A stretch of DNA of 64,000 bases, from positions 5,008,001-5,072,000 of the forward strand of contig NZ_SOBN01000001.1 of NCBI RefSeq assembly GCF_004365705.1, written 5' to 3'. Of this stretch, positions 1 through 64,000 are shown piece after piece. The translations under genes were made by a program, and so were the position numbers. The DNA comes from Streptomyces sp. 846.5 (lineage in GTDB: Bacteria > Actinomycetota > Actinomycetes > Streptomycetales > Streptomycetaceae). Every line of letters starts with the position of its first letter. The first letter of the stretch is position 1. Under the pieces are notes generated by a model. That model was given only the letters and a program-made list of their open reading frames with translations. It was not told the origin of the DNA and did no database searches.

Positions 1-88
1 GAAGATTGCCCGCGAGGCGCTCACCCGCGCCGCGCACAAGCTTCCGATGAAGTGCCGGATTGTCCGGCGCGAGGCAGGTGAGAGCTGA
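1..88 (+). CDS. rplP: 50S ribosomal protein L16, C-terminal end (partial)
   Basis: Only the last 28 codons are present; the gene begins before the window. The frame reads [20 protein letters not shown] and then VRREAGES before TGA at 86-88. The HKLPMK...VRRE tail is characteristic of bacterial L16, a 23S-rRNA-binding protein near the peptidyl-transferase centre and A site. Its stop overlaps the next start as TGATG, which is the tight coupling expected in the S10/spc ribosomal-protein operon. Identification rests on this short tail together with L29 immediately downstream. Confidence 0.93.
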
Positions 89-309
89 TGGCCACCACCA
101 CGGCTGCAGAGCTTCGCGAGCTGGACAACGAGGGTCTCGTTGCCAAGCTCCGTGAGGCCAAGGAGGAGCTGTTCAACCTCCGCTTCCAGGCGGCGACCGG
201 GCAGCTCGACAACCACGGACGGCTCAAGCTCGTCCGCAAGGACATCGCGCGGATCTACACCCTGATGCGTGAGCGCGAGCTGGGCATCGAGACGGTGGAG
301 AGCGCCTGA
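88..309 (+). CDS. rpmC: 50S ribosomal protein L29
   Basis: This 73-residue protein has the L29 two-helix hairpin signature: [20 protein letters not shown] followed by [15 protein letters not shown] and [11 protein letters not shown]29 binds 23S rRNA around the polypeptide exit tunnel, where trigger factor and SRP dock. The ATG overlaps the rplP stop by one base (TGATG), and its own stop overlaps the rpsQ start the same way, so translation is coupled. An acidic tail ([10 protein letters not shown]) is usual in actinobacteria. Length is normal for the family. Confidence 0.96.
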
Positions 310-587
310 TGACTGACACTGAGAACACGACCGAAGCACGCGGATTCCGTAAGACCCGTGAGGGTCTGGTCGTCAGCGACAAGATGGACAAGACCGTCGT
401 CGTCGCCGTCGAGGACCGCGTCAAGCACGCGCTGTACGGCAAGGTCATCCGCCGTACGAACAAGCTGAAGGCGCACGACGAGGCCAACGCCGCGGGTATC
501 GGCGACCGCGTTCTCCTCATGGAGACCCGGCCGCTGTCCGCGACGAAGCGCTGGCGCGTCGTCGAGATCCTCGAGAAGGCCAAGTAG
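309..587 (+). CDS. rpsQ: 30S ribosomal protein S17
   Basis: This 92-residue protein is an OB-fold primary 16S rRNA binder of the small subunit. The family signature appears as [20 protein letters not shown] and, near the C-terminus, [20 protein letters not shown]. The first 15 or so residues ([12 protein letters not shown]) are a short polar extension common in actinobacterial S17. The ATG at 309 overlaps the rpmC TGA. The stop is a doubled TAGTAA, and a 112-base gap with a hairpin follows before rplN. Confidence 0.96.
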
Positions 588-625
588 TAACGAACGCGAT
601 TGGGCGCGGCTCGTATGTGCCTGAG

Positions 626-643
626 GCTCCTCCCAGGAGGGGC
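626..643 (+). promoter_or_regulatory. Hairpin in rpsQ-rplN gap
   Basis: GCTCCTCC and GGAGGGGC form an 8-bp stem (one G-U pair) around CA. The flanks CCTGAG and CTCGGG can extend it. No U-tract follows, so it is unlikely to be a full terminator. It may be a processing or attenuation element within the operon. The rest of the 588-699 gap shows only the AGGAG ribosome site before rplN. Confidence 0.4.
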
Positions 644-699
644 GCTCGGGTGAGCAGCGGGCCGGCCCGGTCCCGATCGTTGACGATCAGGAGAAAGCT

Positions 700-1071
700 G
701 TGATCCAGCAGGAGTCGCGACTGCGTGTCGCCGACAACACTGGTGCGAAGGAGATCCTTTGCATCCGTGTTCTCGGTGGCTCCGGCCGACGCTACGCGGG
801 TATCGGTGACGTCATCGTCGCCACCGTCAAGGACGCGATCCCCGGTGGCAACGTGAAGAAGGGCGATGTGGTCAAGGCCGTCATCGTCCGCACCGTGAAG
901 GAGCGCCGTCGTCCCGACGGTTCCTACATCCGTTTCGACGAGAACGCCGCCGTCATCCTCAAGAACACCGATGGTGACCCGCGCGGCACGCGCATCTTCG
1001 GCCCGGTGGGCCGCGAGCTGCGCGACAAGAAGTTCATGAAGATCATCTCGCTTGCGCCGGAGGTGCTCTAA
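700..1071 (+). CDS. rplN: 50S ribosomal protein L14
   Basis: The 123-residue sequence begins with GTG, preceded by an AGGAG Shine-Dalgarno at about 690-694. The opening [20 protein letters not shown] and the later [20 protein letters not shown] are near-invariant in L14. It is an all-beta protein that sits on the 50S face near the L19 and L3 contacts and the GTPase region. It is followed after three bases by rplX. The length matches the 122-123 residues usual for actinobacteria. Confidence 0.97.
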
Positions 1072-1074
1072 ATC

Positions 1075-1410
1075 ATGGCGAACAGCATGAAGATCAAGAA
1101 GGGTGACCTGGTCCAGGTCATCACCGGCAAGGACAAGGGCAAGCAGGGGAAGGTCATTCAGGCCATCCCCACCGAGAACCGCGTCCTGGTCGAGGGTGTC
1201 AACCGGGTCAAGAAGCACACCAAGGTCGGCCAGACCGCCCGTGGTGCCCAGACCGGCGGCATCGTGACCACTGAGGCCCCGATCCACGTGAGCAACGTTC
1301 AGCTCGTCGTGGAGAAGGACGGCAAGAAGGTCGTCACCCGCGTCGGTTACCGCTTCGATGACGAGGGCAACAAGATCCGCGTTGCCAAGCGAACCGGTGA
1401 GGACATCTGA
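1075..1410 (+). CDS. rplX: 50S ribosomal protein L24
   Basis: This KOW-domain protein initiates 50S assembly by binding the 5' end of 23S rRNA. The KOW motif is visible as [20 protein letters not shown]. Two in-frame ATGs exist, at 1075 and 1087 (MKIKKGD). The GGAGG at 1059-1063 is 11 bases from the first but 23 from the second, so 1075 (111 residues) is preferred, although homologues often begin at MKIKKGD. Its stop overlaps the rplE start as TGATG. Confidence 0.95.
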
Positions 1411-1979
1411 TGACCGACACCTCTGTTGAGAAGGTGACCCCCCGTCTCAAGGAGCGCTACCGCTCCGAGATCAAGGGTCAGCTGCAGGAGCAGTTCTCGT
1501 ACGAGAACGTCATGCTGATCCCCGGCCTGGTCAAGGTCGTGGTCAACATGGGTGTGGGCGACGCCGCCCGCGACTCCAAGCTGATCGACGGCGCGGTCAA
1601 GGACCTCACCGCGATCACCGGCCAGAAGCCGACCGTGACCAAGGCCCGCAAGTCCATCGCGCAGTTCAAGCTGCGTGAGGGCCAGCCGATCGGTACCCAC
1701 GTCACCCTTCGCGGGGACCGCATGTGGGAGTTCCTGGACCGTCTGGTGTCGCTGGCGCTCCCGCGCATCCGTGACTTCCGCGGTCTGTCGCCGAAGCAGT
1801 TCGACGGCAAGGGCAACTACACCTTCGGTCTGACCGAGCAGGTCATGTTCCACGAGATCGACCAGGACAAGGTCGACCGGCAGCGGGGCATGGACATCAC
1901 GGTGGTCACCACTGCCCAGACCGACGACGAGGGCCGGGCGCTGCTGCGTGCCCTTGGCTTCCCGTTCAAGGAGAACTGA
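1410..1979 (+). CDS. rplE: 50S ribosomal protein L5
   Basis: This 189-residue protein binds 5S rRNA and forms the central protuberance contacts with L18 and the P-site tRNA. Recognisable segments are [40 protein letters not shown] and [19 protein letters not shown]. The N-terminal [16 protein letters not shown] is typical of actinobacteria. The start overlaps the rplX stop, and rpsZ follows after four bases. Confidence 0.97.
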
Positions 1980-1983
1980 GCAC

Positions 1984-2169
1984 ATGGCGAAGAAGTCCCT
2001 CATCGCGAAGGCGGAGCGCAAGCCGAAGTTCGGCGTCCGGGGTTACACCCGCTGCCAGCGCTGCGGTCGCCCGCACTCCGTGTACCGCAAGTTCGGCCTC
2101 TGCCGCGTGTGCCTTCGTGAGATGGCTCACCGCGGCGAGCTGCCGGGCGTCACCAAGAGCTCCTGGTAG
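1984..2169 (+). CDS. rpsZ: 30S ribosomal protein S14 type Z (zinc-binding)
   Basis: The gene encodes 61 residues starting [20 protein letters not shown]. The zinc ribbon is intact: C-Q-R-C near the middle and C-R-V-C further on, separated by [12 protein letters not shown]. This is the C+ form of S14, used under zinc sufficiency; Streptomyces usually also carry a C- paralogue under Zur control elsewhere. An upstream in-frame codon at 1948 lies inside rplE and was rejected in favour of the ATG at 1984. S14 is a late-assembling 30S head protein. Confidence 0.96.
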
Positions 2170-2215
2170 TCCAGTAGTTCTGGGTAAGCAGGGCCGCCGG
2201 CCTGATCACCGTTTT

Positions 2216-2236
2216 GGGAACTCCGTGAGGAGTCCC
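2216..2236 (+). promoter_or_regulatory. GNRA-capped hairpin in the rpsZ-rpsH leader
   Basis: GGGAACTCC and GGAGTCCC form a stem with one bulged A, capped by GTGA, a GNRA tetraloop. It lies in the 217-base gap 2170-2386 before rpsH. There is no U-tract, so a protein- or ribosome-binding structure is more likely than termination. I see no clear promoter in this gap. Confidence 0.45.
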
Positions 2237-2386
2237 GTAAGGTGGTGAGGTCGGGGCCCTGCGCCCCTGATTCGTCTTACGCAGTACATGATCAACTACG
2301 CCGTAGGTCCCCGCGCCGCGCCCGCTCTGGTTGAACCCCGGGCTGCGCGCTTCGGGAAACCGCGGTGAGAGAGGCCACAGGCCATC

Positions 2387-2794
2387 ATGACCATGACCGA
2401 CCCGATCGCAGACATGCTGACGCGTCTGCGAAACGCGAACTCGGCCTACCACGACACTGTCGTGATGCCCCACAGCAAGATCAAGACTCACATCGCCGAG
2501 ATCCTCCAGCAGGAGGGCTACATCACGGGATGGAAGGTTGAGGAGCCCAAGGAGGGCGAGGTCGGCAAGAAGCTGACCGTCGACCTCAAGTTCGGCCCCA
2601 ACCGCGAGCGCTCGATCGCGGGCATCAAGCGGATCTCCAAGCCGGGTCTGCGGGTCTACACCAAGTCCACCGCTATGCCGAAGGTGCTCGGCGGCCTGGG
2701 AGTGGCGATCATCTCCACTTCCGCGGGTCTGCTCACCGGACAGCAGGCAGCCAAGAAGGGCGTGGGTGGGGAAGTCCTCGCCTACGTCTGGTAA
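2387..2794 (+). CDS. rpsH: 30S ribosomal protein S8
   Basis: The 135-residue sequence opens [20 protein letters not shown], the actinobacterial S8 N-terminus, and ends with the conserved [20 protein letters not shown] segment. S8 is a primary 16S rRNA binder in the central domain. In enterobacteria it is also the translational repressor of the spc operon; whether that holds here is unknown. It follows a long 217-base leader, unlike its neighbours, and rplF starts 23 bases downstream. Confidence 0.97.
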
Positions 2795-2817
2795 CTCAGG
2801 GAAACGGAGGTACAGCA

Positions 2818-3357
2818 ATGTCTCGCATTGGACGGCTGCCCATCCCGGTTCCCGCCGGCGTGGACGTCACCATCGATGGCCGCACGGTCTCGGTCAAGGG
2901 CCCCAAGGGTTCCCTTGCCCACACCGTTGCCGCGCCGATCGACATCGCCAAGGGTGAGGACGGCACTCTGCTCGTCACCCGCCCCAACGACGAGCGTCAG
3001 TCCAAGGCCCTGCACGGCCTGACTCGCACGCTGGTGGCGAACATGATCACCGGCGTGACCGCGGGCTACCGCAAGTCGCTCGAGATCAGCGGCGTCGGCT
3101 ACCGAGTCGCAGCGAAGGGCTCCTCCATGGAGTTCGCGCTCGGCTACAGCCACCCCATCCTGATCGAGGCCCCCGAAGGCATCGCCTTCGTCGTCGAGTC
3201 GCCCACCAAGTTCCACGTGGACGGCATCGACAAGCAGCAGGTCGGTGAGGTCGCGGCCAAGATCCGCAAGCTGCGCAAGCCCGACCCGTACAAGGCCAAG
3301 GGTGTCAAGTACGCCGGCGAGGTCATCCGCCGCAAGGTCGGAAAGAGTGGTAAGTAA
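2818..3357 (+). CDS. rplF: 50S ribosomal protein L6
   Basis: This 179-residue protein has two tandem L6 folds. The signatures are [19 protein letters not shown] at the start and [20 protein letters not shown] near the end, the latter being the PROSITE-type L6 motif. L6 contacts the sarcin-ricin and GTPase regions of the 50S. GGAGG sits about eight bases before the ATG. rplR follows after three bases. Confidence 0.97.
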
Positions 3358-3360
3358 CTC

Positions 3361-3744
3361 ATGAGCCTCAGTGTGAAGATCGGCAAGGGCAACGCCTACA
3401 AGGCCGCCGCCCGCAAGCGCCGCGCCATCCGCGTCCGCAAGCGCGTCTCCGGTACGCCGGTGCGTCCGCGCCTGGTCGTGTCCCGGTCCAACCGCCACAT
3501 TCTGGCGCAGGTGATCGACGACCTCGCGGGCCACACGCTGGCTTCGGCGTCCACCCTCGACGTGTCCATCAAGGGCGTCGACGGTGACAAGACCGAGCAG
3601 GCCAAGAAGGTCGGAGCCCTGGTCGCCGAGCGCGCCAAGGCCGCCGGCATCGAGTCGGTCGTCTTTGACCGCGCGGGCAACCAGTACGCCGGGCGCATCG
3701 CCGCCCTGGCGGACGCCGCCCGTGAGTCCGGGCTCGACTTCTGA
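3361..3744 (+). CDS. rplR: 50S ribosomal protein L18
   Basis: This 127-residue, strongly basic protein binds 5S rRNA with L5 in the central protuberance. The N-terminal basic stretch ([20 protein letters not shown]) and the [18 protein letters not shown] and [20 protein letters not shown] segments are typical of L18. It starts three bases after the rplF stop. A 45-base gap containing GAGAGG precedes rpsE. Confidence 0.96.
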
Positions 3745-3789
3745 CCCGCTCGCCCAAGCTGGCGGACGTAAACGAGAGAGGTAAATCCA

Positions 3790-4416
3790 ATGGCTGGACC
3801 CCAGCGCCGCGGTAGCGGCGCCGGCGGCGGCACCGGCGGTGGCGAGCGGCGTGACCGTAAGCGGGATGGTCGTGACGGCGCTCCCGTCGTCGAGAAGACC
3901 GCGTACGTCGAGCGTGTTGTCGCGATCAACCGTGTCGCCAAGGTAGTCAAGGGTGGTCGTCGCTTCAGCTTCACCGCGCTGGTCGTGGTCGGCGATGGTG
4001 ACGGCACCGTAGGTGTCGGTTACGGCAAGGCCAAGGAAGTTCCCGCGGCCATTGCCAAGGGTGTCGAGGAAGCGAAGAAGAACTTCTTCAAGGTTCCCCG
4101 CATCCAGGGCACCATCCCCCACCCGATCCAGGGTGAGAAGGCGGCGGGCGTCGTCCTGCTCAAGCCGGCTTCGCCGGGTACCGGCGTCATCGCCGGTGGT
4201 CCCGTGCGCGCCGTGCTCGAGTGCGCCGGCGTTCACGACATCCTGTCGAAGTCCCTGGGCTCCGACAACGCCATCAACATCGTGCACGCCACGGTCGCCG
4301 CTCTGAAGGGCCTCTCGCGCCCCGAGGAGATCGCGGCCCGTCGTGGCCTGCCGCTGGAGGACGTCGCTCCCGCAGCCCTGCTGCGTGCGCGTGCGGCTGG
4401 GCAGGGGGCTGCGTAA
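3790..4416 (+). CDS. rpsE: 30S ribosomal protein S5
   Basis: This 208-residue protein has the S5 double-stranded-RNA-binding domain: [20 protein letters not shown] followed by [15 protein letters not shown]. It also has the C-terminal S5 fold ([20 protein letters not shown]). S5 helps control decoding fidelity at the mRNA entry. The first 35 residues form a Gly/Arg-rich disordered tail ([20 protein letters not shown]), longer than in E. coli but usual in Streptomyces. Its TAA shares a base with the rpmD ATG (TAATG). Confidence 0.97.
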
Positions 4417-4598
4417 TGGCTCGCCTGAAGATCACCCAGACCAAGTCCTACATCGGCAGCAAGCAGAACCACCGTGACACCCTGCGTTCGCTTGGTCTCA
4501 AGCGCATGCACGACGTGGTCGTGAAGGAGGACCGTCCCGAGATCCGCGGGATGGCCCAGACCGTCCGCCACCTCGTCACGGTCGAGGAGGTGGACTAA
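4416..4598 (+). CDS. rpmD: 50S ribosomal protein L30
   Basis: This 60-residue ferredoxin-like-fold protein is a small peripheral 50S component present in many but not all bacteria. It begins [20 protein letters not shown] and contains [20 protein letters not shown], the conserved L30 core. The start overlaps the rpsE stop by one base and its TAA abuts the rplO ATG directly, so the three genes are almost certainly co-translated. Confidence 0.96.
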
Positions 4599-5054
4599 AT
4601 GGCGGAGCAGAACCCGCTGAAGATCCACAACCTGCGTCCCGCCCCGGGTGCCAAGACCGCCAAGACCCGTGTCGGTCGTGGTGAGGCATCCAAGGGTAAG
4701 ACCGCTGGTCGTGGTACCAAGGGCACCAAGGCGCGTTACCAGGTGCCGGCGCGTTTCGAGGGTGGCCAGATGCCCCTTCACATGCGCCTGCCGAAGCTCA
4801 AGGGCTTCAAGAACCCGTTCCGGGTGGAGTTCCAGGTGGTGAACCTGGACAAGCTCGGTGCGCTCTACCCCGAGGGTGGCGAGGTCACCGTCGAGGACCT
4901 GGTCGCCAAGGGCGCGGTTCGCAAGAACTCGCTCGTCAAGGTGCTCGGCACCGGTGAGATCACCGTCGCGCTGCAGGTTTCGGTTGACGCCGTCTCCGGC
5001 TCCGCCGCGGAGAAGATCACCGCTGCGGGCGGTTCGGTGACCGAGCTCATCTGA
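4599..5054 (+). CDS. rplO: 50S ribosomal protein L15
   Basis: This 151-residue late-assembly 50S protein has a Gly/Lys/Arg-rich extended N-terminal arm ([20 protein letters not shown]) that penetrates the rRNA. A globular C-terminal domain follows, with [19 protein letters not shown] near the junction. ATG follows the rpmD stop with no gap. It is the last gene of the spc block: a strong terminator lies 22 bases downstream and secY has its own leader. Confidence 0.97.
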
Positions 5055-5075
5055 GCTCTCACCTGACAGGCCTTC

Positions 5076-5117
5076 AAGGCCCGGTTCCCCTCTGTACGCA
5101 GAGGAGAACCGGGCCTT
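5076..5117 (+). terminator. Intrinsic terminator after rplO
   Basis: A 19-base arm starting AAGGCCCGGTTCCCC and its complement form a stem with one mismatch and a TACG loop. It is long and GC-rich with only CTGG after it, typical of actinobacterial terminators that lack a U-tract. It separates the spc genes from secY. Downstream, 5118-5349 holds the likely secY promoter. Confidence 0.75.
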
Positions 5118-5163
5118 CTGGCGTCCCGGACCGTTCCTGGTCCAAGCTGAGGGGGCCACGCGC

Positions 5164-5199
5164 TTCATTCGAGTGGCCACGGACTGTTAGAGTCCGTGG
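5164..5199 (+). promoter_or_regulatory. Candidate secY promoter with 9-bp inverted repeat
   Basis: TAGAGT at 5188-5193 fits a HrdB-type -10. The element 18 bases upstream (TTCATT, 5164-5169) is a poor -35. The -10 sits inside a perfect inverted repeat CCACGGACT-GTTAG-AGTCCGTGG (5177-5199), which could be an operator or an RNA hairpin at the 5' end. The remaining 5200-5349 leader shows nothing else clear apart from GGAGG before secY. Confidence 0.4.
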
Positions 5200-5349
5200 A
5201 GTCCACTTGTAGGTTGGCCGCTGACTCTGTCCGCGAGCCGTCGCCGAACGGTGGCACACCCCACCGTCATCCGGCCCTGTTTCGACTTGTACCGGGCCCA
5301 GATCCACCGTCCCTCCCGCCGCTCTCGGCAGGGAGCTGCAGGAGGCACC

Positions 5350-6656
<1,307 letters not shown>

Positions 6657-6657
<1 letters not shown>

Positions 6658-7325
6658 TGCGTATTGTCCTCGTCGGGCCGCCTGGGGCCGGGAAGGGTAC
6701 TCAGGCCGCGCTGCTGGCCAAGACCCTGTCCATTCCCCATGTGTCCACCGGTGACCTCTTCCGCGCCAACATCAGCCAGGGCACCGAGCTCGGCCTCGCT
6801 GCCAAGAGCATCATGGACTCGGGCAAGCTGGTGCCGGACGAGGTGACCATCGGGATGGCCAAGGACCGCCTTGCCCAGCCCGATGCCGCCGGCGGTTTCC
6901 TGCTCGACGGCTTCCCGCGCAACGTGGCCCAGGCCGAGGCGCTGGACGGGATCCTGGCCGAGTGGAACATCGCGCTGGACGGTGTGCTGGACCTGGAGGT
7001 CCCGGAGGACGAGGTCGTCCGCCGGATCGCCGGTCGGCGGATCTGCCGCAACGAGGGCAACCACGTGTTCCACGTGGAGTACAACCCGCCGAAGGCCGCC
7101 GGCGTCTGCGACATCTGCGGCGGCGAGCTGTACCAGCGCTCGGACGACACCGAGGAGAGCGTCCGGGTCCGCCTGGACGTCTACCACACGCAGACCGAGC
7201 CGATCATCGAGTACTACCAGAAGCAGGGACTGGTCACCACCATCCCCGCGCTGGGCAAGGTGGACGAGGTCACCCAGCGCGCGATCGCGGCGCTGCGGGA
7301 GAAGGACGAGGACGACGAAGGCTGA
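6657..7325 (+). CDS. adk: Adenylate kinase
   Basis: The enzyme interconverts ATP + AMP and 2 ADP in the cytosol. The P-loop GPPGAGKGTQ is at residues 7-16 and the AMP-binding DGFPR near residue 84. The LID carries Cys130, Cys151 and Cys154 with nearby histidines, a metal-binding arrangement usual in actinobacteria. Length is 222 residues. ATG overlaps the secY stop (TGATG), so secY-adk is a coupled pair as in many bacteria. The C-terminus is acidic (EKDEDDEG). Confidence 0.96.
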
Positions 7326-7343
7326 GCCCTTCGTCCGAGCAGG

Positions 7344-7377
7344 CCGGCCGTGACGCCCCGTCGGGTGTCACGGCCGG
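7344..7377 (+). terminator. Hairpin between adk and map
   Basis: CCGGCCGTGAC and GTCACGGCCGG form a perfect 11-bp stem with a 12-base loop. No U-tract follows. It could end or attenuate secY-adk transcription, with map transcribed partly from its own promoter. Confidence 0.5.
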
Positions 7378-7467
7378 AGCGCGTTCATGAGCAGGGCCGT
7401 ACCGTTGAACGGTCGGCAGTGACAGCAGCAGGAGCGGGAACCCGTGGTACTGGGAAGGCGAGAGCGC

Positions 7468-8301
7468 ATGGTTGAGATCAAGACCCCCGAGCAGATCAAG
7501 AAGATGCGGGAGGCGGGCCTGGTCGTCGCCGAGGCGCTGAAGGCATGCCGTGAGGCGGTGGCGCCGGGGATCACCACCGGCGAGCTGAACTCCGTCGCGG
7601 CCAAGGTGATCGCCGACCACGGCGCCACCTCCAACTTCCTCGGCTACCACGGCTTCACCGGTGTGATCTGCGCCTCGGTCAACGACGAGGTGGTCCACGG
7701 CATCCCCGGCGACCGGGTGCTGGCCGACGGCGACATCATCTCCATCGACTGCGGCGCCATCGTCGACGGCTGGCACGGCGACGCCGCCATCACCTGCTTC
7801 GTCGGCGGCGGGCACGCCGAGGAGCTGCTGCGGCTCAGCCAGGTCACCGAGGACTCCATGTGGGCCGGCATCGCCCAGGTGAAGAAGAACAACCGGCTCT
7901 CGGACATCAGCCGGGCCATCGAGTCGTACATCCGGCGCCAGCCGCTGCCGCCCAAGGGCAAGTACGGCATCATCGAGGACTTCGGCGGCCACGGCATCGG
8001 CTCGGCCATGCACATGGACCCGCACCTGCTGAACTACGTGGACCGCAAGCGCGGCCGCGGCATGAAGCTGGTGCCCGGTTTTGCGATCGCCATCGAGCCG
8101 ATGGTCAGCCTCGGCACCCCGAAGACGCACACCCTCGCCGACGAGTGGACCGTCAAGACCAACGACGGCACCTGGTCCTCGCACTGGGAGCACTCCATCG
8201 CGGTCACCGAGGAGGGCCCGCTGGTGCTGACCGCCTTCGACGGCGGCCGGGCCAAGCTGGCCGAGCTGGGCATCACCGCGGCGCCCGACCCGCTGGGATG
8301 A
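7468..8301 (+). CDS. map: Methionine aminopeptidase, type I
   Basis: The enzyme removes the initiator methionine from nascent proteins. The pita-bread fold metal ligands can be seen: D in ISIDCGAIVDG, D in HGDAAITCF, H in FGGHGIGSAMH, and E in AIEPM and HWEHSIAV. I prefer the ATG at 7468 (277 residues, MVEIKTPEQIKKMREAG), which matches the family start and has GGGAAGG about nine bases before. A GTG at 7444 also has a good AGGAG nine bases upstream and cannot be excluded. Confidence 0.93.
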   Translation: MVEIKTPEQIKKMREAGLVVAEALKACREAVAPGITTGELNSVAAKVIADHGATSNFLGYHGFTGVICASVNDEVVHGIPGDRVLADGDIISIDCGAIVDGWHGDAAITCFVGGGHAEELLRLSQVTEDSMWAGIAQVKKNNRLSDISRAIESYIRRQPLPPKGKYGIIEDFGGHGIGSAMHMDPHLLNYVDRKRGRGMKLVPGFAIAIEPMVSLGTPKTHTLADEWTVKTNDGTWSSHWEHSIAVTEEGPLVLTAFDGGRAKLAELGITAAPDPLG

Positions 8302-8462
8302 ACGGATTTCGCGATCGCTTGTCCGCTGACGTAGACTGCTGTGTCGGCTCACTCGTAGCTTGCTCCCGCATGCCTTCGTCCGTTGTGACGGGGTGGACTT
8401 AGCGGTCCCTGCGTGAGTGCCGACTACGGTAGTCGAACCCCGGAAGGCGATACCCGCAGGAC

Positions 8463-8684
8463 ATGGCCAAAAAGCAAGGCGCCATCGAGATCGAGGGCAC
8501 CGTCATCGAGTCTCTGCCGAACGCCATGTTCAAGGTAGAGCTGCAGAACGGGCACAAAGTCCTCGCCCACATCAGCGGCAAGATGCGCATGCACTACATC
8601 CGCATCCTCCCGGACGACCGGGTCGTCGTCGAGCTCAGCCCGTACGACCTGACCCGCGGTCGAATTGTCTACCGGTACAAGTAA
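8463..8684 (+). CDS. infA: Translation initiation factor IF-1
   Basis: This 73-residue OB-fold factor binds the 30S A site during initiation. The sequence [20 protein letters not shown] through [19 protein letters not shown] is close to universal. It starts a new transcription segment: 8302-8462 is a 161-base gap with a TAGACT box at 8332-8337 that could be a -10, though no good -35 is seen. rpmJ, rpsM, rpsK, rpoA and rplQ follow on the same strand. Confidence 0.97.
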
Positions 8685-8747
8685 GCAAGAAGCAGATCTC
8701 GCGCCGCGTTCACTCGCGGTGCGCTCGACCCGGAGAACCTGAATCCC

Positions 8748-8861
8748 ATGAAGGTCAAGCCGAGCGTCAAGAAGATCTGCGACAAGTGCAAGGTGATCCG
8801 CCGTCACGGTCGGGTCATGGTGATCTGCGAGAACCTGCGCCACAAGCAGCGTCAGGGCTGA
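8748..8861 (+). CDS. rpmJ: 50S ribosomal protein L36 (zinc-binding form)
   Basis: This 37-residue protein starts [20 protein letters not shown]. Zinc ligands of the C+ form are all present: Cys11, Cys14, Cys27 and His32. L36 sits at the base of the L7/L12 stalk. The gene lies 63 bases after infA, the usual infA-rpmJ-rpsM order. Confidence 0.95.
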
Positions 8862-9049
8862 TCACTTCCCTTCACGGGTCGTAACTCTTCGCGCGACGCG
8901 AAAAACAACATGAAGCGGGATGCCCGATCCACTCGTTCCCCAGGGAACGGGCGGACTGCCACCCTCGGTCCGGAGGCCGGGGCTCCCTCGACGAGAGTCG
9001 AAGGAGAGGCATCGCGTCAGACCTCCGAAGGAACACTGGAGCCACATTC

Positions 9050-9430
9050 ATGGCACGCCTCGCCGGCGTTGATCTCCCCCGCGAAAAGCGGATCGAGATC
9101 GCCCTCACCTACGTGTACGGCATCGGCCGTACCCGCTCGAAGCTCGCCCTCGCCGAGACCGGTGTCAACCCGAACATCCGTGTTCGCGACATCACCGAGG
9201 ACGACCTGGTCAAGCTGCGCGACTACGTCGACGCCAACTTCAAGGTCGAGGGTGACCTCCGCCGTGAGGTCGCCGCTGACATCCGCCGCAAGGTCGAGAT
9301 CGGCTGCTACCAGGGTCTGCGTCACCGCCGCGGCCTGCCGGTCCACGGTCAGCGCACCCACACCAACGCCCGTACCCGCAAGGGTCCGCGTCGCGCGATT
9401 GCCGGCAAGAAGAAGCCCGGCAAGAAGTAG
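9050..9430 (+). CDS. rpsM: 30S ribosomal protein S13
   Basis: This 126-residue protein of the 30S head contacts the P-site tRNA and 50S bridges. The helix-hairpin segment [20 protein letters not shown] and the basic tail beginning [20 protein letters not shown] are family hallmarks, ending in a Lys-rich AGKKKPGKK tail. The 188-base gap upstream (8862-9049) contains two small hairpins (TTCGCG/CGCGAA at 8888-8902 and CGTTCCC/GGGAACG at 8934-8949) of unknown role. Confidence 0.97.
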
Positions 9431-9504
9431 TCCGCCCCAACACCGGACTTGAATCCGGCCCGCTGGGCTAGCGGACCGACCACCTCAGTAGGAGAAACAG
9501 ACTT

Positions 9505-9912
9505 ATGCCCCCCAAGGGTCGTCAGGCTGCAGGCGCGAAGAAGATCCGCCGCAAGGAAAAGAAGAACGTCGCTCACGGCCACGCGCACATCAAGAGCACG
9601 TTCAACAACACCATCGTCTCGATCACGGACCCCTCGGGCAACGTGATCGCGTGGGCGTCCTCGGGCCACGTCGGCTTCAAGGGCTCCCGCAAGTCGACTC
9701 CGTTCGCCGCGCAGATGGCCGCCGAGGCCGCCGCGCGTCGCGCCCAGGAGCACGGCATGCGCAAGGTCGACGTCTTCGTGAAGGGTCCGGGCTCCGGCCG
9801 CGAGACCGCGATCCGCTCCATCCAGGCCACCGGCCTGGAGGTCGGCTCGATCCAGGACGTCACCCCCACCCCGCACAACGGCTGCCGTCCCCCCAAGCGC
9901 CGTCGCGTCTGA
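9505..9912 (+). CDS. rpsK: 30S ribosomal protein S11
   Basis: This 135-residue protein of the 30S platform, near the mRNA exit, has [20 protein letters not shown] in the centre and the invariant C-terminal region [20 protein letters not shown] followed by PKRRRV. In many bacteria rpsD would follow; here, as is usual in Streptomyces, rpoA is next and S4 is encoded elsewhere. Confidence 0.97.
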
Positions 9913-9946
9913 CGCACAGCGCTTGCTCCGGCAGGCAGTAGTACCG

Positions 9947-9980
9947 GGATACGGCCCCTGTTCGCTCGGGGGCCGTATCC
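9947..9980 (+). terminator. Strong hairpin between rpsK and rpoA
   Basis: GGATACGGCCCC and GGGGCCGTATCC form a perfect 12-bp stem with a 10-base loop, followed by TTGCTTTCG. It looks like an intrinsic terminator, probably leaky, that would set the ratio of ribosomal proteins to the RNA polymerase alpha subunit. No obvious new promoter is seen in the remaining 57 bases before rpoA. Confidence 0.65.
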
Positions 9981-10037
9981 TTGCTTTCGTCGGCATCAAA
10001 TAGTGGGTGCCGAAGATCTATCTGGAGGATTCACCTC

Positions 10038-11057
10038 ATGCTGATCGCTCAGCGTCCGTCGCTGACCGAAGAGGTCGTCGACGAGTTCCGCTCCCGGTTC
10101 GTGATCGAGCCGCTGGAGCCGGGCTTCGGCTACACCCTCGGCAACTCGCTCCGCCGCACGCTCCTCTCCTCGATCCCCGGCGCTGCTGTCACCAGCATCC
10201 GGATCGACGGCGTCCTGCACGAGTTCACCACCGTGCCGGGCGTCAAGGAGGACGTCACCGACCTCATCCTGAACATCAAGCAGCTGGTCGTCTCCTCGGA
10301 GCACGACGAGCCGGTCGTGATGTACCTGCGCAAGCAGGGTCCGGGTCTGGTCACCGCCGCCGACATCGCGCCCCCGGCCGGTGTCGAGGTGCACAACCCC
10401 GAGCTGGTCCTCGCCACGCTCAACGGCAAGGGCAAGCTGGAGATGGAGCTGACCGTCGAGCGCGGTCGCGGCTACGTCTCCGCCGTCCAGAACAAGCAGT
10501 CGGGCCAGGAGATCGGCCGGATCCCGGTCGACTCCATCTACAGCCCGGTGCTCAAGGTCACCTACAAGGTCGAGGCGACCCGAGTCGAGCAGCGTACCGA
10601 CTTCGACAAGCTCATCGTCGACGTCGAGACCAAGCCCGCCATGCGTCCCCGTGACGCCATGGCCTCGGCCGGCAAGACCCTGGTGGAGCTGTTCGGTCTC
10701 GCCCGCGAGCTGAACATCGACGCCGAGGGCATCGACATGGGCCCGTCCCCCACGGACGCCGCCCTGGCCGCCGATCTCGCCCTGCCGATCGAGGAGCTGG
10801 AGCTCACCGTTCGGTCGTACAACTGCCTCAAGCGCGAGGGCATCCACACCGTGGGTGAGCTCGTCGCCCGCTCCGAGGCCGACCTGCTCGACATCCGCAA
10901 CTTTGGCGCGAAGTCGATCGACGAGGTCAAGGCGAAGCTGGCCGGCATGGGCCTGGCCCTCAAGGACAGCCCGCCCGGATTCGACCCGACCGCCGCCGCC
11001 GACGCCTTCGGCGCCGACGACGACGACCCGGGCTTCGCGGAGACCGAGCAGTACTGA
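10038..11057 (+). CDS. rpoA: DNA-directed RNA polymerase subunit alpha
   Basis: This 339-residue subunit nucleates RNA polymerase assembly. The N-terminal dimer domain contains [20 protein letters not shown] and the C-terminal domain has the helix-hairpin-helix ([20 protein letters not shown], then [20 protein letters not shown]) that contacts UP elements and activators. The ATG at 10038 follows TCTGGAGGA; an in-frame ATG at 9981 is further upstream and lies across the terminator-like hairpin, so it was rejected. The tail is acidic ([14 protein letters not shown]). Confidence 0.97.
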
Positions 11058-11069
11058 GCCTGATCGAGT

Positions 11070-11099
11070 GGTACGGGACCGCCCCGGCGGTCCCGTACC
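11070..11099 (+). terminator. Hairpin between rpoA and rplQ
   Basis: GGTACGGGACCGCC and GGCGGTCCCGTACC form a perfect 14-bp inverted repeat with almost no loop, followed by CTTGAGG. It would act as a terminator or attenuator in front of rplQ. Confidence 0.6.
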
Positions 11100-11195
11100 C
11101 TTGAGGGCTGTGCAACCAAGTCGTCCGGGCAACAGTGCCCGTACGCCCGCCCCGGTACCTGGTACGGCCGGGGGTCGGAGATCCAAGGAGACACC

Positions 11196-11726
11196 ATGCC
11201 TCGCCCCGCGAAGGGTGCCCGCCTCGGTGGCGGTCCCTCCCACGAGCGTCTGCTGCTGGCCGGTCTGGCCCGCGAGCTCTTCCAGTACGGCCGGATCACC
11301 ACCACCGAGGCCAAGGCTCGCCGCCTGCGCCCGGTGGCGGAGAAGCTGATCACCAAGGCCAAGAAGGGTGACATCCACAACCGCCGTGAGGTCCGCAAGA
11401 CCATCACCGACGTGGCTGTGCTGCACACCCTCTTCACCGAGATCGGTCCTCGCTACGAGAACCGTCCCGGTGGCTACACCCGGATCACCAAGATCGGCCC
11501 CCGTCGTGGCGACAACGCCCCGATGGCCGTCATCGAGCTGGTCGAGGCCCTGACCGTGGCCCAGACCGCCGTCGGCGAGGCCGAGGCCGCGACCAAGCGC
11601 TCCGTCAAGGAGACCGAGGCTGCCGCCCCGGTCGAGGCCGTGCCGGCTGACGCCGCTCCGGTCGAGGACGCCCCGGTCGAGGATGCCGCTCCGGCTGACT
11701 CCGTCGAGGAGACCAAGGAGGCCTGA
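11196..11726 (+). CDS. rplQ: 50S ribosomal protein L17 with acidic C-terminal extension
   Basis: The N-terminal 115 or so residues are classical L17: [20 protein letters not shown] and the [20 protein letters not shown] region. The last 50 or so residues are a low-complexity Ala/Val/Glu/Pro tail with repeated [12 protein letters not shown]-type units, an extension usual in Streptomyces and not needed for the ribosomal fold. L17 lies near the exit tunnel. Start ATG at 11196 follows AAGGAG. A perfect terminator closes the operon. Confidence 0.96.
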
Positions 11727-11738
11727 CCGCCTCCGCAG

Positions 11739-11772
11739 CGGGCCCGCTTTCCCTTCGGGGAAAGCGGGCCCG
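11739..11772 (+). terminator. Intrinsic terminator of the alpha operon
   Basis: A perfect 15-bp stem (CGGGCCCGCTTTCCC and complement) is capped by TTCG, an extra-stable UNCG tetraloop, and followed by TTCTCG. Confidence 0.85.
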
Positions 11773-11802
11773 TTCTCGTACGCCAATCCTTTCGGGGCTG
11801 TG

Positions 11803-12705
11803 ATGACTGAGTGTGTGGAAGAGCGGGAGCCCCGGCGTGAGGGTGCCGCCGAGGGGTTCGTCCGGGTGCGGCTGGACCTGTCGTACGACGGGACGGACTT
11901 CTCCGGCTGGGCCAAGCAGAAGAGCGGGCGGCGGACCGTCCAGGGCGAGCTGGAGGACGCGATCCGGGTGGTGCTGCGGCAGCCCGAGGTCTTCCCGCTG
12001 ACGGTGGCCGGACGGACCGACGCGGGGGTGCACGCGCGCGGGCAGGTGGCCCATGTCGACCTGCCCGGGGACCTCTGGGCGGCGGAGGGCGAGAAGCTGC
12101 GCCGCAGGCTCGCCGGACGGCTGCCGGGCGACATCCGGGTGTGGCGGGTGGCCGAGGCCCCGGCGGGCTTCGACGCCCGTTTCTCGGCGGTGTGGCGCCG
12201 CTATGCCTACCGGATCTGCGACCACCCGGCGGGGGTGGACCCGCTGCGGCGGGCGCACGTGCTCCGGCACGACCGGCCGCTGGACGTGGACGCGATGAAC
12301 GAGGCGGCCCGGCTGCTGGTGGGCGAGCACGACTTCGCGGCCTACTGCAAGAAGCGTGAGGGCGCGACCACGATCAGGGAACTGCTGGACTTCTCCTGGG
12401 AGCGGCTGCCGGGCGACGCGCTGCTCGGCCCCCGGCTGCCCGGCCTGGTGGTCGGCACGGTCCGGGCCGACGCCTTCTGCCACAACATGGTGCGGGCGCT
12501 GGTCGGGGCGATGCTGCTGGTCGGCGGCGGGCAGCGGCCGGTGGGGTTCCCGGGCGAGGTGCTCTCCGGCGGGGTCCGGAACTCGGCGGTGAGCGTGGTG
12601 CGGCCGTACGGGCTGACGCTGGAGGAGGTCGGCTATCCGGCGGACCGGGATCTGGCGGCGCGGAGCCGGGCGGCGCGGAACCTGCGGGTGCTGACGCGGG
12701 GGTAG
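11803..12705 (+). CDS. truA: tRNA pseudouridine(38-40) synthase
   Basis: TruA converts U38-U40 of tRNA anticodon arms to pseudouridine. The catalytic Asp lies in [17 protein letters not shown], the family signature, and the RNA-binding [13 protein letters not shown] motif is near the N-terminus. The likely start is ATG 11803 (300 residues), 31 bases after the rplQ terminator; GTG 11800 is adjacent and equally usable. The reading frame is open further upstream but that part overlaps rplQ. The gene ends into a large palindrome. Confidence 0.94.
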
Positions 12706-12743
12706 GGCTCGGTTCGGTTCTTGGCTGCGGGAGGTGCGTGGTT

Positions 12744-12833
12744 GGTCGCGCAGTTCCCCGCGCCCCTAGGGGGCTGCAAGTGAACCGCTGTGGGTATGTT
12801 GCACTCTCCAGGGGCGCGGGGAACTGCGCGACC
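12744..12833 (+). repeat. Interspersed palindrome, copy A (bidirectional terminator)
   Basis: GGTCGCGCAGTTCCCCGCGC continues with CCCT and is repeated as the exact reverse complement at 12810-12833: a perfect 24-bp inverted repeat with a 42-base loop. Outer arms CTGCGGG (12725) and CCCGCAG (12846) extend it. It fills the gap between convergent truA and the minus-strand gene ending at 12855. The same core recurs at 19.5, 39.3 and 42.9 kb. Confidence 0.85.
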
Positions 12834-12854
12834 AGCCAGTCGCGGCCCGCAGGT

Positions 12855-13880
12855 TTACTTCTTCGCCGCTGCCTCTTCCTTGGCGCGGGTGAACAGGTTC
12901 TCGTAGACCATGCGGCTCATGTCCTGGCCGGCGGCCAGTGCGGAGGTGTCCGCTGCCGGGACCGGTTTGCCGTCGGTGTATCCGGCGACGGTGAAGTAGG
13001 CGTAGCGGCCGTAGGCGTTGACGGTCATCCGGCAGGCGACGGCGTGGCAGAAGGCCGGGAGTGAGCCGCCGGACAGCGGCTCCAGGTTGCCCACGGTGTA
13101 CTGCGCCTTGACCGCGGCCGCCTGCGCGGCGCTGTCGAAGACGCCGACGCCGATGCTCACCGCGGTCGTCCCGACCGTGTAGCTGGCCCGGAACAGCTTC
13201 AGGCAGCCGTTCTTGGCGAGCACCGCGGCGAGGTTCGGGGTGACCGCGGGGACGCAGGCGGAGGTCGTTGTCAGTGCCTGCGTGTAGGAATGGCTGTTGA
13301 CGGTGACGCTCTTGCCGGGGAAGAGCGTCACCGCACTCAGCGGTGCGGTGTCGGTGGCCGCCGCGGAGAGCAGCCGGACCGGGTCGACGGCGGACGGCGT
13401 CGGCGCGGCGCTGGGGGCTGCCGTTGTGGGCGACGGTGCGTCAGTCGGCCTCTGCTGCACCGGAATCGCGGGCGCGGTGGTGGCGGGGGAGGAGGGCGAG
13501 GCGGCGGCCTGGGCGGTCGACTGCTTGGCCGGGTGCAGGGTGAGCAGGGCGGCGCCGGTGCCCGCCAGGCCCAGCAGGGCCACCAGCGCGGCGCTCAGCC
13601 AGAGGCGGCGACGCTTTCTGGCCCCGGCGGCCTCCTGCTGGTCCAGTATCGACTGGAACTGCTCGCGGGCGGACTCGTCGGGGGTGCGCTCGGGTTCCGC
13701 GACCCGCTTTGGTTCAGGGGCCGGCAGGGTGGGCGCTCCCGGGCGGATCCGGAACTGGTTCTCCGTCAGGGTCTCGGCGACGGGGTTGCCCGGTCCGTAC
13801 TGGGTCGGGATGCGTCCAGCGGTGTCCGCTCCCCGGCGGGGGAGCGGCTTGGCATTGTCCGGTGCGGGCCCATTGCTCAT
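12855..13880 (-). CDS. Membrane-anchored protein, function unknown (paralogue of the one at 55.8-56.5 kb)
   Basis: About 341 residues from the ATG at 13880; an in-frame upstream ATG at 13919 is possible. A Pro/Arg-rich cytoplasmic N-terminus (about 90 residues) is followed by RKRRR and one transmembrane helix (about residues 93-114), then a Ser/Thr/Pro/Ala linker and an extracellular domain of about 190 residues with several cysteines. The external domain shares EPLSGG-LPAFC, GRYAYFTVAG and a GIGVGVF-D-AAQA pattern with the protein at 55825-56523. No catalytic motif is recognised. It may be a kinase-associated or envelope-sensing protein, but that is a guess. Upstream lies a tandem GGAATCC-A-GGAATCC, possibly an operator. 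Confidence 0.8.
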   Translation of the reverse strand: MSNGPAPDNAKPLPRRGADTAGRIPTQYGPGNPVAETLTENQFRIRPGAPTLPAPEPKRVAEPERTPDESAREQFQSILDQQEAAGARKRRRLWLSAALVALLGLAGTGAALLTLHPAKQSTAQAAASPSSPATTAPAIPVQQRPTDAPSPTTAAPSAAPTPSAVDPVRLLSAAATDTAPLSAVTLFPGKSVTVNSHSYTQALTTTSACVPAVTPNLAAVLAKNGCLKLFRASYTVGTTAVSIGVGVFDSAAQAAAVKAQYTVGNLEPLSGGSLPAFCHAVACRMTVNAYGRYAYFTVAGYTDGKPVPAADTSALAAGQDMSRMVYENLFTRAKEEAAAKK

Positions 13881-14059
13881 GGGCCGCGAGCATAACGGGA
13901 TTCCTGGATTCCGGAACATCCTGCAGGTGGGAGGGGGTCATCCGTTGGAGTGAACCTGACGAACGAGCGCGCTTTGCTGCGCGCTGCGGGCCGGAGGTGC
14001 GTCTATTCTCGCGCGGGTCGTGGGGGCACGGGGGCCAAGAGAACTGATGGAGCAACACC

Positions 14060-14944
14060 TTGCTGAGCATGCTGCGCCGCAACGCCCTGGCCGCGACCCT
14101 GCTGGGCTGTCTGCTGACCGGCGCGGCGGCCCAGCCGCCCGCGCCGCGCTACCACGTGTATGTGGCGCTGGGGGACTCCTTCCAGGCCGACAGCGCGATC
14201 CTTCCTGGCATCACCACCGCCTTCGTGCCGGTCGGCTGCGCCCAGGTGTCGTACGACTATCCGCACCAGGTGGCGGCGGCGCTCGGGGTGGCCGACTTCA
14301 AGGACGCGACCTGCGGCGGGGCCGTGAGCGGCAGTATGACGGGGCCTCAGCCGGTGCTCGGGGGAATCAACCCCCCGCAGTTCTCCCGACTGGGCCGGAA
14401 CACCGATCTGGTGACCGTGGGGGTCGGCGGGAACGACCTCGACCTGGTCGGCATGATCGGGCGCTGCCTCGCTCTGCTGCCGCTGCCCACCACTACCTGC
14501 CCGCACGACCCGCTCACCGAGCGGATCGCCGCCGAGCAGCAGGTGGTCGCGGGCGTCCTGGCCGGAATCCACCAGCGCGCCCCGCGGGCCAGGGTGCTGC
14601 TGGTGAACTATCTCGCGGCGTTCCCGGAGCGCGGCTGCTGGCCGTACGTCCCGATCAGCGGGCAGGACATGCCGTATCTGCACCGGGTCCTGCTCTCCGT
14701 GAACGCGATGCTGGCCAGGGCCGCCGCCGAGGACCCGAAGGGGACGGAGCTGGCCGACACCTACACCCCCTCGCTCGGGCACGACGTCTGCCAGAGCCCG
14801 ACCGTGCGCTGGACCGAGGGCCTGCTGCCGCTGTCGCTGAACACTCCGGGCATCGCCGTGCCGTTCCACCCCAACCACGCGGGGGCCGACGGCCAGGCGC
14901 AGGCCGTGCTGGCGCAGGTCCGCGGGGCAGTGCCAGTGCGCTGA
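14060..14944 (+). CDS. Secreted SGNH/GDSL-family hydrolase (esterase or lipase)
   Basis: All SGNH blocks are visible: GDSF with the nucleophile Ser40, GVGGNDLDL (block III), and HPNHAG with the catalytic His near the C-terminus. Several cysteines suggest disulfides, as in Streptomyces GDSL lipases. The N-terminus is a signal peptide (RRNALAATLLGCLLTGAAA); LLGC could alternatively be a lipobox. TTG 14060 is seven bases from GGAG and was chosen; ATG 14069 would shorten it by three codons and is spaced poorly. It would hydrolyse ester bonds outside the cell; the substrate is unknown. Length is 294 residues. Confidence 0.85.
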   Translation: MLSMLRRNALAATLLGCLLTGAAAQPPAPRYHVYVALGDSFQADSAILPGITTAFVPVGCAQVSYDYPHQVAAALGVADFKDATCGGAVSGSMTGPQPVLGGINPPQFSRLGRNTDLVTVGVGGNDLDLVGMIGRCLALLPLPTTTCPHDPLTERIAAEQQVVAGVLAGIHQRAPRARVLLVNYLAAFPERGCWPYVPISGQDMPYLHRVLLSVNAMLARAAAEDPKGTELADTYTPSLGHDVCQSPTVRWTEGLLPLSLNTPGIAVPFHPNHAGADGQAQAVLAQVRGAVPVR

Positions 14945-14993
14945 ACGGAAACCCATTTGGGCCCGGCGTCCGCGCGGCAGAGAATTACGGACC

Positions 14994-16679
<1,686 letters not shown>

Positions 16680-16741
16680 CCCTGATAGTGCGCGTAGAGT
16701 AGACGTGGCTTGCGGGGTACCGCGGTTCCGGACGGGCGATT

Positions 16742-16771
16742 TTGACCCGTACGGCTCCGTCCCGGTATCCT
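16742..16771 (+). promoter_or_regulatory. HrdB-type promoter for rplM-rpsI
   Basis: TTGACC (16742-16747) and TATCCT (16766-16771) are separated by 18 bases, a near-consensus vegetative promoter. Transcription from about 16778 would leave a leader of about 175 bases before rplM, long enough for an autoregulatory L13-binding structure; no specific leader motif was recognised. Confidence 0.75.
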
Positions 16772-16952
16772 GCGAGTTCGTTGTGCGTATTGGCTCGCTC
16801 CATCTCACGTGAGAGGTCGGTACGCCGGTCCACCGGGCCGATAAGCAGCGACGCGCCCATCCGATTGCGTCCGGGGAAGTGCGTCTCGGCTGCTTCCGAT
16901 CGTCCGGGTGGTCCTGTCAGGACACACTCACTGAAAAGCGAAGGCTACGACC

Positions 16953-17396
16953 GTGCGTACGTACAGCCCCAAGCCCGGCGACGTCCAGCGTCAGTGGCTC
17001 GTTATCGACGCCCAAGACGTCGTTCTCGGCCGCCTGGCCTCTCAGGCCGCGAACCTCCTCCGGGGTAAGCACAAGCCGGTGTACGCGCCGCACGTTGACA
17101 TGGGTGACTTCGTCATCATCATCAACGCGGACAAGGTGCACCTGTCCGGGAACAAGAAGACCCAGAAGCTGGCCTACCGCCACTCCGGTTACCCGGGCGG
17201 CCTGCGCTCCGTGCGCTACGACGACCTCCTGGAGAAGAACCCGGAGAAGGCCGTCGAGAAGGCCATCAAGGGCATGATCCCCAAGAACTCCCTGGGCCGT
17301 CAGATGCTCTCCAAGCTGAAGGTCTACTCGGGCGACCAGCACCCGCACGCTGCCCAGCGTCCGGTGCCGTTCGAGATCACCCAGGTCGCGCAGTAA
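16953..17396 (+). CDS. rplM: 50S ribosomal protein L13
   Basis: This 147-residue early-assembly 50S protein starts at GTG 16953 ([20 protein letters not shown]). Conserved segments are [20 protein letters not shown] and [20 protein letters not shown]. It is driven by its own promoter and followed 43 bases on by rpsI, the universal rplM-rpsI pair. TEKP-type Streptomyces N-termini are common; the start here agrees with them. Confidence 0.97.
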
Positions 17397-17439
17397 CACC
17401 GGCCACACCCCGAAAACAGAAACGCAGCTGAGGAGAACC

Positions 17440-17940
17440 GTGGCCGAGACCACTGCCGAGACCCCGCTCGAGGTCGACGAGACCTTCGAGGTTGAGGTCG
17501 AGGAGCCCACCGAGTACACCACCGAGTCCCTTGTCGGCCGCTTCGCCGAGGCCGTCCCGGCCGCCGGCCTGGGCCGTCGCAAGGAGGCGATCGCCCGCGT
17601 GCGCATCGTCCCCGGCACCGGTGTCTGGAAGATCAACGGTCGCACCCTGGAGGAGTACCTCCCCAACAAGGTGCACCAGCAGATCGTGAACGAGCCCTTC
17701 AAGCTCCTTGAGCTGGACGGCCGTTACGACATCATCGCCCGCATCAACGGCGGCGGCATCTCGGGTCAGGCCTACGCCCTGCGCCTGGGCGTCGCCCGCG
17801 CGCTGAACGAGGTCGACGTCGACGCGAACCGCCCGGCCCTGAAGAAGGCCGGCTTCCTGACCCGTGACCCGCGCGCCGTCGAGCGCAAGAAGGCCGGTCT
17901 GAAGAAGGCCCGCAAGGCGCCGCAGTACAGCAAGCGCTAA
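17440..17940 (+). CDS. rpsI: 30S ribosomal protein S9 with acidic N-terminal extension
   Basis: The 166-residue protein starts at GTG 17440 after GAGGAGAACC. The first 40 or so residues are acidic ([20 protein letters not shown]), an actinobacterial extension. The S9 fold follows with [20 protein letters not shown] and [20 protein letters not shown], and the C-terminal tail ends in QYSKR, whose Lys-Arg tip reaches the P-site tRNA anticodon. Co-transcribed with rplM; a terminator follows. Confidence 0.97.
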
Positions 17941-18003
17941 GCCTCCCCGCCTCGCGCCGGATGCTCCTCCACACCCTGGAGCCTGCGGCCGAAGCTGGAC
18001 TGT

Positions 18004-18040
18004 CACGCCCCGGGAGCACACCATGTGCTCCCGGGGCGTG
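18004..18040 (+). terminator. Terminator after rpsI
   Basis: CACGCCCCGGGAGCACA and its exact complement form a 17-bp stem with a three-base loop, followed by CTGCGTTG. It separates rpsI from glmM. Confidence 0.75.
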
Positions 18041-18091
18041 CTGCGTTGATGGACCTCGAACCTGGTTGACTGAGCCGCGGAGGATGAAGCA

Positions 18092-19453
18092 GTGGGACGA
18101 CTGTTTGGCACGGACGGCGTGCGCGGGCTTGCGAACGTGGACCTCACCGCCGAGCTGGCGCTGGGCCTTTCGGTGGCCGCGGCGCACGTGTTGGGCGACG
18201 CCGGCGCGTTCGAGGGACACCGTCCGGTCGCCGTGGTCGGCCGCGACCCGCGTGCCTCGGGGGAGTTCCTGGAGGCCGCCGTGATCGCCGGCCTGGCCAG
18301 CTCCGGGGTGGACGTGCTGAAGGTCGGCGTGCTGCCGACACCCGCCGTGGCCTACCTCACCGACCTGCTGGACGCCGACCTGGGCGTGATGCTGTCGGCC
18401 AGCCACAACCCGATGCCGGACAACGGCATCAAGTTCCTGGCACGCGGCGGGCAGAAGATCGACGACGCGGTCGAGGACGCCATAGAGGCCGAGTACGAGC
18501 GCTTCGAGGGCCACGACTGGACCCGCCCCACCGGCGAGGCCGTGGGCCGGGTCCGCAGCCACGAGGAGGGTTTCGAGCAGTACCTGCAGCATCTGCTGTC
18601 GGTGCTGCCCAACCGCCTGGACGGTCTGAAGGTCGTCATCGACGGTGCGCACGGCGCGGCGGCGAAGGTCTCCCCGGAGGCGTTCCGCCGGGCCGGGGCC
18701 GAGGTGGTGCACACCATCGGGGACGACCCCACCGGGCTCAACATCAACGACGGCATCGGCTCCACCCACCTCGCGCCGCTGCGGGCGGCGGTGGTCGAGC
18801 ACGGGGCCGACCTCGGCATCGCGCACGACGGCGACGCCGACCGCTGCCTCGCGGTGGACGCCGAGGGCAACGAGATCGACGGCGACCAGATCCTCGCGGT
18901 GCTGGCCTGCGCGATGCGGGAGGCCGGGACGCTGACCAAGAACACCGTGGTGGCCACGGTGATGTCCAACCTCGGCTTCAAGCTGGCCATGGAGCGGGAG
19001 GGGATCGACCTGATCCAGACCGCGGTGGGCGACCGCTATGTGCTGGAGTCGATGAAGCAGCACGGGTACAACCTGGGCGGCGAGCAGTCCGGTCACGTCA
19101 TTTTTCTGGACCATGCGACGACCGGGGACGGGACGCTCACCGGGCTGATGCTGGCGGCCCGGGTCGCCGCGACCAAGCAGTCGCTGGCGGAGCTGGCGGG
19201 GGTGATGACCTGCCTGCCGCAGGTGCTGATCAACGTCAAGGGCGTGGACAAGGGACGGGCCTCCACGGACGAGACGCTGCGGAGGGCTGTGGCTGCGGCC
19301 GAGGCTGAGTTGGGCTCGACGGGGCGGGTGCTGCTGCGGCCTTCGGGGACGGAGCCGTTGGTGCGGGTGATGGTCGAGGCCGCGGATATTGAGCAGGTTC
19401 ATGCCGTTGCGGAGCGGTTGGCCGAGGTCGTGCGGACGGCTCTGCCCTTGTAG
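18092..19453 (+). CDS. glmM: Phosphoglucosamine mutase
   Basis: GlmM converts glucosamine-6-P to glucosamine-1-P on the route to UDP-GlcNAc for peptidoglycan. The phosphorylated serine is Ser104 in [13 protein letters not shown], the metal loop DGDADRC is near residue 249, and the sugar- and phosphate-binding GEQSGH and [10 protein letters not shown] are present. Length is 453 residues; GTG start at 18092 lies eight bases after GGAGG. It ends immediately before a perfect palindrome facing coaA. glmS, which I would expect nearby in Streptomyces, is not in this window. Confidence 0.96.
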
Positions 19454-19456
19454 GGG

Positions 19457-19524
19457 GTTGCTGTTCGCGCAGTTCCCCGCGCCCCTTCTGTTTTGGGGGC
19501 GCGGGGAACTGCGCGAACAGCAAC
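19457..19524 (+). repeat. Interspersed palindrome, copy B (bidirectional terminator)
   Basis: A perfect 29-bp inverted repeat (arms 19457-19485 and 19496-19524) surrounds a 10-base loop, TTCTGTTTTG. The core CGCGCAGTTCCCCGCGCCCC is the same as in copy A. It lies three bases after the glmM stop and 12 bases before the stop of convergent coaA, so one hairpin can terminate both strands. Confidence 0.9.
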
Positions 19525-19536
19525 CGTCCGCGACGG

Positions 19537-20547
19537 TCACAGTTTCCGCAGGCGGACCCTCTGCACCTTGTGGTCTGCACCCTTACGCAGAATCAAGCTC
19601 GCGCGCCCCCGCGTCGGGGCCACGTTCTCGACGAGGTTGGGGCGGTTGATGGTGCGCCAGAGCTGGCGCGCATAGTCCATGGCCTCGTCCTCGGGGACTT
19701 CCGCGTAGCGGCGGAAGTAGGAGGTGGGGTCCTGGAACGCCGTCTCCCGGAGCTTGCGGAACCGTTCCAGGTACCAGCGCTCGATGTCGTCCACGCGGGC
19801 GTCCACGTAGATCGAGAAGTCGAAGAAGTCCGCGACCGCCACCCGGGTCCGGCCGTCCAGGCCGGGCAGCGCGGGCTGGAGGACGTTGAGGCCCTCGACG
19901 ATGAGGATGTCGGGGCGGCGCACCGTCAGCCGCTCGCCCTCGACGATGTCGTAGACCAGGTGGGAGTAGACCGGCGCGGTGACCTCCTCCTTGCCCGACT
20001 TCACGTCGGCGACGAAGCGGGTCAGCGCCCTGCGGTCGTAGGACTCGGGGAAGCCCTTGCGGGCCATCAGCCCGCGGCTGCGCAGCTCGGCGTTGGGGAG
20101 CAGGAAACCGTCGGTGGTGACGAGCTCGACCCGGGGGTGCTCGGGCCAGCGGGCCAGCATCGCCTGGAGCAGCCGGGCCGTCGTGGACTTGCCGACGGCG
20201 ACGCTGCCGGCCACGCCGATGACGAACGGGGTGCCCGGCTGGGTGTGGGTGTGCTCGTTGCTGTCCAGGAAGTTGTTGAGCGCGCCGCGCAGCCGTCCGG
20301 TCGCGGTGACGTACAGGTTGAGCAGGCGCGACAGCGGCAGGTAGACGTCCTTGACCTCCTGGAGGTCGATGACGTCGCCGAGACCCCGCACACGTTCCAC
20401 CTCGGCTGCGGTCAGCGGAAGGGGCGTGCGGTCATGGAGCGCGCTCCACTCCGACCGGACGAGGTCGACGAAGGGGGACGCGTCAGCGCGGCGTTGGGCT
20501 TCGAGCGTTGTCGGCACCCGTCCATTGTCGGTGCGGGTGGGGTCCAT
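19537..20547 (-). CDS. coaA: Type I pantothenate kinase
   Basis: The enzyme phosphorylates pantothenate with ATP, the first step to coenzyme A. The P-loop [12 protein letters not shown] is at residues 111-122 and the type I landmarks [23 protein letters not shown] and [12 protein letters not shown] follow. Length is 336 residues with ATG at 20547. It is divergent from the ABC exporter 109 bases away and convergent with glmM. CoA from this enzyme is also the donor used by AcpS, encoded 5 kb downstream, although the two are not co-transcribed. Confidence 0.95.
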
Positions 20548-20656
20548 GTGCGTGTCAGCGGCCTGTCAGCCGGGAGAGATTCGTCTCAGCCGTATGTCAG
20601 TGCCGGGGTGCATCGTCGGTGTCGACGACAGACCGTGCGACGACGGGGGAGACCCG

Positions 20657-21652
20657 ATGACCTACGCGTTCCAGGCCGAGGGCCTGGTGAAAAGCTTCAA
20701 GGAGACGAGGGCGCTGGACGGGGTGGACCTCGCGGCCCGCACCGGGACGGTGCTCGGGCTGCTCGGGCCCAACGGGTCCGGCAAGACCACCACGGTGCGG
20801 GTGCTGGCGACGCTGCTGCGTCCCGACGCGGGCCGGGCGCTGGTCGGCGGGCTCGACGTGGTGCGGCAGGCGCCGGCCGTACGGGCGCAGATCGGGCTCA
20901 CCGGGCAGTACGCCGCGGTGGACGAGATGCTCACCGGGTTCGAGAACCTGCTGATGATCGGCCGCCTGCTGGGACTGTCCCGGCCGGATGCCAGGAAGCG
21001 CGCCGCGGAGCTGCTGGAGCGCTTCGCGCTGACCGAGGCGGGGGGCAGGGCGGCCGGGACGTTCTCCGGCGGGATGCGGCGGCGGCTCGACCTCGCGGCC
21101 TCGCTGGTGGGGCGTCCCCAGGTGCTGTTCCTGGACGAGCCCACCACCGGGCTCGACCCGCACAGCCGCAACGAGCTCTGGGACATCGTCCGCGGGCTGG
21201 TGAGCGAGGGCGTCACCGTCCTGCTGACCACGCAGTACCTGGAGGAGGCGGACCAGCTGGCCGACGAGATCGTGGTGATCGACAAGGGCCGGGTGATCGC
21301 CGGGGGCACCCCGGACGCGCTGAAGGCCCAGGTCGGCGGGCAGGTCCTGGAGCTGCGTCCGCAGCGTGCCGAGCAGCTGGAGCTGGTCTACGGGGTGGTC
21401 GCCTCGCTCGCCGGGTCCGGGACGGAGATGACCCCCAACGGTCTGGTCAGCGCCCCGGTCCGGGACGTCGCGCTGATGCCGGCCGTGGTCGCGCGGCTGG
21501 AACAGGCCGGACTGGTCGTCAGCGAGCTGTCGCTGCGCGGCTCCAGCCTGGACGAGGTGTTCCTCACCCTGACCGGTCATCGCGCCGCGGTGACCGACAA
21601 GACCGAGACCGAGGCCGAATCCGAGGCCGCCACCGTGAAGGCAGGAGTCTGA
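20657..21652 (+). CDS. DrrA-type ABC exporter ATP-binding protein
   Basis: This is a 331-residue single cassette: Walker A GPNGSGKT (37-44), signature FSGGM (136-140), Walker B VLFLDEP (156-162). The extra C-terminal region of about 100 residues ending in SLRGSSLDEVFLTLTGH is the DrrA-type tail seen in exporters of daunorubicin and similar lipophilic compounds. ATG 20657 follows a GGGGGA site; the frame is open far upstream but that part overlaps coaA on the other strand. It pairs with the permease two bases downstream. Substrate unknown. Confidence 0.92.
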   Translation: MTYAFQAEGLVKSFKETRALDGVDLAARTGTVLGLLGPNGSGKTTTVRVLATLLRPDAGRALVGGLDVVRQAPAVRAQIGLTGQYAAVDEMLTGFENLLMIGRLLGLSRPDARKRAAELLERFALTEAGGRAAGTFSGGMRRRLDLAASLVGRPQVLFLDEPTTGLDPHSRNELWDIVRGLVSEGVTVLLTTQYLEEADQLADEIVVIDKGRVIAGGTPDALKAQVGGQVLELRPQRAEQLELVYGVVASLAGSGTEMTPNGLVSAPVRDVALMPAVVARLEQAGLVVSELSLRGSSLDEVFLTLTGHRAAVTDKTETEAESEAATVKAGV

Positions 21653-21654
21653 CC

Positions 21655-22461
21655 ATGGCCACCGCAACGCTCACCGCACCCACCGCCCCGGCGGGCCGGG
21701 TCGGCCTCCTCGCCGGTCTGCAGCACACCGCGACGCTGACCTGGCGCAATCTGGTGCAGATCAAGCACAACCCGATGGAACTGATGGACCTCAGCGTCCA
21801 GCCGATCATGTTCCTGCTGCTGTTCACCTATGTGTTCGGCGGCCAGATGTCCGGGTCCACCCATGCCTACCTGCAGTTCGCGCTGGCCGGGATCATGGTC
21901 CAGAACGGGCTGTTCGCGACGCTGACCACCGCGGTCGGGTTGAACAGCGACATCCAGAAGGGCGTCTTCGACCGGCTCCGCAGTCTGCCGATCGCCCGGT
22001 CCGCGCCGCTGGCCGGGCGGGTGGCGGCCGACCTGGGCAAGCAGGTCTGGTCGATGGCGCTGATGCTGGGTCTCGGGCTGCTCCTCGGCTTCCGGCCGGC
22101 CGGGGTGGCCGGGGTGCTCGGCGCCATGGCGCTGATGGTGGTCTTCGCGCTGGCCATGTCCTGGCTGATGGTGCTGGTCGGGATGGTCGCCGAGAACGCG
22201 GAGAAGGTCCAGATGCTGGGCTTCGTCGTGATGTTCCCGCTGACCTTCTCCTCCAGCGCCTTCGTCAGTGTCTCCTCGATGCCGGGCTGGCTGCAGGCCT
22301 GGGTGAAGGTCAACCCGGTCACCTCGCTGGTGGACGCCATGCGGGCGCTGCTGGTCGGCGGTCCGGTGCAGGGTCCGGTGGTGCACACCCTGCTGTGGGC
22401 GGCGGCCATCGCCGTGGTGTTCTTCCCGCTGGCGCTGCGCGCCTACCAGCGGCGCAGCTGA
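21655..22461 (+). CDS. DrrB-type ABC-2 exporter permease
   Basis: This 268-residue integral membrane protein has about six hydrophobic spans, for example QPIMFLLLFTYVFGG, YLQFALAGIMVQNGLF, VLGAMALMVVFALAMSWLMV and LLWAAAIAVVFFPLALRAYQ. The ABC-2 motif region VMFPLTFSSSAFVSVSSMPG is typical of DrrB and NodJ permeases. It starts two bases after the ATPase stop, so both halves are co-translated. It is convergent with the SARP regulator, only 16 bases apart, and could export a metabolite whose genes lie elsewhere. Confidence 0.92.
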   Translation: MATATLTAPTAPAGRVGLLAGLQHTATLTWRNLVQIKHNPMELMDLSVQPIMFLLLFTYVFGGQMSGSTHAYLQFALAGIMVQNGLFATLTTAVGLNSDIQKGVFDRLRSLPIARSAPLAGRVAADLGKQVWSMALMLGLGLLLGFRPAGVAGVLGAMALMVVFALAMSWLMVLVGMVAENAEKVQMLGFVVMFPLTFSSSAFVSVSSMPGWLQAWVKVNPVTSLVDAMRALLVGGPVQGPVVHTLLWAAAIAVVFFPLALRAYQRRS

Positions 22462-22477
22462 GCCCACTGACCCCCGG

Positions 22478-25400
22478 TCATCGCCCGGCCCGGCGCTCGC
22501 GCTGCCGGCCGAGCAGCGAGCCTTCGACGGCCACCCCGAACCAGGAGAACAGTTCCTGGTCCGGGATGGCCCGTCCGCGTTCGTAGGCCCGGGCGAACGC
22601 CTCCTCGCCCAGCTCGGCCGAGGCCTGCCGGGAGATCCGGGCGACGTCCGGGGAGGAGAGGTCCGGCACACCCCGCCGGGTGTGGGCCGCGCCCAGCAGT
22701 TCCGCCGCCCGGACGGCGTCGCCGCGCTGCAGGGCCAGATCGGCCCAGCCGTGCAGGGTGAAGGCCACCACCGGGCCGTCGTAGAAGTGCTGGACGGCCG
22801 CGGAGGCGGTACGCAGATGCTCCTCGGCGAGGTCGAACGCGCTGTCGGCGATCTCGATCTGGGCCAGTGCCGTGTGCAGCAGCATGGTCATCTGCGGGAC
22901 GGTCTGCGGCCGGGAGCCGACCATGGCGACGACCTTGGCCATGGTCGCCCGGGCCGCTTCGGGGCGACCGAGACCCCGGTAGGCGTCGGCAAGGTTCATC
23001 TGCGTCATCAGCACGCCCGACCAGGAACTGTCCCGCAGGCAGGTCTCGGCCTCCGCCTCCATGGCGGCCAGCACCTGCGGGTCCAACGGCTCCCCGACCC
23101 GCCGGGCCGCGAGCAGCCGGGCCCGGTAGTCGGCGGAGTCGGCGCTGACGCCCATCCGCTCCTCCAGGCTGATGGCCAGCTCCCACAGCCGCACGGCCTC
23201 CGCACCGTCGCCGCGCCACTGGGCCAGCTCGGCGCGGCCGGCGCTGGCGAAGGACTGCCCCCACAGGTCGCCGACGGCCTCGAAGCGCTCGGTGGCCTCC
23301 CGGAGGTGTTCCTCGGCCTGCTCCGGGCGGCCCTCGTTCTGCTGGGCGTAGCCCATGAAGAGATGCGCGGTGGCCCGGACCCAGGGGTCCGGCGCCTCGA
23401 ACAGCGGCTCGGCAATGCCGGCGATGGCCCAGTCCTGGTGGCTGAACATCGCGTCCATGATGTCCATCATCGGCAGCAGCGGATGGGCGTAGGGGTCGCC
23501 CAGTTCGGCGCGCAGGTCCATGGCCCTGCGCATCAGGCTGAGCGCCGGCTCCGGCTCCCAGTTGGTGTCCAGGCTGTAGAGCGCGGTGATGGCGAGGGCG
23601 ACCGCGCGCGGCAGCCGCGGGACGGCGTCGGCGGGCAGTTCCAGCGCGGCGCGCACTACCGGCAGATTCTCGCCGCGCTCGCCGCGCCGCCACAGGTACC
23701 AGCCGATCCCGGCGACCAGGCGCACCGCGGTGTCCGCGTCGCGCTGCTCCACCGCCCAGCGCAGCGCCGAGATCAGGTTCTCGTGCTCGGCCAGGAAGCG
23801 GGCCAGCCAGCGGATCTGGCCGGGGCCGTAGAGGTGGGGCTCGCCGGTCTCGGCGAGCGCGGTGAAGTGCGCCGCGTGCGCGGTGCGGGTCGCGGCTGCC
23901 GCGCCGGCGTCCTCGGCGAGCCGCTCGGCCGCATAGACCTTGATCGTCTCCAGCAGCCGGTAGCGGCCCGAGGAGGCGTGCACCACCAGCGACTTGTCGA
24001 CCAGTGAGGCGAGCGCGTCCATGATCTGACCCGAGCTCAGCTCGTCCGAGGCGCAGACCTGTTCGACGGTCTCCAGCTCGGCGCCGCCGGAGAAGACGGA
24101 CATCCGGGCCAGCAGCGAGCGCTCGGGCTTCTCCAGCAGGTCCCAGCTCCAGTCCACCACCGCCCGCAGGGTGCGGTGGCGCGGCAGCGCGGTCCGGCTT
24201 CCCCCGGTGAGCAGCTGAAAGCGTCGGGCCAGCCGTTCGGAGATCTGCGCGGGGGACAGGCTGCTGATCCGGGCGGCCGCGAGTTCCAGGGCCAGCGGCT
24301 GTCCGTCCAGGGCGCGGCAGATGGCGAGGACCGGCGGCAGGTCGGCGGTGGTCGGCCGGAAGCCGGGGCGGACCGCCGCGGCGCGCTCCTGGAACAGCCG
24401 TACGGCGGGGAAGGCGAGAGCCCGGTCCACCGTCAGGCCCGGGTCCTGCTGCGGGTCGGCGGGGAATCCCAGCGGCAGCACCGGGTACTGCTGCTCGCCG
24501 GTGATGCCCAGCGGCTCCCGGCTGGTGGCGAGGATGCGCAGGCCCGGGCAGCCGGCCAGCAGCCGGGCGGAGAGGTCGGCGGCGGCCGCGACCAGGTGCT
24601 CGCAGTTGTCCAGGACGATCAGCAGGTCCCGTACTCCCAGCGAGTCGACGATCCGGTCCACCGTCTCGCCCAGCGGATGGGCCCGAGCGCTGGGCCGCTG
24701 GGTGCCGGAGGACTCGCGCAGCTGCAGCGCGGCGAGCAGGGCGGACGGGAGGTCGCCGGGGTCGGCGACCGGGGCGAGCTCCACCAGCCGGACCGGGGCG
24801 TGGTGCCGGGCGGCGACTTCGAGCGAGAGCCGGGTCTTGCCGGCGCCGCCGGGGCCGGTGAGGGTGACCAGCCGGGTGTGGCGCAGGGCCTCGGCGACGG
24901 ACGCCAGGTCGCTGTCGCGGCCGAGGAAGCTGGTGAGCTGGGCGGGGAGCCGCGGCGCGGTCAGTGTCGGCGTGGGTGGCACGGACAGGGGCGTCGGGGT
25001 CCCGTCGGTCAGGATCGCCTGGTGGGCGGCTCTGAGCAGCGGGGACGGGTCGGCTCCCAGTTCGTCGGCGAGCAGCGCGCGGCCCTGCTCGTAGATGGTG
25101 AGGGCGTCGGCGCTGCGGCCGGCCTGGTGCAGGGCGCGCATCAGCAGGGCGCGGGGCCGGTCCCGCAGCGGCGCCGCGGCGCTGAGGGCGTCCAGCTCGG
25201 CGACGACCTCCGCGCCCCGGCCCTCGGCGATGCGGGCCTCGAAGAGGTCCTCGCGGGCGTTGGCCCGCAGCGACTCCAGCCGGGCGGCGGTGTCCTCGAA
25301 GCCGGGGACGTCGGCGAGTGCGGGGCCGCGCCACAGATCGAGGGCTGCGGCCAGCTGCTCGGCGGACGGGTGCGTCCTGAGCAGTTGTTCGAAGCGGTGC

Positions 25401-25693
25401 GCGTCCACCTGCGCGGGGTCCAGGGCCAGGCGGTAGCCCTGCGGGGCCGCGACCACCAGCTCGCGGCCGAGGACCGCGCGCAGCCGGGAGACCAGGGCCT
25501 GCAGGGCGTTGGCCGGGTTGGCCGGGGTGGCGCCGTCGGGCCAGAGCGCCTCGGTCAGCGCGGCCGCGGACACGGACCGTCCGGCCTCCAGTGCGAGGGC
25601 GGTCAGCAGGACGCGCATCCGGGCGCCGACGATTTCGACGGGGTCACCGGCCGGGTCGGTGACCTGGAAGGGTCCGAGCAGCTGTATCCGCAC
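22478..25693 (-). CDS. AfsR/SARP-family regulator (winged helix, BTAD, NB-ARC, TPR-like)
   Basis: From GTG 25693 this is 1071 residues starting MRIQLLGPFQVTDPAGDP. Order: OmpR-like winged helix (1-95; LTEALWPDGATPANPANALQ), bacterial transcriptional activator domain (about 100-245), NB-ARC with P-loop GPGGAGKTRL near 279-288 and LLIVLDNCEHLVAAAA as Walker B, then a long helical, probably TPR-like C-terminus. SARPs bind heptameric direct repeats and activate secondary-metabolite genes. Translation upstream of 25693 would run antisense through acpS and was rejected. A GACAAT box ends ten bases before GTG, so the mRNA may be nearly leaderless. Target genes are unknown. Confidence 0.88.
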   Translation of the reverse strand: MRIQLLGPFQVTDPAGDPVEIVGARMRVLLTALALEAGRSVSAAALTEALWPDGATPANPANALQALVSRLRAVLGRELVVAAPQGYRLALDPAQVDAHRFEQLLRTHPSAEQLAAALDLWRGPALADVPGFEDTAARLESLRANAREDLFEARIAEGRGAEVVAELDALSAAAPLRDRPRALLMRALHQAGRSADALTIYEQGRALLADELGADPSPLLRAAHQAILTDGTPTPLSVPPTPTLTAPRLPAQLTSFLGRDSDLASVAEALRHTRLVTLTGPGGAGKTRLSLEVAARHHAPVRLVELAPVADPGDLPSALLAALQLRESSGTQRPSARAHPLGETVDRIVDSLGVRDLLIVLDNCEHLVAAAADLSARLLAGCPGLRILATSREPLGITGEQQYPVLPLGFPADPQQDPGLTVDRALAFPAVRLFQERAAAVRPGFRPTTADLPPVLAICRALDGQPLALELAAARISSLSPAQISERLARRFQLLTGGSRTALPRHRTLRAVVDWSWDLLEKPERSLLARMSVFSGGAELETVEQVCASDELSSGQIMDALASLVDKSLVVHASSGRYRLLETIKVYAAERLAEDAGAAAATRTAHAAHFTALAETGEPHLYGPGQIRWLARFLAEHENLISALRWAVEQRDADTAVRLVAGIGWYLWRRGERGENLPVVRAALELPADAVPRLPRAVALAITALYSLDTNWEPEPALSLMRRAMDLRAELGDPYAHPLLPMMDIMDAMFSHQDWAIAGIAEPLFEAPDPWVRATAHLFMGYAQQNEGRPEQAEEHLREATERFEAVGDLWGQSFASAGRAELAQWRGDGAEAVRLWELAISLEERMGVSADSADYRARLLAARRVGEPLDPQVLAAMEAEAETCLRDSSWSGVLMTQMNLADAYRGLGRPEAARATMAKVVAMVGSRPQTVPQMTMLLHTALAQIEIADSAFDLAEEHLRTASAAVQHFYDGPVVAFTLHGWADLALQRGDAVRAAELLGAAHTRRGVPDLSSPDVARISRQASAELGEEAFARAYERGRAIPDQELFSWFGVAVEGSLLGRQRERRAGR

Positions 25694-25774
25694 CAGCCCA
25701 TTGTCCAGGCAATCCGGCGGGGCTGGGGCACGATGGGGTGACCCTGCCGCCGGGCGGGGGCGAGGGAGCTGAGA

Positions 25775-26143
25775 ATGATCATCGGGGTCGGCATCGATGT
25801 GGCGGAGATCGCCCGCTTCGAGGCGTCGCTGCTGCGGACGCCGAACCTGGCCGAGCGGCTGTTCACCGAGGCCGAGCTGCTGCTGCCGAGCGGAGAGCGG
25901 CGCGGCGCCGCCTCGCTGGCGGCGCGGTTCGCGGCCAAGGAGGCGCTGGCCAAGGCGCTCGGGGCGCCGGGCGGGATGGCCTGGACCGACGCGGAGGTGA
26001 GCACGGAGCCCTCCGGCCGTCCGCTGCTGTCCGTACGCGGCACGGTGGCGGCGCGGGCGGAGCAGCTGGGCGTGCGGTCGTGGCATCTCTCGCTGAGCCA
26101 TGACGCGGGCGTAGCGTCGGCGGTGGTGATCGCGGAGGGCTGA
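25775..26143 (+). CDS. acpS: Holo-[acyl-carrier-protein] synthase
   Basis: AcpS transfers phosphopantetheine from CoA to acyl carrier proteins. The 122-residue chain has [13 protein letters not shown] with Mg-binding Asp8 and [14 protein letters not shown] with the catalytic Glu/Lys, the two motifs of the trimeric AcpS class. It ends with [18 protein letters not shown]. It starts 81 bases from the divergent SARP gene. nnr follows 37 bases later, the usual acpS-nnr-alr neighbourhood in Streptomyces. Confidence 0.95.
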
Positions 26144-26180
26144 GCCGCGACCCGGGTCTTCGGCGGCTGAGGAGTGGGCC

Positions 26181-27704
26181 ATGCGGTATGCGCACACGGT
26201 GGAGCGGGTACGGGCGGCGGAGGAGTCGCTGATGCGGCGGCTGCCCGAAGGCGCGCTGATGCAGCGGGCGGCGGCCGGCCTGGCGGCCACCTGCGCGGAA
26301 CTGCTGGTGGGGGGCGCGGACCGGGGAATGTCAGTGGCCCGTCGTAGTCTGCGGAGCAGCCACCGGGTCTACGGCAGCCGGGTCGTGCTGCTGGTCGGCA
26401 GCGGGGACAACGGCGGTGACGCCCTGTTCGCCGGCGCGCGGCTGGCGGCGCGCGGGGCCCGGGTCAGCGCGGTGCTGCTGGCGGGGGAGCGGACCCATGG
26501 CGCCGGGCTGGCGGCCCTGTTGGGCGCCGGTGGCGTGGTGACGGCGGATCAGGCCGAGGGTCTGGCGGAGATCGGGCGGGCCGGCCTGGTGGTGGACGGG
26601 ATCGTGGGGATCGGCGGTCGGGGCGGCCTGCGCGGTTCGGCTCTGCCGTATGTGCGCGCGGTGGAGCGGGCGGCCGTGCCGGTGGTGGCCGTGGACCTGC
26701 CCAGCGGGGTGGACGCGGACACCGGGGAGGTCGCCGGTGCGGCCGTGCGCGCGACGGTGACGGTGACCTTCGGGACGCACAAGCCGGGGCTGCTGGTGGA
26801 CCCGGGGGCGCAGTACGCGGGGGTGGTGCGGATGGTGGAGATCGGGATCGAGCCCGGGCCCGCAGCGGTGCAGGCGCTGCAGCACGCGGACGTCGCCGCG
26901 CGGCTGCCGCGGCCCTCGGCCGAGAGCGACAAGTACCGGCGCGGTGTGGTCGGCATCGCGGCAGGCTCCGACCGCTACCCGGGGGCGGCCGTGCTCGCGG
27001 TCTCGTCCGCGCTGAACGGCGGCGCCGGCGCGGTGCGCTACGCGGGCTCGGCGGCGACCGAGGTGGTCCGCGCCCATCCGGAGGTGCTGGTGACCAACGG
27101 CGGGCCGAAGGCGGCGGGGCGGGTGCAGGCCTGGGTGGTCGGTCCGGGGCTGTCGGACGGCGACGAGGCGCAGCGCACCCTGGAGGAGGCGCTGGCGGCG
27201 GGCGCGCCGGTGCTGGTGGACGCGGACGGGCTGCGGCTGCTGGCCCGCCGCGGCGCGGCGCTGAGCCGTGCGGGGGCGGTCGACCTGCTGCTGACCCCGC
27301 ACGCGGGGGAGGCGGTGGCGCTGCTGGCCGGGGCCGGGGTCGAGGCGACCCGGGAGCAGGTCGAGGGGGCGCGGATCAGCACTGCGCGCCGGATCGCGGA
27401 GCTGTACGGCTGCACGGTGCTGCTCAAGGGCTCGACCACGGTGGTCGCAGGGCCGGATCCGGCGGCGCCGGTACGGGTCAATCCGACCGGGACGCCCTGG
27501 CTGGCCACAGCGGGGAGCGGCGACGTGCTCTCCGGGCTGGCCGGCTCGTTGCTGGCGGCCGGGCTGGCGCCGATCGACGCCGGTTCGGTCGCGGCCTATC
27601 TGCATGGTCTGGCGGCGCGGACGCTCGGCGACGCTCCGGTCACCGCCGCAGGGGTGGCCGCGGCGCTTCCGGCGGCGTGGCGCGGGGTGACCGGGGCGGA
27701 CTGA
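26181..27704 (+). CDS. nnr: Bifunctional NAD(P)H-hydrate epimerase / ADP-dependent dehydratase
   Basis: This 507-residue fusion repairs hydrated NADH and NADPH. The N-terminal half (1-220) is a YjeF-N epimerase with GSGDNGGDALFAG and VVAVDLPSGVDADTGEV. The C-terminal half (about 240-507) is a ribokinase-like dehydratase with VDLLLTPHAGEAVALL, LLKGSTTVVAGPD and TPWLATAGSGDVLSGLAGSL. ATG 26181 follows GAGG. Fused architecture is the common bacterial form. It is encoded with acpS and, further on, alr. Confidence 0.95.
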   Translation: MRYAHTVERVRAAEESLMRRLPEGALMQRAAAGLAATCAELLVGGADRGMSVARRSLRSSHRVYGSRVVLLVGSGDNGGDALFAGARLAARGARVSAVLLAGERTHGAGLAALLGAGGVVTADQAEGLAEIGRAGLVVDGIVGIGGRGGLRGSALPYVRAVERAAVPVVAVDLPSGVDADTGEVAGAAVRATVTVTFGTHKPGLLVDPGAQYAGVVRMVEIGIEPGPAAVQALQHADVAARLPRPSAESDKYRRGVVGIAAGSDRYPGAAVLAVSSALNGGAGAVRYAGSAATEVVRAHPEVLVTNGGPKAAGRVQAWVVGPGLSDGDEAQRTLEEALAAGAPVLVDADGLRLLARRGAALSRAGAVDLLLTPHAGEAVALLAGAGVEATREQVEGARISTARRIAELYGCTVLLKGSTTVVAGPDPAAPVRVNPTGTPWLATAGSGDVLSGLAGSLLAAGLAPIDAGSVAAYLHGLAARTLGDAPVTAAGVAAALPAAWRGVTGAD

Positions 27705-27810
27705 TACGTACTGTCCGAAGCAGAACACCTGTCCCGCCGCCGGAGCGTGACGGTGCGTCGGCTCTGACGGACAGCGGTACGGACAGTGGGAAGGGAACGG
27801 TGAGGGCAGG

Positions 27811-28323
27811 GTGCAGCTGACCAGGGTGCGGCGTGCGGCGGTGCTGCTCGCGGCGGGGGCGGTGGCGGCCGGGATCGTCTCGGTCGGCGGAGCGCAGGCC
27901 CAGGCCGCCGCCAGGCCGAAGGCCGCCAGACCGGTCGTCGCCGGCCGGTGTCCCACCACGATGGGCCGGATCGCCTGCGTGGACCTCACCCGCCAGCGGA
28001 TGTGGGTGCAGGTCGGCTCCCGGGTGGTCTTCGGCCCGGTCCCGATCAGGAGCGGCCGCCGGGGCCATGTGACCCGCACCGGGCTGTGGCACGTGTTCTG
28101 GCGCGACGCCCACCACCGGTCCTCTCTCTACGGCTACGTCGCCATGCCGTACAGCCAGTTCTTCTCGGGTGGTGAGGCATTCCACGGCGTCTTCGAATCG
28201 ATCGCCGCGCCGCCCGGCTCGCACGGCTGCGTCAACCTGAACAACCATGACGCCCGGGCGCTGTGGGGCGTGCTCAGGCTGCACGACCCGGTCGCGGTCT
28301 TCGGCCGCAAGCGCGGCACCTGA
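27811..28323 (+). CDS. Secreted L,D-transpeptidase (YkuD domain)
   Basis: This 170-residue protein has a signal peptide (RVRRAAVLLAAGAVAAGIVS to AQA) and a compact YkuD domain. The catalytic motif is complete: His125 in FHGVFES and SHGCVN with nucleophile Cys140. Such enzymes make 3-3 cross-links in peptidoglycan or attach proteins to it; without the usual Ig-like domains this is a minimal type. GTG 27811 follows GGGCAGG. It sits just before alr, which supplies D-alanine for the same wall. Compare the inactive homologue at 31851-32420. Confidence 0.9.
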   Translation: MQLTRVRRAAVLLAAGAVAAGIVSVGGAQAQAAARPKAARPVVAGRCPTTMGRIACVDLTRQRMWVQVGSRVVFGPVPIRSGRRGHVTRTGLWHVFWRDAHHRSSLYGYVAMPYSQFFSGGEAFHGVFESIAAPPGSHGCVNLNNHDARALWGVLRLHDPVAVFGRKRGT

Positions 28324-28399
28324 TCCGCGGCAGCCCGCAGCAGACCGCAGCCCGACCGGTTTCCCGGGAGCGCCTCGCGGTCTGGGAGAATGTCCGGCA

Positions 28400-29590
28400 A
28401 TGGACTCCAACCTTCCGGGGAGCAACCCCCCGGACCCCCAGCCGGCGATGCGTGCCGAAGCTCTGATCGACCTGGCGGCGCTGCGCGCGAACCTCGGTGC
28501 CCTGCGCGCCCGTACCGGGTCGGCCGAGGTCATGTCCGTGGTCAAGGCCGACGCCTACGGCCACGGACTGGTGCCCTGCGCCCTGGCGGCGCTGGACGCC
28601 GGGGTGACCTGGTTGGGCACGGCCACGCCCGAGGAGGCGCTGACGCTGCGGGCGGCCGGGATCACCGCCGACCGGGCCAGGGTGCTCTGCTGGCTGTGGA
28701 CCCCGGAAGGTCCCTGGGAGCAGTCCGTCGCCGCCGACGTCGACGTCTCGGTCAGCGGTGAGTGGGCGCTGCGCCGGGTCACGGCCGCGGTAGGGGCCAC
28801 CGGCCGTCCGGCCAGGATCCACCTCAAGGCCGACACCGGGCTCGGCCGCAACGGCGCCCAGCCGCACGACTGGCCCGACCTGGTCGCCGCCGCCCGTGCG
28901 GCCGAGGCCGAAGGGCTGCTCACCGTCGCCGGGGTCTGGTCCCACTTCGCCTGCGCGGACGAGCCGGGCCACCCCGCGAACACCGCCCAACTCGCCGCCT
29001 TCCGCGAGGCCCTGGCGGTCGCCGAGGCCGCCGGGCTGCGCCCCGAGGTGCGCCACCTCGCCAACTCCCCGGCCACCCTGCTGATGCCGGAGTCCCACTT
29101 CGACCTGGTCCGGACCGGCCTGGCCCAGTACGGCCTCTCCCCGGTCCCGGAGCTGGGCGGCCCCGCCGACTTCGGGCTGAGGCCGGTGATGACCCTTCAG
29201 GCCCGGCTGGCCCAGGTCAAGTCGGTCCCGCCCGGACACGGCGTCAGCTACGGCCACACCTACACGACGTCCGGCGACACCACGCTGGCGCTGGTCGCGG
29301 TCGGCTACGCGGACGGCATCCCCCGGCACGCCAGCGGTACCGGCCCGGTCTGGCTCGGCGGCAAGTGGCGCACCATCGCCGGCCGGGTCGCGATGGACCA
29401 GTTCGTGCTGGACCTGGGCGGCGACCACGCCGAGGTCGGCGACCTCGCCGTGCTGTTCGGCCCCGGCGACCGCGGCGAGCCCACCGCCGAGGACTGGGCC
29501 CGGGCCTGCGGGACGATCTCCTACGAGATCGTCACCCGGATCGGGGCAAGGGTCCCCCGGCGCTACGTCGGAGCCGTGGAGGGCGGATGA
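28400..29590 (+). CDS. alr: Alanine racemase
   Basis: This PLP enzyme interconverts L- and D-alanine for peptidoglycan. The PLP lysine is Lys49 in SVVKADAYGHG, and the second-subunit catalytic tyrosine lies in GVSYGHTYTTSGD. The RVAMDQFVLDLG region and the C-terminal EIVTRIGARVPRRY are conserved. ATG 28400 gives 396 residues with a 17-residue Pro-rich leader; a second ATG at 28448 (MRAEALIDLAALRANL) is closer to the family start and is possible. The stop overlaps the next gene as ATGA. Confidence 0.94.
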   Translation: MDSNLPGSNPPDPQPAMRAEALIDLAALRANLGALRARTGSAEVMSVVKADAYGHGLVPCALAALDAGVTWLGTATPEEALTLRAAGITADRARVLCWLWTPEGPWEQSVAADVDVSVSGEWALRRVTAAVGATGRPARIHLKADTGLGRNGAQPHDWPDLVAAARAAEAEGLLTVAGVWSHFACADEPGHPANTAQLAAFREALAVAEAAGLRPEVRHLANSPATLLMPESHFDLVRTGLAQYGLSPVPELGGPADFGLRPVMTLQARLAQVKSVPPGHGVSYGHTYTTSGDTTLALVAVGYADGIPRHASGTGPVWLGGKWRTIAGRVAMDQFVLDLGGDHAEVGDLAVLFGPGDRGEPTAEDWARACGTISYEIVTRIGARVPRRYVGAVEGG

Positions 29591-31011
29591 GCAGCGAGGA
29601 GAGCGGCCTCTCCGCCGTCACCGGCGCGGCCGCCGGAGCCGCGGTCGAGGCGGTCCAGCAGGTGAAGGCGGTGGCGGGGTCGGTCGCCAGCGATGTCGCG
29701 GCGGGCCGCTGGCGTCGGGCCGGGCTGGTAGGGCTCTCGCTGGGCGTGGTCGCCGCGGGAGCCGCCGCCGGTGTCGCCGTCGAGCGGCTCACCATAGGAC
29801 GGGACATGCGCCGCCGGGCCGGCGCCGAGGTCGAGGCCGCCGCGCCGTTCGGCTCGCTGCGCGGCCGCCCGCGCACCGTCGCCGCCCCCGACGGCACCGA
29901 GCTGTATGTGGAACTGGACGGCAGCGGCTGGCAGGACGCCCCGCAGACTCCTCCGGCAGCCGGCGCCGCCGAGACCTCCGCGCCCCGCAAGGGCTGGCTC
30001 GGCCGGTTCCGCCCAGGCGGCGGCACTGCCTCCGGCGGCCCGCTCGGCGGGGTGCTCTCCGGCGTCGGCAGCATGCTCGGCATGGTGCCCACGCCGCCGC
30101 TGACCGTCGTCTTCTGCCATGGCTACTGCCTCAACCAGGACTGCTGGCACTTCCAGCGGGCCGCCTTCCGCGAGGGCCTGCGGCTGGTGTTCTGGGACCA
30201 GCGCAGCCACGGCCGCTCCGAGCGCAGCCGCAGCCATCTGGCCGGCGAACCCGCCAGCATCGACCAGCTCGGCGGCGACCTCAAGGCCGTGATCGACGCC
30301 GTCGCCCCGACCGGGCCGCTGGTCCTGGTCGGCCACTCGATGGGCGGCATGACCGTGATGGCCCTCGCCGACCAGCACCCCGAGCTGTTCCGCGAGCGGG
30401 TGGCCGCCGTCGCCCTGCTCGGCACCACGGCCGGCAGCTGGTCCGGCGTCACCCTGGGCCTGCCCGCCTACGGCGCCAGGATGCTGCACCGGGTCGCCCC
30501 CGGAGTGCTGAAGGCGCTCGGCCGGCAGCGCGACCTGGTGGAGCGCAGCCGCCGCCTGGGCAGCGACCTCACCTCGGTGGTCTACCGCAAGTTCTCCTTC
30601 GGCCGGGAGGACGTGGACCCGGCCGTGGAGCGCTTCGCCCAGCGCCTGCTGGAGGCCACCCCGATCGACGTCGTCGCCGAGTTCTTCCCCGCCTTCGACC
30701 TGCATGAGAAGACCGCGGCGCTGGCGGCCTTCCGCGACATCCCCACCCTGGTCATGGGCGGGGCCAAGGATCTGCTCACCCCGCCCCGGCACAGCCAGGC
30801 CATCGCCGCCGAACTCCCGGACGCCGAGCTGATCATCGTCCCCGACGCCGGGCACCTGCTCATGCTGGAGCTGCCCGAGCTGGTCAACACCCAGCTCGCG
30901 CTGCTGCTGGAGCAGGCCGCCAAGGGCTCGGGCGCGCCGCTGCCGCAGCCGGTGCGGGACCTCGCGCTCGGCACCGCTCCGGCCGTCGCCGTCGACGAGT
31001 CGCTGACCTGA
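29587..31011 (+). CDS. Membrane-anchored alpha/beta hydrolase
   Basis: 474 residues. One transmembrane helix lies at about 45-65 after an amphipathic N-terminus. The hydrolase fold has HGYCLNQDCW (oxyanion hole), nucleophile Ser251 in GHSMGG, acid in MGGAKDLLTPP and His in PDAGHLLMLE. Between the first strand and the HG motif there is an insertion of about 60 residues (113-170) rich in Gly, Pro and Ala, unusual for the family. The start ATG overlaps the alr stop (ATGA). It lies between alr and tsaE, a conserved position in Streptomyces. Substrate unknown. Confidence 0.88.
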   Translation: MSSEESGLSAVTGAAAGAAVEAVQQVKAVAGSVASDVAAGRWRRAGLVGLSLGVVAAGAAAGVAVERLTIGRDMRRRAGAEVEAAAPFGSLRGRPRTVAAPDGTELYVELDGSGWQDAPQTPPAAGAAETSAPRKGWLGRFRPGGGTASGGPLGGVLSGVGSMLGMVPTPPLTVVFCHGYCLNQDCWHFQRAAFREGLRLVFWDQRSHGRSERSRSHLAGEPASIDQLGGDLKAVIDAVAPTGPLVLVGHSMGGMTVMALADQHPELFRERVAAVALLGTTAGSWSGVTLGLPAYGARMLHRVAPGVLKALGRQRDLVERSRRLGSDLTSVVYRKFSFGREDVDPAVERFAQRLLEATPIDVVAEFFPAFDLHEKTAALAAFRDIPTLVMGGAKDLLTPPRHSQAIAAELPDAELIIVPDAGHLLMLELPELVNTQLALLLEQAAKGSGAPLPQPVRDLALGTAPAVAVDESLT

Positions 31012-31053
31012 CCGTTGTCACTCCCTGCTGCTACCGAAAGGAACCGACCTCAC

Positions 31054-31572
31054 ATGGCCGACACCCCGACCGTCACCGCCGTCACCGTGCCCGACGCCGC
31101 GGCCATGCAGGACCTCGGCCGCGGGCTGGCCTCGCTGCTGCGCCCGGGCGACCTGGTGCTGCTCTCCGGCGAGCTGGGCGCGGGCAAGACCACCCTCGCC
31201 CGTGGCCTCGGCGCGGGCCTGGGCGTCCGCAGCGCGGTCACCTCGCCCACGTTCGTCATCGCCCGGGTGCACCCCTCGATGACCGGCGGCCCGGCCCTGG
31301 TCCATGTCGACGCCTACCGGTTGGGCGGCGGCCTGGACCAGATGGAGGACCTGGACCTGGACGTCTCGCTGCAGGACTCGGTGGTGGTCGTGGAGTGGGG
31401 CGAGGGCAGGGTCGAGGAGCTGTCCGACTCCCGCCTGGAGGTACGGATCGAGCGCGCCCTCGGCGACGAGGCGCCGGACGAGGGCGACGACGAGCGACGC
31501 GTCACCCTCACGGGTCTGGGCGACCGCTGGAGCGGCACCGACTGGGCCGTGCTGCAGCCGGCGGGCGTCTGA
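31054..31572 (+). CDS. tsaE: tRNA t6A biosynthesis ATPase TsaE
   Basis: TsaE drives the TsaB-TsaD complex that puts threonylcarbamoyl on A37 of tRNA. The P-loop GELGAGKTT is at residues 39-47, followed by AVTSPTFVIARVH and DAYRLGG. 172 residues from ATG 31054, which has GAAAGGA 11 bases upstream; an in-frame codon at 31015 lacks a ribosome site. The C-terminal third has an acidic insertion (GDEAPDEGDDERR). tsaB and tsaD follow after two intervening genes. Confidence 0.93.
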   Translation: MADTPTVTAVTVPDAAAMQDLGRGLASLLRPGDLVLLSGELGAGKTTLARGLGAGLGVRSAVTSPTFVIARVHPSMTGGPALVHVDAYRLGGGLDQMEDLDLDVSLQDSVVVVEWGEGRVEELSDSRLEVRIERALGDEAPDEGDDERRVTLTGLGDRWSGTDWAVLQPAGV

Positions 31573-31631
31573 GTCCCGACAAGATCCTTGTCCTTGGTTG
31601 TTATTCCGACGCGCTGTCGGGAAGATGGTCC

Positions 31632-31835
31632 ATGTCAGCGCGTGGGAAACCAGTCACGGGAGGCGACATGTCCGGAACGACCCCCCGCCGTGGTGGGGAG
31701 GAGCAGCCCGTCGGCGTGGCCGCCCTGCTCGCCGCGACCGGCGCGGCCGCGGCGGTGAGCACACCGCCGGCGGAGCCGGAGACGGCACGCGAGGAGCCCG
31801 AGCTGATCGTGGTGGAGTCGCGCGAAGCAGCCTGA
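31632..31835 (+). CDS. Small hypothetical protein
   Basis: 67 residues from ATG 31632, or 55 from ATG 31668, the latter having GGGAGG five bases upstream and therefore more likely (starts MSGTTPRRGGEEQPVGVAAL). Composition is Ala/Glu/Pro with a short hydrophobic GVAALLAATGAAAAV stretch and an acidic end (EEPELIVVESREAA). No function recognised. It sits between tsaE and the convergent YkuD-like gene. Confidence 0.5.
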   Translation: MSARGKPVTGGDMSGTTPRRGGEEQPVGVAALLAATGAAAAVSTPPAEPETAREEPELIVVESREAA

Positions 31836-31850
31836 CCTGCGCAGTCGCCG

Positions 31851-32420
31851 TCAGGCGACGACGACGACCGTGCTGCCGACCACAGTGAACTCGTAGAGCG
31901 CCTGTCCGTCGCCCAGGGTCTCCCTGATGCCACCGGTCTTCTTTGTCGGGTCAGGGGCCGGGGTCGTGCCGTCCGTCGCGGAACTGAAGCCGAACACGGT
32001 GGTGCCGCGCTGGGCGAAGACGACGATGTTCTTGATCTCCACGCCGTCCGAGCCGGTCCGGGGGCCGGATCTGCGGCTGTTCACGTTGTAGGTCCCCACG
32101 GTGGGGCTGAGCGTGCTGGGCTGAACCGTGAAGGTCCGGGTCGCCGTGCCGGCCGCGTTCACCAGCCAGACCCGCTTGGCGCCCAGCGAGTACACCACCC
32201 GCTTGCCCGTCCCCGAGTTCGCCGGGACCGCGGCCGGCTTGGGCGAGGCGCTGGCCTTGGCGGAGGTCCCCGCCGAGGCGGAGACCGAGGCGCCCGGCTT
32301 GCCGGAAGCGGCCGAGGTCACATTGGCCGAGCTCTTGGCCTGCAGCGCCAGCACGGTGACAAGCGCGAGCGCAGACGCCGTCAGGGTGGTGACGACAGCG
32401 CCCGTACCGAACCTTGCCAC
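31851..32420 (-). CDS. Exported YkuD-like protein lacking catalytic residues
   Basis: 189 residues from GTG 32420, which has GGAGG five bases upstream; the upstream ATG 32465 has no ribosome site. An N-terminal hydrophobic segment (GAVVTTLTASALALVTVLAL) is followed by a Ser/Ala/Lys/Pro linker and a C-terminal domain. That domain reads KRVWLVNAAGTATRTFTV, VGTYNVNSRR, VVFAQRGTTVFGF, then GGIRETLGDGQALYEF and VGSTVVVV. This follows the L,D-transpeptidase order, but the expected HG and SHGC motifs are FG and KTGG, so both His and the Cys nucleophile are absent. I infer a non-enzymatic wall-binding or regulatory role. Confidence 0.75.
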   Translation of the reverse strand: MARFGTGAVVTTLTASALALVTVLALQAKSSANVTSAASGKPGASVSASAGTSAKASASPKPAAVPANSGTGKRVVYSLGAKRVWLVNAAGTATRTFTVQPSTLSPTVGTYNVNSRRSGPRTGSDGVEIKNIVVFAQRGTTVFGFSSATDGTTPAPDPTKKTGGIRETLGDGQALYEFTVVGSTVVVVA

Positions 32421-32496
32421 TCGATCCTCCAGCGGTGGAATGCCTGTGAAGTCCCAGCTTCTCATCCCGAATCCCGTGAACGTCTAACCTGGTGCC

Positions 32497-33171
32497 GTGC
32501 TTCTGCTTGCGTTCGACACCGCGACCCCCGCCGTCACCGCCGCGCTCCTGGACACGGACAGCGGGACGGTCCTCGCCTCCGCCGACCAGGTCGACGCCCG
32601 GCGCCACGGTGAGCTGCTGCTTCCCGCCGTCGACCGGGTGCTGCGCACCGCCGGCGTCGGCAAGGAGCAGCTCGGCGCGCTGGTGGTCGGTGTCGGCCCG
32701 GGTCCGTACACCGGGCTGCGGGTGGGACTGGCGACGGCCGCGGCGCTGGGGCACGCCCTCGGCATCCCGGTGCACGGCGTCTGCACGCTGGACGGCATCG
32801 CCCACGCTGCCCGCGCGGCGGGCCTGCAGGGCGCCTTCACGGCCGCGACGGACGCCCGCCGCAAAGAGGTGTACTGGGCCTGCTACGACGCCGCAGGGGC
32901 CCGTGTGGACGGTCCGCACGTGGACCGTCCGGCCGAGGTCGCCGAGCGGCTCGGGCAGCTGCCGGCGGTGGGCGCGGGCGCGCTGCTGTACCCGGAGGTG
33001 TTCCGCGACGTGCCCGCGGGCATGCCCGAGCACCAGTCCGCGGCGGCGCTGGCGACGTACGCGGCCGCCGAACTCGCCGCCGGACGCCCGCTGCTCCCGC
33101 CGACGCCGCTGTACCTGCGCCGTCCGGACGCCGAGGTGCCCAAGAACTACAAGACGGTGCTTCCGGCATGA
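32497..33171 (+). CDS. tsaB: tRNA t6A biosynthesis protein TsaB
   Basis: This 224-residue ASKHA-fold partner of TsaD starts MLLLAFDTATPAVTAALLD. The VGVGPGPYTGLRVGLATAAA motif is characteristic, as is ATDARRKEVYWACYD. GTG 32497 has no clear ribosome site, but TAACCT at 32484-32489 could be a -10 giving a leaderless transcript. Its stop overlaps the rimI ATG (ATGA), starting the tightly coupled tsaB-rimI-tsaD set. Confidence 0.94.
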   Translation: MLLLAFDTATPAVTAALLDTDSGTVLASADQVDARRHGELLLPAVDRVLRTAGVGKEQLGALVVGVGPGPYTGLRVGLATAAALGHALGIPVHGVCTLDGIAHAARAAGLQGAFTAATDARRKEVYWACYDAAGARVDGPHVDRPAEVAERLGQLPAVGAGALLYPEVFRDVPAGMPEHQSAAALATYAAAELAAGRPLLPPTPLYLRRPDAEVPKNYKTVLPA

Positions 33172-33683
33172 GCGAGGTCCCGAATCTGCGGGAGATGCGC
33201 TGGTGGGACATCGCCCCGGTGCTGGAGCTGGAGCGCGAGCTGTTCCCGGAGGACGCCTGGTCCGCCGGGATGTTCTGGTCCGAGCTCGCCGACACCCGGC
33301 ACCCCCGCGCGACCCGCTGGTACACCGTCGCCGAGGACGCCCGGGGGGCGGTCGTCGGCTACGCGGGGCTGATGGCGGTGGCCGGCAGCGGGGACGTGCA
33401 GACCATCGCCTCGGCCAGGAGCCACTGGGGCAGCGGCCTCGGCGGCCGGCTGCTGGCCCGGCTGATCGACCAGGCCTCGGCGGCCGGCTGCGGCGAGCTG
33501 CTGCTGGAGGTCAGGGTCGACAACCCGCGCGCCCAGCGGCTCTACGAGCGCTTCGGATTCCGGCCCATCGGGATCCGGCCCAAGTACTACCAGCCCTCCG
33601 GGGTCGACGCCCTGGTGATGCGGCTCGACGATCTCACCACGAAGAACCACGACAACGTAGGAGCACTGAGCCAGGATGGCTGA
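33168..33683 (+). CDS. rimI: Ribosomal-protein-alanine N-acetyltransferase
   Basis: This 171-residue GNAT protein starts [20 protein letters not shown]. It has [17 protein letters not shown], typical of RimI, and an acetyl-CoA loop [14 protein letters not shown] in which the usual R-R/Q-x-x-G start is changed to R-S-H-W-G. The C-terminal [19 protein letters not shown] matches RimI of S18. Overlaps tsaB by four bases and tsaD by eight, so the three are translated together. In many bacteria rimI is fused or linked to tsaB and tsaD. Confidence 0.92.
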
Positions 33684-34770
33684 CGAACCGCTGGTCCTCG
33701 GCATCGAGACCTCCTGCGACGAGACCGGCGTCGGCATCGTCCGGGGCACCACCCTGCTCGCCGACGCGGTCGCCACCAGCGTCGAGGAGCACGGCCGCTT
33801 CGGCGGCGTCGTCCCGGAGATCGCCAGCCGGGCGCATCTGGAGGCGATGGTCCCCACCGTCCAGCGGGCCCTGGACGAGGCCGGGATCAAGGCGAGCGAC
33901 CTGGACGGCATCGCCGTCACCGCGGGCCCCGGCCTGGCCGGAGCGCTGCTGGTCGGCGTCTCGGCGGCCAAGGCCTACGCCTACGCCCTGGACAAGCCGC
34001 TGTACGGGGTGAACCACCTGGCCTCGCACATCTGCGTGGACCAGCTGGAGCACGGACGGCTGCCCGAGCCGACGATGGCGCTGCTGGTCTCCGGCGGGCA
34101 CTCCTCGCTGCTGCTGACCTCCGACATCACCAGCGACGTCCGCTCGCTGGGCGCGACCATCGACGACGCGGCCGGCGAGGCCTTCGACAAGGTCGCCCGG
34201 GTGCTGGGCCTGGGCTTCCCCGGCGGCCCGGTGATCGACCGTTACGCGGCCGAGGGCGACCCGGAGGCGATCAAGTTCCCGCGCGGCCTCAGCGGTCCCC
34301 GTGACGCCGCTTACGACTTCTCCTTCTCCGGCCTGAAGACCGCCGTCGCCCGCTGGATCGAGGCGAAGCGGCGGGCCGGCGAGGAGGTGCCGGTCCGGGA
34401 CGTCGCCGCGTCCTTCCAGGAGGCGGTCACCGATGTGCTGACCCGGAAGGCGGTCCGGGCCTGCAAGGACCACGGCGTGGAGCATCTGATGATCGGCGGC
34501 GGGGTGGCCGCCAACTCCCGGCTGCGGGCCATGGCGCAGGAGCGCTGCGAGCGCGCGGGCATCGAGCTCCGGGTGCCCCGGATGAAGCTCTGCACGGACA
34601 ACGGCGCGATGGTGGCCGCGCTCGGCTCCGAGATGGTCTGGCGCAACCGCCGCCCCTCCGCCTTCGACCTGTCGGCGGACTCGTCGCTGCCGGTGACCGA
34701 GACCCATGTCCCGGCCGCTGTCCCGGCCGCGCCGGTCTCCCACGACGAGCTGCACCGGATGTCCGAGTAA
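33676..34770 (+). CDS. tsaD: tRNA t6A transferase TsaD
   Basis: The catalytic subunit transfers threonylcarbamoyl from TC-AMP to A37. The metal ligands His114 and His118 are in [26 protein letters not shown] opens the ASKHA fold, and [17 protein letters not shown] and [14 protein letters not shown] are present. Length 364 residues. The C-terminal 25 residues ([20 protein letters not shown]) form an extra Pro/Ala tail. Start overlaps rimI by eight bases. Essential in most bacteria. Confidence 0.95.
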
Positions 34771-34861
34771 TCCTTACCTGATTGACTACTGGGAACTGCC
34801 TGGGAATCGCTAGCGTCCTGTTCCGTGCGTATGCGCATGCGTACGAACGGGCACGTCAGGC

Positions 34862-35764
34862 ATGGAGCGGCAGACGGTGGAGCACGTCCTGGGAAGCTGG
34901 AGCGGCAGGGCCCTGGGCACGACGGCGGGGGCGCTGGCCCTGGCGGCGCTCGTGACGGCCTGCCGCGGGAGCGGAGGCGCGGCCCCGGCGGCCGGGACGA
35001 GCGCCGGGGCGGTGGGTGCCAGTACTTCGGCCTCCGCCCCCTCCGCGACCACCGGCGGGATGTCCACCGACGCCGCGCTCTGGTCCAAGTGGGGCCTCAC
35101 CCCGCTGAACCCCACCCCGGCCCCGCCGGCGGACAAGCCGATCAAGCTGACCAGGACCGGCAAGGTCCCGGTCTTCCGCTCCGTGCCGACCACGCAGAAG
35201 GTCGTCTTCATCACCCTCGACGACGGCGCCGAGAAGGACCCCCGCTTCGTCGCGATGATGCGCGACCTCAGGGTCCCCTTCACGATGTTCCTGATGGACG
35301 ACGCCATCAAGACCGACTACGGCTACTTCAAGTCGCTGCAGACGCTCGGCGACAGCATCCAGAACCACACCCTGCACCACCCGGCGATGAGCACCGTCTC
35401 GGCGGCCCGGCAGCGGGAGGAGGTCTGCGGCGACCAGAAGATCATCACCACCGAGTACGGCGCCGCGCCCTTCCTGTTCCGCCCGCCCTACGGCGACGGC
35501 GCCTACTCGTCGACCCTCAACGCCTCGGTCCAGGCCTGCGGCCCGCGCGCCGTCGTCTACTGGAAGGAGACGATGCAGATAACCGGTCTGCAGTACCAGA
35601 ACGGTGACAAGCTCCAGGACGGCGACATCATCCTGGCCCACTTCCGCGGCCCCTCGGAGCTCAAGGGCGAGACCATGACCGCGATGTTCGCCAACCTGCT
35701 CAAGCGGATCCAGGAGCAGGGCTTCACGGTCGCCCGCCTGGACGACTACATCCAGAAGCCCTAG
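34862..35764 (+). CDS. Lipoprotein polysaccharide deacetylase (CE4)
   Basis: 300 residues. A lipobox LVTAC (Cys34) follows a hydrophobic signal, so the protein should be membrane-lipidated and external. The NodB domain has ITLDDGAEKD (Asp120/121), NHTLHHP (His169, His173), FRPPYGDGAYS and ILAHFRG, all five CE4 motifs in modified form. It would remove N- or O-acetyl groups from wall or other glycans. The stop TAG overlaps the stop of the convergent methyltransferase in a shared CTAG (35761-35764). Confidence 0.9.
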   Translation: MERQTVEHVLGSWSGRALGTTAGALALAALVTACRGSGGAAPAAGTSAGAVGASTSASAPSATTGGMSTDAALWSKWGLTPLNPTPAPPADKPIKLTRTGKVPVFRSVPTTQKVVFITLDDGAEKDPRFVAMMRDLRVPFTMFLMDDAIKTDYGYFKSLQTLGDSIQNHTLHHPAMSTVSAARQREEVCGDQKIITTEYGAAPFLFRPPYGDGAYSSTLNASVQACGPRAVVYWKETMQITGLQYQNGDKLQDGDIILAHFRGPSELKGETMTAMFANLLKRIQEQGFTVARLDDYIQKP

Positions 35765-36963
35765 CGGGCAGCTTGTACAGGCTGCCCGAGCAGCATCGTC
35801 GGGGCGCCGGCCGCCCGGGTCAGGAAGACCGTGCAGGAGTTCGGCCCCTCCGGCTTGAGCTTGCGGCGCAGCTCCTCGGGCTCGATCGCCGAGCCGCGCT
35901 TCTTGACCACCACGGTGCCGACCCGGCGTTCGCGCAGCAGCGCCTTGAGCTTCTTCAGGCCGAAGGGCAGCACGTCGCTGATCTCGTAGCAGCCGGCGAA
36001 GGGCGTGGGACGGAGCTCGTCGGCTGTCAGGTAGGCGATGGTGGGATCGATCAGGCCGGCGTCCAGCTGCTCGGCGACCTCGGCGACCAGGTGGGCGCGG
36101 ATCACCGCGCCGTCCGGCTCGTAGAGGTAGCGGCGGACCGGTCCGGCCTCCGGGTCCGGCAGTCGACCACCCGTGAGGGTGACGCCGCCGGGCAGCAGGG
36201 TCGCCCGATGGGGGTGCTCCGGCGCGGCCCCGGTGCCGAACCAGAGCACGGCCTCCTTGACGTCCCCGGCGTCCGAGACCCACTCGGCCTCGGCGCCCTC
36301 GGGGACGGCCTGGTGCGGGATGCCGGGGGCCACCTTGAGGGCGGCGAACGGGGTCTGCCGTGCCGCGGTGACGGCCCAGCTCAGCGGAGGCGAGTAGGCC
36401 TCAGGATCGAAGATCCTGCCCCGGCCGCCACGACGCGCGGGATCGACGAACACAGCGTCAAATCCCGTCAGTGCCACGTCCGCCACGTCGCCGCAGCGCT
36501 GCTGGATCAGCCCGTCCAGCCCCAGCGCCGCGGCGTTGGCCTCGGCGACCGCGCAGGTGAGCGGGGAGCGGTCGACGGCGAGCACCTCGATGCCGGCCCG
36601 CGCCAGCGCGATCGCGTCGCCGCCGATGCCCGAGCACAGGTCGGCGAGGCGGCGTACGCCCAGCGCCTTGAACCGGGCCGCGCGCCAGTCGGCGACGCTG
36701 CTCCGGGTCGCCTGCTCGACCCCGTCCGGGGTGAAGTACATCCGGGCCGCGTCCGCCGCGCCGAACTTCGCCGCGGCCCGCTGCCGCAGCCCGGCCTGGC
36801 CGATCGCCGCCGACACCAGCTCCGCGTCATGGCTGCGCCGCAGCCGGGTCGCGACCGCGAGCTCCTGCCCCGGCCGGAAGTCCGCCAGCTCGGCCAGCAG
36901 GGCCTGGCCCTCGTCGGTCAGCAGGGCACGGAACGATTCGATCTCCACCGCACCATCATCCAT
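35761..36963 (-). CDS. Class I SAM-dependent methyltransferase, THUMP-like C-terminal domain
   Basis: 400 residues. The Rossmann core has LADLCSGIGGDAIALARAG (SAM motif I near 130), VLAVDRSPLTCAVAEANA (II) and FDAVFVDPARRGGRGRIFDP (IV), a DPARRGGR variant seen in a conserved actinobacterial family with a THUMP-like C-terminus (VVVKKRGSAIEPEELRRKLK). RNA methylation is likely but the target is unknown. The ATG at 36963 lies only 15 bases from the CIRCE operator upstream of groES, so this divergent gene could be affected by HrcA. Confidence 0.87.
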   Translation of the reverse strand: MDDGAVEIESFRALLTDEGQALLAELADFRPGQELAVATRLRRSHDAELVSAAIGQAGLRQRAAAKFGAADAARMYFTPDGVEQATRSSVADWRAARFKALGVRRLADLCSGIGGDAIALARAGIEVLAVDRSPLTCAVAEANAAALGLDGLIQQRCGDVADVALTGFDAVFVDPARRGGRGRIFDPEAYSPPLSWAVTAARQTPFAALKVAPGIPHQAVPEGAEAEWVSDAGDVKEAVLWFGTGAAPEHPHRATLLPGGVTLTGGRLPDPEAGPVRRYLYEPDGAVIRAHLVAEVAEQLDAGLIDPTIAYLTADELRPTPFAGCYEISDVLPFGLKKLKALLRERRVGTVVVKKRGSAIEPEELRRKLKPEGPNSCTVFLTRAAGAPTMLLGQPVQAAR

Positions 36964-36978
36964 CGAATAAGCGCGTCG

Positions 36979-37005
36979 TTGGCACTCTGGTTGACTGAGT
37001 GCTAA
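36979..37005. promoter_or_regulatory. CIRCE operator 1 (HrcA site)
   Basis: TTGGCACTC-N9-GAGTGCTAA matches the CIRCE inverted repeat with one change in the left arm. It overlaps the -35 element of the groES promoter. Confidence 0.9.
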
Positions 37006-37019
37006 CCGCGGCCTAGTGT
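36991..37019 (+). promoter_or_regulatory. groES promoter (HrdB type)
   Basis: TTGACT (36991-36996) and TAGTGT (37014-37019) are separated by 17 bases. The -35 lies in the spacer of CIRCE 1, and the expected start site (about 37026) lies in CIRCE 2, so bound HrcA would block both polymerase entry and escape. Confidence 0.85.
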
Positions 37020-37024
37020 CGTCG

Positions 37025-37051
37025 TTGGCACTCTCCCCCGGAGAGCGCTAA
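37025..37051. promoter_or_regulatory. CIRCE operator 2 (HrcA site)
   Basis: TTGGCACTC-N9-GAGCGCTAA, one change in each arm relative to the consensus. It is centred 46 bases downstream of CIRCE 1. Confidence 0.87.
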
Positions 37052-37153
37052 CCGCGAGAGGGCAGGTCCGGCACCGCGACGACGGGCTTGCACCACACCT
37101 CTGGCACCCAAGACATGTATCACCCCGTGATCTCCGAAGGGGGAGGTCGGAAC

Positions 37154-37462
37154 GTGACGACCACCAGCTCCAAGGTTGCCATCAAGCCGCTCGAGGACCG
37201 CATTGTGGTCCAGCCGCTCGAGGCCGAGCAGACCACGGCCTCTGGCCTGGTCATTCCGGACACTGCCAAGGAGAAGCCCCAGGAGGGCGTTGTCCTGGCC
37301 GTGGGCCCGGGTCGCTTCGAGGACGGCCAGCGTCTGCCGCTCGACGTCGCCGTCGGCGACATCGTGCTGTACAGCAAGTACGGCGGCACCGAGGTCAAGT
37401 ACAACGGCCAGGAGTACCTGGTCCTCTCGGCCCGCGACGTGCTCGCGATCATCGAGAAGTAA
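37154..37462 (+). CDS. groES: Co-chaperonin GroES
   Basis: This 102-residue lid of the GroEL chamber starts [20 protein letters not shown]. It contains the mobile-loop region [20 protein letters not shown] and [23 protein letters not shown] 37154 is chosen because GGGAGG lies seven bases upstream; the upstream ATG 37088 lies in the leader. Heat induction through HrcA is predicted from the two CIRCE sites. groEL follows after 134 bases with no terminator seen. Confidence 0.96.
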
Positions 37463-37506
37463 GCCGCACCGCACCACCGCACTACTGCAGCACCAGCTGA
37501 CGCTGA

Positions 37507-39228
<1,722 letters not shown>

Positions 39229-39245
39229 GGCGTAGCGCGCTGATC

Positions 39246-39316
39246 GGGGCGCGGGGAGCTGTCTGCGGCGAGGTGCACCTTTGCGGGTGGCTTGTCGCGC
39301 AGTTCCCCGCGCCCCT
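39246..39316 (+). repeat. Interspersed palindrome, copy C
   Basis: GGGGCGCGGGGAGCTG (39246-39261) pairs with CAGTTCCCCGCGCCCC (39300-39315), 16 bp with one G-U pair. The right arm extends to a 23/24 match with the copy A unit (39293-39316). It follows groEL and is likely its terminator. The rest of 39229-39397 shows nothing else firm. Confidence 0.75.
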
Positions 39317-39397
39317 TTCGTCTGCCCTGGTTGCGCGGGTGCATAAGCTCACGAACGTTTTTAGCTCTCAAGTCAAAGCTGTGCTTATGTTGGTCGC

Positions 39398-40399
39398 ATG
39401 ATTGAGGCGCGTCATCTGCGAGTGCTCCGTGCGGTTGCCCGGACCGGGTCCTTCTCGGCTGCGGCGCGGGAGCTGGGGTACACCCAGCCGGCGGTGAGTC
39501 AGCAGATGAAGGCGCTGGAGAAGTCGGTGGGGACGCCGCTGGTGGTCCGGGTCGGGCGGGGGGTGCGGCTCAGTGAGGCGGGCGAGGTACTGGTGCGGCA
39601 TGCCGCCGGGATCCTGGCCGGGCTGACCGCGGCCGAGGAGGAACTGGCGGCGATCGCCGGGCTTCGGGCCGGCCGGGTGCGGCTGGTGTCGTTTCCCACG
39701 GCGAGCGCGACGCTGGTCCCTGCGGCCGTGGCCGGGGTGCGCGAGGCGCAGCCGGGCGTGCGGGTGTCGCTGACCGAGGCCGAGCCGCCGGAGTCGCTGG
39801 GGATGCTGCGCGGTGGGGACTGCGAGGTGGCGGTGGCGTTCCGTTATCCGGGACGGGTGACCGAACTGCATCTGCCGCTGGACGACGGGGGGACCGGGTC
39901 GCGGCGGCAGGCGCGGGCCGAGGCCGTGGTGGAGGCCACTGCGTCGGCCGCGGCCTGCGACTGGTCCGATCTGGTGGTCCGGCCGTTGCTGAAGGACCGG
40001 CTGGTGGGCGTGGTCGCGGCCGGGCATCCGCTGGCCGGGCGCGGTGCGGATGACCCGGTGGCGCTGGCCGAGCTGGCCGACGAGCAGTGGATCGCGGGTT
40101 GTCCGCAGTGCCGGGGCCATCTGGTGGACATGTGCGCCGAGGAGGGCTTCGCGCCCCGGATCGACTTCGCGACCGACGACTACCCGGCGGTGCTGGGCCT
40201 GGTCGGCGCGGGTCTGGGCGTCACCGTGCTGCCGGAGCTGGCGCTGGCCTCGGTGCGTTCGGCGGGGGTGGCTGTGGTGCCGCTGGCCTCGGGGGTGTTC
40301 CGTGAGGTCGTCGCGCTCACGCTGCCGGATCTGGCGCAGGTGCCGGCGGTGGAGCTGATGCTGGACCGGCTGGCCCGGGTCCCCGTCCCGTCCCGCTGA
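39398..40399 (+). CDS. LysR-family transcriptional regulator
   Basis: 333 residues. The helix-turn-helix is at the N-terminus (residues 1-60; RHLRVLRAVARTGSFSAAAR and YTQPAVSQQMKALEKSVG), followed by a periplasmic-binding-like effector domain (about 90-325; VRLVSFPTASATLVPAAVAG). In the middle it has an insertion rich in charged residues (DDGGTGSRRQARAEAVVEAT). Effector and targets unknown. Convergent with whiD. Confidence 0.92.
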   Translation: MIEARHLRVLRAVARTGSFSAAARELGYTQPAVSQQMKALEKSVGTPLVVRVGRGVRLSEAGEVLVRHAAGILAGLTAAEEELAAIAGLRAGRVRLVSFPTASATLVPAAVAGVREAQPGVRVSLTEAEPPESLGMLRGGDCEVAVAFRYPGRVTELHLPLDDGGTGSRRQARAEAVVEATASAAACDWSDLVVRPLLKDRLVGVVAAGHPLAGRGADDPVALAELADEQWIAGCPQCRGHLVDMCAEEGFAPRIDFATDDYPAVLGLVGAGLGVTVLPELALASVRSAGVAVVPLASGVFREVVALTLPDLAQVPAVELMLDRLARVPVPSR

Positions 40400-40426
40400 C
40401 GCGCGCGGGAGGGGCGCCCGGGCAGT

Positions 40427-40447
40427 CGAAGAAACGATTCTTCTTCG
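40427..40447. terminator. Short hairpin between LysR gene and whiD
   Basis: CGAAGAA and TTCTTCG form a 7-bp stem with a 7-base loop. It is AT-rich for this genome and lies between convergent stops, so it may terminate both genes. Confidence 0.4.
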
Positions 40448-40459
40448 TATCCCCCGAGG

Positions 40460-40837
40460 TCAGTGCCGGATCGATTCGAAGACGTCGGCGTCGAGGTCCA
40501 CCTCCGCCTCCCCGTCCGCTTCGGTGTCCATGTCCCTGGCGGTGCCGGCGCTCGGTCGGTGCCGGGTCCGGCCCAGCAGTTCCTCGCGGTCGTCCTCGGT
40601 CAGCCCGCCCCAGACCCCGTACGGCTCGCGTACGGCCAGGGCGTGTGTGGCGCACTCGGTGCGCACCGGGCAGCGGGAGCAGACCTCCTTGGCGGACTGC
40701 TCGCGGGAGCTGCGTGCAGCCCCTCGCTCGCCCTCGGGGTGGAAGAAGAGGGAGCTGTCGACACCGCGGCAGGCGGCGGAGAGCTGCCAGTCCCATAGAT
40801 CGGCGTTGGGGCCGGGGAGGCGTGAGAAGTCTGCCAT
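40460..40837 (-). CDS. whiD: WhiD, WhiB-family [4Fe-4S] sporulation regulator
   Basis: 125 residues. The four cluster-binding cysteines are Cys23, Cys53, Cys56 and Cys62 (C-x29-C-x2-C-x5-C), followed by EPYGVWGGLTEDDREEL, the WhiB-family turn. The N-terminus MADFSRLPGPNADLWDWQLS and the position next to bldM and guaB are those of Streptomyces WhiD, needed for late spore maturation; the family binds region 4 of the principal sigma factor and reacts with NO. The 25-residue acidic tail (DTEADGEAEVDLDADVFESI) is variable between species. Confidence 0.92.
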   Translation of the reverse strand: MADFSRLPGPNADLWDWQLSAACRGVDSSLFFHPEGERGAARSSREQSAKEVCSRCPVRTECATHALAVREPYGVWGGLTEDDREELLGRTRHRPSAGTARDMDTEADGEAEVDLDADVFESIRH

Positions 40838-41345
40838 TGCTGCTCATTCCCTCAAGTTGTTGTGCGGTCCGGTCCTAGTAGATGAAAATATGACTCACAT
40901 AGATCTAATCGGACAAGAGGCCATCAGCGTTGCATATAGGCCCTAAGTTCTGAAAGTCTCATAAAACGGACGAAGGGAGCAGTGGCGTGTCCTGCGACTG
41001 GGGGTACTCGTTGGGGCTGGAGGTAGGCCGAATGCGGCCGCCACGCCGGGTTCTGCCGACGACTGCGTAGCCGTGTGCGACGTGCGTGCGCTGTGCGCGC
41101 GGCGCCTGTGCGCCGGAGTGCACTGCGCGGTGGATGATCCGTAACGGGTCGACCACATAGAGTGGTGGAGGCGATCGTCGGGCCCGTAACTCATTCGGGT
41201 GACGGTCGTTGGTTGTGCGGAGGCGGTCAACGGGTCGGACGTCGGGGAAGACGTCTGTACACCACGGCCGTGCCGGTGACGCTTTGTACCAGCTCGTACC
41301 AGCCAGGAGGCTCAACGTGACGCGGATCAGCTGCGGAGGACGGTC
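40838..41345. other. Divergent regulatory region between whiD and bldM
   Basis: 508 bases without a gene. The whiD side (about 40851-40975) is clearly AT-richer than the genome (for example ATGAAAATATGACTC), suggesting binding by development or nucleoid proteins. The bldM side contains the sigma-BldN promoter at 41185-41210 and a leader of about 130 bases. No BldD palindrome (TNAC-N5-GTNA) was found by eye. Confidence 0.6.
41185..41210 (+). promoter_or_regulatory. Sigma-BldN promoter of bldM
   Basis: CGTAAC (41185-41190), 16 bases, then CGTT (41207-41210). This is the exact spacing and sequence known for sigma-BldN promoters, and bldM p1 is the classical target. Start site expected near 41217. 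Confidence 0.8.
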
Positions 41346-41957
41346 ATGACTTCCGTTCTCGTCTGTGACGATTCACCGCTTGCCCGGGAGGCGCTCCGCC
41401 GTGCGGTCGCGACCGTGCCCGGTGTCGACCGGGTGACCACCGCCACCAACGGTGAGGAGGTGCTCCGCCGATGGGTGGCCGACCGGTCCGATCTCGTCCT
41501 CATGGATGTGCGGATGCCCGGCCTCGGCGGCGTCGAGACCGTGCGGCGGCTGCTGTCCGCCGATCCGGGCGCCCGCATCATCATGCTCACCGTCGCCGAG
41601 GACCTCGACGGTGTGGCACTCGCGGTGGCCGCCGGCGCGCGGGGCTACCTGCACAAGGACGCCTCACGGGCGGAGCTGCGCGCCACGGTCACCCAGGCAC
41701 TCGCCGACCCGACCTGGCGGCTCGCGCCCAGGCGGCTGCGCTGTGCCGAGATGGGGGCGGCGCCGACGCTGACGGCGCGTGAGATCCAGGTCCTGGAGGG
41801 GATGAGCCACGGTCGCAGCAACGCCGAGATCGGCCGCGAGCTGTTCCTCTCCGAGGACACCGTCAAGACCCACGCCCGGCGCCTCTTCAAGAAGCTCGGC
41901 GCCTCGGACCGGGCACATGCCGTCGCCCTCGGCTTCCGCTGGGGCCTGGTGCGCTGA
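41346..41957 (+). CDS. bldM: BldM, orphan NarL-type developmental response regulator
   Basis: 203 residues. The receiver domain starts [20 protein letters not shown] with Asp8/Asp9 and the phospho-acceptor position Asp54 in [10 protein letters not shown]. The C-terminal LuxR/NarL helix-turn-helix is [20 protein letters not shown] followed by [20 protein letters not shown]. The sequence and location are those of Streptomyces BldM, which needs no kinase, works as a homodimer on early aerial-growth genes, and works as a BldM-WhiI heterodimer on late ones. Predicted to be driven by sigma-BldN. GGAGG lies six bases before the ATG. Confidence 0.95.
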
Positions 41958-41969
41958 CGGTGGTGCCAG

Positions 41970-41990
41970 CCCCCGCCCGACGGGCGGGGG
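41970..41990 (+). terminator. Terminator after bldM
   Basis: CCCCCGCCC and GGGCGGGGG form a perfect 9-bp GC stem with a GAC loop, 12 bases after the bldM stop. From here to 42250 I see no gene. The shbA frame is open from 41960, so the shbA start could lie within this gap. Confidence 0.65.
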
Positions 41991-42250
41991 AGGGGTTGCT
42001 CAGGTTTCGCCGGGTAGGCTCCAACCATCGCCCGTCCGCCACCTGGGGTCTGCTCGGGGGTGCGGGGAGTCGCTCCCCGGGAGATCGGCGCGCGGGGAAT
42101 CCCGGCCGAGGGCGCACCATGGAGTACATGGACCCAATGCGGAGTGCGGCGGCCGGTGGGCGGGAGGGGTCAGTGGTGGCGCATAACGTTCCGATGCACA
42201 AGTCGGGGTGCGGTGCCGCGTTTTCCTCCGCGACCAGGCACCATGGACCG

Positions 42251-42889
42251 GTGCGTGACGACGAAGTGACGGCTGCCGCAGGCAGCGTCCAGACCACCGG
42301 TGGGGCCGCTGTTCCCATTGGTGAGCTCGTGGTCCGTGCGGTCGGCGGGAACGCCGAGGCCACCGATGAGCTGCTGGCCCGGGTTCACCCGCTGGTACTC
42401 CGCTACTGCCGGGCCCGGCTGGTCCGGCTGCCCGGGGGCGCCCGGCACCATGTGGACGACGTGGCCCAGGAGGTCTGCCTCGCCGTGCTGTGCGCGCTGC
42501 CGCGCTACCGCGACCAGGGGCGGCCCTTCGAGGCGTTCGTCTACGGGATCGCCGCGCACAAGGTGGCCGATCTGCAGCGTGCGGCGATGAAGGGGCCCGG
42601 TCAGTCGGTGTTCCTGGCGGAGGACCTGCCGGAGACCCCGGACGATGCGCTCGGGCCGGAGGAGCGGGCGCTGCTGAGCAGCGAGGCCGCTTGGGCGCGG
42701 GAGCTTTTGGCTTGTCTGCCGGCGCGGCAGCGGGAACTTGTTCTGCTGCGGGTGGCGGCGGGGCTTACGGCTGAGGAGACGGGGGAGGTGCTGGGGATGT
42801 CTGCGGGGGCGGTGCGGGTGGCTCAGCATCGGGCTCTTAGTCGGCTTCGGGCGTTGGCGCTGGGTGGGCCCGAAGGGTTGTCTGCTTAG
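42251..42889 (+). CDS. shbA: ECF sigma factor ShbA
   Basis: Region 2 reads [20 protein letters not shown] and [20 protein letters not shown], and region 4 reads [20 protein letters not shown] then [20 protein letters not shown]. Its place between bldM and guaB is that of ShbA, the ECF sigma that transcribes the principal sigma gene hrdB in Streptomyces; no anti-sigma gene is adjacent. Start is uncertain: GTG 42251 (212 residues, MRDDEV) fits homologues but lacks a ribosome site; ATG 42119 would give 256 residues. The last 40 codons use unusually many GGG, CTT and GCT. Confidence 0.85.
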
Positions 42890-42911
42890 CGGGTGCGGGT
42901 TGTGCAGGGTT

Positions 42912-42935
42912 GGCCGCGCAGTTCCTCGCGCCCCT
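42912..42935 (+). repeat. Interspersed palindrome unit, copy D (single arm)
   Basis: GGCCGCGCAGTTCCTCGCGC continuing CCCT matches the 24-base unit of copy A at 22 of 24 positions, but no matching second arm follows. It lies 22 bases after shbA and appears to be a decayed copy. Confidence 0.65.
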
Positions 42936-42999
42936 GGGGGGTGTGGCGCTAAGCACATGGGGTGGTTGTGGCGCAAGAGGGCTTTCTGTGTACCGGTAG

Positions 43000-44595
<1,596 letters not shown>

Positions 44596-44608
44596 CCGCA
44601 CGTCCCAT

Positions 44609-44634
44609 GGAAGGGCCGCCCCGGCGGCCCTTCC
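44609..44634 (+). terminator. Hairpin between guaB and guaB3
   Basis: GGAAGGGCCGCC and GGCGGCCCTTCC form a perfect 12-bp stem around CC, followed by GTCGTTGT. It should reduce read-through into guaB3. Confidence 0.75.
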
Positions 44635-44689
44635 GTCGTTGTACGGGATACTGGGGCCTGGCAGTAGCAGGTTGAGCGAAGGGCTGGAC

Positions 44690-45814
44690 GTGACCGAGAT
44701 CGAGATCGGGCGGGGCAAGCGGGGCCGACGGGCGTACGCCTTCGACGACATCGCCGTCGTACCGAGCCGGCGGACCCGGGATCCGAAGGAGGTCTCGATC
44801 GCCTGGCAGATCGACGCCTACCGCTTTGAGCTCCCGTTTCTGGCCGCGCCGATGGACAGCGTGGTCTCCCCGGAGCAGGCCATCGCCTTCGGGCAGATGG
44901 GCGGCCTCGGCGTGCTCAACCTCGAAGGGCTGTGGACCCGCTACGAGGACCCGCAGCCGCTGCTGGAGGAGATCACCGAGGTCAAGGACGAGGCCGTGGC
45001 CACCCGCCGCCTCCAGGAGATCTACCGCGAGCCGATCAAGGCCGAGCTGATCGGCCGCCGGCTCAAGGAGATCCGCGACTCCGGCGTGGTCACCGCGGCC
45101 GCGCTCTCGCCGCAGCGGACCGCCGAGTTCTCCAAGGCCGTCGTGGACGCCGGGGTGGACATCTTCGTGATCCGCGGCACCACCGTCTCCGCCGAGCACG
45201 TCTCCGGCGCGGCCGAGCCGCTCAACCTCAAGCAGTTCATCTACGAGCTGGACGTCCCGGTGATCGTCGGCGGCTGCGCCACCTACACCGCGGCGCTGCA
45301 CCTGATGCGCACCGGCGCGGCCGGGGTGCTGGTCGGCTTCGGCGGCGGCGCGGCGCACACCACCCGGACGGTGCTCGGCATCCAGGTGCCGATGGCGACC
45401 GCGGTGGCCGATGTGGCGGCGGCCCGGCGCGACTACATGGACGAGTCCGGTGGCCGCTACGTCCATGTCATCGCGGACGGCGGCGTCGGCTACAGCGGGG
45501 ACCTGGCCAAGGCCGTGGCCTGCGGCGCCGACGCGGTGATGATCGGGGCGGCGCTGGCCCGGGCCAACGACGCGCCCGGCAAGGGCTTCCACTGGGGCAT
45601 GGAGGCCGTGCACGAGGAGCTGCCGCGTGGAAAGCGGGTCGACCTGGGCACGGTCGGCAGCACCGCCGAGATCCTGCACGGCCCCTCGCACACCCCGGAC
45701 GGCACCATGAACCTGTTCGGCGCGCTGCGCCGGGCGATGGCCACCACCGGGTACTCCGAGCTCAAGGAGTTCCAGCGCGTCGAGGTCACCGTGGCGCCCA
45801 CCGCCCACCACTGA
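44690..45814 (+). CDS. guaB3: GuaB3-family IMP dehydrogenase-related protein (active-site Cys replaced)
   Basis: This 374-residue TIM-barrel protein has no CBS domains and starts at GTG 44690 (MTEIEIGRGKRGRRAYAFDD). The order guaB-guaB3 is as in mycobacteria (guaB2-guaB3). The loop aligned with the IMPDH catalytic loop reads VGFGGGAAHTTRTVLG, so the nucleophile Cys is His223. Substrate loop HVIADGGVGYSGDLAKAVACGADAVMIG is conserved. A non-catalytic or different reaction is therefore likely; GuaB3 function in actinobacteria is not settled. Partner binding to GuaB is possible. Confidence 0.9.
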   Translation: MTEIEIGRGKRGRRAYAFDDIAVVPSRRTRDPKEVSIAWQIDAYRFELPFLAAPMDSVVSPEQAIAFGQMGGLGVLNLEGLWTRYEDPQPLLEEITEVKDEAVATRRLQEIYREPIKAELIGRRLKEIRDSGVVTAAALSPQRTAEFSKAVVDAGVDIFVIRGTTVSAEHVSGAAEPLNLKQFIYELDVPVIVGGCATYTAALHLMRTGAAGVLVGFGGGAAHTTRTVLGIQVPMATAVADVAAARRDYMDESGGRYVHVIADGGVGYSGDLAKAVACGADAVMIGAALARANDAPGKGFHWGMEAVHEELPRGKRVDLGTVGSTAEILHGPSHTPDGTMNLFGALRRAMATTGYSELKEFQRVEVTVAPTAHH

Positions 45815-45832
45815 CCGTTCTTGTTTCGTCCA

Positions 45833-45862
45833 CGTCCCCGGCGCGTTCTCGTGCCGGGGACG
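45833..45862 (+). terminator. Terminator after guaB3
   Basis: CGTCCCCGGC and GCCGGGGACG form a 10-bp stem with a 10-base loop, followed by CGGTCTTTG. Confidence 0.7.
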
Positions 45863-45961
45863 CGGTCTTTGACCGCAAGCGCAGCCTTTGGTCTGTGATT
45901 CTGGAGCAAAGCGGCAGACTTGGGGCTTAACGGGTCCGGTCGGATGCACACGGAGGCAGCC

Positions 45962-47671
45962 TTGCGTAGCGCGAAACTGGGACCGGCCGAGCGGGCGGAA
46001 TCGCTGGCCCGAATGGCCGAGCAGGAACTCGACGTGCTGGTGGTCGGCGGCGGGGTGGTCGGGGCGGGGACGGCGCTGGACGCCGTGACCCGCGGCCTCG
46101 CGACCGGTCTGGTCGAGGCGAGGGACTGGGCGTCGGGGACGTCCAGCCGTTCCAGCAAGCTGATCCACGGGGGGTTGCGGTATCTGGAGATGCTGGACTT
46201 CGCGCTGGTCAAGGAGGCGCTGAAGGAGCGCGGGCTGCTGCTGGACACGCTGGCTCCGCATCTGGTCAAACCGGTGCCGTTCCTCTACCCGCTGCAGCAC
46301 CGGGGCTGGGAGCGGCCCTATGTCGGCTCCGGGGTGGCCCTCTACGACGCCATGTCGGTGACCGGCGGCCACGGCCGGGGGCTGCCGGTGCACCGGCACC
46401 TGACCCGTCGCCAGGCCCTGCGGCAGGCCCCCTGCCTGCGCAAGGACGCGCTGGTGGGCGCGGTGCAGTACTACGACGCGCAGATGGACGACGCCCGCTT
46501 CGTCACCACGCTGGTGCGGACCGCGGCCTCCTACGGGGCGCTGGCCGCCAACCGGGCCCGGGTGGTCGGCTTCCTGCGCGAGGGGGAGCGGGTGGTCGGC
46601 GCCCGGGTGCACGACCTGGAGCAGGGCGGCGAGTTCGAGGTGCGCGCCCGGCAGGTGGTCAACGCGACCGGCGTCTGGACCGACGAGACCCAGGCACTGG
46701 TGGGCGAGCGCGGGCAGTTCCACGTCCGGGCCTCCAAGGGCATCCACCTGGTCGTGCCGCGCGACCGGATCCACTCCTCGACCGGGCTGATCCTGCGCAC
46801 CGAGAAGAGCGTGCTCTTCGTGATCCCCTGGGGCCGGCACTGGATCGTGGGCACCACCGACACCGAGTGGAACCTGGGGAAGGACCACCCGGCGGCCAGC
46901 AGCGCCGACATCGAGTACCTGCTCGACCATGTGAACTCGGTCCTGTCGGTGCCGCTGACCAGGGAGGACGTCGAGGGCGTCTATGCCGGGCTGCGACCGC
47001 TGCTGGCCGGGGAGTCGGACGCCACCTCCAAGCTGAGCCGCGAGCACGTGGTGCAGCACGCGGTGCCGGGGCTGGTGGTGGTCGCCGGCGGCAAGTACAC
47101 CACCTACCGGGTGATGGCCAAGGACGCCGTGGACGAGGTGGTGCACGGGCTGGACCAGCGGGTCGCGCCGTCCTGCACCGAGCGGGTGCCACTGCTGGGG
47201 GCCGAGGGCTACCAGGCGCTGTGGAACGGCCGGGGCGAGCTGGCCCGGCGCAGCGGGCTGCACATCGCCCGGATCGAGCACCTGCTGAACCGCTACGGCT
47301 CGCTCGCCGAGGAGGTGCTCGACCTGATCGCCGAGGACCCCACGCTGGCTGACGCACTGTCGGGGTCGGACGACTACCTGCGGGCCGAGGTCGTCTACGC
47401 GGCGCGCTTCGAGGGCGCCAGGCACCTGGACGACGTGCTCGCCCGGCGGACCAGGATCTCCATCGAGACCTTCGACCGGGGCACCGCCGCGATGGTGGAG
47501 ACGGCCGAGCTGATGGCCAGTGAACTGGGGTGGGACAAGGGGCAGGTGGACCGCGAGGTGGAGCACTACCGGAAGCGGGTGGAGGCGGAGCGCGAGTCGC
47601 AGCAGCAGCCCGACGACCTGACCGCGGACGCGGCCCGGCTGGGGGCGCAGGACATCGTCCCGCTGGGGTAG
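45962..47671 (+). CDS. glpD: Aerobic glycerol-3-phosphate dehydrogenase
   Basis: This FAD enzyme oxidises glycerol-3-P to DHAP and passes electrons to quinone at the membrane. The dinucleotide motif VVGGGVVGAGTALDA is near residue 27, followed by WASGTSSRSSKLIHGGLRYL, typical of GlpD. I chose TTG 45962 (569 residues, MRSAKLGPAERAES) because GGAGG lies five bases upstream and it matches the usual Streptomyces N-terminus. ATG 45944 would add six residues but has no ribosome site. No glpF or glpK is adjacent, so it stands alone here. Confidence 0.93.
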   Translation: MRSAKLGPAERAESLARMAEQELDVLVVGGGVVGAGTALDAVTRGLATGLVEARDWASGTSSRSSKLIHGGLRYLEMLDFALVKEALKERGLLLDTLAPHLVKPVPFLYPLQHRGWERPYVGSGVALYDAMSVTGGHGRGLPVHRHLTRRQALRQAPCLRKDALVGAVQYYDAQMDDARFVTTLVRTAASYGALAANRARVVGFLREGERVVGARVHDLEQGGEFEVRARQVVNATGVWTDETQALVGERGQFHVRASKGIHLVVPRDRIHSSTGLILRTEKSVLFVIPWGRHWIVGTTDTEWNLGKDHPAASSADIEYLLDHVNSVLSVPLTREDVEGVYAGLRPLLAGESDATSKLSREHVVQHAVPGLVVVAGGKYTTYRVMAKDAVDEVVHGLDQRVAPSCTERVPLLGAEGYQALWNGRGELARRSGLHIARIEHLLNRYGSLAEEVLDLIAEDPTLADALSGSDDYLRAEVVYAARFEGARHLDDVLARRTRISIETFDRGTAAMVETAELMASELGWDKGQVDREVEHYRKRVEAERESQQQPDDLTADAARLGAQDIVPLG

Positions 47672-47753
47672 GGGAGGATTGGGCCGGTTCCCTCAAGGGG
47701 GTGGGGAAGCCGGCGATCACTGATGCACCGAAGTCGGAGGGGACCTCATCCGG

Positions 47754-49433
47754 ATGACCAACGAGCGGGACGGCTCTCAGAGTGCCGGAGCCCACAGCGC
47801 GGGCACGAGCGGCGGCGGGATGGCAGGGCGGCTGCTCGCGGGCCGCTACCGGCTGGCGTCCGTGCTCGGGCAGGGCGGCATGGGCACGGTCTGGCGTGCC
47901 AAGGACGAGATGCTGGGCCGCGACGTCGCGGTGAAGCAGCTGCGGTTCATCGGCGTGGACGAGGACGAGCGGCACCGGCTGATCGCCCGGGCTCTGACCG
48001 AGGCCAAGGCGATCGCCCGGATCCGGCACACCGCCGCCGTCACCGTCTACGACGTGGTCGAGGAGGACGACCGGCCGTGGATCGTGATGGAGCTGGTCGA
48101 GTCGCGGGCGCTGAGCCAGGTGATCCGCGAGGACGGGGTGCTGACGCCGCGCCGGGCCGCCGAGATCGGCCTGGAGCTGCTGGGCGTGCTGGCCGAGGCG
48201 CACCGCTCGGGCATCCTGCACCGGGACGTCAAGCCGTCCAATGTGCTGATCGGGCATGACGGGAGGGTGGTGCTGACCGACTTCGGCATCGCCCGGGTCG
48301 AGGGCGACCCCTCGGTGACCTCCACCGGGATGCTGGTCGGCGCGCCCTCGTACATCTCGCCGGAGCGGGCCCGGGGCCGGATACCCGGCGCCCCGTCCGA
48401 CCTGTGGTCGCTCGGGGCGACGCTGTACGCGATGGTCGAGGGGCGCCCGCCGTACGACAAGGGCTCGGCGCTGTCGACGCTGACGGCGGTGATGACGGAG
48501 GAGCTGACGCCGCCGAAGGGCGGCGGGGCGCTGGTCCCGGTGATCGAGGGCCTGCTGCGCAAGGACCCGGACGACCGGCTGAACGAGGCAGAGGCCCGGC
48601 GGATGCTGGAGGCCGTGCTGGACGCGCCGGACGAGCCGGTGCCGGCGCCCGTCCAGGAGCCCGCGCCCACCAGGATGCAGCCGGTCCCGCCGCTGCCGCC
48701 GCCCGGCGCGCAGCAGTCGGTGCCCTACGGGCCCGCGACGGTGTCCACGGTGAGGCGGCGCCGGGTGCGGCCGCTGCTGGTGCTGCTGCTGGTGCTGCTG
48801 CTGGTGGTGGCGATCGGGGTGGCCGTGGCGGTGGCCGCCCATCAGAACGGCAAACGGAACGCGCGGGGCACGTCGGCGGCCGGGAGTGCGGCGGCCTCGG
48901 TGTCGGCGTCCAGTTCCGCAGCCGCCTCGTCGGGCACGAAGGCGGGCACGGGCTCGGCGGCGTCCGCCTCCACGGCAGCCACCGGCGGTGCCGTGGCCGG
49001 AGCCTTCCGCCGGGTCCAGGGCCCTGGCGGCGCCACGGTGGAGATCCCGGTCGGCTGGACCCTGGTCAGCAGCAGCGCCACCAGCTGGAAGTACCACGGG
49101 CCCGCCGGCACGCTGCAACTGGACTCGACCAGCACCCCCGGCAACAGCGCCGTCGGCGCCTGGCGCAGCGAGGAGGCGGCGATCTCCGGCAGATTCCCGG
49201 GGTACCGGCGGATCGCCCTGCACACCGTCGTCTACCGCGGTTGGGACGCCGCCGACTGGGAATGGACCTACTCCCAGGCCGGGACCACCCTGCACTCGCT
49301 CAACCGGGGCTTCGTCCCCGACGCGACCCACGGCTACGCCATCTACTGGACCGCCCCCGACGCGACCTGGAACGACGCCAGGAACCAGCAGCTCCTGAAT
49401 CGTTTCTTCTCCAGCTTCCAGCCTGCGGGCTGA
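47754..49433 (+). CDS. Transmembrane Ser/Thr protein kinase (active)
   Basis: 559 residues. Kinase domain about 31-290 with GQGGMGTVWRA (P-loop), Lys61 in VAVKQL, HRDVKPSN (Asp158) and DFG (Asp176): all catalytic residues present. A Pro-rich linker, a transmembrane helix near 343-366 (RPLLVLLLVLLLVVAIGVAV), a Ser/Ala linker and an external domain of about 140 residues (VEIPVGWTLVSSSATSWKYH to YAIYWTAPDATWNDARNQ) follow. The external domain is common in Streptomyces kinases and probably senses a ligand. First of three kinase-family genes in tandem. Confidence 0.93.
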   Translation: MTNERDGSQSAGAHSAGTSGGGMAGRLLAGRYRLASVLGQGGMGTVWRAKDEMLGRDVAVKQLRFIGVDEDERHRLIARALTEAKAIARIRHTAAVTVYDVVEEDDRPWIVMELVESRALSQVIREDGVLTPRRAAEIGLELLGVLAEAHRSGILHRDVKPSNVLIGHDGRVVLTDFGIARVEGDPSVTSTGMLVGAPSYISPERARGRIPGAPSDLWSLGATLYAMVEGRPPYDKGSALSTLTAVMTEELTPPKGGGALVPVIEGLLRKDPDDRLNEAEARRMLEAVLDAPDEPVPAPVQEPAPTRMQPVPPLPPPGAQQSVPYGPATVSTVRRRRVRPLLVLLLVLLLVVAIGVAVAVAAHQNGKRNARGTSAAGSAAASVSASSSAAASSGTKAGTGSAASASTAATGGAVAGAFRRVQGPGGATVEIPVGWTLVSSSATSWKYHGPAGTLQLDSTSTPGNSAVGAWRSEEAAISGRFPGYRRIALHTVVYRGWDAADWEWTYSQAGTTLHSLNRGFVPDATHGYAIYWTAPDATWNDARNQQLLNRFFSSFQPAG

Positions 49434-49500
49434 CGGCGCGTCGGGACGTACGCTGAGGTTGAGTACTCGGGTACGGACGGCGAACGAGGGAGGTGGCGGC

Positions 49501-50847
49501 ATGAGCAGGACGGCCAGAACGGCCAAGGCAGGCAAGGCAGGCAAGGCAGGCAGGGCGGGCCGGGGCGCGCGGGGTGCCGTTCCGGCTCCCCGGGCGGCGG
49601 CCGAGAGCCGGGTGCTCGCCGGGCGCTACCGGCTGGACGGGCGGACCCAGGGGACCGGTGCCGCGGCGCTGGACCAGCGCAGCGGCGCCGAGGTCCAGCT
49701 CGACGCCGTGCCGCTGCCCGAACTGGTGCTGCCCTACGACCAGGTGGCGCTCGACAAGCAGATGGACAGCACCACCGGACGGGCGCTCACCCAGGCGACC
49801 TATGTCGCCGGGATCGTCCCCGACCACCCCAGGCTGAGCCAGGTCTTCCAGGTCTTCGACGAGAACGGCTATCTGTGGGTGGTGGGCGAGTCGCTGCCGG
49901 GCGTCCCGCTGCGGACCCTGCTCGACCGCGGCCCGCTCTCGCCCTACCGGGCCGCCGAGATGGGGCACGACCTGGTCATGGCGCTGCGGGCGGTGCACGC
50001 CGTCGGCCTGGTGCACGGCAATCTGACCGCCGACACGGTGACCGTGTGCGCCGACGGCACCGCGCTGGCCGGGGGCCTGGTGGTGGGGGCGGCGCAGGAG
50101 GCGCTCTGCGGGGGGCCGGGTGCGGAGACGCCGGCCGCAGGCTTGCCGGAGGCGTCCTGGTCGCCGGCCCGGATCCGGGCCAGGGACGCGCGGGCGGTGA
50201 TCGTCGGGGCCGTCGCCGAGCGCTGGTCGCCCGAGCAGGCGGGGCCGCCGCCGATGGACTCGCAGGCCGCCGCCCGGATCGCGGCCGGGTCCGGCGCCCC
50301 CGCCACCGGGGTCGGCCCCGAGGCGGACGCCTGGGCGCTGGGGGTGCTGCTCTACCGCTCGGTGACCGGCGCGGCCCCGTTCCCCGAGCGGGACACCGAG
50401 GAGCTGTTCGCGGCGGCGCGCTCGGGCGAGATCCGGTCCGCGGTCACCCCCCAGCGCCCGGCGATCGCGGCCAGGGGCGCGGCCCGCGAGGCGTCCCGGC
50501 CGTCCCCGCTGCCGGAGTGCGGCCCGCTCGGCCCGCTGGTGCACGCGCTGCTGCGGCCCGACCCCGCCGAGCGGCTCGGGCTGCCCGAGGCGGCCGAGCT
50601 GATCCGGCGCCTGCTGGTCCGTGCCCCGGAGCCGATCGACCAGGACGAGCTGCTGGCGGTGGCCGCGCTGCTGCCCGCGCGCAGGCGGCGCGGCGAGGTG
50701 CTGGAGCACCCGGATTTCCCCCACGACTCGCACCACCGACACGCCGCGCCGCACCGGCACCCGGCGTTACTGGGTGTGACACTCATTGGTGGCATCATTC
50801 TCTTCGTCCTCATTGCCCTGGTCGTGACCGTTCTGGTGGCCCACTGA
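49501..50847 (+). CDS. Transmembrane pseudokinase with a TTA codon
   Basis: 448 residues, ATG 49501 after GGGAGG. A basic (KAG)n N-terminus precedes a kinase-like domain (about 38-365) that keeps the fold markers GRYRLDG, LVHGNLTADTV and ADAWALGVLLYRSVTG but lacks catalysis: the VAVK lysine is Asp69 (QLDA), HRD is HGN (172-174), and DFG reads LAGG. A His-rich stretch and one C-terminal transmembrane helix (LLGVTLIGGIILFVLIALVV) follow, with no external domain. Codon 423 is TTA (50767-50769), read only by the bldA tRNA in Streptomyces, so expression may be limited to late growth. Likely a scaffold or regulator of the flanking kinases. Confidence 0.88.
   Translation: MSRTARTAKAGKAGKAGRAGRGARGAVPAPRAAAESRVLAGRYRLDGRTQGTGAAALDQRSGAEVQLDAVPLPELVLPYDQVALDKQMDSTTGRALTQATYVAGIVPDHPRLSQVFQVFDENGYLWVVGESLPGVPLRTLLDRGPLSPYRAAEMGHDLVMALRAVHAVGLVHGNLTADTVTVCADGTALAGGLVVGAAQEALCGGPGAETPAAGLPEASWSPARIRARDARAVIVGAVAERWSPEQAGPPPMDSQAAARIAAGSGAPATGVGPEADAWALGVLLYRSVTGAAPFPERDTEELFAAARSGEIRSAVTPQRPAIAARGAAREASRPSPLPECGPLGPLVHALLRPDPAERLGLPEAAELIRRLLVRAPEPIDQDELLAVAALLPARRRRGEVLEHPDFPHDSHHRHAAPHRHPALLGVTLIGGIILFVLIALVVTVLVAH
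49525..49560 (+). repeat. 9-bp in-frame tandem repeat encoding (KAG)n
   Basis: Three exact copies of AAGGCAGGC and one variant AGGGCGGGC encode KAG-KAG-KAG-RAG near the N-terminus of the pseudokinase. Being a multiple of three, copy-number change would alter length without frameshift. Confidence 0.9.
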
Positions 50848-51029
50848 CCGGTTGTCGACCATTACAGGGCGGTCACATGAGTGGCCCTGCCTATCCAGGC
50901 ACCCCAGGTATTGCCTAGGCTGTGCAGCAAACCCTGGGGTTGTCGTGCAGTGCCACCGGCTGATTCTCAAGCGGGCCAGTCGCCGCAGGCTTGGACGCAA
51001 ACGGCAGGACACTGGCGAGGGGGAGCACG

Positions 51030-52874
51030 GTGGGGACGGAAGAGGACTCGGTACTCGGGTCCGCACGGGGCGGGCAGCGTGACGGACAGTCGTCGCGCGG
51101 CCCCGTCACGCAGGCCGACGGCCAGGTGCCCAGGACCCTGGTCGGCCGCTATCTGCTCGGTGCGCGACTCGGCCGCGGCGGTATGGGGACCGTCTGGCGG
51201 GCCGAGGACCGGATGCTGGACCGCGAGGTCGCGGTCAAGGAGCTCTCGGTGGGACACCTCGCCGAGGAGGACCTGCTGATCGTCCAGTCCCGGATGAAGC
51301 AGGAGGCCCGCGCCGCCGCGCGGATCAAGCACCCCGGCGTGATCACCATCCACGACGTCGTCGAGCAGGACGGCAAGCCGTGGATCGTGATGGAGCTGAT
51401 CGACGGCCGCTCGCTGGCGGAGCTGGTCGAGCAGGAGGGCACGCTCAGCCCCCGCGAGGCCGCCGGGATCGGCGCCCAGGTGCTGGCCGCGCTGTACCGG
51501 GGGCACCAGGCCGGGGTGATCCACCGTGATGTGAAGCCCGCCAATGTGCTGCTGGAGCGCGGCACCGGGCGGGTGGTGCTCACCGATTTCGGCATCGCCA
51601 CCTTCGAGGGCGACTCCGCGCTGACGCGTACCGGCGACCTGATCGGCTCGCCCGACTACCTGGCGCCGGAACGGGTGCACGGCTCCCGCCCCGGCCCCGA
51701 GTCGGACCTGTGGGGCCTCGGCGCCACCCTCTACGCGGCGGTGGAGGGCCAGTCCCCGTTCCGTCGCGACTCGCCGCTGACAACGTTGGCGGCGGTGGTC
51801 ACCGACCCGCTGCCGGAGCCCCACAAGGCCGGGGCGCTGGCGCCGGTGCTGCACGCCCTGATGAGCAAGGACCCGGCCGAGCGGCCGTCCGCGCCCGAGG
51901 CGATCCGGATGCTGGAGAGCGTGGCCGCGGGCCACACCACCTCGCTGTCCGCGCCGCAGGCGCAGAGCCCGCTGCACACCCCCACGACGGGCGTCCCGCT
52001 GGCGGACCGCAGCAGCCTCGCCGAGCACACCCACGCCCCCACCGCGAAGTCCGAGCCGATCCGGCCGACCTTCGTGGAGGAGGAGTACCGGCCCACCGTG
52101 CAGGGACAGTGGCCCGCGCAGCAGCAGCACACGCAGCCGCCGCACGACGGTTTCCACGGCTCCCACGGCTCCCCCGGCTCCCACGGCGCTCAGGGCCTGC
52201 CGGGCGCCCACGGCCGGAAGCGGCGCCGGATCTGGCCGGTCCTGCTGGCCGCAGGCCTGGTCGCGGCGCTGGTCGGCGGCGGGGCCGCCTACGAGCTCAC
52301 CCGGCGGCACAGCACCGCCAGCGGGGCCGGGACGAACACCAGTACGCCCCCGGCGTCGTCCGCGCCGTCCTCGCCCGCGTCCACCGCGGCGGCGCAGCGC
52401 GCGCCGCTGCCCGCCGGCTACACCGAGGTGCACGACCCGTCGGGCTTCTCCTTCCCGCTGCCGCCGCCGGTCAGCGGGAACCAGCCCTGGGTCAACTTCG
52501 CCCGGAACGGCACCATAGCGATCAGGTACAGCCCGGACGACGGCGTGCACCAGGTGATCTTCGGGGTGACCCCGGGGCAGGGGATCAGCCCGCTGCAGCA
52601 CGCGAAGGAGATGGAGAAGGGCCTGCTCAAGACCGACAAGACCTACCAGTTGGTGAGCATGGAGCCGGACACCTTCCAGAGGCGCTACACCGGGGCCCGC
52701 TGGGAGTACACCTTCACCGACAAGGCCACCGGCGTGGCGCACCACGCCGAGGAGCAGCTCTACAAGGACGACAACGGGACCGAGTACGACATTCTCGTGG
52801 ACTACCCCGAGGTGGACTGGCCGACCGGCTACGCGCGCTTCCTGGCCATCACCGAGGGCTTCGTCGGCGGCTGA
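51030..52874 (+). CDS. Transmembrane Ser/Thr protein kinase (active)
   Basis: 614 residues from GTG 51030, which has GAGGGGGAG just upstream; TTG 50991 was rejected. Kinase domain about 38-300: GRGGMGTVWRA, Lys70 in VAVKEL, HRDVKPAN (Asp167), DFG (Asp186). A long Pro/His/Gln/Gly linker (PHDGFHGSHGSPGSHG) leads to a transmembrane helix (KRRRIWPVLLAAGLVAALVG) and an external domain of about 150 residues with PSGFSFPLPPPVSGN and WEYTFTDKATGVAHHAEEQL. Third in the kinase tandem; separated from the pseudokinase by 182 bases that include an 8-bp inverted repeat ACCCCAGG/CCTGGGGT. Confidence 0.93.
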   Translation: MGTEEDSVLGSARGGQRDGQSSRGPVTQADGQVPRTLVGRYLLGARLGRGGMGTVWRAEDRMLDREVAVKELSVGHLAEEDLLIVQSRMKQEARAAARIKHPGVITIHDVVEQDGKPWIVMELIDGRSLAELVEQEGTLSPREAAGIGAQVLAALYRGHQAGVIHRDVKPANVLLERGTGRVVLTDFGIATFEGDSALTRTGDLIGSPDYLAPERVHGSRPGPESDLWGLGATLYAAVEGQSPFRRDSPLTTLAAVVTDPLPEPHKAGALAPVLHALMSKDPAERPSAPEAIRMLESVAAGHTTSLSAPQAQSPLHTPTTGVPLADRSSLAEHTHAPTAKSEPIRPTFVEEEYRPTVQGQWPAQQQHTQPPHDGFHGSHGSPGSHGAQGLPGAHGRKRRRIWPVLLAAGLVAALVGGGAAYELTRRHSTASGAGTNTSTPPASSAPSSPASTAAAQRAPLPAGYTEVHDPSGFSFPLPPPVSGNQPWVNFARNGTIAIRYSPDDGVHQVIFGVTPGQGISPLQHAKEMEKGLLKTDKTYQLVSMEPDTFQRRYTGARWEYTFTDKATGVAHHAEEQLYKDDNGTEYDILVDYPEVDWPTGYARFLAITEGFVGG

Positions 52875-52965
52875 GCCCGGCTCCGTCGGAGCGCAGGACG
52901 CAACCTCCCACTGCTAGTACGTTGGAACAACGCAGGCCACATCCCCCCAACTCAGGGAGCCGGTC

Positions 52966-54345
52966 ATGGTCGCCGCCGCAGTCTCCACACCTGACGCAGT
53001 CGTCATCGGAATGGGTCCCGGAGGGGAGGAGGTGGCCGGCAGGCTCGCCGACGCGGGCTGGGACGTCGTGGGCGTCGACGACCGGCTGGTCGGCGGCGAG
53101 TGCCCGTACTGGGGCTGCATACCCTCGAAGATCATGGTCCGGGCCGGGAACCTGGTCAGGGAGGCCCACCGGGTGCCGGGTTCGGCCGGGCACAGCCGGG
53201 TGCAGACCGACTGGCGGCCGGTCCACCGCCACGTCCAGCAGGCGACCGACGACTGGGACGACAAGGTCGCGGTGGACCGCTTCACCAGCCGTGGCGGCAC
53301 CTTCCTGCGCGGGACCGGGCGGCTCACCGGGCCGGGCGAGGTCAGCGTCGTCGGCCCGGACGACTCGGAGACCGTGCTGCGCCCGCGCCGGGCCCTGGTC
53401 CTCGCCGTCGGCGCCAAGCCGTCCGCGCCGCCGGTGCCGGGGCTGGCCGGGACGCCGTACTGGACCAACCGGGAGCTGATCGAGGCCGAGGAACTGCCGT
53501 CGTCGCTGCTGGTGCTGGGCGGCGGGGCGATCGGCCTGGAGCTCGGGCAGGCGGTGCAGCGCTTCGGCTGCGAGGTCACCGTGCTGGAGGCGCAGCAGCG
53601 GCTGCTGGGGCCGGAGGAGCCGGAGGCGGCGGAGCTGCTGATGCGGGTGCTCGCCACCGAGGGCCTGGAGATCCACACCGGGGCCGAGCTGGTCTCCGTC
53701 GGCTACGACGGACGGCGGTTCAACGCCGTCTGCCGCCGGGGCGAACGGCTCAGCGCGGAGCGGCTGCTGGTCTCCGCCGGTCGGCGGGTGGACCTGGAGC
53801 GGCTGGGCGCGTCGGTGCTGGGCGTTCCGGCCGACGCCCGGGCGCTGCCGGTGGACGAGCGGATGCGGGTGCTGGGCGCCCCGGGGGTGTGGGCGATCGG
53901 GGACGTCACCGGCAAGGGCGCGTTCACGCACATGTCGATGTACCAGGCGGACGTCGCGGTACGCGGCATCCTGGGGCAGGGCGGCCGGGCCGCCGAGTAC
54001 CACGCGGTGCCGCGGGTGACCTTCACCGATCCCGAGATCGGCGCGGTCGGCCTGACGGAGGCTCAGGCCCGGGCCCAGGGCCTGGCGGTGCGGACCTCGG
54101 TGACCGACCTCGCCGCGAGCGCCCGCGGCTTTGTCCACGGCTCGGGCAACGACGGCTTCATCAAGCTGGTCGCCGCCGGCGGCGTCCTGGTCGGCGCCAC
54201 CGCGGCCGGCCCCACCGGCGGCGAGGTCCTCGGCCTGCTCACCCTCGCGGTGCAGACCAGGCTGCCGCTGGCCGAGCTGGCGGCGACGATCTGGGCCTAC
54301 CCCACCTTCCACCGGGCGGTGGGGGAGGCGCTGAAGGGGCTGTGA
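52966..54345 (+). CDS. FAD-dependent pyridine nucleotide-disulfide oxidoreductase
   Basis: 459 residues in the lipoamide dehydrogenase/mercuric reductase class. FAD motif VVIGMGPGGEEVAGRLA, redox disulfide C46-PYWG-C51 in GGECPYWGCIPSK, NAD(P) motif VLGGGAIGLELGQAVQRFG and the second FAD motif VWAIGDVTGKGAFTHM. The C-terminal catalytic HxxxxE pair of lipoamide dehydrogenase (HAHPT-type) is replaced by WAYPTFHRAVGEAL, so the acceptor is probably not lipoamide. Substrate unknown. Convergent with the GH26 gene, 22 bases apart. Confidence 0.9.
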   Translation: MVAAAVSTPDAVVIGMGPGGEEVAGRLADAGWDVVGVDDRLVGGECPYWGCIPSKIMVRAGNLVREAHRVPGSAGHSRVQTDWRPVHRHVQQATDDWDDKVAVDRFTSRGGTFLRGTGRLTGPGEVSVVGPDDSETVLRPRRALVLAVGAKPSAPPVPGLAGTPYWTNRELIEAEELPSSLLVLGGGAIGLELGQAVQRFGCEVTVLEAQQRLLGPEEPEAAELLMRVLATEGLEIHTGAELVSVGYDGRRFNAVCRRGERLSAERLLVSAGRRVDLERLGASVLGVPADARALPVDERMRVLGAPGVWAIGDVTGKGAFTHMSMYQADVAVRGILGQGGRAAEYHAVPRVTFTDPEIGAVGLTEAQARAQGLAVRTSVTDLAASARGFVHGSGNDGFIKLVAAGGVLVGATAAGPTGGEVLGLLTLAVQTRLPLAELAATIWAYPTFHRAVGEALKGL

Positions 54346-54367
54346 GCGGGGACGCGAATGCGGCGGC

Positions 54368-55723
54368 CTACGGGCGCAGCAGGGCCATCACAGCCGATCC
54401 GTGACCCCCGGTCAGAACCCGCGCGGAGGTGTAGGTCTGCTTCACGTTCGGGCTGGTGTTGTTCTTGGTCAGCGCCTGGCCCCAGACCGTCCACATCACC
54501 CAGGGGCTGCGGTCGAGGGTCTTCGGCTGGGCCTTGCCGAGCGGGACGTAGAAGGACTCGGCGAGCACCCGGGGCTTGCGGAAGCGGGCCAGGTCCTTGT
54601 ACCACTTCGCGGTCCAGGCGCCGCCCTCGAACGGGTGGTCCGGGCTGTCGCTGTAGTCGTCCACGCCGACGAGGTCCACCAGGCCGTCGCCGGGGTAGTA
54701 GTCCCACGGGTCGCGTCCGCCCACGCCGTCCCAGGCGAGCGGGGCCCAGGTGAAGAGGAGGTTGTGCAGGCCGCGCGAGCCGACGAGGTAGTCGTAGGCG
54801 ATGCCCCAGAGCCGTCGGTACTGCTCGGGGTCGGCGGCCGTCCACCAGAAGCCGGTCCTGGTGTCGATCGCGTTCATCTCGTGGAACGGGCGCAGCAGCA
54901 CCGGCACGTCGCAGGAGGCCAGGTAGGTCAGATGGTCGGCCAGGAAGGACAGATCCTGGATCAGGGCCTGGTGTTCGGTGCTGCCGGCGGTGAGTACGCG
55001 CTCGATCCAGTGGGCGTCGTGCGCGGCCGGGGAACTGCTGCGGAGCGTCTGCGCGTAGGCCTTGGTGGGGCTGCCCGGCCAGGGCTGGTGGAAGGACATG
55101 CCGACCAGGCCGGACGGGGCTCCGCCGGTGCCGGGGAGCGTGCTCGCCGAGCCGTCGCACCGCGGTTCCGTCCCGCTGGGGTTGTACGAGCCGTCGGCGG
55201 AGCGCGGCAGTCCGCGCCAGACCCCCACCGCGAGGTCCACCACGTCGTCGGTGTAGCCCCAGCCGGGGCGGCAGGTCGGCCACACCGCCCGGGAGTACGT
55301 CCGGGAGCGTCCCACCCCCCAGCCCTGCTCGCCGTACCCGGGCCCGAGGTCCACCTCCAGGAAGCCGGGCAGGCGTCCGGTGATGTCGGCGGCCTTGCGG
55401 TAGTAGTACCCGGGCGGCTTGGCGCCCGAATAGTCGCCGTAGTCGGCGTTGTAGAGCTCGTTCTGCAGCTCCACATGCTGGCCGATGATCGTCTGCGACT
55501 CCACGCCGCTCCTGGCCCGGTTCTCCAGGCCGGCGAGCATGCGGTAGACGCCGGCGGCCGAACTCGTCGCATGCGGGTCGCGCCTGGAGAGCTCGGTCTC
55601 GACGGCGATCGCGGAAGCGCTGCTCGGCGTGGACAGGGTATAGGCGCCGACCAGTGCTCCGCCCACCATGGCCCCGCCTCCGGCAAGGACTGAACGCCGG
55701 CCTATACCGCCAGTACGCCTCAC
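54368..55723 (-). CDS. Secreted glycoside hydrolase family 26 protein (GH26-1)
   Basis: 451 residues from GTG 55723, chosen because GAGGGAG lies about eight bases upstream; GTG 55753 is an alternative. The N-terminus RRTGGIGRRSVLAGGG followed by a hydrophobic run to SSASA looks like a Tat-type signal. The GH26 barrel has acid/base Glu282 in RPFHEMN and nucleophile Glu389 in VLAESFY, with WAPLAWDG between. GH26 enzymes are mostly beta-mannanases, also lichenases and xylanases. It carries an insertion of about 100 residues before the barrel (GYYYRKAADITGRLPGFLEV region). Last gene of a four-gene leftward operon. Confidence 0.88.
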   Translation of the reverse strand: MRRTGGIGRRSVLAGGGAMVGGALVGAYTLSTPSSASAIAVETELSRRDPHATSSAAGVYRMLAGLENRARSGVESQTIIGQHVELQNELYNADYGDYSGAKPPGYYYRKAADITGRLPGFLEVDLGPGYGEQGWGVGRSRTYSRAVWPTCRPGWGYTDDVVDLAVGVWRGLPRSADGSYNPSGTEPRCDGSASTLPGTGGAPSGLVGMSFHQPWPGSPTKAYAQTLRSSSPAAHDAHWIERVLTAGSTEHQALIQDLSFLADHLTYLASCDVPVLLRPFHEMNAIDTRTGFWWTAADPEQYRRLWGIAYDYLVGSRGLHNLLFTWAPLAWDGVGGRDPWDYYPGDGLVDLVGVDDYSDSPDHPFEGGAWTAKWYKDLARFRKPRVLAESFYVPLGKAQPKTLDRSPWVMWTVWGQALTKNNTSPNVKQTYTSARVLTGGHGSAVMALLRP

Positions 55724-55824
55724 GTGCTCTGCTCCCTCACAGGTCGGTCTCACAGAGATCGTAGGTGACCGACTGCGGTCAGAAATCCCGACCCTCCCGG
55801 CCGGTGACGCCGGAGCCGTCCTGT

Positions 55825-56523
55825 CTAGTCGTCACTCTGGTCCAGCCGCAGCACGGCTGACAGCGCGTAGCCGGCGACACCGTGGCCGGCGGCGGCCTGC
55901 TCGGCGACGGTGAGGTAGAGGTAGCGCCCGTGCACGGCGTGGGTGATCGCGCAGGTCCCGGGGTCCTTGCAGAAAACGGCGGGGACGCCGCTGCCGTACA
56001 GCGGCTCGACCGTGCCCTTGAAGGCGTCGTCCGCAGACCTGGCCTCGGCGGCGGTGTGGAACACGGCGATGCCCACCGTCACGGCGCTCCTGTCGGACAC
56101 ATGGGTCGCGCGCAGGACCTCGGTGCAGACCTCGCTCCTCAGCAGGCTGCCGAGGCCGCCCTCGGTCCCCTTCCAGCAGGGGCTGGTCGTCTCCGTCGCC
56201 CTGCGGACGAACTTCTGCCCGTCGATCGTCAGGGACTGGTGGTTCAGCACCGCGTTGGCGTGCAGCGCGGCCGCGGAAGGGCTGCTCGATGCCGCAGCGG
56301 TCGCGGTCTCGGTCGCGCTGACGGACGGGGCAGCCGTGGTCCTCGTGGAAGTCCCCGTGAGCACCACCGCGCCGACGGCGATGCCACTGGCGGCCAGGGC
56401 GAAACCGACGACCGCGCCGGTGATCGTCAGGATCCGCCTGCGGCGGATCCTGGACTCGTTCCGGTCGGCCAGAGCCTGCCAGTCCGGTTCGCTGCGCGGC
56501 GGCGTACTCATGTCATCGGGCAT
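55825..56523 (-). CDS. Membrane-anchored protein, function unknown (paralogue of 12855-13880)
   Basis: 232 residues from ATG 56523, with AAAGGA seven bases upstream. A short cytoplasmic N-terminus (RNESRIRRRR) leads to one transmembrane helix (31-56), a Thr/Ala linker and an external domain of about 150 residues with four cysteines. It shares ...EPLYGSGVPAVFC, GRYLYLTVAE and SAVTVGIAVFHTAAEARSAD with the other copy. It lies between the two leftward GH26 genes, which suggests a role with the surface polysaccharide, but no activity can be named. Confidence 0.82.
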   Translation of the reverse strand: MPDDMSTPPRSEPDWQALADRNESRIRRRRILTITGAVVGFALAASGIAVGAVVLTGTSTRTTAAPSVSATETATAAASSSPSAAALHANAVLNHQSLTIDGQKFVRRATETTSPCWKGTEGGLGSLLRSEVCTEVLRATHVSDRSAVTVGIAVFHTAAEARSADDAFKGTVEPLYGSGVPAVFCKDPGTCAITHAVHGRYLYLTVAEQAAAGHGVAGYALSAVLRLDQSDD

Positions 56524-56551
56524 GGCTGGGTCCTTTCACAAGTGGGTCCTT

Positions 56552-57616
56552 TCACGGGCGGGTCGCTGCCACGGTGGGCACCGGCCAGTCCCGCAGGTTC
56601 AGCGAGTCGAGGCCGTGCCGGAACGCGGACTTGGTGGCGGGGTCGATGTCGAAGCGGTAGTCGTGCAGCCCGCCCTCGTCCTGGCTGTGCTGGAACCACA
56701 CGAACCCGATGGTGCGCGGATTCTGCCGGATCCAGCGGAAGAGGCCGGCGGTCCAGCCGGCCTGCTCGGCTCCGGGCTCGGCGCCGGTCTCCGAGATCAG
56801 CAGGGGCTTGTCGCTGATCCGGTAGAGGATGTGCGCGGTGGAGTCCAGGACCTCGCCCGCGGTCTTCTCCCCGAAGCCGTAGGCGTCCACGCCCATCCAG
56901 TCGACGTACTGGTCACCCGGGTAGAGCGAGGCCAGGTCCACGTCGGGGGCCCCGCGCAGGACGTTGGGGGCCCAGAGCCAGATGACGTTGGCGGCCCCGA
57001 CGGCGCCGAAGAGATCGTGGACGTGCCGCCAGGCCTTGACGTAGTCACCTGACCGGTTGCCGCTGTTCTTCTCCGACCAGGGGTACCAGTCGCCGTTCAT
57101 CTCGTGCGCGAAGCGCAGCACGACCGTCCGCTGCTGTGCCTTGACGGCCTGGGCGAAGCGCAGGATGTACGGGTCGAAGTCGCCCGAGGCGATCTTCTGC
57201 AGCGAGTACGCGGGCTGGTCCGCCTCCTTGGAGGCGTCCTGGGGCTCCCAGGTGAGCAGCGGGAGCGCGCCCTGGTCGTAACTCGACTGCACAGCCGCCG
57301 GGTCGAACTCCTGGTCCCAGCGCTGGAAGTACTCCAGGATCGTCGGGTGCCGGCCGCCCGCGGCGACGGTGACCGCGTCGGTCGTGGCCCGGGCCGGGGC
57401 GTGGTACGTGCTGGCGCCGAAGTAGACGCCGTCGGGGTGCAGGTAGGCGCTCTTGCCGAGCGGCGCCGGCGCAGTGGCCGAGGACGACGCTCCCGGCATC
57501 CGGGCGACCGGTATTCGGCTTCCCTGGCCGGAGGAGCAGGACGCGAGTGCCAGCAGCACCGCTGCCATCAACACGCCGGCGCGCCATCGGGTCAGGGCGG
57601 GGGTCGGGCGCCTCAA
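56552..57616 (-). CDS. Lipoprotein glycoside hydrolase family 26 protein (GH26-2)
   Basis: 354 residues if started at TTG 57616, which overlaps the ugd stop as TTGA and gives an ideal lipoprotein signal ([20 protein letters not shown] then LALASC, Cys27). GTG 57643 is an alternative; longer frames run inside ugd. Catalytic Glu172 in RFAHEMNGDWYPW and Glu276 in LLISETGAEPG. The sequence GDYVKAWRHVHDLFGAVGA and YPGDQYVDWMGVDAYG are shared almost word for word with GH26-3. It should sit on the outer face of the membrane next to the synthase. Confidence 0.86.
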   Translation of the reverse strand: MRRPTPALTRWRAGVLMAAVLLALASCSSGQGSRIPVARMPGASSSATAPAPLGKSAYLHPDGVYFGASTYHAPARATTDAVTVAAGGRHPTILEYFQRWDQEFDPAAVQSSYDQGALPLLTWEPQDASKEADQPAYSLQKIASGDFDPYILRFAQAVKAQQRTVVLRFAHEMNGDWYPWSEKNSGNRSGDYVKAWRHVHDLFGAVGAANVIWLWAPNVLRGAPDVDLASLYPGDQYVDWMGVDAYGFGEKTAGEVLDSTAHILYRISDKPLLISETGAEPGAEQAGWTAGLFRWIRQNPRTIGFVWFQHSQDEGGLHDYRFDIDPATKSAFRHGLDSLNLRDWPVPTVAATRP

Positions 57617-58932
57617 GGGCGCCCCAGCGCGCGATAGGTCCACCCGGCGGAGCGCCAGAGTCCGTCGTCCAGCGCGTTGCGGCCGTCGATGATCCGTGGA
57701 ACGGCGACCGCCTCGCGGACCGCGACCGGGTCCAGCGCGCGGAACTGCTTCCACTCCGTCAGATGCAGGACCAGGTCGGCGCCCTGCGCGGCCGCGACGG
57801 CGTCGGTGGCGAAGTCCAGGGTCGGGAAACGCTTGCGGGCGTTGTCCATGGCCTTGGGGTCGTAGACGCGCACATCGGCGCCGAGGCGCTGGAGCCGGTC
57901 GGCGATGTCGAGGGCCGGCGAGTCGCGGATGTCGTCGGAGTCGGGCTTGAACGCCGCGCCCCAGACCGCGATCCGACGACCGGTCAGCGTTCCCTCGCAG
58001 AGTTCGCGGGAGAGTTCCACCACCCGGTCCCGGCGGCGGAGGTTGATGCTGTCGACCTCGTGCAGGAAGCCCAGGGCCTGGCCGACGCCCAGTTCGTCGG
58101 CGCGGGCGAGGAACGCGCGGATGTCCTTGGGCAGACAGCCTCCGCCGAAGCCGACGCCGGCGTTGAGGAAGCGCCCACCGATCCGGGTGTCATGGCTCAG
58201 CGCCTCGGACAGCCTGGCCACGTCGGCGCCGGACGCCTCGCAGACCTCGGCCATCGCGTTGATGAAGGAGATCTTGGTGGCCAGGAAGGCGTTGGCCGAG
58301 GTCTTGACCAGCTCGGCGGTGGGGAAGTCGGTGACCACCAGCGGGGTGCCGGCGTCCAGCAGCGGGGCGTAGACCGCGCGCAGGTCCGCCTCCGAATCCG
58401 CTGCCGCGGCGCCGATCCCGAAGACCAGCCGGTCCGGGCGGAGGGTGTCCTCGACGGCGAAGCCCTCGCGCAGGAACTCGGGGTTCCAGGCGAGCCGGGC
58501 CCCGGCGCCGACCGGGGCGAGCGCGGCCAGGCGCTCGGCGAGTCGCGCGGCGGTGCCGACCGGGACCGTGGACTTGCCGACGACCAGGGCCGGCCGGGTC
58601 AGATGCGGGGCCAGGGAGTCGATCACCGCGTCCACGAACCGGAGGTCCGCGCCGGGACCGTCCTGCCGCTGCGGGGTGCCCACGCAGGAGAAGTGCACGT
58701 CCCCGAACTCGGCCGCCTCCTGGTACGAGGTCGTGAAGCGGAGCCGTCCGTCGGCCACGTGCCGGGAGAGCAACTCCTCAAGTCCGGGTTCGTAGAAGGG
58801 GACGCGACCCGCCCGGAGCGCCGCGATCTTGTCCGGTTCGACGTCGACACCCAGGACCTCGTGACCCAGCTCCGCCATGCAGGCTGCGTGGGTCGCGCCG
58901 AGATAGCCGGTTCCTATGACGGTAAGACGCAT
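57613..58932 (-). CDS. UDP-glucose 6-dehydrogenase
   Basis: 439 residues. It oxidises UDP-glucose to UDP-glucuronate using 2 NAD+. NAD motif [20 protein letters not shown] at the N-terminus, STVPVGT, the catalytic Cys266 in [16 protein letters not shown] and Lys/Asn of [20 protein letters not shown]. First gene of the leftward operon, starting 380 bases from the divergent synthase. It supplies the precursor for a glucuronate-containing polymer; the alternative UDP-mannose/GDP-mannose dehydrogenase assignment is less likely but related. Confidence 0.93.
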
Positions 58933-59312
58933 TGAAGCCGTTGCTCCCTAGAGGTGTCACCAAGTTGTGAGTCCGGTGAGCTTAACCGCTGTGTTTGACG
59001 CGCTCCGCACCGGAACTTATTGACAAGGTTCGCAATATGCGGCAAGGCGGACATGATTCGACAGAACCTTTGTGGTTTCTGATAGTTGGAACGGTCACCG
59101 ATTCATCACCAACCCATAACGCTTCCTTGGAAGGCGGGAATGTATTAGGTCAAATGTCTGGTAAGAGAAACTTACCCTCTGCTTATCATTGGCCCAGCCG
59201 CGCTGGTGCGGCCCGAGTTGCGCCAGTGGCCCCTGCGGCGGCGTGGCGGTTCGGACGTACACACGCGACCGTTGCCCCGGGGGGAGGGACGGCCGCCCGC
59301 GAATGGGAAGTC
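58933..59312. promoter_or_regulatory. Low-GC divergent promoter region
   Basis: 380 bases between ugd (-) and the GT2 gene (+). The part 59010-59190 is much richer in A/T than its surroundings (for example TGTATTAGGTCAAATGTCTG). A possible rightward promoter is TTGACG (58995-59000), 17 bases, TATTGA (59018-59023); TTGACA at 59020-59025 has no matching -10. The frame is open here but has no coding character. It is a good candidate for Lsr2-type silencing. Confidence 0.5.
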
Positions 59313-60632
59313 ATGCTGGCGTTCTTGCTGGAGCTCCGTGAGGGCTGGATCGACGGAGCGGTGTACCCGTTCGCCGTGTTCATGTCGATGATTTGGGTGC
59401 TCTGGGTGGTGAAGGTCGTCCTGGCCCGCCGCTACAAGCCCTGGGTGCGGCCGTACGAGGCCACCACCTCGGTGCTCATTCCGGTGGTGGACGAGCCCGA
59501 GGACCTGTTCCGCGATGTACTGCGACGGATCATCGAGCAGCAGCCCACCGAGATCCTCGTGGTGATCAACGGCCGTGCCAACCCGGTGCTCGAGAAGATC
59601 TGCGACGACCTCGGCGTGTGGTGGACCTGGACCGAGATCCCCGGCAAGCGCAACGCGCTGAAGGTGGGCCTGGAGGCCTGCAGCGGTGACATCGCGGTGC
59701 TGGTCGACTCCGACACCATCTGGACCGAGGGGACGCTGCGCGAGCTGATCAAGCCGTTCCGCGATCCCGGGGTCGGCGGCGTGACCACGCGTCAGCGCAT
59801 CCTGGACCCGAGCCGCACCGTACTGACCCGCTGGGCGGACTGGCTGGAGAGCGTGCGCTGCCAGTACTCCATGCCGGCCATGAGCGTCCTCGGCACCGTC
59901 GGCTGTCTCCCCGGCCGCACCATCGCCTTCCGCAGCCACATCCTCTTCGACTGCCTGGACGCGTTCCTCAGCGAGAAGTTCCTGGGCGTCTTCCTGGAGG
60001 TCAGCGACGACCGGACGCTGACCAACTACACCCTCAAGGCCGGGTTCCGGACGGTCTACCAGTCCACCTCGCTGGTGTACACGGATGCGCCGCTGCAGCT
60101 CAAGAAGCTGGCCAAGCAGCAGTACCGGTGGGCCCGGGGCTCGCAGTACAACACGCTGCGGATGATGCCGTGGATGCTCCGCCGGGCGAAGATGCTGGCG
60201 CTCTTCTACTTCGCCGACGTGGCGATCCCCTTCGTGCTGCTCGGCACCTTCGGCTCCTGGGTGGTCACGGCGTTCCGCAGCGCCCGCCCCAGCGTCTACA
60301 CCGATCTGCCGCTGCCCAGCGACCCGACCCAGTCGCTGGTCGCGCTGATCGGCCTGGCCGCGCTGATGTCGTTGATCTCCATCATGGTCCGGTTCGGTCG
60401 GCACTTCGCCTACCGGCCCCAGGACCTGCTCTTCCTGCCGACCTTCATGGTGATCAACACCCTGCTGCTGCTGCCGGTGCGCCTGCTCGGCTTCTTCCGC
60501 TGCGCGCACAACGCCAGTTGGGGCACCAGGGCGGACAGTTTCGCGGGCGAGAAGTCGCACAGTGCGCTGGTCGCCGTCCCGTACCTCATCGGCGGAATCA
60601 TGCTGGCCGGCTCGGTGATGATGAGTGTCTAG
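59313..60632 (+). CDS. Processive family 2 glycosyltransferase (polysaccharide synthase)
   Basis: 439 residues from ATG 59313; the frame is open to 58995 but that part is AT-rich leader. One N-terminal membrane helix (17-39), a cytoplasmic GT-A domain and four C-terminal spans (about 294-320, 343-361, 375-395, 417-439). Processive-synthase motifs are complete: Asp60 (VVDEPED), DSD (132-134), SDDRTLT (231-237) and QQYRW (269-273), as in hyaluronan and cellulose synthases. It should polymerise a nucleotide sugar and extrude the chain. No PilZ domain is present. Its end overlaps the GH26-3 start by eight bases. Confidence 0.92.
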   Translation: MLAFLLELREGWIDGAVYPFAVFMSMIWVLWVVKVVLARRYKPWVRPYEATTSVLIPVVDEPEDLFRDVLRRIIEQQPTEILVVINGRANPVLEKICDDLGVWWTWTEIPGKRNALKVGLEACSGDIAVLVDSDTIWTEGTLRELIKPFRDPGVGGVTTRQRILDPSRTVLTRWADWLESVRCQYSMPAMSVLGTVGCLPGRTIAFRSHILFDCLDAFLSEKFLGVFLEVSDDRTLTNYTLKAGFRTVYQSTSLVYTDAPLQLKKLAKQQYRWARGSQYNTLRMMPWMLRRAKMLALFYFADVAIPFVLLGTFGSWVVTAFRSARPSVYTDLPLPSDPTQSLVALIGLAALMSLISIMVRFGRHFAYRPQDLLFLPTFMVINTLLLLPVRLLGFFRCAHNASWGTRADSFAGEKSHSALVAVPYLIGGIMLAGSVMMSV

Positions 60633-61836
60633 GTCGAACTCGCGGCGTCAGAAGAGGCTCCACTGGTGGAACCGCGGCAGTGGCATCCGGCTGAGGGTCT
60701 GGATGGCGGTGAACGCGGTGCTGCTCTCGGCGCTGTCCTACGGTGTCTACGCCGCGGTGGTGTCCAACGCCCAGGGGCCGGGCTTCACCGGCCTCGGGGC
60801 CAGCAGCGGCAGCGCACCGAATCTGATCGAGCGCCTGAAGGGTGCGTCCACCACGGTCGTGCCCGACAGGTCGCAGTTCCTCAAGCCGACCGACGGCGAC
60901 TACTTCGGCGCGTCCACCCTGAAGGCCCCCTATGACGCCAAGGAGCTCGCCGACTTCACCACCTCCGACGGCGGCATCCATCCCACGATGGCCTCCTTCT
61001 TCCTGCAGTGGAACCAGAAGTTCAACCCCTACGCCATCACCGCGGCCTACGATAACGGCACCATCCCGGTGATGACCTGGGAGCCCTGGGCCGGCGGCAC
61101 CCAGAATCCGGCCGGCGGCGGGGTCATCCTGCAGAGCAACGTCAAGCAGCCCGCGTACAAGCTGTCGAACATCTACGACGGCAAGTTCGACGCCTACATC
61201 ACCTCGGTGGCGCAGCAGATCGCGGCCGCCCAGTGGCCGATCGTGATCCGCTTCGCGCACGAGATGAACGGCGCCTGGTACCCGTGGTCCGAGAAGGTCA
61301 ACGGGAACGCGGCCGGTGACTACGTGAAGGCATGGCGGCACGTCCACGACGTGTTCGCGAAGGCCGGCGCGACCAATGTGATCTGGGTGTGGTCGCCCAA
61401 CATCATCCGTCCGGTGCCCAACACGGCCCTGGCGCCGCTCTATCCGGGTGACGCCTATGTCGACTGGATCGGGATGACCGGGTACGGGGTGCAGGAGAAC
61501 ACTCCCGCGATCACGTTCAACCCCACCTTGGCGCAGCTCCGCAAGATCTCGAAGAAGCCGATCATGATCATGGAGACCGGGGCCCAGCCGGACAAGCACC
61601 AGGCGTCCTGGGTCTCGGCGTTCTTCCCCTGGCTGAAGGCGAATCCGGACGTCATCGGATTCATCTGGATGGAGAAGACCCGCGGTACGGGCGCGCGGGC
61701 GGACTGGCGGTTCACCACCGACCCCAAGATCCAGGCGTTGTTCCAGAGCGGACTCGCCACCCTCCGCCTCACCACCGGCCAACCGGCTTCGGCGACATCC
61801 GCGAGCCCGTCCCCCTCGTCAGCGAGCACACCATGA
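60625..61836 (+). CDS. Membrane-anchored glycoside hydrolase family 26 protein (GH26-3)
   Basis: 403 residues from GTG 60625, overlapping the synthase stop. A basic N-terminus (RSNSRRQKRLHWWNRGSGIR) and one helix (about 25-47, no cleavage site) make it a type II membrane protein with an external GH26 barrel. Acid/base Glu213 in RFAHEMNGAWYPW and nucleophile Glu317 in IMIMETGAQPD. A Ser/Pro/Ala tail ends the chain. Coupled to the synthase, it probably trims or releases the nascent polymer at the export site. Confidence 0.89.
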   Translation: MSRSNSRRQKRLHWWNRGSGIRLRVWMAVNAVLLSALSYGVYAAVVSNAQGPGFTGLGASSGSAPNLIERLKGASTTVVPDRSQFLKPTDGDYFGASTLKAPYDAKELADFTTSDGGIHPTMASFFLQWNQKFNPYAITAAYDNGTIPVMTWEPWAGGTQNPAGGGVILQSNVKQPAYKLSNIYDGKFDAYITSVAQQIAAAQWPIVIRFAHEMNGAWYPWSEKVNGNAAGDYVKAWRHVHDVFAKAGATNVIWVWSPNIIRPVPNTALAPLYPGDAYVDWIGMTGYGVQENTPAITFNPTLAQLRKISKKPIMIMETGAQPDKHQASWVSAFFPWLKANPDVIGFIWMEKTRGTGARADWRFTTDPKIQALFQSGLATLRLTTGQPASATSASPSPSSASTP

Positions 61837-63566
61837 ACGACCCCTATCCGGAGCAGTACGTCGACCCGTACGCCCAGCCGTATGCTCAGTCGTACGCCGA
61901 GCCGTATGCGGATCCGTATGCGCAGCCGTACGCCGGCTCCTTCTCGACCGCCTACCAGGACCCCTATCCCGAGCAGGACTCACCCGACACGCTCAAGTTC
62001 GCCGTCCTTCCCCAGCCGTCGCCGGTGCGGACTCCGCGGACACCGCAGCCGCAGCCTGCTTCGGCACCGGCTCAGCCGAAGCCCGCCGACGGGCAGCAGA
62101 GCGAGCCGGCCCGGCGTGGAGCCGTGCCGACCGCAGTCCTGTTCCTGCTGCCGGCCCTGGTCACCCTGGTCATGGGCGGCTACGGCCTGGGCAGCCGTCA
62201 GGTCGGCCAGGAGGAGTCGGCCACCTGGTGGGCGGCCAGTCTCTCCTGGGGCGGTCTGGGCCGGCTGCTCGATCACACGGACGTGGTGCTCGCCCCCTTC
62301 TACGTGCTCATGCACGCATGGGTGTCGCTCGCCGGGACCTCGCCGACCGCGCTGCGGCTCCCCTCGCTGCTGGCGATGGCCGCGGCGGCCGGGCTGCTGG
62401 CCGTGCTCGGGCGGCGGATGTTCGATGCCCCGACCGGGCTGGTCGCCGGGCTGGTCTTCGCGGTGCTCCCGGTGACCAGCCAGTACGCCCAGGACGCCCG
62501 GCCGTTCGGGCCGGCGACGCTGGCCGCGCTGGTGGCCGCGGTCATGCTCTACCGGGCGCTGGACCACGAGGGTGCGGACCGCTGGGGCGGCTACGCCCTG
62601 GCGCTGCTGCTCACCGGCCTGTTCCACCTGGTCACGGCGACCGTGCTGCTCCCCTTCATGGTGCTGGTGATGGTCACCGTGCGGAGCAGGCTCGGCGCCT
62701 GGGCCTCGGTGACGGCGGTATGCGTCGTACCGATGTTCGCCTTCGTGATGCTCAGCCGGGGCGAGACCGGGCAGGCGTCCGCGACCGCCGTCGGCTGGTC
62801 GTCGCTGGAGCACTTCCCCCAGCAGCTCCTCGGCTCCGCGCACGGCGTGTTGGCCATGGCTGCGCCGGCGTTGCTCGGTGTCGTCCTGGCCGGCCGCAGG
62901 GCGTGGCCGCTGGTCACCTGGATCGCGGTACCGCCGCTGCTGCTCTTCGGGCTTCGGAACGCCAGCGACCTGTTCGACCCGTCCTACTTCGTGTTCACCG
63001 TCCCCGCCTGGGCGCTGCTCGCCGCAGCGGGACTGTGCGGGCTGGTCCGGGTGCTTCCGGGCCGGGCCTCCGGCCTGGCGGTGCGTCAGCTGATCCTGGG
63101 CGTCGTGGTGACGGCGGCGCTGGCGGCCGTGGTACTCCCCGACCTCAAGGCGGTCCGGGCCCCGCTGGTCACCGGGCAGCCCGACTTCCGGGCGGCGGCC
63201 CAGTGGCTGGACGCCCATGATCAGGCGGGCGACGGGATCACCTACTCCGGCGATCGCGGCATACCGCAGCTGACCATGGGCTATGCGCTCCGCGGTGACA
63301 GCACCGCACCGAAGAACGTCTTCCTGCAGCAGACACCGGAGCGGTCGGGCACCTACACGGGTACTCCCTGCCTTGCGCCCACCGTCTGCGCCAAGGGCTA
63401 CAAGCGGATCTGGCTGCTCTCCACGACCCAGCCCACGTCGCTCTACGCGGGGATGTCGACCCCGCTGGCGAACCTGCTGAAGCTGACCTACAAGGCGGCC
63501 TCGACGCAGGTCTTCCCCGGCGGCGTCACCCTGGTGCTGCTGCAGCAGGCGCCCGTCAAGGCCTGA
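61833..63566 (+). CDS. GT-C (GT39/ArnT-like) membrane glycosyltransferase with PYA-repeat N-terminus
   Basis: 577 residues. The first 60 are a Pro/Tyr/Ala-rich cytoplasmic tail with six tandem four-residue repeats (DPYA, QPYA, QSYA, EPYA, DPYA, QPYA), then a Pro-rich linker. From about residue 98 there are about nine membrane spans; the first external loop has GQEESATWWA (Glu127/128) where GT-C enzymes keep the catalytic acid, and SQYAQDARPFG matches the QD(A/S)RPYG signature of GT39-like families. It would use a polyprenyl-phosphate sugar outside the membrane, perhaps to branch the polymer. ATG overlaps the GH26-3 stop (ATGA). Confidence 0.86.
   Translation: MNDPYPEQYVDPYAQPYAQSYAEPYADPYAQPYAGSFSTAYQDPYPEQDSPDTLKFAVLPQPSPVRTPRTPQPQPASAPAQPKPADGQQSEPARRGAVPTAVLFLLPALVTLVMGGYGLGSRQVGQEESATWWAASLSWGGLGRLLDHTDVVLAPFYVLMHAWVSLAGTSPTALRLPSLLAMAAAAGLLAVLGRRMFDAPTGLVAGLVFAVLPVTSQYAQDARPFGPATLAALVAAVMLYRALDHEGADRWGGYALALLLTGLFHLVTATVLLPFMVLVMVTVRSRLGAWASVTAVCVVPMFAFVMLSRGETGQASATAVGWSSLEHFPQQLLGSAHGVLAMAAPALLGVVLAGRRAWPLVTWIAVPPLLLFGLRNASDLFDPSYFVFTVPAWALLAAAGLCGLVRVLPGRASGLAVRQLILGVVVTAALAAVVLPDLKAVRAPLVTGQPDFRAAAQWLDAHDQAGDGITYSGDRGIPQLTMGYALRGDSTAPKNVFLQQTPERSGTYTGTPCLAPTVCAKGYKRIWLLSTTQPTSLYAGMSTPLANLLKLTYKAASTQVFPGGVTLVLLQQAPVKA
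61863..61934 (+). repeat. 12-bp in-frame tandem repeat
   Basis: Six consecutive 12-base units of the form (G/C)AN-(C/T)CG-TA(C/T)-GC(N) encode [DEQ]-[PS]-Y-A. The tyrosine codon alternates TAC and TAT between copies, so units are similar but not identical. Confidence 0.9.
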
Positions 63567-63628
63567 CCTCGGGCCCCCTGGTTACCGACGGGTATCCATC
63601 CGGCTGGAAACGGCCTACGCTGCACGTC

Positions 63629-64000
63629 ATGACTGACATCAGCACCAGCAGTGCCGCCGGTGAGCGCAACCCCGTCGCGGAGGCCGGGCCTCGTACCGCA
63701 GCCGACGCTGTGACGCCGGAGCTGGTCGCCCGGCTGGTCAAGGGCATCACCACGGGCGCCGAGCCCGCGGTGGCGCAGAGCTTCAGCCCGTTCACCGGGG
63801 AGGTGCTCGCGGAGCTCCCCGTGTCCGACCCGGAGGCCGTCGCCGACGCCTTCGCCCGGGCCCGGGCGGCCCAGGCGGCGTGGGCGCTGCGTCCGCTGCG
63901 GGAGCGCGCGGCGGTGCTCTTGAGGTTCCACGACCTGCTCTTCGCCGCCCAGGCCGAGCTGCTGGACCTGGTGCAGTCGGAGACCGGGAAGACCCGGGCG
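63629..64000 (+). CDS. gabD2: Succinate-semialdehyde dehydrogenase-type aldehyde dehydrogenase (partial)
   Basis: The first 124 codons only; the gene runs off the window. It starts MTDISTSSAAGERNPVAEAG at ATG 63629. FSPFTGEVLAELPVSDPEAV and AFARARAAQAAWALRPLRER are the N-terminal NAD-domain pattern of the ALDH superfamily, and the long N-terminal preface fits actinobacterial GabD2. It would oxidise succinate semialdehyde to succinate. The catalytic Cys and Glu lie outside the window, so the exact ALDH subgroup is inferred. Confidence 0.8.
   Translation, partial: MTDISTSSAAGERNPVAEAGPRTAADAVTPELVARLVKGITTGAEPAVAQSFSPFTGEVLAELPVSDPEAVADAFARARAAQAAWALRPLRERAAVLLRFHDLLFAAQAELLDLVQSETGKTRA

Follow-up and report, generated by a model that had tools for sequence, protein, structure and literature searches.

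A conserved protein beside the t6A genes of Streptomyces and its relatives has a predicted YkuD fold and lacks the L,D-transpeptidase catalytic residues

The locus and the layout of the protein

The window, that is the whole stretch of DNA analysed here, covers 64,000 nucleotides of Streptomyces sp. 846.5 (contig NZ_SOBN01000001.1). Within it, tsaE (31015–31572, forward strand; PF02367, E 1.1e-31) and tsaB (32497–33171, forward strand; PF00814, E 2.4e-27), both conserved, flank a gene of the reverse strand (31851–32420) that is divergent from tsaB and encodes a protein of 189 amino acids, hereafter called the dead protein for the losses described below. The t6A gene block also brings rimI and tsaD into its neighbourhood. 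An in-frame ATG at 32465 would lengthen the product by 15 residues to 204 amino acids (open reading frame by first start 31851–32465, reverse strand). The GTG start giving 189 residues is favoured because the homologues start at the VA[RK]-[IL]G stretch. A conserved open reading frame of 55 codons (31668–31835, forward strand) lies between tsaE and the dead gene; many Streptomycetaceae have relatives of it at this position, with the core LLA...AA.AVSTPP, a match falls on the opposite strand in a few genomes, and a Pfam search with it gave zero matches.

The dead protein has three parts, all given here on the reverse strand. Hydrophobicity and conservation place a transmembrane helix at residues 8–29 (32334–32399), and a 19-residue window above 1.6 on the Kyte–Doolittle scale was found in 45 of the 47 members of the dead set. 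It is followed by a low-complexity linker of Ala, Ser, Pro and Lys (residues 30–65; 32226–32333), marked by low conservation and low pLDDT, and by a domain assigned to the YkuD fold from the model, the structure matches and the profile alignment (residues 66–189; 31854–32225). The sequence-only reading had described an exported protein; hydrophobicity and the topology deduced from it agree with this in the form of a membrane-anchored protein whose domain would lie outside the cell.

Distribution of the gene and conservation of its place

A homologue of the dead protein was found in all 297 sampled genomes of the Streptomycetaceae, across all 17 genera. At the level of the order, 118 of 119 genomes were positive, the sole miss being a genome that is 81% complete, and both sister families carry the gene (13 of 14 genomes in f48, the single genome in f47). 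A pattern scan of genome contigs returned only two close relatives, both from Streptacidiphilus.

The placement beside the t6A genes, already pointed out from the window, is conserved through the order. Among 85 loci (L006–L090, which count some places twice), 73 lie about 1.5 kb or less from tsaE or tsaB, and the remaining 12, away from the tsa genes, include second copies. In the sister families, tsaB flanks 14 of 14 loci and tsaE 13 of 14. The dead gene is co-directional with tsaE and tsaB at L036 (1501–2070) and L089, where it is inverted in place; since the orientation differs in these few genomes, the divergent arrangement is not essential. A second copy elsewhere is present in many genomes of genus g9. 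Dead copies distant from the tsa genes (L037, L040, L044, L046, L055 and L085–L088) are in many cases second copies, and those that were aligned likewise lack His and Cys. One second copy has genes for a CofH-type radical SAM protein and a TPR/AAA protein as neighbours, which offered no hint of function.

In Streptomyces coelicolor, TsaE is SCO4747 and TsaD is SCO4752, according to PMC4932002, and the gene order between them makes SCO4749 the probable orthologue of the dead gene. PMC3765725 names SCO4749 among the genes in convergent pairs with overlapping transcripts on which the loss of RNase III has an effect. This would fit the convergent position of the dead gene and would imply that it is expressed. 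In the literature searched on SCO4747–SCO4749, on inactive Streptomyces YkuD proteins and on pseudoenzyme transpeptidases, a search outside which most subscription papers fall, no account of the dead protein was found.

The domain has a predicted YkuD fold

Searches with the window protein alone against Pfam, NCBIfam and the sequences of the PDB gave zero matches at E up to 10; the gathering score of PF03734 was accordingly not reached. Ten of the 47 relatives in the dead set matched PF03734 weakly (best E 8.1e-4), and an NCBIfam scan of the 47 gave scattered weak matches only. A profile of the relatives found nothing useful among PDB sequences. When the dead profile was compared directly with seven ordinary YkuD domains encoded in the same genome, the probability was only 0.4%.

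Comparison of a predicted structure with YkuD had been set beforehand as a check. The AlphaFold2 model, built with an alignment of the 47 relatives (A1), has a mean pLDDT of 80.6, with values above 90 through nearly all of the domain and low values in the linker. Each of the 50 Foldseek matches listed from the PDB is an L,D-transpeptidase or a YkuD-type protein, the best at E 5.9e-6; among them, 4xxt carries the title amidase/peptidoglycan-binding protein. With a second structural aligner, the model reached Z 14.9 to an L,D-transpeptidase of Xylanimonas (4lpq) and Z 13.3 to B. subtilis YkuD (4a1i), and 82 chains scored at Z of at least 8. The model thus shows the domain as a predicted YkuD beta-sandwich.

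Loss of the catalytic residues

The YkuD motif reads [hydrophobic]-G-[hydrophobic]-H-G-(S/T)...(S/T)-X-G-C-[hydrophobic]-R, with a triad of Cys, His and a small residue, as given in the 2025 review PMC12729407. From row counts and the profile alignment, the catalytic His aligns to Ser146 of the dead protein (31983–31985, reverse strand), where IGFH has become FGFS. The sequence-only reading had FG in place of HG: the loss of the His stands, and its site lies slightly beside that FG. By row counts, Lys161-Thr-Gly-Gly164 (31929–31940, reverse strand) aligns to [ST]-x-G-Cys, which agrees with the replacement of SHGC by KTGG read in the window, and Arg166 (31923–31925, reverse strand) is the retained active-site Arg two residues after the Cys site. 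The stretch GIRE...D..ALYEF...VVV is also retained in the window protein, as that reading had it. Such a combination of lost and kept motifs is no product of chance, for it recurs in 77 distinct Streptomycetaceae rows.

The state of these residues in orthologues was another check set beforehand. In 95 dead rows at the order level, which contain some repeated places (e.g. L001 and L074) and leave out five order-level loci (L016, L062, L063, L090 and L142), neither residue occurs once. The His site holds Ser in 76 rows, Asp in 10, Ala in 4, Glu in 3 and Gly in 2 (His 0/95), and the Cys site holds Gly in 91 and Ala in 4 (Cys 0/95). At the small Ser/Thr position before XGC, 88 of the 95 rows carry Lys, Arg, Gln or His and 3 carry Ser or Thr. 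The Arg two after the Cys site is present throughout the dead rows (95/95) and in 34 of 36 active rows. Inspected by eye, the sites of L016, L062, L063 and L142 likewise have no His or Cys. The interval from the His site to the Cys site is 18 residues in the dead protein, shorter than in most active sequences compared. L142 (genome G565, family f47) is the most divergent member in the order, with LAFETVPG and SRDVRQ at the two motifs, and its long branch lies at the base of the dead clade.

Descent from active relatives

At the class level, profile A1 matched 93 of 296 genomes at E up to 0.01, 28 of these 93 being Streptomycetaceae. The first 36 loci aligned from other families have both His (36/36) and Cys (36/36), and 24 further domains (22 loci L175–L196, L197 and the second domain of L117) all have GFH or GLH together with x-G-C. 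Both residues are intact in 60 of 60 domains from actinomycete families beyond the order, a count that excludes about nine weak class-level matches (E 0.0016–0.009). One candidate, L198, turned out to be a different YkuD protein. L117 (G537:C8:2598-3853) holds two consecutive active relatives of the subfamily in one genome.

This active actinomycete subfamily (A2: L093–L128 and others), whose Cys motif is SHGC, SAGC, SDGC or GGC, comprises the nearest relatives of the dead clade and shares with it the motifs GxGRRVVY, VWLV, PGTY, VRF and GF. It differs in having His and Cys in every copy read, in a variable N-terminal part and in a longer loop between the two motifs. Four active relatives that were scanned all scored above the PF03734 cut-off. 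In profile–profile comparison the dead and active sets matched at E 3.5e-35, with GFS aligned to GFH and TGGIR (GGIR) to HGCIR (GCIR), and the alignment follows the YkuD motif order down to the C-terminus. This alignment and the YkuD-fold model confirm the suggestion that YkuD order is followed up to the end of the domain.

In the absence of a single-sequence or direct-profile match, the YkuD assignment rests on these intermediate relatives and on the fold. A superficial resemblance, with the domain belonging to another fold, would account for the lack of a Pfam match to the window protein and the weak direct match to ordinary YkuD profiles. It is contradicted by the predicted structure, and the Foldseek matches, the Z scores, the PF03734 matches of the active relatives and the profile match all speak against it; we reject it as highly improbable.

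Forty dead rows stand on one side of a single branch of the tree (support 100/98). In a tree built without five active-site columns and with eight ordinary YkuD outgroups, the 22 dead rows form one clade (SH-aLRT 94) nested among active rows. The trees show, at the level of sequence, a dead clade that descends from active YkuD members with a single origin of the loss. The simplest reading would be that the catalytic residues were lost once, before the order split, and that the protein was then kept.

In one genus, two relatives with an intact SAGC (L096 and L127) occupy the corresponding locus, beside rimI and near hydrolase and alr genes; neither tsaB nor tsaE was seen adjoining them. Their presence at the matching place suggests that the locus, which this active lineage would still share with the dead gene, was once home to an active enzyme. 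No active copy of the subfamily was seen among 61 genomes of the Streptomycetaceae. Two candidates for such copies, L166 and L167, are ordinary YkuD proteins with SHGC. The genome of the window encodes 11 other YkuD proteins, every one with His and xGC in its translation. One of them (27811–28323, forward strand; H..SHGC by Pfam and translation) is the intact enzyme already noticed 3.5 kb away.

Purifying selection and newly conserved residues

The dN/dS ratio of the domain lies between 0.16 and 0.36 in the closest pairs and rises to 0.75 at longer distance, an increase that probably reflects biased, saturated synonymous sites. Inner stops are absent at nearly all listed homologue places in the family. 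Judged from these ratios and reading frames, the dead protein is evidently under purifying selection and not decaying. The loss of every catalytic residue is what one would expect of a decaying pseudogene product without function. However, such decay is contradicted by the conservation of the gene: 297 of 297 family genomes carry it, with few inner stops and low dN/dS in close pairs, the residues at the altered site are themselves conserved, and the gene is duplicated in many genomes. We therefore discard this explanation, whose probability we consider negligible. The gene is intact and no peculiarity of the window; it is present order-wide. A dead transpeptidase fold, as proposed from the window, is what emerges from the predicted fold, the loss of His, Ser and Cys, the active relatives, the single clade and the purifying selection.

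Row counts also brought out residues that the dead clade has made its own. Asp125 (32046–32048, reverse strand) is invariant in the clade, where all 77 distinct Streptomycetaceae rows and all 13 sister-family rows have it, and is found in 6 of 31 active rows, a set that omits five distant rows (L118–L122). Thr162 is present in 68 of 77 Streptomycetaceae rows and Gly164 in 73 of 77, both in 13 of 13 sister rows; Ser146 is present in 71 of 77, and the sister family has Asp or Glu instead. The protein might also be an enzyme with new chemistry, in which Asp125, Ser/Asp146, Thr162 and Arg166 would make up another active site in the former groove; the invariance of Asp125 and the conservation of Thr162-Gly-Gly164 are compatible with this. 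However, residue 146 varies, unlike a catalytic residue: Streptomycetaceae have Ser there, the sister family has Asp or Glu, and Ala or Gly also occur. Moreover, no Cys, His or Lys is found among the sites conserved in at least 85% of the dead rows. We consider new chemistry improbable.

Mean conservation is 2.36 bits per site in the transmembrane helix and 2.40 in the domain, as compared with 1.16 in the linker. The conserved helix sites are V10, L13, T14, A17, L18, V21, L24, A25, Q27 and A28, of which V10, T14, A17, V21, L24 and A28 are spaced as one face of a helix would be.

A candidate role and its rivals

With the YkuD L,D-transpeptidases (PF03734; B. subtilis YkuD, M. tuberculosis LdtMt1 and LdtMt2, E. 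faecium Ldtfm), the dead protein shares the predicted beta-sandwich fold, the motif order and the Arg two after the Cys site. Like it, several Gram-positive YkuD enzymes are membrane-anchored, according to PMC12729407. Unlike them, it has all three of the triad Cys, His and small Ser/Thr replaced, and it scores below family detection. DpaA (LdtF) of E. coli likewise has a YkuD fold that departed from transpeptidation with an altered site. DpaA is an active amidase without a conserved active-site Arg, as described in PMC12729407, whereas the dead clade retains an Arg and lacks Cys and His.

The account that we favour, and think probably right, is a pseudotranspeptidase that, tethered to the membrane, has come to bind or scaffold a wall peptide or a wall enzyme. 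Its ancestor, an L,D-transpeptidase anchored in the membrane, whose active form survives in other actinomycete families, would have lost its catalytic His, Ser and Cys in a single event before the order split and would have been kept as a pseudoenzyme. Its N-terminal helix would sit in the membrane and its flexible linker would span the space to the wall. The domain, with the active-site Arg and the new set of Asp125, Ser/Asp146 and Thr162-Gly-Gly164, would hold a ligand without reacting with it. Since the Arg and the surrounding motifs are kept, this ligand would most likely be a stem peptide of peptidoglycan or else a wall enzyme as partner, and the protein may tether, sense or regulate wall synthesis. 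The conserved transmembrane helix hints at a partner in the membrane. Of the two roles proposed from the window, peptidoglycan binder or inhibitor, the first is plausible; the findings suit a binder of wall peptides and a binder of a protein partner alike.

A different possibility is that the protein is a regulator and not a wall binder: the dead domain would pair with one or more intact L,D-transpeptidases, or with another wall enzyme, which it would activate, inhibit or position, the helix being part of the contact. The helix is as conserved as the domain, the genome offers 11 YkuD proteins with intact motifs, and in other families some catalytically dead paralogues are known to regulate enzymes (PMC6221367 gives an example), all of which would suit such a role. 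Against it, no intact enzyme in particular emerged as co-occurring with the dead protein, and the intact YkuD gene at 27811 counts as a neighbour and no more. We regard this possibility as rather unlikely.

The binder or scaffold that we prefer can be taken a step further, to a fixed membrane receptor for peptidoglycan peptides in the order of Streptomyces. The dead groove would read the state of the wall, or donor stem peptides, and signal through the helix to a partner, linking wall status to growth or development. We advance this step tentatively, as a possibility worth stating though rather unlikely.

That Streptomyces and its relatives universally keep a dead L,D-transpeptidase, ancient and under selection, suggests a non-catalytic use of the YkuD fold in the bacterial wall. 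It is a conserved protein without a name, missed by current family models, and its active cousins offer a comparison. If the receptor reading is true, the order would possess a shared wall sensor that escaped notice for lack of a family model able to recognise it.

Follow-up and report, generated by a model that had tools for sequence, protein, structure and literature searches.

Gene content and chromosomal site of the locus

The window, that is, the whole 64,000-nt stretch of DNA analyzed, is part of the 9.03-Mb Streptacidiphilus-like genome of a soil actinobacterium. Coding analysis placed seven open reading frames (ORFs) with a strong high-GC3 coding signal on both sides of a divergent intergenic region, and Pfam searches assigned three GH26 proteins (all above the Pfam cut-off), a UDP-glucose dehydrogenase, a GT2 synthase and a PMT_2 GT-C protein. 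ORF calls, coding signal and Pfam bore out all seven genes, as well as the order and the three overlapping junctions that a preliminary description of this DNA had given. The features are as follows:

54368..55753, minus strand: GH26-1, mannanase-like GH26 with a twin-arginine signal, probably peripheral (Pfam, tree)
55825..56523, minus strand: single-pass membrane protein (MP), 232 aa, with four invariant cysteines and an extracellular domain resembling the PknH ectodomain
56552..57754, minus strand: GH26-2, Lic26A-like GH26 with a lipobox (LASC) (Pfam; signal read from sequence)
57613..58932, minus strand: ugd, UDP-glucose 6-dehydrogenase (Pfam)
58933..59312, no strand: intergenic region from which ugd and GT2 diverge, presumably holding both promoters (predicted from gene positions only)
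59313..60632, plus strand: GT2, processive membrane synthase, 439 aa, with a hyaluronan-synthase-like fold (Pfam, PDB sequence match, 21-sequence alignment, AlphaFold model, fold searches)
60625..60632, plus strand: 8-nt overlap GTGTCTAG, within which GH26-3 starts and GT2 stops, kept in 38 of 39 loci
60625..61836, plus strand: GH26-3, the core partner of the synthase, with an N-terminal hydrophobic helix and a Lic26A-like GH26 domain (Pfam; anchor inferred from sequence)
61833..63566, plus strand: GT-C enzyme (PMT_2), putative branching transferase using lipid-linked sugars (Pfam)

The GT2 and GH26-3 genes overlap by 8 nt (60625-60632) and GH26-3 and GT-C by 4 nt (61833-61836), while the ORF of GH26-2 begins within ugd. 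A real GH26-2 start near 57643, which would leave a lipoprotein signal, is more likely. For GT2, the orthologues place the start at the ATG at 59313, giving the protein of 439 aa. On the right, the locus is flanked by an aldehyde dehydrogenase gene (gabD2, from 63629), as described before; the kinase-type genes named as its left neighbors do lie on that side, but a dihydrolipoamide-dehydrogenase-like gene (52966-54345) intervenes between them and the locus.

The site itself was compared within Streptacidiphilus, using the window (54346-63628) and the regions L087-L091. In six congeners, the interval from the lipoamide-dehydrogenase-like gene to gabD2 measures 130-725 bp and the block is absent. 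The synthase locus occupies this interval here and in G013. The same site harbors ugd and an MP remnant in G003, MP alone in G010, another GT2 together with GH26-1 in G001, and ugd, another GT2 and a CBM3 protein in G005; in other congeners, the GT2 locus is found at other genomic positions. The insertion proposed in the preliminary description is supported at this site by the lack of the block in six congeners, but a single recent event is doubtful given the partial gene sets of G003 and G010. The site history looks like one of repeated gain and loss, and the interval like a hot spot for exopolysaccharide (EPS) genes rather than the scar of a single insertion.

Distribution of the synthase and hydrolase genes

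A search for the neighborhood in other genomes recovered a conserved core smaller than seven genes. The 39 loci compared comprised 34 from one GT2 scan of named genomes (Streptacidiphilus, Actinacidiphila, Streptomyces, Actinocrinis, Curtobacterium, Frondihabitans, Frigoribacterium, Microbacterium and Actinotalea), four from additional relatives and that of the window. A GH26 gene lies directly downstream of GT2 on the same strand in all 39, and since the pair recurs in every orthologous locus, the clustering is not due to chance. The ugd gene belongs to the locus in 31 of the 39, so that the core genes are not scattered or unlinked in relatives, an outcome that the preliminary description had named as fatal to its proposal. 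The genomes of the eight loci without a linked ugd carry it elsewhere, with only a partial match in G052. Whole-genome searches of relatives found the GH26 neighbor for 12/12 GT2 orthologues at ≥57% identity, and GT2 proteins at ≤35% identity generally had none. The synthase is rare; when 395 genomes were drawn evenly from the class, 4 contained it. The two genes are co-inherited: the correlation between GT2 and GH26 distances is 0.91 overall and reaches 0.94 when only Streptomycetaceae are considered (Mantel p 0.0005), values that shared species history alone can yield.

The smallest form of the system was found on the Curtobacterium plasmid pTCL (L111, pTCL 19506-36750), where GT2, GH26 and ugd stand by themselves as an operon of three, with unrelated genes on either side; their annotation goes no further than glycosyltransferase, glycosyl hydrolase and dehydrogenase. 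Further, 11 of the 15 Micrococcales genomes searched have no GH26 other than the synthase-linked one. In many Microbacteriaceae (L054-L067, L071, L072), the GT2-GH26-ugd operon is bordered by glnE/glutamine synthetase genes on one side and another glutamine synthetase gene on the other, which appears to be a constant position in the chromosome.

The length of the overlap between GT2 and GH26 was the same, 8 nt, in 38 of the 39 loci, from Streptomycetaceae to Curtobacterium, mostly with the sequence GTGTCTAG, GTGTCTGA or TTGTCTGA, and the GT2 proteins of the two orders that share it are just 55-57% identical. L058 is the sole locus without it, and L048 shows an apparent frameshift shortly 3' of it; on pTCL, the overlap had been annotated identically and independently. 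This fixed spacing argues for translational coupling of synthase and hydrolase.

GH26 is not confined to this synthase. GH26 genes of the same clade immediately follow the GT2 gene in 13 of 14 loci of a second GT2 clade, which is cellulose-synthase-like; the one other locus has a broken GT2 (G007:C4:8474579-8475999), in pieces and with an internal TGA, from an assembly that is 76% complete. A PMT-type GT-C gene stands beside most of these loci. Large open frames had suggested GH26-PMT fusions, which frame analysis resolved into separate overlapping genes. The genome studied here holds two more GT2-GH26-GT-C cassettes with a cellulose-synthase-like GT2:

L081:7736-12170 (C1 of the same genome, about 58-62.6 kb): cassette L081
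L082:6390-12371 (C1, about 5.196-5.202 Mb): cassette L082, also with a second GT-C and a GtrA-like gene

In four genomes (L101-L104), a Lic26A-like GH26 is divergent from a polysaccharide-deacetylase-GT2 fusion, checked by Pfam in L102. The L102 fusion is reminiscent of Streptomyces MatB. The layout, first thought to be unlike any known, is therefore not unique, and its recurrence behind or beside several synthase types makes GH26 look like a general partner of actinobacterial synthases.

A proposed pathway and its alternatives

From genes and models, we interpret the locus as a synthase-dependent pathway for an acidic β-glycan, with a probability of roughly two in three. GT2 would build a β-linked chain on the cytoplasmic side of the membrane and pass it through its own channel, while the linked Ugd would supply UDP-glucuronate. 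Because ugd is linked, the chain most likely contains glucuronate, probably together with glucose; a β-linked, gluco-configured polymer is suggested by the similarity of the hydrolases to Lic26A. GH26-3 would be translated in step with the synthase from a shared mRNA and, anchored on the outer side of the membrane by its N-terminal helix, would cut the emerging chain and thereby set its length or release it, and GH26-2, a putative lipoprotein, may share or extend this remodeling. In Streptomycetaceae only, GT-C may branch the polymer with side sugars from a lipid-linked donor. The glucuronate surface polymer envisaged in the preliminary description is retained to the extent that GT2, linked Ugd, putatively extracellular hydrolases and GT-C form a conserved unit, best read as synthase-dependent and probably glucuronate-containing. 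A mannose backbone, also considered there, is not indicated, since GH26-2 and GH26-3 resemble the lichenase Lic26A.

The best solved match of GH26-3 and GH26-2 was CtLic26A (E 2e-26 and 2e-30, respectively), ahead of any mannanase by about 50-60 bits for both proteins; at an identity of about 25-30%, transfer of the substrate is weak. Glutamate occupies both the acid/base and the nucleophile columns in 85/85 aligned GH26 sequences. GH26-1 alone is mannanase-like. It is distant from GH26-2 and GH26-3 in the GH26 tree, which carries long-branch warnings and serves coarse grouping only, and its relative in the congener G001 adjoins the same flank gene without this GT2. GH26-1 does not share the conservation of the cluster and is probably peripheral to the system, so that treating three GH26 proteins and one synthase as a unit was an overstatement. 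The twin-arginine signal of GH26-1, the lipobox of GH26-2 and, at the N-terminus of GH26-3, a basic stretch followed by one hydrophobic helix, all read from the sequence, suggest extracellular placement.

A Lic26A-like GH26 also suggests a substrate resembling mixed-linkage glucan, and bacterial synthases for such glucans exist (PMC10374906). The product could accordingly be a neutral β-glucan, either mixed-linkage or cellulose-like, in which case Ugd would serve side-branching or a different wall polymer and its linkage would be regulatory only. The loci without a linked ugd and the at least three other ugd-like genes of this genome would fit such a neutral product; against it, ugd is packed tightly into one operon with GT2-GH26 in distant Micrococcales, and on a plasmid the three stand alone, and we regard this alternative as improbable.

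GT2 displays the hallmarks of processive enzymes (D, DxD, D, QxxRW and a transmembrane channel) in an alignment of 21 orthologues and in a predicted fold of the HAS/BcsA type with transmembrane helices; its motifs DSD, SDD, QQYRW and WGTR are invariant in the 21 orthologues. Its nearest solved relatives by sequence match in the PDB are hyaluronan synthases (HAS), and the best 13 Foldseek matches of its AlphaFold model (pLDDT 80.5) are all HAS. VIA-align of the model gave Z 25-28.5 for HAS; PcManGT scored 29.1 with fewer residues aligned, and BcsA and Chs1 about 20-22. HAS-like synthases also include makers of non-uronate polymers, such as NodC and chitin synthase. With CvHAS as the reference for residue numbering (PMC12987647), the conserved Arg348 of HAS is replaced by Tyr279 and the glycine of the HAS motif GDD by Ser231 (SDD), both invariant in the 21 orthologues. 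The equivalents of Lys177 and Arg341, which contact the carboxylate of GlcA, are present as K112 and R272, residues that are widespread across the superfamily and no proof of UDP-GlcA use.

These matches, together with an Ugd linked as in has operons, would fit a true hyaluronan synthase that forms a hyaluronan coat, with Ugd as the equivalent of HasB and GH26 as an unusual hyaluronan-cutting enzyme. Ser231 and Tyr279, which led us to reject the assignment of GT2 as a hyaluronan synthase, speak against this proposal, as do the GT2 motif RWARG, which we take to be of the glucan-synthase type, and the fact that GH26 is not known to act on hyaluronan; we consider it still less probable than the neutral glucan. 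It is scarcely credible that the GH26 genes encode hemicellulases or mannanases for catabolism and adjoin the synthase gene by coincidence or to help the cell feed. Genome papers on Streptacidiphilus and Curtobacterium do count GH26 among the mannanases as a matter of routine (PMC7601586, PMC8565777), and GH26-1 may be a true mannanase, but the conserved overlap, the adjacency in 39/39 loci, the same GH26 clade with other synthases and its standing as the sole GH26 in most of the Micrococcales genomes argue otherwise.

With regard to the accessory proteins of the acidic β-glycan pathway, a Pfam search returned no family for the 232-aa MP. Its extracellular domain was predicted with high confidence and matched the PknH ectodomain with Z 10.3 and an rmsd of 3.6 over 128 residues, clear of unrelated entries, a likeness which suggests that MP may act as a sensor or accessory. 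The outer domain also resembles MucB/RseB, more weakly. MP is conserved with the cluster in Streptomycetaceae, as are its four cysteines. GT-C is likewise present in the Streptomycetaceae loci and had no match in the Micrococcales loci of the orthologous set, which places branching outside the minimal system; its similarity to a mycobacterial mannosyltransferase is far below the cut-off and merely a hint.

An extension of the acidic β-glycan pathway can be put forward tentatively, although we think it rather doubtful as a whole. GH26 would be a general, unrecognized partner of HAS-like, cellulose-synthase-like and deacetylase-fused synthases, and in the HAS-like class would process a new acidic glucuronate-glucose polymer resembling an oxidized mixed-linkage glucan, possibly by transglycosylation attaching the chain to the cell surface and not by plain hydrolysis.

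Significance and relation to known systems

The locus suggests that plant-associated Curtobacterium and Frigoribacterium, as well as Streptacidiphilus, share a class of actinobacterial exopolysaccharide not described so far. Because the only GH26 is synthase-linked in 11/15 Micrococcales genomes, our results further suggest that actinobacterial GH26 proteins counted as mannanases or hemicellulases in surveys (e.g., PMC7601586, PMC8565777) are often biosynthetic. The three-gene minimal cassette is small enough to be expressed whole in a laboratory strain. The literature searched, mostly outside subscription papers so that absence is weak evidence, contained no synthase-dependent system with GH26. 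EPS systems with a synthase and a hydrolase are already known, and the dedicated hydrolase typical of them is present here as the GH26 gene behind every GT2; GH26 in the role of synthase-coupled hydrolase appears to be new, as we found none described.

Class I HAS acting with HasB (Chlorella virus, vertebrate and the streptococcal has operon) resemble this system in that a UDP-glucose dehydrogenase is linked and the GT2 fold agrees along almost all of the model, whereas the GT2 described here has SDD for GDD, Tyr for Arg348 and an always coupled GH26. In the type 3 capsule of Streptococcus pneumoniae, the HAS-like Cps3S and the UDP-glucose dehydrogenase Cps3D suffice for a Glc/GlcA polymer. 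Likened by description, that capsule works like the model proposed here, although we know of no GH26 partner for Cps3S. Processive GT2 synthases whose operon includes a glycoside hydrolase of their own are also known from BcsA/BcsZ, CslA/CslZ, Pel and PNAG; those hydrolases belong to other GH families, in contrast to the Lic26A-like GH26 with its fixed 8-nt overlap.

Two EPS clusters with a GH26 follow another route. The pep cluster of Paenibacillus polymyxa combines the GH26 PepM with UgdH1, but employs a Wzx/Wzy pathway with several glycosyltransferases, a flippase and a polymerase instead of a single synthase (PMC7911366). The actinobacterial wps-1 cluster of Actinoplanes missouriensis contains the GH26 WpsE, and all of its genes except wpsD are needed for normal sporangia; it too is a Wzx/Wzy pathway, with sulfotransferases, and its authors noted that no Wzx/Wzy cluster with GH26 had previously been characterized (PMC13390465). 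The closest solved relative of GH26-2 and GH26-3 is Lic26A of Clostridium thermocellum (the GH26 domain of endoglucanase H, a β-1,3-1,4-glucanase), with which they share both catalytic glutamates. Lic26A is a degrader of plant glucans, whereas GH26-2 and GH26-3 are synthase-linked and putatively cell-anchored.
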